Source: a virus
DNA length: 38,332 bases
Direction: 5' to 3' (one strand)
IMG/VR virus record: IMGVR_UViG_3300025137_000102
Location: 1 to 38,332 of that record
A program made the position numbers and the translations under genes. Of the stretch, positions 1-38,332 are shown piece by piece. The number at the start of each line of letters is the position of its first letter. Within the stretch, counting starts at the first letter, position 1. The notes under the pieces were generated by a model that had not been told where the DNA came from, made no database searches, and worked only from the letters and a program-made list of their open reading frames with translations.

Positions 1-1
1 T

Positions 2-1483
2 TATTCTCCCTACTTTGGAATGGCATCATCAGGAGCAATAAGTTACACAGATAAAGCTTATCGAGCTTACGCAAAAAGAATGGGATTCAACCCTGATGCT
101 AACTTTGTAGCAAAGACGACAGGAAGTACAAATACAGGAAATACAAATATGGCAGCAATAACCACAGACGATCAACTCAGAGAAGAAATAGGTAAACTTG
201 CCAGTGGACAACAGGGTGTTATGCCTAAAGTCGAAGCTGTACTACCTACCGTAAAATCAAATGAGTTGCAAACAACAACAGGAGCAACTGTTACTGGCGA
301 TGTAACTTCATCCGTTGCATCACCGATAGTACCAATTACCCCTGCAAAGCCAGTGGGTCAAGAGGGTGTAGGACAAATAAGTTCCGTTGCAACAAACGTA
401 CCTCAAATAGGTGAAGCAAAAGCTGCACAGATAACAGACGCAAAAGGTGTAATATCTAGCATACCACAGGGAACTGTCAGCCAACAATCTATAGTTGATC
501 CTGCACAAGCCGAATTAGACCAAAGAGCCACAGTAAAATTTCAACTCGGTAGTCTGTTTGAATCTCTTAAAGAAGGTGAAGAGCTACCTCCGTGGGCAGC
601 TCCTGCCGTTCGTAAAGTGTCAGCAGTTATGCAAGCAAGGGGTCTGGGTGCATCAAGCATGGCTTCTGCGGCCATAACTCAAGCTGTTATGGAATCAGGT
701 ATTCCGATTGCAGCCCAAGATGCAAACAAGTATGCGACTATCCAACTGCAAAACCTAAATAACTCACAGCAGGCTGCCTTAACTAATGCGGCCACATTCG
801 CTGCAATGGATAAAGCAAACTTATCTGCACGATTGCAAGGTGCTGTTACCAATGCACAATCACTGTTAGCTGTCGATACAGCCAACTTATCTGCACAACA
901 AAAGTCAAATGAACTTAGTTACAGTGCGTTGACGCAAGGCTTGTTTAAAGACACTGCAGAAGAAAATGCACGAAGAGAGTTCAATGCAAAGAATGAGACA
1001 CAAGTGCAAGAGTTCTTTGCAGAGCTTGGATCACAAGTCGAAACAGCCAATGCAAACAGAACTGCTGCCGTACAACAATTTAATGCAGGTGAAACAAACG
1101 CTATGAACCAGTTTAACGCATCCATGACAGATGCACGTGATAAGTTTAATGCCAATATGAAGTTTGCAATTGATCAATCGAATACACAATGGAGACGACA
1201 AGTAAATACTGCAGGTACAGCGTTGCAAAATGAAACCAACAGAATAAACGTTCAAAATCAATATAATCTTACACAAACTGCACTGTCTCAGTTGTGGCAA
1301 AAATACAGAGATAATGCAGCTTGGAACTTTCAAAAGTCAGAGTCGGCCGCACAAAGACAACACGAAATAGGCGTTATGGCTATGGAATTTGCAAACTCAC
1401 AAGAGTTGTACGATCAAGAACAAAAAGATGCAATTGGCACAGGGGTAGGTAATTGGCTTGCAACATGGATTAGAGGAGCTTAA
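2..1483 (+). CDS. Internal virion/structural protein, Ala/Gln/Asn-rich (5' partial)
   Basis: The frame is open to the window edge: six codons precede the first ATG (position 20) with no stop, and no Shine-Dalgarno sits before that ATG, so the gene very likely begins upstream. The visible product is about 487 residues, rich in Ala, Gln, Asn and Thr and predicted to be helical. Residues about 320-390 (counted from the ATG) carry irregular repeats built on F-N-A (EFNAK, QFNAG, QFNAS, KFNAN), typical of extended virion rods or internal proteins. There is no enzymatic motif or membrane segment. It is first in a run of tightly linked plus-strand genes ending at 9781, so it is probably a late structural or ejection protein. 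A tail-fibre or internal-core role is inference from position and composition. Confidence 0.7.
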   Translation, partial: YSPYFGMASSGAISYTDKAYRAYAKRMGFNPDANFVAKTTGSTNTGNTNMAAITTDDQLREEIGKLASGQQGVMPKVEAVLPTVKSNELQTTTGATVTGDVTSSVASPIVPITPAKPVGQEGVGQISSVATNVPQIGEAKAAQITDAKGVISSIPQGTVSQQSIVDPAQAELDQRATVKFQLGSLFESLKEGEELPPWAAPAVRKVSAVMQARGLGASSMASAAITQAVMESGIPIAAQDANKYATIQLQNLNNSQQAALTNAATFAAMDKANLSARLQGAVTNAQSLLAVDTANLSAQQKSNELSYSALTQGLFKDTAEENARREFNAKNETQVQEFFAELGSQVETANANRTAAVQQFNAGETNAMNQFNASMTDARDKFNANMKFAIDQSNTQWRRQVNTAGTALQNETNRINVQNQYNLTQTALSQLWQKYRDNAAWNFQKSESAAQRQHEIGVMAMEFANSQELYDQEQKDAIGTGVGNWLATWIRGA

Positions 1484-1485
1484 AT

Positions 1486-2037
1486 ATGAGTCTTTTTGAT
1501 ACAATAGGAGATTGGATAGATACAGGAGTTGACTGGGTTGCAGAAACAGTGGGATATGACAGTATTCAAGAATTTGGAGAAGAAGTAACTGCAGGTCAAC
1601 AACTTATAGGTGATGTAAAAAGTTTTACCAACAGTGACACATTTGGATTTATAAAAAAGGGTGCAGAAGCTTATAGTAAATCAGCAGGTTTATTAGATAG
1701 TGAAGGTAACAGAAAAACAAACTATTTTCAACCCCCTGCATCACAGAGAAAATCTACTAGAACTGTTGGACAATTAGCAGGAACGTCAGGAGCAATGAGC
1801 AGGGCAGGTGTTGCACCGACACGAGTAAACGTAGGATACAACAATCCTGATGTACGAACAGCGTTGACAGCGTTGATAAATAGTTCATACAATCAACAAA
1901 TGAACAACATGTTTTCAAACTATCTTGTATCTCCGACAACACGAACTGGGCAAAGAACAATAGGTATAGGATCAACTACTGTCAAAGGGGTGACCAAGAA
2001 AACAAAGACATCTAGAAAGTCACGAGGTTTAGCATGA
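1486..2037 (+). CDS. Putative virion-associated protein, unknown function
   Basis: 183 residues, starting two bases after the upstream stop, with GAGGAG-like pairing (gaggagctt) in the end of the previous gene. The N-terminus is acidic and aromatic (SLFDTIGDWIDTGVDWV); the C-terminus is basic and Ser/Thr/Lys-rich (TKKTKTSRKSRG). I do not recognise the family. The tight coupling, with ATGA overlap to the next gene, places it in the late virion-protein operon. A small internal or tail-associated component is plausible but is inferred only from context. Confidence 0.6.
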   Translation: MSLFDTIGDWIDTGVDWVAETVGYDSIQEFGEEVTAGQQLIGDVKSFTNSDTFGFIKKGAEAYSKSAGLLDSEGNRKTNYFQPPASQRKSTRTVGQLAGTSGAMSRAGVAPTRVNVGYNNPDVRTALTALINSSYNQQMNNMFSNYLVSPTTRTGQRTIGIGSTTVKGVTKKTKTSRKSRGLA

Positions 2038-2600
2038 TGATGGAAGATATGAACGAAGAAATGCAACCCATGAGAGGAACTGTTGAAGCAAAGGATGAAT
2101 TTGCTGTAGCACCTCCGGGTCATTCTTTAACTATGGATAACACACGATGGTCGTGGGGTAATCCCCCACAAGATGTAGACCCAGAGATAGTGCTGACCAA
2201 AGCAATAGGCTCACTTAAAAAACAAAAAACACGTGATGAAATGATGAAGTTGCTTTTGGGTGGTGTATCAGTCGAGACTATGGTAGAAGGGTATATATTA
2301 CAAGGATTTCACGATGGCAAGTTTACACCTGATGTTGGGTTACTTATAAAGCCACCGTTGGCTACTGTCATTGCACACATGGCAGAAGAAGAGGGAATAC
2401 CGTATCGCATGTTTGAAAACAAAAATGCAGGCGAAGAAGATGTGATGGATGATAAAACATTCTTCAGGATGATTAAAACAAACAACCCACGTATGTTTGA
2501 GTTTATTAGAGAAAACGTAAACGAGTCTATACGTGAAGGTAACAAACCTCTTGAAGAAAACTTTTTAAACGCAGAATTAAACACGGAAGAAGATAAATAA
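2034..2600 (+). CDS. Hypothetical late-operon protein
   Basis: 188 residues, beginning in the ATGA that ends the upstream gene. It is acidic and Met/Glu-rich, with an N-terminal disordered stretch, then a helical part around residues 45-120 containing a hydrophobic segment (GLLIKPPLATVIAHMAEEEG), and an acidic tail. Similar small proteins sit before the large internal proteins in many marine podoviruses, where they are annotated as structural or of unknown function. No catalytic motif is visible. Translation is coupled on both sides: ATGA at the start, TAATG at the end. Confidence 0.6.
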   Translation: MMMEDMNEEMQPMRGTVEAKDEFAVAPPGHSLTMDNTRWSWGNPPQDVDPEIVLTKAIGSLKKQKTRDEMMKLLLGGVSVETMVEGYILQGFHDGKFTPDVGLLIKPPLATVIAHMAEEEGIPYRMFENKNAGEEDVMDDKTFFRMIKTNNPRMFEFIRENVNESIREGNKPLEENFLNAELNTEEDK

Positions 2601-4603
2601 TGAAAAGTTTTGCTTTAGGTTTTGTAAAAGGATTAACAAACGGTTTCACACGTAACATAGCTATGGAACAAGAAGCTCGTGGTGCAGATGATGCACGAGT
2701 TGCCGACATAGAAAACTTGATGATACAAGCATCTTTAGATCCAAAGAAAAGAGTTCCTGAATCCGTTGGAAACATGTTGAAAGACGCACAAGGTCAGCTT
2801 GAAAAAAGAGAACCAATTGATATATTTGGTAGAGAAGGTTCTAGATTAAAACTTGATATGGATAAAATATCAAATACTATTAATGGATTAGACACAAACA
2901 ATGCGATAAAAATAGGTAACTATTCTTTTAAAGCAAGAGAGGGTTATTTTGATTCAGGTATTCAAAAAGATAACTACACAAGATCATCAATGTTTTGGGG
3001 ATCATTACAAGATCATTTAGCTGATCCTAAAAACGTTATATCTTTTAGAAAACATTTTAACAATAACGCAAAAGAACTTGGCTTTTTAAATACAGTGTTT
3101 AGAAAAAACAAAGTAAATTATTTGCAGGGATATTCTATAAACGAAAGCACTAAAGGTAAAGATGGAGAAATAAAAAGTCCAGTCTATACTGAATTGTTAA
3201 AAGACTTTAATATTGGGTCTGTGTATGATTTGTATGATGGCAAAGATAGCACCAAAGAAGATTCAGATGCTTTAAGCACATCTTATGAAACTTTTAAAAA
3301 AAATAATGCTATAGCGTATGCGAGGTCAGGTAAGAAGAATTTATTTAAAACAACTTTATTAATTCCATTTATGAAAGGTGATAGAAAGTTTGCTTTTGGA
3401 TACGAAGCAACTAAAGAAGAAGGTAATCTTATGACTGAATTAGCAGACAGCTACGGTTACAACGATGTTAATCATTTTTTGTTTGATTATACTACAAAGT
3501 ATGCTCCAAATAAAATATTTGAAAGTGATAAAGGTCCTTCTCTTTTAAACCAAGATGAAATAAAAGAAGGATATGGTTACTTGTTTCATGCTGTTCAATT
3601 AAATAAATTTAAAGTAAATGATCCTACTTTAGTTGACAAACAAGGTGTAATAAATTATTTGAATGAAAGTTTTGGAAGAGGTGAAAAAAGCACTCGACAA
3701 AAAATATTAACAATGTCCATAGCTTTACCAACACCCACACGCCCCGGATCAGATCTAGAAAAAAATGGTGTCTTAACGTTTGGCATGCCTAGAGGTGAAG
3801 AGCTTTTAGCTATACTGAATGTAAAAAAAGAAGATTACAATAGTGGTTTTGAAGCCGCAGTAAAAGCTCGTAACGATTTACAACGTCTTTTAGAATTAAG
3901 AAATAAAATTAAAACAAGTGACGGTCTTGCCGAAGAGATGTACAAACTAGGATTTGGTATATTCGGCAAAGGAGGTCAGGTAAGCCAACTTGCATCTATG
4001 TTAGCAAGTCAAGACGTAGACGATCCTAATAAAGATACCACTGAAGCTTTTCAACAAACCATACAACAAGTATTTAACAAAACAAACGTTGATGAATTAG
4101 GTGAAATAGAATCACTTAAAATAAGTTTAGCTTTTACTTTGGCAAGAGCTGCTGATCCTTCAGGTAGATTATCAAACCAAGACTTTGAAGTTCAACTTAG
4201 AAGATTAGGAGCAGTAGGCATATTTACTAACGTTGGATCTCAAATAGCAGCCATACAAAAAGTTTTAGCCGACACCCAAGATTTAGTAGATTCAAAAAGT
4301 TTATTGTATGATATCTATAACAAATCATCTGTAGGTGGATCAAATGTTCTTTCTGAAAAAGAAAGACGAATAATATACGCTGCAAAAAATTATCACAAAA
4401 TAAGAAAAGAAGTCGAGACTGTTGGTGGTGCTATGTCACAGGGGGAATATGTACGTAAATCAACAGATTTAAATAGTAGTGGCGAACCTCTGTTTGTGCC
4501 TATCACAGATCCAAATGATCCTAACGCTGACACTCACGTATTGAATACTGATACAGGGGAAATTGTTCTTAGAAGTCTAATAAAAGATGGAGATAAAATA
4601 TAA
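2600..4603 (+). CDS. Large putative internal virion protein
   Basis: 667 residues, TAATG-coupled to both neighbours. It is mostly hydrophilic, with many Lys, Asn, Asp and Ser residues and alternating predicted helices, and no membrane segment or recognisable catalytic signature. The base composition is clearly more AT-rich (TTT, AAA, TTA and AGA codons dominate) than the terminase and portal genes of the same phage. Position immediately before a 1,623-residue protein parallels the paired internal core proteins of T7-like phages (gp15/gp16), which are ejected to form a DNA channel. That comparison is by gene order and size only, not by sequence. Confidence 0.6.
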   Translation: MKSFALGFVKGLTNGFTRNIAMEQEARGADDARVADIENLMIQASLDPKKRVPESVGNMLKDAQGQLEKREPIDIFGREGSRLKLDMDKISNTINGLDTNNAIKIGNYSFKAREGYFDSGIQKDNYTRSSMFWGSLQDHLADPKNVISFRKHFNNNAKELGFLNTVFRKNKVNYLQGYSINESTKGKDGEIKSPVYTELLKDFNIGSVYDLYDGKDSTKEDSDALSTSYETFKKNNAIAYARSGKKNLFKTTLLIPFMKGDRKFAFGYEATKEEGNLMTELADSYGYNDVNHFLFDYTTKYAPNKIFESDKGPSLLNQDEIKEGYGYLFHAVQLNKFKVNDPTLVDKQGVINYLNESFGRGEKSTRQKILTMSIALPTPTRPGSDLEKNGVLTFGMPRGEELLAILNVKKEDYNSGFEAAVKARNDLQRLLELRNKIKTSDGLAEEMYKLGFGIFGKGGQVSQLASMLASQDVDDPNKDTTEAFQQTIQQVFNKTNVDELGEIESLKISLAFTLARAADPSGRLSNQDFEVQLRRLGAVGIFTNVGSQIAAIQKVLADTQDLVDSKSLLYDIYNKSSVGGSNVLSEKERRIIYAAKNYHKIRKEVETVGGAMSQGEYVRKSTDLNSSGEPLFVPITDPNDPNADTHVLNTDTGEIVLRSLIKDGDKI

Positions 4604-7600
4604 TGGCAACTCTTGTTGAAGAACAGAGCATAGATAGCTTACCTAGTCTTACTCCTGAAGAAGCGAAGAAGAAAGGTATTGTAGACTATTTTGATAAAAC
4701 GAAACAAGAGGGTGCTGCCGATGAAAAAGGTACTTTACGTATTAGAATAGACGCTGATAAAAAGTCAGATGAAGAAGAAGATATCAAAGAAACAAAATTT
4801 GTAGATGATACACAATTCGTTGCACCAGAAAAGAAAGATGTGATTGCTGTAAAGACAGTAGACAAGGAACAATCTGATGCCGAAAAGCCTGAAATAAAAT
4901 TAGAAGATAAATCAAAGTTTGTAAAAAAAGAATCTAAAGTTTTACAAGCATCTATGGCTAAAGACATTCTACCATCTCCAAAAGGTCTTGTAACACAAGG
5001 TAAAGCAGGACTACCAGAAGGAACATCTTTAGCTAAATCAGCAGAAGAAGATATACAAGAGAAACGAAAGGCATCAACTTTCGATGACTTTTTAACAAAA
5101 TTACAAAACAAAGAAGATATACCAGAATTATCTGACGACCTACGAAGTAAAATATATAATGTATATAGTTTATATAATAACCCTGCTTTACCTAAGTCTA
5201 AGAAAAAATATGAAACTATTTTAAAAAATGCTTTTAATTTATCTCAAAGAGGTAAAAAAGAAGAAGGTCCCGATATAGCTTTTGCAAGAGGTGTTAAAGT
5301 AAGACCATCAGCAGATAACTCTAATGCTGTTTTAAAAACTAAACAAGAGAGATACGCTGAAGGTAGAATAGAAGTTGCAAAGATAATAAATGGAACATTC
5401 AGTAAAATGAATGAAAAGTATCCTGATTTACAAATGAGTAGAAAAGATGAGATACGAGTAGAGCAGGCTATAATAGATAGAGTATCCACTGGTAACTTTT
5501 TTAATACCTTTATAGAAACCATGAGTGAAACACAAAGAGGTCTACTTCTTGATCTTCCTACATTTGCAGGAGAAGCATTTATTGCAGGTAATATAGCAAA
5601 AGACTTGCTTGATTCAGGACAAGACTTTACTCAAGCTTGGAGCAATTCTGCAGAAGCTAGAGAAAAATGGGCAAAGTCACACAAAGAAATATTTAATTAT
5701 ATAGGTGGTGAGTTACTTTCAGATCAAATAAATAATGTAATTATAGAAGAATTACAAAAGCAAGTTGGTCAACCCGGAGGTATAACTCAAGAAAGATTTA
5801 AAGAACTTACTGAAATAACTGATACATCAGGTAAAGTCGTAGGCAACAGAGAGTTTTTAAATAGAGAACAAGCAGATGAGTTATTGTTTGAAAGCATAGA
5901 TCAATTAGCTAAAAGTGAAAGATTCTTTTTAATATATCTAGAAAACATATTAGGCATGTCAACACTAGCCAAGCAATCAGGTGTGATTGGTAAAATGGCA
6001 GTAAAAAAGTTAGATAAAAAAGTTTCTAAAGTAGAAGCACAAAAACCTATCGATGCTTACGCAGGTATGTCTTTAAGACAAAAAGCTAAAGCCATGACAA
6101 GAGATGGAGAACAGATATCTATAAATGATAAGTACCTTAATATAGGTTTGGGTCAAGAAAAAATATCTAATACTTTAAATAGAATGAAGGTTGCAAAAGA
6201 TAATTTAATAAAAGAACGTAAAAAGTTTGCAAAAGGAACTTTAGAATATAAGAAGTTAACTAACGACATAAACACTGTGAGAGGAAAGCTATTTAGAAAC
6301 TATACCTACAGTCTAGGTGCATACCCTATATTTAGAGAGGGATTTGGAATATCAACTCCTGCAAGTATATCACAATTTGTTGTTGCAGAAATGTTAGGAA
6401 CAGGGGATGATGCTACTTTTGATTTTTATAACGCACAAGCTTTAGGTGCAGTAGCTTACGCATTAGGTGGTAAAACTCTTGCAAAAGGAACTTTTAATAT
6501 TGTATCAGGAATAGGATCTATAGTCAGTGGAAAAGCTCCTACTGTAACTGGAGAAATGTCAAAATTACTTGCAGCATCAGGGTCAATAGTTGGCGTTCCA
6601 AGACAATTTTTTATAGATGGAAACATACTAAAATATGAAAACTTTTTAAAAGGGCAAGGTAAAACTTTAGATAGGAAGCAAAGATCAGCAATACAGTACG
6701 TATTTAAGTTAGCTGAAAAAATGAGTGAAGAAAATTTAGATCTTGTTCTGGACTCAATCACTGAATTTTCACAAATAGAAGCAAGAATAATAAAATCTGT
6801 AGAAGGTGCAGGTGTACAAGAGAAAGTTAAAAACTCTCTTCAAACCACATTTGCATCTTTAACATCATTGGGATGGTTAAAGGGTGTTGAAAAAGGTGCA
6901 TCAGCGAACGTTGATATAAGAGACATGGCATCATTAAAAAATGTTGATGCAATAGTTGATTCTCAAATACAACAAGAAGAAGCATTGAAACTTGCTGACA
7001 GAGTAATAAATAATATGAAAGATACTATGTTAAAATCTGGAGTTGATTTTAATACAAACGAAGATGTTGGTAACATAATAAGAAAACTAGAATCCACTAT
7101 AAGACGAACTCAAGGTGAGTTAATTAAAGATAAAGTAAAAGCAAAAAATCTTGTAGACGATACTTTATCTGCAATTTTAAAAGATGAACGATCCGTAGAT
7201 TTTACAAGTACAGAGTTTAACACACTAGTATCTGCATCTCTTAGATTAGATATGAATATAAAGCCTGATTTAAACAGAGGTCAAGCCATAGAGAAAATAG
7301 CTAAAAGAATTAATGAAGCTCTTTTTGATCGTGTAGAAAGTATAAACGAAAATAAGTTTGATATTAACTACAAAAAAAATATGAACGTTTTGATTGAAGA
7401 TATGATAGAAGGTAGAATATTAAAATTTTATTCTACAGCTAAATTAGGTTACAAAGATTTTGATGAAGCGATGTTATCAGAAAATAAAACCGTAAATGTA
7501 TTGCCTTTGTTAAAAAGTCTTTATGCCAAGTCTGAAGAATTTACAACTAATAAGACTTCGTTGGGTAAATATTTTACTGCTCAAGGTAAATTTCTAAGCG

Positions 7601-9474
7601 GCCCTTTAGCTAATACGTTAAGAGCATCTATAAAAGAAATGGGTGTACGAACTTTAAGAAGTAAGTTTAGTAAATCAACGATAGAGAAACTTTTAACTTT
7701 ACACAGACAGCCAACTGTTAAAAATGCAGCAGGTGATACTGTAGAAAATACAAAATTTATATCTGAGGATGCTGATGAATTAGATTTAGCTATGTATTAT
7801 TCTGATTCTGAAGAAGATACGTTAGAAGCATTTTTAGCTTTACCTAGTGAAGTTATGGATCTGCAAGCAGCATTTAGAAATAACGCTTTCAGAACAAACA
7901 ATCCTGACCTTGCACGTGAAGTAAAAAGTTTTGAAACCGAGATAGATGACTTAATAAGAAGGTCAGCAGGTGATTTACAAAATATGCAACAAGACGCAAA
8001 GGATATATATAGATCAAACGTATTTGACAGGACAAGAGGAAATGGCCCTCTGACAGTCTACAACAAATCTAAAAGTGATGTCATACCTCTGTCAACCACA
8101 AAAGGAGAAAAAGCAACTACGGATACACGTGCTGTATTTGCTAAAGAAACACCTTCACAATTGTTTGACCCTTTAATAAAAGATATACAAAGCTATGTAA
8201 AAAATCCCACGAACCAATTAGAAAAAAGTATAATAAGACACAAGTCAAATATATTTACACAATTATCGGATAGAAAAAATTTTAATGAAGTTTTTGATTT
8301 AGATGATCCTGATTCAAAAAAAGCTTTTGATGTAATTAAAGAAGCTATAAACGGAAGCGTTTATACAAACTGGGGAGATTCTATAGTCAAGTCTATAGAA
8401 AGTATTAGTCCTAGAGCAAAAGTAGTTCTAGATGGTCAAAAGGGTGGATATAATTTTGATGATATAGATATTGATAAACTTAATGAATTAACAGAATTGA
8501 CTAGAGTTAAGGTAATAAGAAATGGAGAACCTGATACAGAACCTCTTATAGATTTTGCAAAACTAATTAGTGATCAAAAAGATATTGTCAGACAAATGAA
8601 AAGACATAAAGTTCTTCAAGATCAATACGCAAGATTTAAAACTAAAATAGATAACAGATTAAAAACAGCAGGAAGTGGTATAAGAGATAGTTTAGCTATT
8701 GAACAAGATTTTATAACAAGATTAAAGAAGATTGGTAAATTTACAGATTCAACTCAATTTTTTGATAGCTATGTAAAAAATGGAGACGTTTCAGGTATAC
8801 GACAACTAAAGTCCGATCTTATGAAACTTGGAGCAGAAAATTTAGATATTTACGAAAAACAAGTGGATGCTGTTATAACGAAACAAGTCATAGAGGGTTT
8901 ATTATCTCTTGGTGAAAGAAAAATTGTACCAGATAAATTCATCACTAAAATAGATGGAAATAGAAGTTCAGTATTTGCCTATGAAAAACCAGAATTAATT
9001 CTTGAAGCTTTAGAAAATCCCCAAACAAGAGAAGTGATTGACGAGGTTATGAGTCAAGATCACATTGAAGATTTATCAGCGTTAATGAAATATTTAAGAA
9101 ATACATCAGGAGGAAAAGGTCAGTATTTAGATGCTGCACAACAACCTGCAGGTATGAGAAAAGCCGTGTTTACTATACAAGAAGCTCTAAGTAGAATATA
9201 CAACTTAGCTAGAGGAATGGTTAGTCCTGCGTATGTTGGTTCAGAGTTTGCTATAAGAGTATCACTAAACGCATCTATGGATATGGTAAAAATGGCAGCA
9301 GGAGATCCTGACGCTGCAAAAGTATTAAAGGATGTATTACTTTATCCTGAACAAATGGACAAAATAAAACTAGATGAATTTCGTATATTAATGACTGATT
9401 TTCTTGTAACAGAACTTGCTCGTTCTGATGCAAGAGAACTTCCATCTTACTTGGAAGAAAAATTTTTTGACTAA
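4603..9474 (+). CDS. Giant internal virion / DNA-ejection-type protein
   Basis: 1,623 residues, the largest gene in the window, TAATG-coupled to the previous one. The first about 180 residues are charged and probably disordered; the rest is helical. One Gly/Ala-rich hydrophobic stretch near residues 605-645 (ALGAVAYALGG, then IVSGIGSIVSG) could insert in a membrane. The last about 90 residues contain ARGMVSPAYVGSEFAIR followed by MVKMAAGDPDAAKVLKDVL, a C-terminal arrangement I associate with giant internal proteins of marine podoviruses. No transglycosylase signature was found. By size and place it is the likely counterpart of T7 gp16, helping DNA enter the host; this is inference. The gene is strongly AT-rich. 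Confidence 0.65.
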   Translation: MATLVEEQSIDSLPSLTPEEAKKKGIVDYFDKTKQEGAADEKGTLRIRIDADKKSDEEEDIKETKFVDDTQFVAPEKKDVIAVKTVDKEQSDAEKPEIKLEDKSKFVKKESKVLQASMAKDILPSPKGLVTQGKAGLPEGTSLAKSAEEDIQEKRKASTFDDFLTKLQNKEDIPELSDDLRSKIYNVYSLYNNPALPKSKKKYETILKNAFNLSQRGKKEEGPDIAFARGVKVRPSADNSNAVLKTKQERYAEGRIEVAKIINGTFSKMNEKYPDLQMSRKDEIRVEQAIIDRVSTGNFFNTFIETMSETQRGLLLDLPTFAGEAFIAGNIAKDLLDSGQDFTQAWSNSAEAREKWAKSHKEIFNYIGGELLSDQINNVIIEELQKQVGQPGGITQERFKELTEITDTSGKVVGNREFLNREQADELLFESIDQLAKSERFFLIYLENILGMSTLAKQSGVIGKMAVKKLDKKVSKVEAQKPIDAYAGMSLRQKAKAMTRDGEQISINDKYLNIGLGQEKISNTLNRMKVAKDNLIKERKKFAKGTLEYKKLTNDINTVRGKLFRNYTYSLGAYPIFREGFGISTPASISQFVVAEMLGTGDDATFDFYNAQALGAVAYALGGKTLAKGTFNIVSGIGSIVSGKAPTVTGEMSKLLAASGSIVGVPRQFFIDGNILKYENFLKGQGKTLDRKQRSAIQYVFKLAEKMSEENLDLVLDSITEFSQIEARIIKSVEGAGVQEKVKNSLQTTFASLTSLGWLKGVEKGASANVDIRDMASLKNVDAIVDSQIQQEEALKLADRVINNMKDTMLKSGVDFNTNEDVGNIIRKLESTIRRTQGELIKDKVKAKNLVDDTLSAILKDERSVDFTSTEFNTLVSASLRLDMNIKPDLNRGQAIEKIAKRINEALFDRVESINENKFDINYKKNMNVLIEDMIEGRILKFYSTAKLGYKDFDEAMLSENKTVNVLPLLKSLYAKSEEFTTNKTSLGKYFTAQGKFLSGPLANTLRASIKEMGVRTLRSKFSKSTIEKLLTLHRQPTVKNAAGDTVENTKFISEDADELDLAMYYSDSEEDTLEAFLALPSEVMDLQAAFRNNAFRTNNPDLAREVKSFETEIDDLIRRSAGDLQNMQQDAKDIYRSNVFDRTRGNGPLTVYNKSKSDVIPLSTTKGEKATTDTRAVFAKETPSQLFDPLIKDIQSYVKNPTNQLEKSIIRHKSNIFTQLSDRKNFNEVFDLDDPDSKKAFDVIKEAINGSVYTNWGDSIVKSIESISPRAKVVLDGQKGGYNFDDIDIDKLNELTELTRVKVIRNGEPDTEPLIDFAKLISDQKDIVRQMKRHKVLQDQYARFKTKIDNRLKTAGSGIRDSLAIEQDFITRLKKIGKFTDSTQFFDSYVKNGDVSGIRQLKSDLMKLGAENLDIYEKQVDAVITKQVIEGLLSLGERKIVPDKFITKIDGNRSSVFAYEKPELILEALENPQTREVIDEVMSQDHIEDLSALMKYLRNTSGGKGQYLDAAQQPAGMRKAVFTIQEALSRIYNLARGMVSPAYVGSEFAIRVSLNASMDMVKMAAGDPDAAKVLKDVLLYPEQMDKIKLDEFRILMTDFLVTELARSDARELPSYLEEKFFD

Positions 9475-9484
9475 GGAGAAATAA

Positions 9485-9781
9485 ATGACACCTAAACAAA
9501 AGAAATTTGCTGCACTAGCACCCCCATTTAACAAAGCGACTCAAGCTGATAGAATCGCAGGTGCTACAGGTAAAACATATAACAACGGACAACGCCCATC
9601 TAAAATGTATGGTGGTGGTATGGTTAGAAAACCTATGATGATGGGTGGACTTGCCGAAAAGAATAGAAGTCAAGGCACTATGACAAATCAAACTGCTGAT
9701 GGTATGGGTATGATGACTTCACAAAAGAAGTTTGGTATGGGTTACAATCTTGGTGGTGCTATCAAAAAGTTCAAAGGCTAA
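9485..9781 (+). CDS. Small Gly/Met-rich protein at the end of the virion operon
   Basis: 98 residues, with a strong ribosome site (AAGGAG, then ataa before the ATG) ten bases after the giant gene. The N-terminus TPKQKKFAALAPPFNK, with a following ADRIAGATG, matches a motif I recognise from small proteins next to late genes of marine phages. The middle and C-terminus are low complexity, with Gly, Met and Lys repeats (MYGGGMVRKPMMMGGL, LGGAIKKFKG). No function is established. It is the last rightward gene before the oppositely oriented replication operon and overlaps the end of that operon by four bases. Confidence 0.65.
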   Translation: MTPKQKKFAALAPPFNKATQADRIAGATGKTYNNGQRPSKMYGGGMVRKPMMMGGLAEKNRSQGTMTNQTADGMGMMTSQKKFGMGYNLGGAIKKFKG

Positions 9782-9930
9782 ATATAGTTTCGTGACCCAC
9801 TCATTATATCATCTGCACTCTTCCTCAAATACCGAAGCAGTGATGCTACCTGACTTGTGCCACTATACATAGGCAACCCAGTATTCAATTCTCGTTCGAG
9901 ATCGTCAGGGGTAACTGCTTCGTAGTTCAT
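9778..9930 (-). CDS. Small hypothetical protein, last gene of the leftward operon
   Basis: Of the possible starts, the ATG at 9930 has the best ribosome site (GAGGGGA, eight bases upstream) and gives 50 residues. An in-frame ATG at 9999 would give 73 residues and overlap the upstream nuclease gene by 17 bases, but has no visible Shine-Dalgarno. The shared part includes EAVTPDDLERELNTGLP and a basic helical end (LLRYLRKSADDIMSG). No family recognised. It terminates by overlapping the convergent rightward gene, with no terminator hairpin between them. Confidence 0.5.
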   Translation of the reverse strand: MNYEAVTPDDLERELNTGLPMYSGTSQVASLLRYLRKSADDIMSGSRNYI

Positions 9931-9982
9931 CTCCACATTCCCCTCTTTATTTAAATACATTTCTAATGAAAATAATTTCGTT

Positions 9983-10468
9983 TTAGTTTTTGATTTCATG
10001 GCAAGGACTCAATTGACTTATCTGTAAGTTATAACAATCAGCTTTAAACGTATAGCCGTTGTTGTAATCAATATCCCCTTTTCTGTATAGGGTGGCTTCT
10101 TTGTAAAAGCTTTGTTTGGATATGCCACCAAGAATCCAAGCTTTACTTAAATCTGTTAGTATGCGAACAAACACATACGCATCACAGTCTTGTTTAGTTC
10201 CGTGCAACGCTACGGAACAATCATAGTTTGGTCTAGGTTTAGAGTTGCAACGTTTAGTCTTAACATCTATTCTCATACCATCCTTAACAAGATCGTAATC
10301 GTATGTATTCATCTGCTCTGCTTCAATACTATCAGCAACAATTATCTCACCTATCGCACCTACAACGTTACTAGTGCCACCTGTAATACTTCCCTGCAAT
10401 ATGCCCACAGTAGAAGCTTTTTCCCTCGCACGGTTCATATAATTGTTGTCGATCGGTATCTCTATCAT
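9983..10468 (-). CDS. PD-(D/E)XK-type nuclease
   Basis: 161 residues. The layout fits a restriction-endonuclease-fold nuclease: a helix with Glu41 (VGAIGEIIVADS), an acidic strand YDYDLV (Asp57/Asp59), then RIDVKTK with Asp68 and Lys70/Lys72 as the D-x-K catalytic strand, followed by NYDCSVAL. Metal-dependent cleavage of DNA, probably branched or damaged DNA, is the family expectation; the exact substrate is unknown. It is TAATG-coupled to the RNR gene. It is the third nuclease of the operon, beside endonuclease I and a Cas4/RecB-like protein, so a separate task such as host DNA degradation or resolution is possible. Confidence 0.7.
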   Translation of the reverse strand: MIEIPIDNNYMNRAREKASTVGILQGSITGGTSNVVGAIGEIIVADSIEAEQMNTYDYDLVKDGMRIDVKTKRCNSKPRPNYDCSVALHGTKQDCDAYVFVRILTDLSKAWILGGISKQSFYKEATLYRKGDIDYNNGYTFKADCYNLQISQLSPCHEIKN

Positions 10469-12396
10469 TAGCTTGAACTCAAGTCCACGACTTCACAGGC
10501 ATCTGCTGTACAGGCTAACTCACGAGATCCACTCGTATTATCTTCCTTTTCATACATAGAGAACTTAGTCCAGTCGAGTGACGATGGTACACGCCCATTC
10601 CATTCGAGATATTCGTCTGCATCTATGTCCTGATAAGGAGCTTGTTGGTAGGTGTGATCAGAGAATGGTAAGAACGATACCCCTGATGCAATATCAAAGT
10701 TATCATACAACCATGCACCCACTTCCATCCACTCACTTTCTTTTACAGAAATAGTAACAGATGGTTTGTGTTCACACCAATAAAGTGCATAGACTTTCCA
10801 TAGCTCTAGTTGTTCTATTGCACTCATCTCTGTCCTAGTAATAGCACCACTAGGAGATTTCATTGGAAACGAAAAGACGGTAACACTATCAGGTTTTGTG
10901 ATATCAGGTTCAAACGGTATATTCTCTTCTTTCATGAATTGTGTAAGTGGATCTTTGTTATCACCACGTACAGTTCTTACATAAAAAGGATTGTGTCTAG
11001 CATGTATACCTGACGCTGAATCAGTAAGTTGCGATACAGTACCACTTGGCTTTACACATGTAATAGCCGTACTTCTTGGTATGCCAATCTTTTCTGCATA
11101 CTCTTTGTTTGTATCTACTGCAACCTGTTTCATCTCTTGTAACCAAACCTTTGAATCGACTTGTCTAGCCAACACATAATTATCCATGATACCAGTTAAT
11201 GAAACACCTAGCAAGCGTTCTTCTTCAGTATTTATTCTCCATATCTTTCGTAGATATTTTAGGTCTGTAAGAGTAGATTGAAATGTACCCAAGATAGTTG
11301 CAATCCTTACTTTGGATCGTAAGCTTATCAAGTCATCACTCTCACGAACTACAACTTCAGATAGATTACAGAACTGATATGGTCTAAGTATGATCTCACT
11401 GCATGGGTTAGTACCCCACATATGTCCTGTCTGTCGTCTGCCATTCTTAGCTACCTGATCATCGGCAGCCTTACGATTGAACATGCCACGTTCACCTGAC
11501 TTAGACTCATACAAAGCTAACCATTCTCTCATGTAAGTTTCCATGCTTGGCTTGCCTTTGTATGCCACAGAGTTGTTGGCTAAAGATCGTTGTCCTTCGT
11601 TCTCCCACCATTGACCTGTCTTAGCATGAGCCATTTGATCATCGTTTAGGTTAGATAGACTAATTAATGCAGATCGTCTCACTCCACCAACTACAACAAC
11701 CTCACCAACTTTACACATGATATCGTGGCACTCGATAGGGAATAGCTTTCTACCTTTTGCTTCTTTAAATTTATCTACAGTAAACTTGAATAAGTTAACC
11801 AATGGATCAGCACCTGATGCTCTACCACCCATAACTTTTAATCTTGCACCTGCAGGTCTTACCTTAGACACATCCCAAGATGGTATCATTCCTGAATAAA
11901 GTAATGCAACAAGTTCACGATAGGCTTTTGCCCATCCTGCTTTGCTATCATCTACAATAATAACAACGTCAGAATCTTGCATGTTCTCGCTGATGATAGG
12001 TAGCTTGTCTACATTCTCACGTTCAACACTAAATCCTACACCTGTACCACACATAAGTATGTACATCGCTTCATCAAAAGATCGTGGACTATCTACAGGT
12101 AAATAGCTACAGTTGTAACCACACACGTTATCTCTTTTCAACGCCTGTCCTGCCGTCATCAAAGCTCTCATAGATGGCATAACACTAAGGTTGGTTATGT
12201 ATTCTTCTATGGCTTGTTTATCTACCTTATCTATCTTGTAGTTGTGCTTCTCAAGTAAAGCTTCTTCCATAAAGTTTATGTATCTTGAAACTGTTTCACC
12301 CCAGTTTTCTCTTCTTCCTTCTTCATCAAGCCAACGAGCATATCGTGATTTGTGTATGAACTCTTGGTATGATGTTGGTAACATATTAGATGACAT
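10468..12396 (-). CDS. nrdJ: Adenosylcobalamin-dependent (class II, monomeric) ribonucleotide reductase
   Basis: 642 residues. Reduces ribonucleotides to deoxyribonucleotides using a thiyl radical generated from coenzyme B12. Residues match the Lactobacillus leichmannii RTPR layout: Asn330, Cys332 and Glu334 in NPCSEIIL (thiyl site), Cys343 eleven residues later and Cys96 (CGYNCSYLP) as the redox pair, and a C-terminal C-x4-C shuttle pair, Cys629/Cys634 (CTADACEVV). The finger motif MPSMRAL and the loop KPSGTVSQL are also present. Length fits the monomeric triphosphate reductases (slightly short against about 740), not the dimeric class II form. Strong SD (AAGGGGA) before the ATG. It supplies dNTPs for phage replication and needs a host with B12. 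No thioredoxin partner is encoded here. Confidence 0.96.
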   Translation of the reverse strand: MSSNMLPTSYQEFIHKSRYARWLDEEGRRENWGETVSRYINFMEEALLEKHNYKIDKVDKQAIEEYITNLSVMPSMRALMTAGQALKRDNVCGYNCSYLPVDSPRSFDEAMYILMCGTGVGFSVERENVDKLPIISENMQDSDVVIIVDDSKAGWAKAYRELVALLYSGMIPSWDVSKVRPAGARLKVMGGRASGADPLVNLFKFTVDKFKEAKGRKLFPIECHDIMCKVGEVVVVGGVRRSALISLSNLNDDQMAHAKTGQWWENEGQRSLANNSVAYKGKPSMETYMREWLALYESKSGERGMFNRKAADDQVAKNGRRQTGHMWGTNPCSEIILRPYQFCNLSEVVVRESDDLISLRSKVRIATILGTFQSTLTDLKYLRKIWRINTEEERLLGVSLTGIMDNYVLARQVDSKVWLQEMKQVAVDTNKEYAEKIGIPRSTAITCVKPSGTVSQLTDSASGIHARHNPFYVRTVRGDNKDPLTQFMKEENIPFEPDITKPDSVTVFSFPMKSPSGAITRTEMSAIEQLELWKVYALYWCEHKPSVTISVKESEWMEVGAWLYDNFDIASGVSFLPFSDHTYQQAPYQDIDADEYLEWNGRVPSSLDWTKFSMYEKEDNTSGSRELACTADACEVVDLSSS

Positions 12397-12397
12397 C

Positions 12398-12697
12398 TTA
12401 ATCTTCCCCTTTTTTTATTGTTTGAATTAAACGGTTTAAGTACCACTTTGCTTTTTCTAGATCTTCTACACCATTCTTATATTTATATCTACACAAATAT
12501 TTAAGAATATTGCCTTGAAGATACGCTTCAAATCCACCACCTGTGACGGACTCTATCATGTCTATAGTCTCCATGCCTGCTTTATTATAGTGGGCAGGAC
12601 TATTAACCATGTCCTCTTTGTTTTTGCCTGACAGATATTTAATTTCGTTCTCTGTCTCTTCTAGTTTCTGTCTCATGTATTCCATATGCCTTAACAT
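12398..12697 (-). CDS. DUF3310 family protein
   Basis: 99 residues. From residue 31 it shows the DUF3310 pattern: VNSPAHYNKAGMETIDMIES, then a segment with QGNILKYLCRYKYKNGVEDLEKAKWYL. This small helical family is common in phages, usually near nucleotide-metabolism or replication genes; its biochemical role is not established. The first about 25 residues form a charged helix (RQKLEETENEIKYL). It starts in the TAATG that ends the upstream gene and ends just before the RNR ribosome site, consistent with a nucleotide-metabolism setting. Confidence 0.85.
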   Translation of the reverse strand: MLRHMEYMRQKLEETENEIKYLSGKNKEDMVNSPAHYNKAGMETIDMIESVTGGGFEAYLQGNILKYLCRYKYKNGVEDLEKAKWYLNRLIQTIKKGED

Positions 12698-13044
12698 TAT
12701 TCTTTACCAAAATCAACTTTAATTACATTGTCTTTGTACTTTATTGTCTTGCCCTCTTCATCGAGTACCTCACCAAACATTCGTCTAGATACATAGTTGT
12801 ATGCAAGTTCTGATGTACCAAAGTTAAATACTTCTTCACTCTTGCCCATGAGTAGTCCAACAAGACCTTCATGTATTATTGATCCTACAGAGTGATCAGC
12901 TTCAGACTCATATTCTTTCTCTGTCGTATCATATGCACTCATCTTGAACTTATCGTCACCGACATCTGTAAGTATAATATAATAATGACCTTTTTGCAAA
13001 TTCATTTTCTTTGCAAACTTTATTGCATCTTCTTCACTTTCCAT
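12697..13044 (-). CDS. Hypothetical replication-operon protein
   Basis: 115 residues from the ATG at 13044, which overlaps the end of the endonuclease I gene by 11 bases and has GGAG nine bases upstream. A longer frame opens at 13113 but would overlap endonuclease I much more without need. The sequence is acidic and mixed alpha/beta (GHYYIILTDVGDDKFKMSAY in the first half, YKDNVIKVDFGKE at the end). I see no catalytic motif and recognise no family. TAATG-coupled to DUF3310. Confidence 0.6.
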   Translation of the reverse strand: MESEEDAIKFAKKMNLQKGHYYIILTDVGDDKFKMSAYDTTEKEYESEADHSVGSIIHEGLVGLLMGKSEEVFNFGTSELAYNYVSRRMFGEVLDEEGKTIKYKDNVIKVDFGKE

Positions 13045-13408
13045 TTTTGTACCACTCCACAGGTATTGACTTCTCTGCCCATCTGTAATCATGCTTGTTG
13101 CACCAGTCAGCATAGGTTGTTTTACTGCCTTTGTAAATTTTATTTCGTGCGTTCATAAATACAAATCGTATATCTAAATCTTTGTGTTGTTGTTTTACCA
13201 AAGCCATCTTCACTCTATCTGCCTTATCCAAATGTCCTTTTGCTTCTACATAGATACCACTCTCGACTATATAGAAATCAGGAGTGTACGTTCTAGGTTT
13301 AGGTATGTAAAGAAACTTCTTTGATTCATACTCAAACTTAACTTTGTTTTCAGCTAAACCTTTTGCAAGATGCAACTCAAAGCGTGATCTGTATTTCATT
13401 CTGTTCAT
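13034..13408 (-). CDS. T7 endonuclease I-like Holliday junction resolvase
   Basis: 124 residues from the ATG at 13408, which forms ATGA with the upstream stop; an upstream in-frame start would only add overlap. It cleaves four-way junctions and branched DNA before packaging. Similarity to T7 gp3 is plain: SRFELHLAKGL (Glu11), KFEYESKKFLYIP, YTPDFYI (Asp44), IYVEAKG (Glu55 and Lys57), LDIRFVFMNARNKIYKGS, and a C-terminal IPVEW. The catalytic E/D/E-x-K set of T7 (Glu20, Asp55, Glu65, Lys67) is complete, with one extra residue between Asp44 and Glu55. It lies downstream of the polymerase and Cas4-like genes in the replication operon. Confidence 0.93.
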   Translation of the reverse strand: MNRMKYRSRFELHLAKGLAENKVKFEYESKKFLYIPKPRTYTPDFYIVESGIYVEAKGHLDKADRVKMALVKQQHKDLDIRFVFMNARNKIYKGSKTTYADWCNKHDYRWAEKSIPVEWYKNGK

Positions 13409-13791
13409 ATTGGTATCTTCAATCCTAATGATTGTATCCGTTTGTTTATGTACCCTGCCAGTTTGAGGGATTGTTTTCCTATTGTAATAAGTTCGTTTGT
13501 TAAGGGGTATATCGGCAGGCATATTATTTTACCCTGACCCAATACATAGTGTATTGTTTGAAATTCATTTTCTACCTTTAATATATCTCGTTGTTCAGTA
13601 GGAGAGGTGAGAGATCCATTGTCTGAAAAGTTTTCACGAAGAGTAAGGGGAATACCTCTATCATGTTGACGTAAATAAACAATGTCTCTCCCACCACCTG
13701 TCTCCACATGGGAGTCTATATAAACGTGGTACAAGTCCTCGTTTAATTGCATAAGATCTTTTTGGTATTCACGTACGTACAAGATTGCCAT
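13405..13791 (-). CDS. Hypothetical replication-operon protein
   Basis: 128 residues, TAATG-coupled to the Cas4-like nuclease gene and ATGA-coupled to endonuclease I. Notable pieces are HVETGGGRDIVYLRQHDRGI, FSDNGSLTSPTEQRDILKVE and a hydrophobic strand-like part GKIICLPIYPLTNELITIG. I do not recognise a family. Being translated between two DNA-processing nucleases suggests a replication or recombination accessory role, but nothing in the sequence proves it. Confidence 0.6.
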   Translation of the reverse strand: MAILYVREYQKDLMQLNEDLYHVYIDSHVETGGGRDIVYLRQHDRGIPLTLRENFSDNGSLTSPTEQRDILKVENEFQTIHYVLGQGKIICLPIYPLTNELITIGKQSLKLAGYINKRIQSLGLKIPI

Positions 13792-14681
13792 TACAATGAT
13801 TTCCTCTTCAATCTAGAATACCATACTTGAGGTGGCTGTTTAGCTTTCGATGTTATCTTATCGTGTACTACTGCATTTTTCCAACAGTGTGCTTTGTATC
13901 CACACATGTTACACGGTCTAGGTAGTAATTTGTTTCCTGTCCTGACTTCTTGACCATCTTGTTTGTACACCTCAAATACATCTTTGAATGGTACTTTGAA
14001 CTCAAGGGATTCATCTGTCAATACTTTAATTCGTTCTTTGGCATCTGCCATATATTCTTTTCTATCGTCTGCTTGCCAGTCAGGTGCTTCAACCACAGTG
14101 ACTTCACCACTTGATTTGTTTATTACGATCCAACCACCAAACGGTAATCCTGTTGCTTCCCCATACAGATGTCCTTGCATAATGTAACCAAAGGGGTCAT
14201 CCTCTTTTATTTTTTCGTATCCACCGTAACCTGTATACTTAAACTTGTATGCCCACTCACTTGCAGACTTTATATCCCAAACCTTATCTTGTCCAAACTC
14301 ATCACGTATAATCAAATCCAACGTGCCACTCACATTTGTACCACCTATGTTTAGACTGACGGCTTTCTGTTTTTCTATAATATCAATGCCTGCCTGTTCT
14401 AGTACAAGAACGGCTATAGCTTCTACAAGATCTCCAAACAGAAACCTGAATAGCATATTGTATTGTACCTCTTGTTCAACGCCTTTCTTTTCAAGCAGTT
14501 GCTGACACAGAGGTCTACCAAGACCTGACATTCTGATCTTGTATTGTCTTTGTTTATTTAATTGTGTAGTAACGGAATCTCTGCAAGAATCTGCAAAGTC
14601 AAGAACGGCTTCAGGGGGAATTGATACTTCCCCCCTACTTGCACGTTCCATATAGTCTTGTATTTTAAACAGGAGAAGCAT
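13791..14681 (-). CDS. Cas4/RecB-like PD-(D/E)XK exonuclease with Fe-S cysteine set
   Basis: 296 residues from the ATG at 14681; a TTG at 14711 and an ATG at 14651 are alternatives and no ribosome site is decisive. Motifs, numbered from the TTG: RMSGLGRPLCQQLL (Cys69), Glu97 in GDLVEAIAV, Asp132 in SGTLDLII, D-I-K at 146-148, Gln179 in IMQGHLYGEATG, and C-x2-C-x5-C at 267-276. One N-terminal plus three C-terminal cysteines is the iron-sulphur arrangement of Cas4/AddB-type nucleases. It probably acts as a ssDNA exonuclease in replication or recombination, taking the place of T7 gp6 exonuclease in the operon. No CRISPR array or cas1/cas2 is nearby, so a CRISPR role is not supported. Confidence 0.85.
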   Translation of the reverse strand: MLLLFKIQDYMERASRGEVSIPPEAVLDFADSCRDSVTTQLNKQRQYKIRMSGLGRPLCQQLLEKKGVEQEVQYNMLFRFLFGDLVEAIAVLVLEQAGIDIIEKQKAVSLNIGGTNVSGTLDLIIRDEFGQDKVWDIKSASEWAYKFKYTGYGGYEKIKEDDPFGYIMQGHLYGEATGLPFGGWIVINKSSGEVTVVEAPDWQADDRKEYMADAKERIKVLTDESLEFKVPFKDVFEVYKQDGQEVRTGNKLLPRPCNMCGYKAHCWKNAVVHDKITSKAKQPPQVWYSRLKRKSL

Positions 14682-15531
14682 TGAAATCGTCTGCCAAGCT
14701 TTCTTCTCCAACCACTACCTGTAGCTTTGCAGAATCTCTGTTCTGCTCTAGTACAGATTGATTGGCTGCCTTGACTGTATCGGCAAACTTCTTCATTAAC
14801 TCCTTATCTTCTGCAGATATATTAGTCTCACTGTGAAGAGTTGGAACAGGTGTCCAATATGTAACCGATCCCTTCTTCTGTTTAGCCGTACCCATATTGA
14901 TCCAACATTTCTGCATGATCTTTTTCTGCTTGGTTAGGCTATCAATAAAATTCCTCATCGGAACAAACCCTGACTTCTTAAAGTATGCAACAACAGGATG
15001 AGCATCAATCTTGATTGCTTCCTTGTTACCCTTAACGAAATCACCTGATATCACACAGTACAACACTTGATTGCATACTGCCATTCGTGATCTTAACTTT
15101 GTAGGATCATCGTCTTTAAGTTTCTCTTCATCTGCTACAGATAGACGACCACACTTGTTGCCACCCTCTGTATCAGGAAAGTCACCTGACAGAGTTGGTT
15201 TCTGTACAGACTTACAAGAAAACGTTCCTTGATCCTGATCGAACACACTCCATTCATAGGTTCGTAGTATTGGTCTAATCTTTACTGTCTTGGCGTAGAC
15301 CATTTCGCCTTCGTACATCATCTTCCAATCGCCACGTGTCAGGGAAACACCATCTTCAGTTTCCATGTCGTAGTTTATGTTTAGTCTTGAGAGTCCTTGA
15401 TTTGATTTCTGTGTCGAAGTCTGACCAGTCAATGCCATCAAAGATTCCATGTCGTCACTACTGAAAGAGTTAACAATGTTATCAATAAGTATCTCACCGT
15501 CAGTAGCCATAGTAGTTTGTAAGTTTTCCAA
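14665..15531 (-). CDS. Candidate ssDNA-binding protein (unrecognised family)
   Basis: 288 residues from a TTG at 15531 preceded by AAAAGG nine bases upstream; the first in-frame ATG (15510) has no ribosome site, so the TTG start is preferred. The core is beta-rich (KTVKIRPILRTYEWSVFD), with several cysteines (SCKSV, NKCGRL, VCNQVLYC) that might bind zinc. The tail includes VVVGEESLADDF, acidic with a late Phe, loosely like T7 gp2.5 and SSB tails. It lies between polymerase and exonuclease, where T7-like operons often carry the ssDNA-binding protein. That function is inference from position and tail; I recognise no fold by sequence. Confidence 0.5.
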   Translation of the reverse strand: MENLQTTMATDGEILIDNIVNSFSSDDMESLMALTGQTSTQKSNQGLSRLNINYDMETEDGVSLTRGDWKMMYEGEMVYAKTVKIRPILRTYEWSVFDQDQGTFSCKSVQKPTLSGDFPDTEGGNKCGRLSVADEEKLKDDDPTKLRSRMAVCNQVLYCVISGDFVKGNKEAIKIDAHPVVAYFKKSGFVPMRNFIDSLTKQKKIMQKCWINMGTAKQKKGSVTYWTPVPTLHSETNISAEDKELMKKFADTVKAANQSVLEQNRDSAKLQVVVGEESLADDFNASPV

Positions 15532-15576
15532 TTTAAATATCCTTTTCTATTTATTTAAGGTTAACGTAATCAGAGG

Positions 15577-17106
15577 TTACAGATCTACTTCAGATAAGTC
15601 AAGCCAATTCTTTCCTATTTTTAATTCGATGCCTACAGGCATGTCGTATTCTATGCCATACCTACGTTTCGTCTCACTTGGTAGACACAACATTGCTTCA
15701 GATAATACATCAATACACTGTTGCTTTTCGTTTGGATGAACATCAAGAACAATAGAATCGTGTACTGTGTTGCAAATAACTGACTCCATTTTCAGTTCTC
15801 TCATCTGTCTATCTAGCTCCACCAACGCAATAGGCAATAGATCAGCCGTAGCGAACCCCTGAACAGGGTAATTACAAATAGCAGTACGATTGGTAGCTGT
15901 ACCCCACTCTGTCCATCTAGCGTCAGGAAAACAGTATTCTCTTCCTGACGGTAATTTTATAATTTTTGTAGTCACGGCTTGCTTTTCAAGTTCTTTGTGC
16001 CACTCGCTTACCTGTTCATACTTCTCTTTAAATCTTTTGTAGTATGCCTGCTGACTTTGTGTACCACTGACACCTCCATACAACGGTTTGAATGTGTGTG
16101 CCTTTGCTTCCTGTCTAGAGCAGCCGATTATAGATGCAGTATAGCTATGTACATCTGTACCTTTCTTTACATCTTCATACACCTGACTATCTTTTGCAAG
16201 AAAGCCTGCCACTCTGAACTCCAACTGTGAGTAGTCACCCTCAAGTATAAACCCATCATCAAATCTACTTTCGACAACCTTACGTATGGCAAATGTAGAA
16301 CCACGTGGCATGTTCTGAAAGTTAGGATTACGACTAGATAGCCTACCTGTTGCTGTTACACATTGCATAAACTCAGGATGAATAAAATTATAGTCATCGA
16401 CATTGTTCTTCATTCCCTCTACAAAGGTAGACAGATAAGTACGCAAAGCATTGTATCGAACATAAGCTCCACAGAACTCACGTGCATCACCACTTAGTTC
16501 AGATAGTCTATCTTCTAATGTTACCTTGTCTGTCTTGAAACCTGCTGATGCTGTATCTCTTGGAGTACGAGGTATGAGCTTGAAACCTGCCACCTCGCCT
16601 GTAGATGTATAGACTACACCTTTGCCCTCACAAATTTTACATATTCGTTTAGCTTTACCGACACTACCATCTTTCTTGAGAGGTGTTATCCTACCTGATC
16701 CACGACAAGTCTCACATTGACGACCTACTGTTTTGTAAACTATGTCAGTCATACGCCTTACATATTGTACAAAGTCTTTGTTCTTCATACGTGTTCGTAG
16801 TTTAGGCTTGATTGTATTGCCACGCATCTCATGTCCAAGATTAAATGTGAGTGACCACAAAGATTTATCTTTTACCTTTCGTGAGTAAAGCAACACACTC
16901 TTGTCATCAGGACTTGCAAGATTGATAGGAGTATCTCCCATTGCGTTCTTGGCTAGTCTGTTCAGCTTAGTTTCCAACATGGTCATCTCCTCCATGTATT
17001 GTTTTTCAATTTGTTCTAAGGTATCTGTGTTTATCTTTAGTCCGTTGTGTTCTATCCTAGATAGCGTGTTCGTCATCTCGAACGACAGTTTTAGTGTTTG
17101 TTTCAT
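15577..17106 (-). CDS. polA: Family A DNA polymerase, polymerase domain only
   Basis: 509 residues, with a GAGGA ribosome site five bases before the ATG. Motif A is GDYSQLEFR (Asp291); motif B is R331-x3-K335-x3-F339-x3-Y343-G; motif C is VHDS (His449, Asp450, with Ser in place of the usual Glu). TATGRLSS (251-258), NPNFQNMP and YPVQGFATAD are also typical. The residue equivalent to E. coli Phe762 is Phe339. There is no exonuclease domain; that is the preceding gene, overlapping by 50 bases. Between residues 131 and 163 lie two C-x2-C-x-G-x-G motifs (CETCRGSG, CKICEGKG), a DnaJ-like zinc module inserted in the N-terminal region. It copies the phage genome in the same operon as helicase and primase. 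Confidence 0.95.
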   Translation of the reverse strand: MKQTLKLSFEMTNTLSRIEHNGLKINTDTLEQIEKQYMEEMTMLETKLNRLAKNAMGDTPINLASPDDKSVLLYSRKVKDKSLWSLTFNLGHEMRGNTIKPKLRTRMKNKDFVQYVRRMTDIVYKTVGRQCETCRGSGRITPLKKDGSVGKAKRICKICEGKGVVYTSTGEVAGFKLIPRTPRDTASAGFKTDKVTLEDRLSELSGDAREFCGAYVRYNALRTYLSTFVEGMKNNVDDYNFIHPEFMQCVTATGRLSSRNPNFQNMPRGSTFAIRKVVESRFDDGFILEGDYSQLEFRVAGFLAKDSQVYEDVKKGTDVHSYTASIIGCSRQEAKAHTFKPLYGGVSGTQSQQAYYKRFKEKYEQVSEWHKELEKQAVTTKIIKLPSGREYCFPDARWTEWGTATNRTAICNYPVQGFATADLLPIALVELDRQMRELKMESVICNTVHDSIVLDVHPNEKQQCIDVLSEAMLCLPSETKRRYGIEYDMPVGIELKIGKNWLDLSEVDL

Positions 17107-17653
17107 ATAATTCCTCGAATGTTAAGCCAAAGGCTTCTAGTTGTTTTACTGCAACCTGTTCAGTTGCGACTACATCGGCAATGCCGTATTCTTCTACTAT
17201 CTCTGCAGGTATGTCATAAAATGTCTTACCATCTTTGAGATACGGTTTAACTAAGTCTACTTCTTTTTGAGTAACCTCATATCGTTTTGCAAGAGACTCA
17301 AGTGACAAAGACCAACGCCTACCTTTTGATCTTAGGTATTCTGCCACCATCGTATCGTACAGAACTCCATCGTAAGTAAAGCCACATGATCGCAACCATG
17401 TTATGTCGAACTTTATATTTTGTCCAATCAGAACATCTGCCTTGTCCAAATCTTTTTGTATCAAATTTACAATATCTGACTCATAATTGTACTCACTATC
17501 TTTGTGATAGAAAAACTTATAGTTAACGTGATCGTTTAACAACCACTTCCAACCTATTGATACTAATCGGTTATTGAAGTAGGGCAACGCAGTAGTACCC
17601 CCACCCTCTTTGTCTCTATGTGTAGTTTCTACATCTAAAGTTAACACGTTCAT
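17057..17653 (-). CDS. 3'-5' proofreading exonuclease (DnaQ/PolA-exo fold), separate gene
   Basis: 198 residues from the ATG at 17653, which forms TAATG with the helicase stop and has AGGGGGA ten bases upstream; the frame runs further 5' but only inside the helicase gene. Exo I is LTLDVETT (Asp7, Glu9), Exo II is GQNIKFDITWLR (Asp83) and Exo III is YGIAD (Tyr156, Asp160), so all catalytic acids are present. It probably proofreads for the polymerase encoded next to it and may assemble with it, since together they make a whole PolA-type enzyme split into two polypeptides. Confidence 0.92.
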   Translation of the reverse strand: MNVLTLDVETTHRDKEGGGTTALPYFNNRLVSIGWKWLLNDHVNYKFFYHKDSEYNYESDIVNLIQKDLDKADVLIGQNIKFDITWLRSCGFTYDGVLYDTMVAEYLRSKGRRWSLSLESLAKRYEVTQKEVDLVKPYLKDGKTFYDIPAEIVEEYGIADVVATEQVAVKQLEAFGLTFEELYETNTKTVVRDDEHAI

Positions 17654-18879
17654 TAATAATATATCCCCCTTGAAATATCTATTTGGGCATTGATCATACC
17701 ATGCCACCCATTGATCTTGTTCTTAGATATACAGATGTGTCTTACTATGTTATCTATCTCACTCGATCCTGTCTTGCCTATACCTATAATGATATCAGCT
17801 TCACCTGCCTTGCCTGTCTTGGAATTGTCAAGCATGGCATAATCAATAAACTGTCTGTCGTGAGCATCGTAACTTGCTTGGCTTACTGCCCACACAAGAC
17901 ACAGATTTCGTTTAGCTATCTCTCTTGCAGACACATAAGTTTCCTTCAAACGTTCATCTCCACGATTGTACTCACCACGTATTCTGAATTTGTCTAGCTG
18001 ATCACAGAACATGACATCAGGTTTGTTCAGCTTGGCATACTCATCTACCTCTTCTACAGATGTACCCACCGAATCCATGATAGTCAGGTACGGTTCTATC
18101 TCTGTCTTGTATCTATCTAGGAGACTAAACCTCTGTGCTACCATCTCCTCCTTTGTCAGTTCAAAGTATGATTGAATGATACGTAACTTGATTCGCTTGG
18201 CAGGTTCTTCGTTTGCCCAATACACAACCTGAAATCCTTGACGTATGTACGATGATGCAAGAAAGCAACAGAACGTTGTCTTACCCACTTCAGGTCTTGC
18301 AAACAAGATACCTAAGTTACCACGATCTAAACCTTTGATGTTCTCATTTATTAAGTTGAATGTGAATGGGAAATCATTGTCACCTGCTTCTTCAGATAAC
18401 AGTTCGTTTAAATCTTTGTCAACAATAGTGTAGGTTGTTTTGTCACCTATCCTACCATCATCTACACTTTCGATAAGTTTCTTTAACTCACCGAACTCAT
18501 CACTGTCACCAGTGAATATGTCTAATGCTTTCTCTCCTATCTGTCTAGCTTTGTCTCGCAGCCAAAGGTTGTTTACAATGTCAGTATGTAACTCATCGCT
18601 TTCTTTTGGTGCAATGAGTTTTACAATCATATCCTGTACACGATTCCTAGCTGAATCAGGCATGGCAGGATTACGATCATTGAATATTGTAGACAGTTCA
18701 GGAACAGACAGACTACGATCATACTTGGTATGTGAATAGACTATCGTATCGAATATATCTTTTAATTCATTGTCGAACATAGTCCGATCAATTTTATTTT
18801 TTACTTTGTTGAAGAAATCAATATTGAGACAAAAACCTAGTACTTGTCTGTCAATCGATATAACGCCTGATGAACTCAT
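17653..18879 (-). CDS. DnaB-family replicative helicase
   Basis: 408 residues, with AAGGGGA six bases before the ATG. The N-terminal about 150 residues are helical like a DnaB N-domain (primase-interacting); the RecA-like C-terminal domain has Walker A ARPEVGKTT (Lys200, Thr201), the catalytic Glu region WANEEPAKRI, Walker B-like PDVMFCDQL (Asp293), SQAS, and a C-terminal basic segment ISKNKINGWHG. It forms a hexamer that unwinds DNA ahead of the polymerase. The primase is a separate upstream gene overlapping by 29 bases, unlike T7 gp4, where the two domains are fused. Confidence 0.92.
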   Translation of the reverse strand: MSSSGVISIDRQVLGFCLNIDFFNKVKNKIDRTMFDNELKDIFDTIVYSHTKYDRSLSVPELSTIFNDRNPAMPDSARNRVQDMIVKLIAPKESDELHTDIVNNLWLRDKARQIGEKALDIFTGDSDEFGELKKLIESVDDGRIGDKTTYTIVDKDLNELLSEEAGDNDFPFTFNLINENIKGLDRGNLGILFARPEVGKTTFCCFLASSYIRQGFQVVYWANEEPAKRIKLRIIQSYFELTKEEMVAQRFSLLDRYKTEIEPYLTIMDSVGTSVEEVDEYAKLNKPDVMFCDQLDKFRIRGEYNRGDERLKETYVSAREIAKRNLCLVWAVSQASYDAHDRQFIDYAMLDNSKTGKAGEADIIIGIGKTGSSEIDNIVRHICISKNKINGWHGMINAQIDISRGIYY

Positions 18880-19633
18880 TTCTTTCCCCTTTTTCCATAT
18901 CTTTCAAATCCTTGTTCAAAACAATTAACTTAGTTGGAACATAGTTCCGTAACTTTCTTATCATCATGTATGCCTTAGACGTTGCATCTTTGTCAAGTGC
19001 TACATAAACTTTGTCAAATCTTTTTATTACATCGATGTGTTCATCAAGTAATGTTGTTCCCATCAATGCTATTCCAGTCGCAATTGTGCTAACAGTGCAA
19101 GCACTAGGACAATCTTCGACAATAATTCCACAAAATCCGTTTCCAGATAAAAAAGGATCTCTGCTATTTCCATATCTTCTCCATTTTGGTTTACTTCCAT
19201 TCAAACTTCTACCTGTACCATCGACTATCTTTCCGTCTTTCTTGACAAGGTACACTACTCTATCTTGTTGAAAGTCATATCGTATGTCAGCCAATCCATT
19301 TAGGTAAGCATCGTACGATCCTACTTTCTTTACATACGCTTCTGCTTCTTTACTTCGTGAAAGCGAAACAAATGTATTAGGTATGACAAAATCTGTGTCG
19401 TCTACTTTCTTATCGACACGTTCTTTAAATGCAACCTTTGAGTTCTCTTTAGTGAGTTGCACTCCTGTAGATCCCTTAGTGTGACAGTCAGCATGAAAGC
19501 AATACCATAGTCTTTCAAATCCTGTATCAGTTACACTAAAGGTGTTACTCCTATGACAAGCAGGGCAATCACCCCTATAACGCCCATAAGATACAACATG
19601 TAAATTTCCCACATAATTCTTTATCCATTCCAT
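18851..19633 (-). CDS. DNA primase with zinc ribbon and Toprim domain
   Basis: 260 residues from the ATG at 19633; an in-frame TTG at 19654 would add seven, and neither has a strong ribosome site. The N-terminal zinc ribbon is Cys23-x2-Cys26 with Cys45-x4-Cys50 (DCPACHR, WYCFHADC). The Toprim domain has Glu173 (IIVEDCPSA) and Asp214/Asp216 (VALDKDATSK). It makes RNA primers for lagging-strand synthesis and should act with the DnaB-type helicase that follows. It is the first gene of the leftward replication operon and lies next to the divergent control region. Confidence 0.92.
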   Translation of the reverse strand: MEWIKNYVGNLHVVSYGRYRGDCPACHRSNTFSVTDTGFERLWYCFHADCHTKGSTGVQLTKENSKVAFKERVDKKVDDTDFVIPNTFVSLSRSKEAEAYVKKVGSYDAYLNGLADIRYDFQQDRVVYLVKKDGKIVDGTGRSLNGSKPKWRRYGNSRDPFLSGNGFCGIIVEDCPSACTVSTIATGIALMGTTLLDEHIDVIKRFDKVYVALDKDATSKAYMMIRKLRNYVPTKLIVLNKDLKDMEKGERNEFIRRYID

Positions 19634-19654
19634 TTCCAAACCATTACTACGCAA

Positions 19655-19739
19655 TAAACTTTATGTCAAATAAAAAAATAATTTGACGTAATTTTAAATA
19701 CGTGGTATGTGTGTGAAACCCTTTGGGAGAATACACACT
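19655..19739. promoter_or_regulatory. Divergent promoter/operator region between replication and early operons
   Basis: This short gap separates the leftward primase start from the rightward early genes. It holds an 11-base inverted repeat (10 of 11 matched) whose arms each carry a TTGAC box pointing outward. On the plus strand, TTGACG (19683-19688), a 17-base spacer and TATGTG (19706-19711) form a moderate sigma70-type promoter. On the minus strand, TTGACA (19669-19664) is a good -35, but the -10 is weak or uncertain. Likely early control centre of the phage. Confidence 0.6.
19661..19691. repeat. Inverted repeat, candidate operator
   Basis: Arms ttatgtcaaat (19661-19671) and atttgacgtaa (19681-19691) are complementary at 10 of 11 positions around a nine-base A-rich spacer. 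Because both -35-like boxes lie inside the arms, one bound regulator could control both divergent operons. The adjacent ribbon-helix-helix-like gene is the obvious candidate. Confidence 0.65.
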
Positions 19740-19967
19740 ATGACTAGACCAAACAAACTATTTAAAGATACCACATCGTATAACTTAACGATAGAAAAAA
19801 AAGATTACGAAGAATTAAAAAAGTACTCGACAAAAGAATCTGATACGTTTAACATGCAAGTAAGTATTGCAGATTTAATTCGTACATCTGTCAAACTTTA
19901 CTTAGAGGATTTACATAAAGCATATGGAAAAGAAACAAACAAAGACAAGTGTGCAACAGAGAAGTGA
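19740..19967 (+). CDS. Small ribbon-helix-helix-like DNA-binding protein (candidate regulator)
   Basis: 75 residues from the ATG at 19740, with GGGAGA nine bases upstream; an ATG at 19707 lies inside the proposed -10 box and is rejected. The pattern SYNLTIEKKDYEELKKYS (strand then helix), then VSIADLIRTSVKLYLEDL (second helix, with the Ser-x-Ala-Asp-Leu-Ile-Arg turn), resembles Arc/CopG-type ribbon-helix-helix repressors, which bind inverted repeats as dimers. It is the first rightward early gene, directly beside an inverted repeat, so autoregulation and control of the replication operon are plausible. Fold and role are inferred; the sequence is short. Confidence 0.55.
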   Translation: MTRPNKLFKDTTSYNLTIEKKDYEELKKYSTKESDTFNMQVSIADLIRTSVKLYLEDLHKAYGKETNKDKCATEK

Positions 19968-20196
19968 CGGTATGTGGATTGTCGATGCAAAGTTGTCAGC
20001 AGTACGTATAGGATTACAAGACAAGGAATTTGTCAAACGTGGACACAATACAGATTACAGATTATGGGTAACCTGTTTTGTAGCCAAGACAAAAAATGCT
20101 TGTGTTGATTGGCTAAGAGACAATATGGCTATGTTGGATAAGCGAAGCCAGAAGTACTCTGTTAATGTCAGGCAACATAAGGAAAGCACTAACTAA
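19924..20196 (+). CDS. Small hypothetical early protein
   Basis: 90 residues from the ATG at 19924, overlapping the previous gene by 44 bases. A second in-frame ATG at 19972 has GAGAAG seven bases upstream, lies just past the previous stop and may be the true start (74 residues). The core (MWIVDAKLSAVRIGLQDKEF, YRLWVTCFVAKTKNACVDWL) is mixed alpha/beta with no known motif. The stop lies in the left arm of a 12-base-pair hairpin, and an intrinsic terminator follows at 20251. Confidence 0.55.
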   Translation: MEKKQTKTSVQQRSDGMWIVDAKLSAVRIGLQDKEFVKRGHNTDYRLWVTCFVAKTKNACVDWLRDNMAMLDKRSQKYSVNVRQHKESTN

Positions 20197-20222
20197 CTTT
20201 TCCTTTCATAAGTTGGTGCTTT
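20183..20222 (+). other. RNA hairpin at the end of an early transcript
   Basis: AAAGCACTAACT (20183-20194) can pair with AGTTGGTGCTTT (20211-20222) over 12 base pairs with one G-U, enclosing a 16-base loop. It has no T-run, so it is not an intrinsic terminator by itself; it sits about 30 bases before one. A processing or stability element is possible. Confidence 0.4.
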
Positions 20223-20250
20223 CATAAGCTCATATTTCTCCTTACGTTGA

Positions 20251-20290
20251 AGAGGGGAGCAACCTTAAAAGTTGCTCCTCTTTTTTTTTT
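20251..20290 (+). terminator. Rho-independent terminator
   Basis: GGAGCAAC and GTTGCTCC form a perfect eight-pair stem, extended by flanking agag/ctct with a small bulge, with the loop cttaaaa, followed by ten or more T residues. It closes the short first early transcript before the promoter that begins two bases later. Confidence 0.9.
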
Positions 20291-20291
20291 G

Positions 20292-20321
20292 TTGACAAGT
20301 GTTTTTAGTTAGTTGTATAAG
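20292..20321 (+). promoter_or_regulatory. Strong sigma70-like promoter for the early/accessory block
   Basis: TTGACA (20292-20297), an 18-base spacer and TATAAG (20316-20321). It lies immediately after a terminator and about 55 bases before the first gene of the methyltransferase block, so it very likely drives 20378 onward. Confidence 0.75.
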
Positions 20322-20328
20322 TTTCCCT

Positions 20329-20343
20329 GAGTGATATACACTC
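20329..20343 (+). promoter_or_regulatory. Operator-like palindrome at the transcription start
   Basis: GAGTG (20329-20333) and CACTC (20339-20343) form a perfect five-base inverted repeat around atata, placed about 8-22 bases after the -10 box, where a repressor would block initiation. It is short, so chance is possible. Confidence 0.35.
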
Positions 20344-20377
20344 CTATACTAAGAACAGTTAAATGAAAGGAAACAGT

Positions 20378-20611
20378 ATGGCTAAGAAAACAGAATGGGA
20401 AATAGAGAGAGATAAGCAAGTCGCTTTACGAACAAAGGCTATGAAGTCTCTTACTCCTGAACAATTAAGTACAATCAAAAAAGTTTTCATAACATTGGAA
20501 ACAGTCATGTATAATATAAGAGAGATAGATGATATCTATTTGACAGATATAAAAGAGATGGATATCTGTATGTGGCAATTAAAGAATGAATTTAATTTGG
20601 GGAAAGACTAA
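20378..20611 (+). CDS. Small charged helical protein, unknown
   Basis: 77 residues from the ATG at 20378, which has AAAGGA six bases upstream; the ATG at 20363 is part of the recurring leader ATGAAAGGA and is not the start. The sequence is helical and charged (KTEWEIERDKQVALRTKAMKS, then TPEQLSTIKKVF). No family recognised. It is the first gene after the strong promoter and is TAATG-coupled to the next small gene. Confidence 0.55.
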   Translation: MAKKTEWEIERDKQVALRTKAMKSLTPEQLSTIKKVFITLETVMYNIREIDDIYLTDIKEMDICMWQLKNEFNLGKD

Positions 20612-20775
20612 TGCAAATAGGAGATAGAATAAAAGTTATAGATCAAGAAATTTACGGTAAAATAATTTTTGATCATGGAAAAGAAATTGTTATTGAAGAT
20701 GAAGATGCAGAAACAAATGATAATCAGCTTTGTTTTAAAAAATCAGAAGTGGAGATAACGAATGAATTGGCTTAA
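20611..20775 (+). CDS. Small SH3-like hypothetical protein (54 residues)
   Basis: A short gene that fills the gap before the methyltransferase. ATG at 20611 overlaps the previous TAA, with GGGGA upstream, and the stop at 20773-20775 lies 14 bases inside the methyltransferase gene. The product begins MQIGDRIKVIDQEIYGKI and continues with FDHGKEIVIEDEDAE, a short-strand pattern with GD-R-I-V and G-K-I turns like small SH3/KOW beta barrels. No function can be assigned. Tight overlap on both sides, a ribosome site and a sensible composition support it as real. Confidence 0.6.
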   Translation: MQIGDRIKVIDQEIYGKIIFDHGKEIVIEDEDAETNDNQLCFKKSEVEITNELA

Positions 20776-21916
20776 CTTATGTAGTGGTGGCGAGATAGGT
20801 CGCCAAGCAGTAAAAGAGTTGGGGTTACCTGTAACTAATTGGTTTAGCTCTGAGATAGATAAGTTTGCTATCAAGGTAGCTCAAGATAATCATAGGGATA
20901 TAATTCATATAGGTGATATAAGAAATGTCATTGATGTGACAAGAAACTTACCTATAGATGTTATTCTATGTGGATCGCCTTGTCAGGGATTTTCTGTGGC
21001 AGGCAAAGGTTTAAACTTTGAACATCCTCAATCGAAGTTGTTCTTTGATTTTGTCAAGATATACAAATATCACTACGAACGCTTTCCTCAATGTAAGTTG
21101 TTGTTTGAGAACGTGCGTATGAAAAAAGAATGGCAAGATATTATTCTGAATACACTACAAGAGATCAATCCTAACTTGAAACTTCACATGATCAATTCAT
21201 CTATTGTATCTGCACAGAACAGACTACGTATGTACATAACAGATTTTGAGTTCGACATACCTGAAGATAAGAATGTCAAACTTCGTGATATAATAGAATG
21301 TGGTTGTGTAGATAGGGAGAAGTCTTATTGTCTAGATGCAAACTATTGGAAAGGTGGTAACTTGAAAATGTATTTTGAGAAGTCACGTAGACAGTTGGTA
21401 TTTGGAGATGGTTGCAAACAGGTTGGGATAGCTGATCTGAATGGACATGACATACTAAAGCGTGTCTATTCTATCGAGGGCAAGTCACCTACATTGAATA
21501 CGTGTAATGGTGGTAATCGAGAACCTAAAATTGTCTGTGGGGATAAACCTTTGAAGTCAGCATCAATCACAGGTCGTAGACTAGACAGACAAGGTATACG
21601 CAAGGATAACGATCTAACTGTTCCAATTACCCAAACCTTAGAAGTATCTGATTCTGATAAGTCACGGTGCTTATCTACATTGACTAAGGATACAGTTGTA
21701 TCGCCTTTGCCAAAAGGTAGGTATCCTGATGCTTATGGAGAAAACGCTTTACATTGGAGAAAGCTTACTGTAAAGGAATGTTGTCGGTTGCAAACGTTAC
21801 CTGATGATTACTGTAAAGCAGTTAGTAATAGTCAAGGCTACAAAATACTTGGGAACGGTTGGACTAACGAAGTCATTAAGTTTATTTTGAAAGGAAAAGT
21901 TAATGAAAGTAAGTAA
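20762..21916 (+). CDS. C5-cytosine DNA methyltransferase
   Basis: 384 residues, with GGAG seven bases before the ATG. It transfers methyl groups from SAM to cytosine C5. Motifs in order: I (LNLCSGGEIG, residues 4-13), IV with catalytic Cys74 (GSPCQGFS), VI with Glu116 (LFENVR), VIII (AQNRLRMYI), IX-like (KECCRLQTLPDDYC) and X (YKILGNGWTNEVI). The target-recognition region lies between about 175 and 320. The FENVR form of motif VI resembles phage and DNMT3-like enzymes more than classical bacterial Dcm. No restriction enzyme is adjacent, so it is an orphan enzyme, probably protecting phage DNA or marking it. It overlaps the next gene by 14 bases. Confidence 0.93.
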   Translation: MNWLNLCSGGEIGRQAVKELGLPVTNWFSSEIDKFAIKVAQDNHRDIIHIGDIRNVIDVTRNLPIDVILCGSPCQGFSVAGKGLNFEHPQSKLFFDFVKIYKYHYERFPQCKLLFENVRMKKEWQDIILNTLQEINPNLKLHMINSSIVSAQNRLRMYITDFEFDIPEDKNVKLRDIIECGCVDREKSYCLDANYWKGGNLKMYFEKSRRQLVFGDGCKQVGIADLNGHDILKRVYSIEGKSPTLNTCNGGNREPKIVCGDKPLKSASITGRRLDRQGIRKDNDLTVPITQTLEVSDSDKSRCLSTLTKDTVVSPLPKGRYPDAYGENALHWRKLTVKECCRLQTLPDDYCKAVSNSQGYKILGNGWTNEVIKFILKGKVNESK

Positions 21917-22772
21917 ATTAATTCATGATCTACATGAAGAAATAGATGAGGTAACAAAACAAAATGTTGGCTTACGAAATGCGAATGAGATATATAGTAA
22001 ACAAAATATTGATCTACGTAAAAACCAAGATCAGGATAGTCTGAATAGAGAACTAAGCTCTTCCAAGATAGGTAACGTTATACAAGAACGAACTATCAAA
22101 GATTTGAAAATGGAAATCGAATCACTCAAGAAAGAGAATAAGATATTCAAGAAAGACAATCATTTGTTTAGACAAGATAACGCTGATCTTAAAGCTAAGT
22201 TAGAAGATGAGAGTGAGTCTAAGTGGGATAGGAAAGTCAACGATAGCATAGAAGAAGATGAACCTTTTCATACAACAATATATGATGAGAACATGAAGAG
22301 GTTAGCCTATCTAGAAAATCACGTTGCTGAAAACAGATATGTGTTTACTGAAATACCTAACACACCTGAAAACTTAAAGATGGTAAAGTTGATGAAGAAA
22401 CACATCAACAAAAGAAAGTACACTTTACGTTGGCGTGGTCAGTATCTTTTGGATGGAGAAGATTGGAGGAAGTATACATATGGACAACCTTTGTCAAAGT
22501 CCAAATGTATTCGTGTCTATATAGATAGCAAGGCTTATTCAGTAGACACAGTTGAGGGATTCAATGCAAACGAAGTTGATACAATCATAGATGCTCTGAA
22601 CTGTTGGGAAGATAAGTTGTCAGTAGATTTCTACAAAAGTGACACAGTAACACAGTTGCTTAACTATTTTGAATCTATGCGACTACACCTTGAGAACTCT
22701 GCATCAACACCTATTAAAGATAACGTCAACATTGTTATTCCGAAAGGAGACAAACAGTGTCACACCAAATGA
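21903..22772 (+). CDS. Coiled-coil protein, unknown function
   Basis: 289 residues, with AAAGGA seven bases before the ATG, inside the 3' end of the methyltransferase gene. Residues 1-105 form a long coiled coil (KLIHDLHEEIDEVTKQN, DLKMEIESLKKENKIFKKD), followed by an acidic linker and a folded C-terminal half with WRGQYLLDGEDWRKYTYGQ, VYIDSKAYSVDT and LNYFESMRLHLE. I recognise no domain in that half. Genetic linkage with the methyltransferase suggests co-expression, not necessarily a complex. Confidence 0.65.
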   Translation: MKVSKLIHDLHEEIDEVTKQNVGLRNANEIYSKQNIDLRKNQDQDSLNRELSSSKIGNVIQERTIKDLKMEIESLKKENKIFKKDNHLFRQDNADLKAKLEDESESKWDRKVNDSIEEDEPFHTTIYDENMKRLAYLENHVAENRYVFTEIPNTPENLKMVKLMKKHINKRKYTLRWRGQYLLDGEDWRKYTYGQPLSKSKCIRVYIDSKAYSVDTVEGFNANEVDTIIDALNCWEDKLSVDFYKSDTVTQLLNYFESMRLHLENSASTPIKDNVNIVIPKGDKQCHTK

Positions 22773-22948
22773 ATGACAAAATCGTAGACTGTATAAATGA
22801 CGAGTGGGATGACATGACACGTGATCTTAAAGATTGGCTTAAAAGTCGTAAGGATGATAGCATAGATTCCCATATAGTTTACAACAAACTAACCTATCTA
22901 GAACGTGTGTGGAAACGAGAAAGATTTGACAGTTACCCTGATAGCTGA
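22757..22948 (+). CDS. Small acidic hypothetical protein with GTG start
   Basis: 63 residues. The GTG at 22757 has an excellent ribosome site (AAGGAG, seven bases upstream) inside the previous gene; the ATG at 22769 would be four codons shorter with poorer spacing. Helical and charged (CINDEWDDMTRDLKDWLKSRKDD), no recognised family. Confidence 0.55.
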   Translation: MSHQMNDKIVDCINDEWDDMTRDLKDWLKSRKDDSIDSHIVYNKLTYLERVWKRERFDSYPDS

Positions 22949-22983
22949 TAATAATAATCTAAACAGACAGAGAAAGGAAACAT

Positions 22984-23562
22984 ATGTCTAACACAGATAG
23001 AGTAAGAGCTTATTATAATCTTCATCGAAAGTGCTTTTCTGTACAGGATTACAAAACAGGATTGGTTGTGGAACACACTAACAAGTTGCGTTTTACCAAT
23101 GCTATGTTTGTCGTCAGGAAGTCAGGAAATGAGAAAGTCAAAAAAGAGGGCAGAAAGAATGTCCACGCTTTTGTCAACGGTATACGCCAACCTAAATGGA
23201 TGACACCACACTTGAGTTATCAGGAAGTAAAGTACAACCCACACACAATGGATTACTTCAAGTACAAAAGAGTTATGACTACTTGTGATAATCTATGGCT
23301 TGACGTGGATAGGCATTGGATAGGTAATGTTTGGTTGTTTATGTTTGATGGTAAACCTTGTATCTATGCAGACATTGACAAACTTGATGACACTAAAGTT
23401 TTGAAGAATGACAAACCAAGCGACACTAAAGAAGAACCACTAATGGTAATAAAAGATGAAACTACCATTAAAAGGATTTATTCAGGTGGTGGATTTTCGA
23501 TGGAATTTTTAAGGAAAAAGCAAAGGCAAATCAAAAATAAAAATAAACTTCTTGCAATCTAG
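22984..23562 (+). CDS. Conserved phage protein with KNVHAFVNG motif, unknown function
   Basis: 192 residues, with AAAGGA five bases before the ATG. The pattern YNLHRKCFSVQD, VVEHTNKL, FVVRKSGNEKV, then RKNVHAFVNG and VKYNPHTMDYF belongs to a phage hypothetical-protein family I recognise by this motif, which is widespread but of unknown function. It is a beta-rich N-terminal domain. The C-terminal about 50 residues are lysine-rich and low complexity (KKQRQIKNKNK), which could contact nucleic acid. It sits in the early block between the coiled-coil and DUF932 genes. Confidence 0.6.
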   Translation: MSNTDRVRAYYNLHRKCFSVQDYKTGLVVEHTNKLRFTNAMFVVRKSGNEKVKKEGRKNVHAFVNGIRQPKWMTPHLSYQEVKYNPHTMDYFKYKRVMTTCDNLWLDVDRHWIGNVWLFMFDGKPCIYADIDKLDDTKVLKNDKPSDTKEEPLMVIKDETTIKRIYSGGGFSMEFLRKKQRQIKNKNKLLAI

Positions 23563-23620
23563 TCTAGATAGTTTAGAAGATTAAGTACGTTCAATTTTAA
23601 TTTAACTGAAAGGAAATAAA

Positions 23621-24634
23621 ATGAACTATATTGTAAATGACTTCAATCATGAAGTAAAAACTCATAAAGATTTTAGAGATGTAAGTTTTTATGAAGATAA
23701 TTCCAAAATAACTAAAGTTGATCTTCAGGCATTAATTCCTGTAGGCGTTAAATCTCATCCAATGGATGCAGAAGTTTTGGATACTCAAAAGCTTGATGGC
23801 TATTTTGGTTTATACAATTCTAGTCTAGATAAGTTATTAAAAACTCGCCCTGTTTCTAATACTTATCAATTAGTAGCTCATCATGAATTATTTAATGAAC
23901 AAGCTAAAATACTTTCTCAATCTGATTTGCCACTAGATAATATAACCGTAAAAGATCAGCTTTATAAAGATGGTTTGCAAGCTCATAGAACAATATTTTT
24001 TCATGATCTAGAAACTACCGTATCCAATAATAAAGATAAGGTTTTATCTAGAATTGATATCTTTAATAGTTGTGATATGTCATGGAGCTTTCAAGTTTTC
24101 TCAGGTGCTTATCGTGATCTATGTAGAAATACTTTAGTTTTTGGTGGACAAAAAGCGTATCATCAACAAGCCAAACATACTAGAAACTTATCGACTACGG
24201 CTTTAATGACTAAAGCAAGTATTGGTTTGGAATTTTGGAATAACCAAAAAGAAACAATGTTAAATTGGCGTGCTAAAGATTTGTCGCCTGAACAGTTTGG
24301 GAATATTCTTAAAAATACTATCTGTAAAAAGAAAAGTAAATCTGCTGAACTTAATCTTACCAATCCAATAAATGAAACTAAGATGAATTATTTATTAGAT
24401 AGGTTTGAAAAGGAAACACCTGATCTAGGTAATACTATGTGGGCAGGCTATAATGCTTTAACACATTGGGCAACGCATACTGATGAAACTATCGAAAAAG
24501 AAATTGATAATAAGTTAGTCAAAATTAGATCAGGTAAAAGTACTGCTGATGTTCCAAGCGTTCAACGAACACGTAATGACGAAGTAAGGCAAGTTATTGA
24601 ATGTGAAAGTTGGAAAGAGTTAGAGATCGCTTAA
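23621..24634 (+). CDS. DUF932 family protein
   Basis: 337 residues, with AAAGGA six bases before the ATG. The DUF932 layout is visible: LVAHHELFNEQAKIL, then LQAHRTIFFHDLET, SWSFQVFSGAYRDLCRNTLVF (residues about 150-175) and a C-terminal MWAGYNALTHWATHT. This family is common on phages and plasmids; its biochemical role is not established. The gene is much more AT-rich than the methyltransferase upstream, marking the start of a low-GC stretch running to 26642. TAATG-coupled to a tiny membrane gene. Confidence 0.85.
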   Translation: MNYIVNDFNHEVKTHKDFRDVSFYEDNSKITKVDLQALIPVGVKSHPMDAEVLDTQKLDGYFGLYNSSLDKLLKTRPVSNTYQLVAHHELFNEQAKILSQSDLPLDNITVKDQLYKDGLQAHRTIFFHDLETTVSNNKDKVLSRIDIFNSCDMSWSFQVFSGAYRDLCRNTLVFGGQKAYHQQAKHTRNLSTTALMTKASIGLEFWNNQKETMLNWRAKDLSPEQFGNILKNTICKKKSKSAELNLTNPINETKMNYLLDRFEKETPDLGNTMWAGYNALTHWATHTDETIEKEIDNKLVKIRSGKSTADVPSVQRTRNDEVRQVIECESWKELEIA

Positions 24635-24726
24635 TGAATGATGGCTTAGAACTCGCATATGTCGTTTACAGAACAGTTGTCGTTATACTGTTCTGTTTAA
24701 TTATTTACGCAATTATTCAATGGTAA
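24634..24726 (+). CDS. 30-residue single-pass membrane protein
   Basis: ATG at 24634 lies in the TAATG that ends DUF932, and the stop is at 24724-24726. The product begins MNDGLELAYVVYRT, followed by a hydrophobic run VVVILFCLIIYAII and ends QW. This is one clear transmembrane helix with almost nothing else. Translational coupling and the short gap to the next ribosome site support it as a real gene. A membrane-disrupting or partner-anchoring role is possible; nothing more can be said. Confidence 0.55.
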   Translation: MNDGLELAYVVYRTVVVILFCLIIYAIIQW

Positions 24727-24743
24727 ATGAAAGGAACTTTTGA

Positions 24744-24974
24744 ATGAAAGATAACCATATAAATAAAACCAAACTTCACGTTTGTGTTATTTGTGCAGAA
24801 ACAATTAAACCAAAACTGTTGGGTTTGGATAAGGATGGCAATAAACATTATTGGTATGATGGCAATAATGCTGAACCTATTGCTAACGGTAAATGTTGTG
24901 ACAATTGCAATTCATTTGTAGTTTTACCACAAAGATTTACTGATTTACAAATGTCAATAATGGAAAGGAAATAA
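24744..24974 (+). CDS. Small zinc-ribbon protein
   Basis: 76 residues, with AAAGGA eight bases upstream. Cys14-x2-Cys17 (VCVICAET) and Cys51/Cys52-x2-Cys55 (KCCDNCNSFVVLPQR) form a zinc ribbon. The C-C-D-x-C-N ending followed by VLPQR is typical of small phage zinc proteins of unknown function. A DNA-binding or regulatory role is likely but unproven. Confidence 0.7.
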   Translation: MKDNHINKTKLHVCVICAETIKPKLLGLDKDGNKHYWYDGNNAEPIANGKCCDNCNSFVVLPQRFTDLQMSIMERK

Positions 24975-24975
24975 T

Positions 24976-25326
24976 ATGAAAACATTAACAGACATTGATA
25001 CGCAAATAGACGCAATTAAAGAAGTGTCTAGTAACGCATTAACCAAACACGGTTTTAGTAGATCAAGACAAAGGATTTTTGATCTATCGAATGAACTTAG
25101 CAATTCATGGACAAACTATAAAATTATACATGGCAAGACATATTACAAAGAGCTAACGCTATTTGTGGTTACACGTTCTGCTAAAGGTTTACGTTATAGA
25201 TCAATAATAAAAAGATCAGGTTTACATGCCGTAACCGTTCATGATTGTTTGAGTCAATTAATTCAAGATGGATTAGTTTTAAAAAAAATAAATAATGATA
25301 GGCTAATTTATCGTGCAAAAAAATAA
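24976..25326 (+). CDS. Winged-helix DNA-binding protein
   Basis: 116 residues, with AAAGGA six bases before the ATG. The C-terminal half reads LRYRSIIKRSGLHAVTVHDCLSQL, then a wing-like DGLVLKKINNDRLIYRAKK, matching a winged helix-turn-helix: helix, turn, recognition helix beginning at HAVTVHD, and a two-strand wing. The N-terminal half is helical and may dimerise. Probably a transcription regulator of the phage. It ends its transcript: an intrinsic terminator begins 33 bases downstream. Confidence 0.65.
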   Translation: MKTLTDIDTQIDAIKEVSSNALTKHGFSRSRQRIFDLSNELSNSWTNYKIIHGKTYYKELTLFVVTRSAKGLRYRSIIKRSGLHAVTVHDCLSQLIQDGLVLKKINNDRLIYRAKK

Positions 25327-25358
25327 CTTGCATTAAATAAAAATATCATTTTATAATC

Positions 25359-25389
25359 AGGCTAGGTTAGAAATTAATCTAGCCTTTTT
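25359..25389 (+). terminator. Rho-independent terminator
   Basis: An 11-base-pair stem starting AGGCTAG and ending CTAGCCT, with one G-U pair and a five-base loop (gaaat), followed directly by TTTTT. It separates the winged-helix gene from the next small-gene cluster. Confidence 0.88.
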
Positions 25390-25413
25390 ACGTTTATGAA
25401 AGGATTTCTTAAA

Positions 25414-25926
25414 ATGGAAACGAAAACGTATTTAATAAAAACTAAGTTTGATTATTCAAAAAATGAACTCGTTCAAGTTGACGGTAATAATTTAACTATT
25501 GAATTTAAAATAATGGATAAGTACGCCATGATTGAAATAGTTGGAAGATTAAAAGATCGTTCTTTTGAAGAGTTTAAGCATCAAATAATTTGTAATAAGA
25601 ATCAAAATATTCAGGTGTTGCCAAACGTTAATGATCAGGTTGAAAAGTTTGATCAGCGTATAAATGAAAATGTTGATCGTATACATTTTGATCAGGTTTT
25701 TAAAAATGATTATCAATTGGGTTTGCACGGTCAAATAAATGAAGATGAATATATTGATCCTAAAGTAATATTTAATACTAAGCATTTAATCAGGGATACT
25801 TTTAAAACTGATGTATTAAAAGAATTGCAAGAGTTAATTATTGATGTTTTAGCTAATAGGGAAGATAGCCAAAAAGAAATACAAATTGATCTTGAAGATT
25901 TAATATCTGAAAAGGAGGGTTCATAA
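25414..25926 (+). CDS. Hypothetical acidic protein
   Basis: 170 residues from the ATG at 25414, with AAAGGA nine bases upstream; an ATG at 25396 is the recurring leader rather than the start. The N-terminal half is beta-rich (TYLIKTKFDYSK, NLTIEFKIMDKYAMIEIVG), the C-terminal half helical and acidic (IDLEDLISEKEGS). No recognised domain. Extremely AT-rich. A strong AAAAGGAGG ribosome site for the next gene lies in its last codons, and the stop forms TAATG. Confidence 0.55.
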   Translation: METKTYLIKTKFDYSKNELVQVDGNNLTIEFKIMDKYAMIEIVGRLKDRSFEEFKHQIICNKNQNIQVLPNVNDQVEKFDQRINENVDRIHFDQVFKNDYQLGLHGQINEDEYIDPKVIFNTKHLIRDTFKTDVLKELQELIIDVLANREDSQKEIQIDLEDLISEKEGS

Positions 25927-26048
25927 TGGGATATCTTTTTAAAGAACTATTAGAGCTTATTAAATGGCTTTGTGTTGGGTTTGTTGGTGCTTATGCTATG
26001 GCAAGCTATCACGGTTTGGATACAAGCTTTTCTAGTTTGTGGGGTTGA
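25926..26048 (+). CDS. 40-residue single-pass membrane protein
   Basis: ATG at 25926, with AGGAGG seven bases upstream and TAATG overlap; stop at 26046-26048. The amphipathic start YLFKELLELIKW leads into WLCVGFVGAYAMASY, one short membrane segment, then a polar tail. Strong ribosome site and coupling support expression. It resembles small holin-like or membrane-modulating phage proteins in form only. Confidence 0.6.
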   Translation: MGYLFKELLELIKWLCVGFVGAYAMASYHGLDTSFSSLWG

Positions 26049-26050
26049 TC

Positions 26051-26251
26051 ATGGCATATTATTTTAGTTGTAACGAATGTAATCATATTGAATATTTTGG
26101 TTATCTAGGTTTAAAAGTTGATAACAAAATAGCAAAGCAGTTTAATGTTTTAGGTGGTCAATTATCTGAGGGTCAAACTGTTCTTTGTACAAGTTGCATT
26201 TCAAAAAAAACAAGATTAAAAGGCAATCATTTAATAATTGAAAGGAAATAA
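26051..26251 (+). CDS. Small zinc-ribbon protein
   Basis: 66 residues from the ATG at 26051; a GTG at 26039 would overlap the membrane gene and is less likely. Cys7-x2-Cys10 (FSCNECNH) and Cys46-x2-Cys49 (VLCTSCIS) form a two-knuckle zinc ribbon. Function unknown. Its last codons contain the AAAGGA ribosome site of the next gene. Confidence 0.6.
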   Translation: MAYYFSCNECNHIEYFGYLGLKVDNKIAKQFNVLGGQLSEGQTVLCTSCISKKTRLKGNHLIIERK

Positions 26252-26252
26252 A

Positions 26253-26642
26253 ATGAATTATCCATCAAGTATAAACAGTAATGTAAGAGCTAATAAAACA
26301 ATGTTTAGCTCTAATTTAACTCTTGAAGAAATACCACATCGAGATCATAAGTTAAGAAATATTGCAAAGGTCGAGAACTGTAAAAGCACTCGATCAGGTA
26401 AACCAATAGCAAATCAATTTATAATTACTTTGCAAAATGGAATAAAGATATTTCAAAGCTATGAAAGTATAATTTGTATTAAAGCCAATGGCGAAACATA
26501 TCTTGATTATGAAAGGTGGAATTATTCAAATACCACTTCAAGATACCGTAAACAATTTCTTGGTGAAGATACTAGAACAACAAAAAATAAAATAGATCAA
26601 GGTAAATATGTTCTTGAATATTTAAATCAAAAGTTTTATTAA
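26253..26642 (+). CDS. Hypothetical protein, last gene of the early block
   Basis: 129 residues from the ATG at 26253, with AAAGGA six bases upstream. The middle part, ENCKSTRSGKPIANQFIITL followed by GIKIFQSYESIICIK, is a beta-rich segment; the C-terminal part contains KQFLGEDTRTTKNKIDQG. No recognised family. An intrinsic terminator follows 20 bases after the stop. Confidence 0.55.
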   Translation: MNYPSSINSNVRANKTMFSSNLTLEEIPHRDHKLRNIAKVENCKSTRSGKPIANQFIITLQNGIKIFQSYESIICIKANGETYLDYERWNYSNTTSRYRKQFLGEDTRTTKNKIDQGKYVLEYLNQKFY

Positions 26643-26662
26643 TACTTTTATACCTCCAAGTT

Positions 26663-26701
26663 AAAGCACTTTAGATTAGCGTCTAAGGTGCTTTTTCTTT
26701 T
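26663..26701 (+). terminator. Rho-independent terminator closing the early block
   Basis: AAAGCACTTTAGA pairs with TCTAAGGTGCTTT over 13 base pairs (one G-U), with a six-base loop (ttagcg), followed by TTTTTCTTTT. It is the strongest hairpin of the region and isolates the early block from the terminase operon. Confidence 0.9.
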
Positions 26702-27044
26702 AAACCTCTGATATATCCTTAAATGATTGTTTTGTTTACGTATTCGCCTTAAATGGTGTTTGGCGTATTGCTCGCAATAGTAACATCAAAAGTAAACCTT
26801 TGACTGTAACTTATACAACTTACTAATGACAAATCGTCTTACGTGGCGTGTATGTGTGTGTGATGTATGCAATTATATTGCTGATTGCATTTAAGTTTAG
26901 CGTTTGTCTTGTCTGCCTATGGTTATGTGTTCTTGGAGAGGTCAGAATGTCAACAAAAATATACCTATTGCGTGTACGCACGCATGGGACACTGGGGGTG
27001 GGGTAGTATTGGCATGCAATGTCGCCATATTTTTACTAGAATGA

Positions 27045-27062
27045 GTTACTTGTACAGGTAAC
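27045..27062. promoter_or_regulatory. 18-base palindrome, candidate operator
   Basis: GTTACTTGTACAGGTAAC reads the same on the other strand at 16 of 18 positions. Its half-site (A-C-A-R-GTAAC) resembles that of the palindrome at 27197-27216, suggesting two sites for one dimeric regulator about 150 bases apart. Confidence 0.45.
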
Positions 27063-27178
27063 GGTGCATCCCTTTGGGATAGCGTATAGGGGAGAGGGGG
27101 GTATGGTGTATTTCCCCGGAGGTTATACTCCGATTGTATCCATCAATTGCTATTCTGTCAATAAAATAATTATTTTTC

Positions 27179-27207
27179 TTGACGTATTCGTGCTAAGTAC
27201 CTATTAT
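27179..27207 (+). promoter_or_regulatory. Sigma70-like promoter for the terminase/late operon
   Basis: TTGACG (27179-27184), a 17-base spacer and TATTAT (27202-27207), five of six matches in each box. The first gene starts about 110 bases downstream. No phage RNA polymerase was found, so host polymerase probably uses this to start late transcription. Confidence 0.7.
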
Positions 27208-27213
27208 ATAGGT
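27199..27213 (+). promoter_or_regulatory. Operator-like palindrome over the late -10 box
   Basis: ACCTAT-tat-ATAGGT is a perfect six-base inverted repeat that covers the -10 box of the promoter above. A protein bound here would block initiation, a usual arrangement for delaying late expression. Confidence 0.5.
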
Positions 27214-27316
27214 AACAAAGTATCATTTAAAGCACATGCAACCAAACATATCTCATAACAATAGTGTATTTGGCTTTATTTGTTTGATCCTTTGTTCAAT
27301 TTATTAAGGAAACCCC

Positions 27317-27538
27317 ATGTTTGAAGCATTTGTACTTATATGTCTCATAAATATGCCCACAGAGAACAGATACTGTGAGGAATTAGTAGACACACGAGGA
27401 CCTTACATGCTCCAAGACAAGTGCCTAGCACGAGTTTACGAGATAAAACAAGAATTACATCTGTACAAACCCCACATGGAAGCACGAGCATATCGTTGTG
27501 ATGAATTTACTCCCCAAACAGAAAAGCAAAGAACGTGA
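27317..27538 (+). CDS. Small putative exported cysteine-containing protein
   Basis: 73 residues, with AAGGA six bases before the ATG. A short hydrophobic N-terminus (FEAFVLICLI) precedes a polar domain with spaced cysteines (RYCEELV, DKCLARV, YRCDEF). Small marine phage proteins with a hydrophobic start and Cys-rich body commonly occur near terminase genes; I know no function. Export to the periplasm is possible. It overlaps the terminase small-subunit gene by about 38 bases. Confidence 0.5.
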   Translation: MFEAFVLICLINMPTENRYCEELVDTRGPYMLQDKCLARVYEIKQELHLYKPHMEARAYRCDEFTPQTEKQRT

Positions 27539-27908
27539 AATAAGTCCTCAACAGGAGCAATTTCTCGAAGTACTCTTTGAAAACGGTGGAAACGTAACCG
27601 ATGCAGCCCTCAAAGCAGGATATGCAAGAGGATCAGTCACGTGGTTGCGTACAAGTCTAGCCGATGAGATCATAAGACGTACACAAAGCATATTATCTAT
27701 GAACGCATTTAAGGCGGCTACACGCCTTGTAACCACTATAGATAACCCAGTACCTGAAAGAGGAGACGACCTACGCTTCAGGGCTGCAGAATCGCTGTTA
27801 AACAGGGTTGGTCTGGGAAAACAGGAAACAACCAACGTAAATGTACAGGCAGTACACGGCATTGTGCTGTTGCCACCCAAGAAAGACGTAACTATCGATG
27901 GAAATTGA
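27501..27908 (+). CDS. terS: Terminase small subunit
   Basis: 135 residues from the ATG at 27501 (a GTG at 27498 is also possible); ribosome site weak, so translation may be coupled to the upstream gene. Residues about 17-55 (SPQQEQFLEVLFENGGNVTD, then AALKAGYARGSVTWLRTSLA) form the helix-turn-helix DNA-binding domain of small terminases. The middle is an oligomerisation helix, and the C-terminal part ends with strands (GIVLLPPKKDVTID). It recognises phage DNA for packaging and hands it to the large subunit 96 bases downstream. Confidence 0.85.
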   Translation: MNLLPKQKSKEREISPQQEQFLEVLFENGGNVTDAALKAGYARGSVTWLRTSLADEIIRRTQSILSMNAFKAATRLVTTIDNPVPERGDDLRFRAAESLLNRVGLGKQETTNVNVQAVHGIVLLPPKKDVTIDGN

Positions 27909-28014
27909 GTGGTGGCAGTTTCTTTTGGTCACTATGGTATCAATTAACACAACGATTAACCTGATAGTGTTCTTTAGAGGTAGAAAAGTATTCAAAAAAG
28001 CAAATGACAGATAA
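27898..28014 (+). CDS. 38-residue membrane micro-protein between terS and terL (holin-like candidate)
   Basis: ATG at 27898, stop at 28012-28014; it overlaps terS by 11 bases and terL by 11 bases, exactly bridging the two. The product starts MEIEWWQFLLVTMVSINTTI, continues with a hydrophobic NLIVFF and ends in a basic tail (RGRKVFKKANDR). One membrane helix, short N-terminus and positive C-terminus suit a small holin or similar lysis protein. T7-like phages keep holin and spanin genes around the terminase genes, which supports this, but the assignment is inference. The ribosome site is weak, so coupling is likely. Confidence 0.5.
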   Translation: MEIEWWQFLLVTMVSINTTINLIVFFRGRKVFKKANDR

Positions 28015-29692
28015 TGCACCCAAACGTGGTCGCCCAAAGAAAGACCCTAACGCACCCAAACAAAGATACAACTATTCATCTGCAATAAAAGCACGTAAAC
28101 AGACACAACGCAGACTTACTGAAGCAAAGAAACGAGCAAAGAAAGTAACGATACAAGCAGAAAGCAAAAGACGTTACGCACGTAAGCTCGAAGAAAAGAT
28201 AACCAAAGTAGATAAGGCACTGAACAGCAATGAAACTACCGTCATCGATAAACAAGATTTACAAGAGCTTCCAGATGTTGTTGAGCAACTGGTGGATGGG
28301 CGTGAAATTATTTTTCAGCCGAATGAAGGACCTCAAGAAGAGTTTCTATCCTCAAGCGAAAGAGATGTTCTTTACGGTGGCTCGGCAGGTGGGGGAAAAA
28401 GTTTTGCACTTCTCGCAGACCCCTTACGGTATTGCCACAATAGCAACCATCGTGGGCTTCTTCTTAGGCGTACTCTGGATGAGCTAACAGAACTTATAGA
28501 TAAATCAAGGCAACTGTATCCCAAAGCTTTCCCCGGTGCAAAGTTCCGGGAGTCAAAGTCAACGTGGCACTTTCCGTCAGGTGCAACAATATGGTTTACC
28601 TATCTAGACAAAGATAAAGACGTAACAAGATTTCAGGGTCAGTCGTTTAACTGGATAGGCATAGATGAGATAACTCAATACCCCTCGCCTTATGTTTGGG
28701 ATTATCTCCGTTCACGACTTAGAGCAACTGATCCTGAACTGCAAAAGCATCTGTACATGCGTTGTACAGCGAACCCCGGAGGAGTCGGAGGGTGGTGGGT
28801 CAAGAAGATGTATATCGATCCATCTGAACACAACTCGACTTTTCCTGCAATGGATATTGAAACAGGCAGAGCCTTTGTGTGGCCGCAAGGACACGAAAAA
28901 GCAGGTGAGCCACTTTTCTATCGTAGGTTTATACCTGCACGTTTGACTGACAATCCATACTTGTTGGCTGACGGACAATACGAAGCGATGCTACGATCCC
29001 TACCTGAAGTTGAACGTAAGCGACTTCTTGAGGGTGACTGGGAAGTAACGGAAGGTGCAGCCTTTCCTGAATTTAGTAGAGGTAAACATGTGGTCCCGAA
29101 TTTTGACCTTCCACCAAATTTCCCAAGAATACGTGCAGCTGACTATGGGTATGCAAGTCCTTCTTGTGTCCTGTGGGGTGCTATTGACTGGGATAACAAT
29201 ATATGGGTTTATCGTGAACTGTATGTAAAACAGTTGACAGCAGAGCAACTAGCTGATAGAATACTACAAGTAGAACAAGAAGATCCGACTCCCCACTATA
29301 CAGTACTCGATTCATCGTGTTGGAACAAGACAGGCTTTGGTCCTTCCATAGCAGAGACAATGATGAGATGTGGAGTGCGTTGGATGCCATCGGACAGAAA
29401 CCGACTTCAAGGTAAAATGGAAATACATCGTAGGCTTGCCGATGACCCTCGAACAGACGAACCTAGAATACGAATATTTCCGAACTGTGTCAACCTCATC
29501 AAACAACTATCAGGTATACCTCTTAGCAAAACAAATGCAGAAGATGTGGACACAAAGGCAGAAGATCACGCATACGATGCACTGCGATATATGTTAATGA
29601 CAAGGATGACAGGATATGTGTCGATTCATAAAACGCTTGGTGGCATTAAGAGTCAGGTCTTTCAGATGCAAGATCAAACATTTGGATATTAA
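28004..29692 (+). CDS. terL: Terminase large subunit
   Basis: 562 residues. The ATPase domain has Walker A GGSAGGGKS (Lys132) and Walker B WIGIDEIT (Asp221, catalytic Glu222), with the coupling motif TANPGG at 255-260. The nuclease domain has Asp380 (AADYGY), Asp436 (TVLDSS) and Asp521/Asp525 (DHAYDAL). It pumps DNA into the procapsid and cuts it at the genome ends. The first about 100 residues are an unusual basic extension with an AT-hook-like KRGRPKK (residues 7-13) and Arg/Lys-rich helices. The start overlaps the micro-gene by 11 bases. Confidence 0.95.
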   Translation: MTDNAPKRGRPKKDPNAPKQRYNYSSAIKARKQTQRRLTEAKKRAKKVTIQAESKRRYARKLEEKITKVDKALNSNETTVIDKQDLQELPDVVEQLVDGREIIFQPNEGPQEEFLSSSERDVLYGGSAGGGKSFALLADPLRYCHNSNHRGLLLRRTLDELTELIDKSRQLYPKAFPGAKFRESKSTWHFPSGATIWFTYLDKDKDVTRFQGQSFNWIGIDEITQYPSPYVWDYLRSRLRATDPELQKHLYMRCTANPGGVGGWWVKKMYIDPSEHNSTFPAMDIETGRAFVWPQGHEKAGEPLFYRRFIPARLTDNPYLLADGQYEAMLRSLPEVERKRLLEGDWEVTEGAAFPEFSRGKHVVPNFDLPPNFPRIRAADYGYASPSCVLWGAIDWDNNIWVYRELYVKQLTAEQLADRILQVEQEDPTPHYTVLDSSCWNKTGFGPSIAETMMRCGVRWMPSDRNRLQGKMEIHRRLADDPRTDEPRIRIFPNCVNLIKQLSGIPLSKTNAEDVDTKAEDHAYDALRYMLMTRMTGYVSIHKTLGGIKSQVFQMQDQTFGY

Positions 29693-29695
29693 TAA

Positions 29696-31333
29696 ATGGC
29701 AGAGATAACAAAAGACTCTACGCTTAGAGAAGTTTTACAATACTATGCTGATAAAAATAAAAGAAAAGATGCTTTTGTTACAGAGGGTGTAAAACTTTTT
29801 AAAGATATAGCAGATGAAAAAGGTTCAGCCGTAAAACTTTTTACACCTGATAAAACAGGAAAAACTTTATTAGCAAAAACACTCCCTAACATCCCTGAAG
29901 AAATTGGTCTTAAACAACCAATGCAAAATATTAGACAAGTTGGATTAATTCTAAAAGGAATTATTTCTCCTGATGACAAACTTTTAGAAACTCTACCTGA
30001 CGCTTCTTCAAATTCAGAAAAAAATCTAAGGGTGTTTGGAATAGAAGAACCTGCAAAAGCAAAATCTCTTGTCACAATACGAGTTAACTCCGATACGATG
30101 AATGATTTTTTTAGTCAAATACATTCATTTAAAAAAGATAAAAAATCTGAAGCTATAGCTGACGCAGTATTATTTAATTTAAATACAGGCTTGCGACCTA
30201 ATGCTGCAGCAGGATTAAAAGTTGGAGGAACTTATTTTCCTGAAAATGGTGCTATCTACATAGACGCAGAAACTAAAGGTGCAAAAGGTAGAAGAATAAA
30301 TGTTCCGTTAAGTCCTCTTGCTGATTCTATATTACAAAAAAGAATAGCAGATAATAAAGTAAAAGATAATTATTTTTTTGTAAAACCAGATGGAAAACCT
30401 GTCACATCATCTGACATGACTTCACTTCTCAAAAAAATTAAAATAAAAGATTTTGTTTTTGATGCAAGTACAAATAAATACTATGATAGTCTAGCTCCTG
30501 AAGGTAAAGATGTACCCGGAAAAAGGGGATCAAGTTTACTAAGAAACATACATACTAAAATAGGACAAAAGGCAGGAATACCGTTTGAGAGAATAGCATA
30601 CTTACAAGGTCGAAGTCTTGTATCAGCAGCACAAGGTTCAGTAGGAGAAATTGTAAGCTACGCTACTGATTTTCCGGGAGACATAGATCCTAAAGGTTTT
30701 GACGCACAAAAAGCAAATCAAATAAGTTCTATATTTGAACCATCTGTTAAAAAATTAAAATATAATTTGTCAGGCACACAAGCAAGAATAACGTCTAATA
30801 CAAAAGGATTTGAAAATTATTTTGACGCACCTGTTTTAGATAAAGTAGATGAATCACCTTCGTCTAAAATGATTGCCACTGAAAATGATGTACTAGCTAC
30901 CACACAAGAAATAAACAGCTTTGCAGATTTTACGCAAGAAGAATTAGATGAGCTTGAAGCAGGAGGTATAACTTCTGCTAAAAAAGAAGCAGAAAGCATA
31001 ACATCAAAACTTAAAAAAATTGGAACAACAATAGTTGACAAGGGATCAAAAGCCATAGCAGGAGCTATTGGTGTTGAAGCTGCAAGACAGTTATTTACAG
31101 AACCTGCCGCCTTTGCAAAAGAAGTAGCAGTAGAGACAGCACTAGAAAAAGGACTAGGAACAGGTCCGGGTGCTTTTGTAGGTTTTGCTTTATCTCCAAC
31201 AGAGATGGGTAAAGCTACTTTAGATGATTCTCCTGACGGAGAATATACGACAATACCTCTTGAACAAAACGTCATGAAGCCTGACGACATTCAAGGGGGA
31301 TTTATAAATCAAAATCAAACAGGGAGACAATAA
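29696..31333 (+). CDS. Tyrosine-recombinase-like protein with long C-terminal extension
   Basis: 545 residues, three bases after terL and TAATG-coupled to the next gene. Residues about 125-330 resemble the catalytic domain of tyrosine recombinases: first Arg167 in LNTGLRPNAAAGL, a beta-hairpin with Lys194/Lys197 (AETKGAKGRRINVPLS), second Arg283 in SLLRNIHTKIGQKAGIP, and a candidate Tyr322 (IVSYATD). The box II His is Ser280 and the usual LGH is QGR, so it is divergent and perhaps inactive. Residues about 360-545 are an extra Ala/Gly-rich tail. No attachment site, excisionase or immunity gene is adjacent. It may be a real integrase displaced into the late operon or a virion protein built on this fold. 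Confidence 0.7.
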   Translation: MAEITKDSTLREVLQYYADKNKRKDAFVTEGVKLFKDIADEKGSAVKLFTPDKTGKTLLAKTLPNIPEEIGLKQPMQNIRQVGLILKGIISPDDKLLETLPDASSNSEKNLRVFGIEEPAKAKSLVTIRVNSDTMNDFFSQIHSFKKDKKSEAIADAVLFNLNTGLRPNAAAGLKVGGTYFPENGAIYIDAETKGAKGRRINVPLSPLADSILQKRIADNKVKDNYFFVKPDGKPVTSSDMTSLLKKIKIKDFVFDASTNKYYDSLAPEGKDVPGKRGSSLLRNIHTKIGQKAGIPFERIAYLQGRSLVSAAQGSVGEIVSYATDFPGDIDPKGFDAQKANQISSIFEPSVKKLKYNLSGTQARITSNTKGFENYFDAPVLDKVDESPSSKMIATENDVLATTQEINSFADFTQEELDELEAGGITSAKKEAESITSKLKKIGTTIVDKGSKAIAGAIGVEAARQLFTEPAAFAKEVAVETALEKGLGTGPGAFVGFALSPTEMGKATLDDSPDGEYTTIPLEQNVMKPDDIQGGFINQNQTGRQ

Positions 31334-31548
31334 TGGCACAAAACATGAATCAAGGTGCAGCTTATATTATGGGTTCAGATAAGACATCAGTTGATGATGC
31401 AATGGGTTCAGATCAGCTACACAGAGAAGGTCTTGAATTTTCAACAGAAGTAACTCAAGATGTTCTACAAATGGATATGCCAAAGAAGCAAACAAAACCT
31501 ACTGTTGAAGCTTCTTTATTTTCTATGGCTGAACAAAGAGACTACTAA
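31333..31548 (+). CDS. Small hypothetical late protein
   Basis: 71 residues, TAATG-coupled to the recombinase-like gene. Met/Asp/Ser-rich, without hydrophobic core or motif (MAQNMNQGAAYIMGSDKTS at the start, SLFSMAEQRDY at the end). Placed directly before the portal gene; a small virion or assembly factor is possible, but no family is recognised. Confidence 0.55.
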   Translation: MAQNMNQGAAYIMGSDKTSVDDAMGSDQLHREGLEFSTEVTQDVLQMDMPKKQTKPTVEASLFSMAEQRDY

Positions 31549-31567
31549 AATTAGTTAGGAATATAGT

Positions 31568-33691
31568 ATGGCTGATGAAAGTTTTCTTCAACCTGATGAC
31601 GACACTCCTGTATCTATTGAAAATCCACAAGAGCAAATGCCCGGATTGGCAGGATACGTCAAATCTAAATTTGAAGATTCAGAGAACGGCAGACGTTCTC
31701 ACGAACTAAAGTGGTTACAGTCTTATAAAAACTTTAAAGGTATTTACGATTCTACAACTCAGTATCGTGACTCCGAAAGATCAAAAGTATTTATTAAGAT
31801 AACTAAAACTAAAGTTCTTGCTGCGTATGGACAGATAGTGGATATACTTTTTAGTAACAAAAAGTTTCCACTTGTTGTAGAACCTACTCCTATGCCTGAA
31901 GGCATCGAGGAGTTTGCTCACATGAAAACTCCAGTAGACGAAGCTGAACAACCAGTTGATCCATTTGGTTTTGAAGGAGATGGTAGAGAGTTACCTCCCG
32001 GAGCTATGTCGGCTCGTGAACCACACAAGTTAGGAACGTACGGTAATGATTTTCCTGACATGTTGGCATCAGGACCTGCAAAGATGGGTGAGCCACAAGT
32101 TAAACCTGCACAGAAGATGGCTATGAATATGGAGAAGTGTATTCACGATCAACTTATGGACAGTAACGCAGTCAACGTATTTCGTAAAGCTATATTTGAA
32201 TCAGCACTACTTGGAACAGGCATAGTCAAAGGTCCGTTAAACTTTTACAAACGTGTTCACAACTGGCAGATGAATCCTGATACTGGGCAAAAAGAATACA
32301 GTCCGTATGAAAAGATAATGCCACGTATAGAATATGTATCTCTGTGGGATTTTCATCCTGATCCATCTGCGACAAGCATTGAAGATTGTGAGTACGTGAT
32401 ACAAAGACATCGTATGAACCGTCAACAACTTCGTGGTCTAATTAAGCGACCATACTTTGATGCGTCAGCTATTGAAGAGTGTCTTACTAAAGGTCCTAAC
32501 TACGAAGATAAATATTACGAAGATACTATTCGTGAGGATGATACTGAACCTTACTACCAAGAGAACAGATACGAAGTTCTTGAGTATTGGGGTGTCATAG
32601 ATAAAAAACTTGCAAACGAAGTTGGCATGGAAAACTCCAACGAGATGTCAGAGTTTGATCAGCTACAAGTCAATGTATGGGTATGTGGTGGTATGGTTAT
32701 CAGATGTGTAATGAACCCATTCACACCTGCAAGAATACCTTTCCAAGCTTTTCCATTTGAGATAGATCCTTATCAAATATGGGGTGTCGGTGTTGCAGAG
32801 AATATGGAATACTCACAAAAGCTAATGAACGGTCATTATCGTATGGCTATTGATAACTTAGCACTAGCAGGTAATCTTGTGTTTGACGTAGACGAAGCAA
32901 GCTTAGTCCCCGGTCAGAATATGGATATATTCCCCGGTAAGATATTTAGACGACAGTCAGGTGTAACAGGAACAGCAATCAACGGATTAAAGTTTCCAAA
33001 CACTGCACCAGAGAACATACAGATGTATCAGATATCACGACAACTTGCTGATGAAGATACAGGTATACCATCAATATTACACGGACAAACAGGTGTAACA
33101 GGAACTGGTAGAACCGCTGCAGGACTATCCATGTTGATGGGTTCAGCAGGACTGGCAATGAAAACAGTCATAAAGAATATAGATGATCATTTACTAAAAC
33201 CATTGGGCGAGTCTTTGTTTCAATGGAACATGCAGTTCAACGATGATCTAGGAGAGATAAAAGGGGATCTAGAAATAAAACCTCGTGGGGTTGCAGCAGT
33301 TATGCAAAAAGAAGTGCGTACACAAAGATTAACTGCCTTGCTTCAAACCGTATCTAACCCAATGCTTGCACCTTTCATAAAGATACCAAACTTAATAAGA
33401 GAACTTGCAATAGCACAGGATATTGATCCTGATACGTTAGTCAACGATGCCAACGAAGCACAACTATACGCTGAAATGTTAAAAGGAATGATGGCTAATG
33501 TACAACAAGGAACAGGCGAGGATGCTGTCGCCACTAATCAACAGCAAGGAATGGGTCAACCTAGTGGAGTACCTCAACAGCCTGAAGGAACTGACAGTCA
33601 AGGGTCTGGTAACGGCACAATCGGAGTCGGAGCTACGCCAACTGCAGGGGAAACTGGCTTTACTGGAAATGCTCCTAGAGTTGAAGAATAA
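31568..33691 (+). CDS. Portal protein (P22-like)
   Basis: 707 residues, with TTAGGA seven bases upstream. It forms the ring at the capsid vertex through which DNA enters and leaves. Typical portal features are KVFIKITKTKVLAAYGQIVD near residue 80, FESALLGTGIVKGP, YVSLWDFHPDPSATSIED, QAFPFEIDPYQIWGVGVAE, and the stem/crown part with QTGVTGTGRTAAGLSMLMG. The C-terminal about 65 residues are low complexity (Gln, Gly, Pro, Thr) and are encoded by DNA that also carries another gene in a second frame. Gene order, terminase then portal then scaffold and capsid, is standard. Confidence 0.92.
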   Translation: MADESFLQPDDDTPVSIENPQEQMPGLAGYVKSKFEDSENGRRSHELKWLQSYKNFKGIYDSTTQYRDSERSKVFIKITKTKVLAAYGQIVDILFSNKKFPLVVEPTPMPEGIEEFAHMKTPVDEAEQPVDPFGFEGDGRELPPGAMSAREPHKLGTYGNDFPDMLASGPAKMGEPQVKPAQKMAMNMEKCIHDQLMDSNAVNVFRKAIFESALLGTGIVKGPLNFYKRVHNWQMNPDTGQKEYSPYEKIMPRIEYVSLWDFHPDPSATSIEDCEYVIQRHRMNRQQLRGLIKRPYFDASAIEECLTKGPNYEDKYYEDTIREDDTEPYYQENRYEVLEYWGVIDKKLANEVGMENSNEMSEFDQLQVNVWVCGGMVIRCVMNPFTPARIPFQAFPFEIDPYQIWGVGVAENMEYSQKLMNGHYRMAIDNLALAGNLVFDVDEASLVPGQNMDIFPGKIFRRQSGVTGTAINGLKFPNTAPENIQMYQISRQLADEDTGIPSILHGQTGVTGTGRTAAGLSMLMGSAGLAMKTVIKNIDDHLLKPLGESLFQWNMQFNDDLGEIKGDLEIKPRGVAAVMQKEVRTQRLTALLQTVSNPMLAPFIKIPNLIRELAIAQDIDPDTLVNDANEAQLYAEMLKGMMANVQQGTGEDAVATNQQQGMGQPSGVPQQPEGTDSQGSGNGTIGVGATPTAGETGFTGNAPRVEE

Positions 33692-33719
33692 TCACGAAAG
33701 AATAATTAAGAATGTCTGA
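33498..33719 (+). CDS. Small helical protein overlapping the portal gene 3' end
   Basis: 73 residues read in another frame, starting with ATG at 33498, with AAAAGGA about eleven bases upstream, overlapping the portal by 194 bases and the next gene by eight. The product looks like a real helical protein, not a shadow: KEWVNLVEYLNSLKELTVKG, then SESELRQLQGKLALLEMLLE. The E-L-R-x-L-Q-G-K/R-L pattern is typical of small phage proteins encoded next to portals and scaffolds. The portal frame over the same DNA is low complexity, as expected when the other frame is constrained. Function unknown. Confidence 0.65.
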   Translation: MYNKEQARMLSPLINSKEWVNLVEYLNSLKELTVKGLVTAQSESELRQLQGKLALLEMLLELKNNHERIIKNV

Positions 33720-36207
33720 CATTTTTGACTTTGCATTTGACTACGGTCTTACTTACTTTGAGCCACCTTCAGAGAAGAAGGATATGTTATCAAAGGAACA
33801 ATACAGTAAAGGCAATGTTGATTTCTACGAGCAAAGTTTAGATGACACTTTAGGAACTGGCATATCTCTCAAATTTAAAAATGACGATGATGAAGATGAT
33901 AAAAAAGACGATGTAAATGTAAATGTTGTAGGTGGTTCAGGAGAAGATCAATCAACCTTGTCGTTTTCTGAAATGGAATCTGTGTATGATAAAGGTCAAA
34001 TTAGTTCTGCAAATATATACGACATGAGTATAGGAACTTATGGAGATGCACTATCAAAAGCAGGATTTGCTGATAAAACACCATTTAATGTTTTTGGACA
34101 AGATATATATACAGCAGGTGTACCAAAGACAGCAGCAGAAGCAAAGAAAGGACTTGAAAGATTTGTATCAAAAGAAAGTCTAGTAAATAAAGGTGTTAAG
34201 ACAGGAGCTAGACTGCTAGGTATGAATCCTATGATAACGAGTGTAGCTATGGGTTTTGCAAACGGTAAAACAGTAGAAGATCCGTTAGGCAATCCAAGCT
34301 TTAGACCTAATCACTTTGCGTTGGGTGCTATTCACGATATAAATATGTCTATACAATATGACAACATAAGTGCTATACAGGCATCATTACGAGATCCAAA
34401 GACTGATACTAGAGGATTTGCTCAATACATAGGTGGTCAACTTGTATCACGGGCCCCGGGTGAGTTTGCTTACAGTGGCACTGGTGCAATAGGATTAAGC
34501 CAAGAAGAATTACAAAGAATAGATGCTTTGTCAAAGGGCATTGTTCCGAGTACATACGATTACAAAACTGAAACTGGAACAGCAGGAACACCTACAGGAA
34601 AAGGTGGTATGTATGATGATAGGGGTAGATATCACGATATAAATGGAACGTATGGTATGGGACCTCGTTCAGCATCAGAAGCTATAGGTAAAAGTACAGG
34701 ACTTGGAACTGAAAAGATAGAAGCCATATTAGCTGATGTAAGATCGGATAAAACAAAAAATTTAAATGTAGAAATAGCAAAGGCACAAGCTGCAAACTTT
34801 GCTGAAGCACAGAGAAAACAAAGAGAAGAAGTAGAAAGACAAATACGAGAGGAAGAAGCTAATACAAGTATTCCTGATGATTATGGTGTTACAGATAATA
34901 TATATTCAAACTTTCAAGATACAACTCCTCAAGTAGATTATAACACCTACTACGATAATAATGACAGTGACAACAATGATAGTCCGGGAGGAGGAGGTAG
35001 CTCTGGTGGTGATTCATCCGACATGGGATTCTCTACACGATACGGTGGGCAGATAGGACAAAAGTTTGCATTGGGTGGTAGAGGTGAAGTTGAACCTGCA
35101 GGTTTTATTGAAGGTCCTCCAGAAAAGTTTAGTGATCAAACAACCATTGCAGATGATATACCCCTAGAAGTTAAAGATGGTACTTTTGTTATAAATGCTC
35201 CTGCCGTAGAGTATGCAGGATCAGATGATATTAGCGAAATGTTAACAAAGGCGTATGAAAAAGTAGGACAAAGTATTGACAAATCTGGGCAAAGTACTAC
35301 AATACCAAGTAGAGAACAAATTAATATAATGATCTCAAGAGGTGAGGTCGTAGTTCCTCCTCAAATAGCAAAGATCATAGGGTATGATCGTCTAGAAAAA
35401 ATAAACAATCGTGGTAAAAAAGAAGTTACCAGACGACAGAAGCAAGGTAATCAAGAAAAGCCACAAGCTAGACAAGCTAGACAAGGTGGTGTAATAACCT
35501 TAGACGATATAAAATACAAAGAACGTTATTCAACTCCTAGTAAAGCCAGACAAGAAACAGAAAAAATATTACGATCTTTACCTTTAGCTGATGCTTTATC
35601 AATTATGATGTACGAAGAAGCAAACGTTTTAGGAGATAAAGGTTTAGAAGGTGTGGCTCACGTGTTTGTTAACAGAGCAGATGCTGAAGGTTACAAAGAT
35701 TTTGGCAACTCTTTAATTAATGAACTTACAAAAAGAACGTACACCAAAGATAAAATATTTCAATTCAATGCCCTTGAACCAACTAAATTTAGAAATACTT
35801 TAAAAATATTTAAAAAGAACAAGAACAAATATTTGAAAATACGTAATATAGCAGAAGAAGTTATCGCAGGTGCTAGAAAAGATTTTACAAAAGGAGCTTT
35901 GTTTTTTAAAAATCCAACATCATCAGGTGCAAAAGATTTTAAAAAGAAAGTAGATTCTGGAGAGTATGTAGAAACAGACAGAAGTAAAAAGGTACAGGGT
36001 GTTTTTCAACATATATACTACAGACCTAAAGACTTTGGTTTTGTAACACAACCTTTACCTAAAACAGAGACAGGAATACCAGAAGGTTTTATAGAAATAC
36101 CAGAACGTAAAAGTCAAACTAAACCAAGAATACCTGAATCAAAGGGTGGATCATTTCTGTTTAGAGGAAGTGATTATGAAAAAGGTGGAGCAACACCTGC
36201 TTTTTAA
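33712..36207 (+). CDS. Virion-associated protein with C-terminal SleB-like cell-wall hydrolase domain
   Basis: 831 residues. Residues 1-440 are unrecognised, partly disordered (acidic run near 57-67, Gly/Ser/Asp-rich stretch 410-440), with a helical segment near 350-385. Residues about 445-575 carry a module I associate with marine phages: FALGGRGEVEPAGFIEGPP, ADDIPLEVKDGTFVINAPAV, MISRGEVVVPPQIAKIIGYD and KINNRGKKEV. Residues about 622-770 match SleB/Hydrolase_2: MMYEEANVLGDKGLEGVAHV (Glu635/Glu636 as likely catalytic acid), FVNRAD, FQFNAL, GALFFKNP and VFQHIYY. Cell-wall cleavage during DNA entry or lysis is likely. The hydrolase part is more AT-rich than the middle, hinting at later addition. 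Confidence 0.75.
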   Translation: MSDIFDFAFDYGLTYFEPPSEKKDMLSKEQYSKGNVDFYEQSLDDTLGTGISLKFKNDDDEDDKKDDVNVNVVGGSGEDQSTLSFSEMESVYDKGQISSANIYDMSIGTYGDALSKAGFADKTPFNVFGQDIYTAGVPKTAAEAKKGLERFVSKESLVNKGVKTGARLLGMNPMITSVAMGFANGKTVEDPLGNPSFRPNHFALGAIHDINMSIQYDNISAIQASLRDPKTDTRGFAQYIGGQLVSRAPGEFAYSGTGAIGLSQEELQRIDALSKGIVPSTYDYKTETGTAGTPTGKGGMYDDRGRYHDINGTYGMGPRSASEAIGKSTGLGTEKIEAILADVRSDKTKNLNVEIAKAQAANFAEAQRKQREEVERQIREEEANTSIPDDYGVTDNIYSNFQDTTPQVDYNTYYDNNDSDNNDSPGGGGSSGGDSSDMGFSTRYGGQIGQKFALGGRGEVEPAGFIEGPPEKFSDQTTIADDIPLEVKDGTFVINAPAVEYAGSDDISEMLTKAYEKVGQSIDKSGQSTTIPSREQINIMISRGEVVVPPQIAKIIGYDRLEKINNRGKKEVTRRQKQGNQEKPQARQARQGGVITLDDIKYKERYSTPSKARQETEKILRSLPLADALSIMMYEEANVLGDKGLEGVAHVFVNRADAEGYKDFGNSLINELTKRTYTKDKIFQFNALEPTKFRNTLKIFKKNKNKYLKIRNIAEEVIAGARKDFTKGALFFKNPTSSGAKDFKKKVDSGEYVETDRSKKVQGVFQHIYYRPKDFGFVTQPLPKTETGIPEGFIEIPERKSQTKPRIPESKGGSFLFRGSDYEKGGATPAF

Positions 36208-36218
36208 AAAAAGAATTA

Positions 36219-36246
36219 GTCAGCTACCCACATAAGTGGCCCTGAC
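36219..36246 (+). ncRNA. Tandem structured hairpin, copy 1
   Basis: Outer stem GTCAG/CTGAC, internal loop (CTAC against CC), inner stem CCAC/GTGG, loop ataa. Copy 2 follows at a 35-base period. Outer-stem pair T-A here is G-C in copy 2, a compensating change that supports an RNA structure in the leader of the scaffold and capsid genes. Confidence 0.55.
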
Positions 36247-36254
36247 GAACCGAA

Positions 36255-36281
36255 GCAGCTACCCACAGCCAGTGGCACTGC
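36255..36281 (+). ncRNA. Tandem structured hairpin, copy 2
   Basis: Outer stem GCAG/CTGC, internal loop (CTAC against CA), inner stem CCAC/GTGG, loop agcca. The sequence CAGCTACCCACA is identical to copy 1, while loop and linker differ. It ends 18 bases before the scaffold start, so it could affect translation or transcript stability. Confidence 0.55.
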
Positions 36282-36299
36282 AATATGAGGTATAAAACT

Positions 36300-37205
36300 A
36301 TGGCAACACAAGTAAAGGGCGTAAGAGCCAACAAACCAAACGATTCATTTGGAGTAACAAATAACGAGAATCTTTATCGTGGTAAATATCGTGAAGATGT
36401 TTACAAAGATGAAGAGGAACAAACAGAAGAAACTCAAGACCCCACGCAAGTGGCTACTCAAGAGAAACCAAAACCTTCTGAAAATAGTTTTGCAGAAGCG
36501 AAGCAACAAGAGGATCACGATTACAAAAAGCGTTATGATGATTTAAAAAAACATTATGACACAAAACTCAACGAGTTTAAAAGTGAACGTGAACAACTCA
36601 TGGGAGAGCTTGATACATTTAAGCAACACACTCAAGAGTTACCTAGAGGTGCAACACCACCTAAGACACTTGAAGAACTTGAAGAGTTCAAAGAAAAGTA
36701 CCCTGATGTATTTCAAGTTGTTGAAACAGTGGCAGGTGTACAATCTGAAGCTAAGATTGCAAAACTAAGACAAGATTTAGAATCAGTTAAACAGCGAGAG
36801 AAAAGTTTAGAAAAAGAAAAAGCTTTTGAAGAACTTCTCAGACTACATCCTGATTTTGATGATCTTAAAACAAATGAAAAGTTTTTAGGGTGGCTTGACG
36901 AACAACCTCAACAATTAAGTGACGGTATTTATAAAAACAATACTGACGCAAAATGGGCAGGTAAGGTCGTGTCTCTTTACAAAGCAGAGATGGGAATCTC
37001 TAATAAGAAACCTACTAAGTCTAAAGAATCTGATGCCGCAGCATCTGTAATAAGGCAACAGCCTAAAGACGTTGCAACAAAGGATTCAACTAAAAAGATT
37101 TGGAAAGGATCTGATATCGCCAGACTTAAACCGTGGGAGTTCGAAAAGGTGGAAGCCGAAATCGATTTGGCACGGCAAGAAGGGCGAATTAATATGAACA
37201 GCTAA
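36300..37205 (+). CDS. Capsid scaffolding protein
   Basis: 301 residues from the ATG at 36300, with GAGG nine bases upstream; the earlier ATG at 36285 is less well placed. Highly charged, with a disordered acidic N-terminus (YKDEEEQTEETQD), a central coiled coil (DYKKRYDDLKKHYDTKLNEF, FKSEREQLMGELDTFKQ; EAKIAKLRQDLESVKQRE), a motif LRLHPDFDDLKTNEKFLGWL, and a basic C-terminal part typical of scaffold binding to coat protein. Position immediately before the major capsid gene is the usual one. It guides procapsid assembly and then leaves the shell. Confidence 0.88.
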   Translation: MATQVKGVRANKPNDSFGVTNNENLYRGKYREDVYKDEEEQTEETQDPTQVATQEKPKPSENSFAEAKQQEDHDYKKRYDDLKKHYDTKLNEFKSEREQLMGELDTFKQHTQELPRGATPPKTLEELEEFKEKYPDVFQVVETVAGVQSEAKIAKLRQDLESVKQREKSLEKEKAFEELLRLHPDFDDLKTNEKFLGWLDEQPQQLSDGIYKNNTDAKWAGKVVSLYKAEMGISNKKPTKSKESDAAASVIRQQPKDVATKDSTKKIWKGSDIARLKPWEFEKVEAEIDLARQEGRINMNS

Positions 37206-37231
37206 AAACCTCAAAAATAGGAGAGAGAAAA

Positions 37232-38209
37232 ATGGCTTTCGGAACTGCTGCAGGATACGGAAATTTACCTTCTGGTAATTTCGCTCCTCAAATTTTCAGC
37301 CAAAAAGTTCTCAAGTTCTTCAGACGTGCTTCGGTTGCAGAAGATATTACGAATACTGATTACACAGGAGAAATTGAAAACTTTGGCGACACTGTGAACA
37401 TTATCAAAGAACCAACAATAACTGTATCCAGTTATACAAGAGGTTCTGTGGTAAATACACAGGACTTGGCAGACGATCAAATAACATTGACCGTTGACCA
37501 AGCTAACGCATTTGCATTTAAAATCGATGACATCGAGGAAAGACACTCGCATGTTAACTTTGAAGCATTAGCAACTTCTTCAGGTGCTTTTGCTCTAAAG
37601 AGAAAATACGATGCAAACGTGTTGCAATCATTAGCAGACGGTGCAGGTCTTGCAGGTGCTGATGATGCAAGTTTATCAGGTGGATTAACAACTACTAATA
37701 CAGCTTTAGGAACAGCGTCTGCTCCAATTAACGTGGAGACAGATGATGCAGGTATCAACCTCATGCTATTAATGGCAAGAATACTTGATGACCAGTCTGT
37801 TCCAGAAGAGAATAGATGGTTTGTTGCTCCTCCAATCTTCTACGAGAAGATGTTTCAAGCAGGTAACAAGATGGCAGAAGTACAGGTAACTGGCGATGCT
37901 TCTTCAAACCTAAGAAACGGACTTGCAACTCCGGGTACACTTGCAGGATTTAGTTGCTACAAGTCTACTGCACTAAATAGTACAGCAGGTACAGACCAAG
38001 TAACACTATCAGGTGTCGCAACAGACGCTTCTGAAAATGTTATCTTAGCAGGTCATATTTCTGCTGCAGCTACAGCGTCTCACATCGCTAAGACTGAAGT
38101 GGTACGTTCAACTGAATCATTCTCTGACGTTGTTAGAGGGTTACATGTCTTTGGAAGAAAAGTCCTTAGACCTGAAGCTCTTGTACGTGGCGTTATAGAT
38201 TTTGCATAG
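37232..38209 (+). CDS. Major capsid protein
   Basis: 325 residues, with a strong AGGAG ribosome site eight bases upstream. It forms the icosahedral shell, expected HK97 fold. The N-terminus FAPQIFSQKVLKFFRRASVA leads into a beta-rich E-loop region (GDTVNIIKEPTITVSSYTRG), then a spine helix (LATSSGAFALKRKYDANVLQ), and the P-domain part VPEENRWFVAPPIFYEKMFQ. The C-terminus is GLHVFGRKVLRPEALVRGVI, an ending common in phage coat proteins. It follows the scaffold gene by 26 bases and precedes another capsid-region gene. Confidence 0.92.
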   Translation: MAFGTAAGYGNLPSGNFAPQIFSQKVLKFFRRASVAEDITNTDYTGEIENFGDTVNIIKEPTITVSSYTRGSVVNTQDLADDQITLTVDQANAFAFKIDDIEERHSHVNFEALATSSGAFALKRKYDANVLQSLADGAGLAGADDASLSGGLTTTNTALGTASAPINVETDDAGINLMLLMARILDDQSVPEENRWFVAPPIFYEKMFQAGNKMAEVQVTGDASSNLRNGLATPGTLAGFSCYKSTALNSTAGTDQVTLSGVATDASENVILAGHISAAATASHIAKTEVVRSTESFSDVVRGLHVFGRKVLRPEALVRGVIDFA

Positions 38210-38221
38210 GAGGGATAACTA

Positions 38222-38332
38222 ATGGCTACTATCGATTTCACCATAACTGGTGGGGGAACTGTAGGTCACCCTGCTCAAGCAATCAGACCTTACATCATGC
38301 AGTCAAAGATATTTGATGCTGCTGATGCAAAC
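38222..38332 (+). CDS. Capsid-region protein, truncated by the window end
   Basis: ATG at 38222, preceded by AGGAGG eight bases upstream, open to the last base: 37 residues, MATIDFTITGGGTVGHPAQA then IRPYIMQSKIFDAADAN. The position directly after the major capsid gene suggests a head or head-completion protein. Too little is present to assign a family. Confidence 0.6.
   Translation, partial: MATIDFTITGGGTVGHPAQAIRPYIMQSKIFDAADAN

Follow-up and report, generated by a model that had tools for sequence, protein, structure and literature searches.

A predicted tyrosine recombinase fixed in the late operon of uncultured marine phages, with swapped alleles and a possible place in the virion

Phage tyrosine recombinases (YRs) are usually regarded as early enzymes with a partner attachment site. 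Which function, then, could a recombinase-like gene have between the genes for the large terminase subunit (terL) and the portal protein? The stretch of DNA analysed here (the window; a 38.3-kb virus record, which is incomplete) encodes such an ORF of 545 codons, whose ATG start lies 3 bases past terL (the terL stop ends at 29692). The sequence TAATG at 31331–31335 couples it to a 71-aa ORF, and the portal gene then starts at 31568 (Table 1). These coordinates agree with an earlier sequence-only reading, in which the gene was described as packed between terL and a TAATG-coupled gene before the portal, and was taken as either an unusual late-expressed recombinase or a fold reused as a virion protein. 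The 71-aa protein contains the conserved stretches YNYGAAYIM and MPKKQTKPTVEAS and matches no family. A further ORF of 73 aa (33498–33719), read in a different frame, overlaps the portal gene at its 3' end and is 67–97% identical in five relatives.

Table 1. Features of the recombinase gene and its flanks in the window.
Feature	Coordinates	Strand	Basis
Late-operon YR gene, 545 aa	29696..31333	+	ORF; PF00589; PHROG_216/PHROG_1 integrase; AF2 with Foldseek/VIA
N-terminal helical core-binding-like domain, residues 1–125, including Thr9	29696..30070	+	AF2; VIA match from residue 4 onwards (lambda Int/Tn1549 Int)
Catalytic domain, about residues 126–355	30071..30760	+	Structure matches, class alignment
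Catalytic codon R167	30194–30196	+
Catalytic codon K197	30284–30286	+
Catalytic codon R283	30542–30544	+
Catalytic codon R306	30611–30613	+
Catalytic codon Y322	30659–30661	+
Disordered, exchangeable C-terminal tail, residues 380–545	30833..31330	+	pLDDT <50; same tail on different L009 core
GGFI short C-terminal motif, residues 534–537, proposed docking/packaging signal	31295..31306	+	Motif enrichment
71-aa gene, TAATG-coupled, conserved companion ahead of portal	31333..31548	+
Terminase large subunit (terL), upstream flank	28004..29692	+	PF03237, PHROG_979
SU10-type portal, downstream flank	31568..33691	+	PF23899, PHROG_332, PHROG_1216
831-aa modular late protein, C-terminal cell-wall hydrolase	33712..36207	+	PF07486 just below cut-off

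The ORF almost certainly encodes a genuine tyrosine recombinase, which is predicted to be catalytically competent. Residues 140–251 match PF00589 (E=4.6e-6; score 27.0 bits, just under the 27.1-bit cut-off), and the protein is matched by the integrase profiles PHROG_216 and PHROG_1 (E=6e-9 and 8e-9, respectively). A sequence-profile search against solved structures gave nothing significant, and the fold match thus comes from structure only. AlphaFold2, with 25 relatives as input, modelled residues 1–380 mostly at pLDDT 75–97, with a low-confidence loop (residues 310–323) around Tyr322 and a disordered tail at about 380–545 (pLDDT <50). As compared by Foldseek and VIA, the model resembles Tn1549 Int, XerH, lambda Int and archaeal Xer across both the core-binding and the catalytic domains (Foldseek: 6emy, E=6e-6, and XerH, 4e-5; VIA: Z 12–13.8, with matches spanning residues 4–312 and beyond). 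The model of L074, an MGH-type allele of a very divergent class, yields the same structural neighbours, and hhalign relates the window and L074 classes (E 4.5e-7), pairing the arginines of one with those of the other. The recombinase call made from the letters is thus borne out by a fold containing both domains of the superfamily, with lambda Int among its structural matches. Within the N-terminal domain, Thr9 is near-invariant (63/64 YR alleles).

The residues named in the sequence-only reading (R167, K194/K197, R283 and Y322) are found at these positions in the 545-aa translation, as are S280 in place of the box-II histidine and QGR in place of LGH. R167 and R283 are the sole invariant columns of the entire protein over 63 distinct alleles, while K197 is kept in 56/61 rows of the family-wide alignment. 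All 61 distinct proteins of the window class carry R167, K197 and R283 (61/61 each), and the rows reaching the column have R306 in 60/60 and Y322 in 57/57, so that the two arginines and the tyrosine are conserved in close homologues; in the family-wide alignment the H and Tyr of the GH classes are out of register, and the tyrosine was therefore assessed without it. As to the two lysines put forward as candidates, K197 is the likelier catalytic residue, since K194 occurs in only 52/61 members of this class. S280 is variable within the window class, and the box-II histidine is absent throughout the family; GH is present in 26/63 alleles, and classes other than that of the window contain MGH or LGH followed by Tyr, where the window class has QGR (R306). 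Both histidine positions vary among known active tyrosine recombinases, and assignment to the superfamily thus rests on the fold and the other residues: the two catalytic arginines, the lysine and the tyrosine nucleophile are present, while the window class has neither the box-II histidine (HxxR) nor H/W in the LGH box. By sequence conservation, the set R-K-R-[R/H]-Y comprises the best conserved residues of the protein.

The missing box-II histidine and the altered LGH box would suit a catalytically dead YR fold acting as a DNA-binding regulator or virion protein, for which the SPbeta repressor MrpR, a YR-fold repressor without recombinase function, is a precedent (PMC10516654), and the VIA list for the model also includes the YR-fold SroF-Sar complex. 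MrpR, however, is without most of the catalytic residues, whereas the R-K-R-[R/H]-Y residues are the best conserved here, and this explanation is scarcely credible. The earlier suggestion of a fold reused as a virion protein, if read as a loss of catalysis, is likewise disfavoured, since conservation is highest at the active site and the remainder of the protein is hypervariable.

The position of the gene is fixed. Among 80 portal relatives, all readable terL-portal intervals (1.8–2.3 kb) hold one YR-family ORF of 529–702 aa, and nearly always also one ORF of ~72 aa. An out-of-sample scan that started from a distant portal yielded 27 further distinct contigs, all of which (27/27) hold a YR-family ORF as judged by the family HMM (551–790 aa), with R167 and R283 in 27/27 and K197 in 26/27; across close relatives, the family is thus represented by one gene of 529–790 aa per readable interval. 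When the recombinase itself was used for the search, the order terL-YR-portal was present in 77/77 new loci of the window class (57 complete, 20 cut on one side by a contig edge), and the placement is thus not due to chance. No empty terL-portal site was found in the clade among the readable intervals examined. In this clade the YR gene is an obligatory late gene lying between terL and portal, and the late-expressed recombinase proposed from the sequence gains support from the fold, the invariance of R/K/R/[R or H]/Y and the fixed late-operon placement. Pfam detects only 27/63 alleles at E 0.01; calling such phages recombinase-free therefore depends on profile sensitivity.

The window is a fragment of an HMO-2011-type phage and belongs to an isolate-free clade of uncultured marine phages. 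As compared with HMO-2011-type isolates, its TerL is 46–57% and its portal about 42–51% identical, with about 50% for the nearest isolate portals, and it shares with the HMO-2011 group a DNA polymerase with a DnaJ-type motif, a primase, a helicase and a ribonucleotide reductase. The DNA polymerase, one gene in HMO-2011, is split here into overlapping exonuclease and polymerase ORFs (15577–17106 and 17057–17707, minus strand), a split kept in 4/5 long relatives, with the fifth record ending there. Among 50,697 records of phage isolates, tblastn with five alleles found no YR relatives. HMO-2011 and CRP-2 have an empty terL-portal interval, while in the other isolates examined it contains small genes or others (e.g., a GDSL hydrolase); among the isolates examined, no annotated recombinase lies in this interval. 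HMO-2011 and CRP-3 contain an ordinary int gene upstream of the replication module, and subgroups IV–X have no identifiable lysogeny genes according to Zhang et al. (PMC9038755).

Whole recombinase alleles are swapped among near-identical phages, which is the most surprising property of the YR gene and lay beyond the reach of the first reading. YR identity is uncoupled from portal identity (Spearman 0.08), as compared with 0.73 for TerL and 0.40 for the ~72 aa neighbour. Where portals are ≥97% identical (27 pairs), the YRs are <35% identical in 81%, as exemplified by L074/L075 (portal 99.7%, YR 13%) and by L023 and the window (portal 98.7%, YR 20%). Purifying selection acts on each allele type, as within-type YR cores show dN of 0.05–0.43 and dS of 0.6–2.4 in pairs with enough change (0.08 and 0.69, respectively, for the window and L002), and this, together with the uncoupling from the portal, marks them as old alleles exchanged on one backbone rather than decaying genes.

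The extra C-terminal region had been described as an Ala/Gly-rich tail; a tail is indeed present at about residues 380–545, but its enrichment is mild (Ala/Gly 21%; 31% in residues 430–500). In L009 the tail of the window is joined to a different YR core, which shows that the tail is exchangeable. The motif [GSN]F[ILVM] is found in the last 30 aa of 57/64 YR alleles, mostly 4–18 residues from the end, compared with 17/231 ORFs of the background set and 3.6% of internal windows; it also ends 21/27 new alleles and, again above background, 29/61 proteins of the 831-aa type, which are encoded past the portal. A longer homology between the YR tail and the tail of the 831-aa protein was considered and rejected (best E 2e-5 against 8e-5 for the reversed-sequence control). 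The last 25 aa of the YR correlate with the portal (Mantel 0.18, p=0.001) but not with the YR core (0.03, n.s.), whereas the first 25 aa follow the core (0.32), though they lie only a few nucleotides from terL. The tail end thus seems to track the virion backbone instead of the recombinase core; the effect is small and could in part arise from linkage to the flank downstream, a possible alternative which is weakened by the control with the first 25 aa. This tracking is the best indirect sign that the YR end may meet a backbone-encoded partner and, together with the end motif, lends indirect support to the tail as a putative packaging or ejection signal, as proposed at the outset.

Many alleles at one locus with conserved flanks would also be expected from a selfish, homing-like exchange, in which the YR or the cassette containing it would displace the resident allele of co-infecting phages and so spread, and free-standing homing endonuclease genes occur near boundaries of inter-phage genetic exchange, according to one study (PMC10448857). 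A parasite, however, should be missing in some members, and the clade offers no empty site, while the C-terminal end seems adapted to the backbone. Such an origin of the allele variety is very unlikely.

A Cre-/Xer-like resolvase acting late on multimers or concatemers would stay in the producing cell and resolve replicated DNA for the terminase encoded by the neighbouring gene. The YR gene adjoins terL in the same late operon, the active site is intact, and the same role has been proposed for the YR gp143 of phage phiCbK (PMC3556154). This function, however, does not explain the free exchange of YRs among near-identical genomes, which would require the resolution site to move as well, nor does it explain a tail end that follows the portal. 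Synonymous constraint revealed no conserved core recombination site inside the YR gene, with a slight excess at codons 2–18 in the window class, and type-specific DNA words common to phages of the same type were fewer than in the control (71 vs 112). A resolvase confined to the producing cell is regarded as unlikely. A non-coding stretch of 674 nt (26643–27316) is located upstream of the small terminase gene; an 18-nt inverted repeat near terS (26658–26702), followed by T-rich DNA, was considered as a candidate target and set aside, as it looks terminator-like.

The sequence-only reading had also stated that there was no room for an attachment site, which holds for the adjoining gaps (3 nt and about 20 nt), although a site could lie elsewhere or within a gene. 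An oddly placed temperate integrase, whose alleles differ in host site and whose attP lies elsewhere or within a coding sequence, would agree with the integrase-family profiles matched by the YR, and swapping of alleles could alter the site used. HMO-2011-type relatives carry int genes elsewhere, and CRP-3 integrates at tRNA-Met (PMC6918029); no second PF00589 gene was found in 14 long clade records, in 4/14 of which the YR itself matches. However, the gene is in the late operon in every locus examined, tRNA-like attP matches in the window, an incomplete record, are not above chance (4 vs 4.0 expected), and no portal relatives were found in GTDB species genomes (one genome per species, contigs >3 kb), in which prophage sampling is shallow. 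The tail and its end motif are likewise unexplained by integration, and a temperate integrase is considered improbable.

We tentatively favour an active YR which is made late, docked by its tail into the virion, ejected, and acting on DNA early in infection. The enzyme would be made together with the virion proteins, and its tail would dock it to the virion or to a packaging component via the end motif; it would then enter the capsid, be ejected along with the genome, and make and reseal Tyr-linked breaks as infection begins, perhaps in order to circularise or resolve the incoming genome or to recombine at a host site. The variety of alleles might reflect shifting DNA targets or a conflict with hosts or competitors, alongside other hypervariable late genes. 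Somewhat more tentatively still, these phages may represent a class that ships a strand-exchange enzyme, virion-packaged and ejected, in dozens of interchangeable alleles on one backbone. A large group of uncultured marine phage contigs (at least 600 matches in the portal searches) has the YR as an obligatory late gene, with a frozen active site inside a sequence swapped wholesale among near-identical phages. If carried in virions, the YR would represent a new class of ejected phage enzyme; otherwise, its alleles would provide a rich natural recombinase series for studies of DNA-specificity diversification.

When the phages were compared gene by gene, the remaining strongly variable genes likewise proved to be late (1486–2037, 2600–4603, 4603–9474 and 33712–36207). 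The first three, encoding proteins of 183, 667 and 1623 aa, respectively, are 22–53% identical where TerL and portal are 97–99% identical, and have no family match except a weak SidD_C in the 1623-aa protein; from their order or position and their size, they may encode ejection proteins. The fourth belongs to the 831-aa late protein family (window 33712–36207; L043:5441–8665; L009:5209–7527), which carries variable C-terminal cargo, i.e. PF07486 (cell-wall hydrolase) in the window, ART-PolyVal (a weak match) with Hydrolase_2 in L043, and an ART-like stretch in L009 that was recognised by eye and has no Pfam match. This family is provisionally identified as polyvalent-protein-like.

The YR is assigned by sequence and model to the tyrosine recombinase superfamily, and its late-operon, tail-bearing and multi-allelic form was not found described in a limited set of open-access papers. 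It has in common with Tn1549 Int, XerH and lambda Int (PF00589) the core-binding and catalytic fold and the R-K-R-[H/R]-Y set, but differs from them in lacking the box-II histidine, in having QGR for LGH in the window class, and in its long disordered tail, late-operon location and extreme allelic replacement. The integrase of HMO-2011 and CRP-3, from the same phage group, is also a tyrosine recombinase; unlike the late-operon YR, it is 292–357 aa in length and encoded by an early gene near the replication module, and hhalign gave no significant match between the two. Likewise a tyrosine recombinase, phiCbK gp143 belongs to a phage not known as temperate, contains 208 aa with little beyond the catalytic core and no N-terminal domain, and is discussed together with DNA replication genes (PMC3556154). 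MrpR (YopR), the SPbeta master repressor, resembles the late-operon YR as a phage-encoded YR fold with weak sequence similarity to recombinases, but has lost most catalytic residues, which the late-operon family keeps (PMC10516654). A survey of polyvalent proteins makes no mention of recombinases or integrases (PMC5512222). As compared with ejected effectors, the YR is encoded in the late operon, and its end motif, a putative encapsidation signal, occurs above background in both the YR (57/64) and the 831-aa family (29/61); T4 Alt, the P1 Dar proteins and N4 vRNAP are enzymes similarly encoded among virion genes, for which delivery with the DNA has been proposed, as it is here for the YR.
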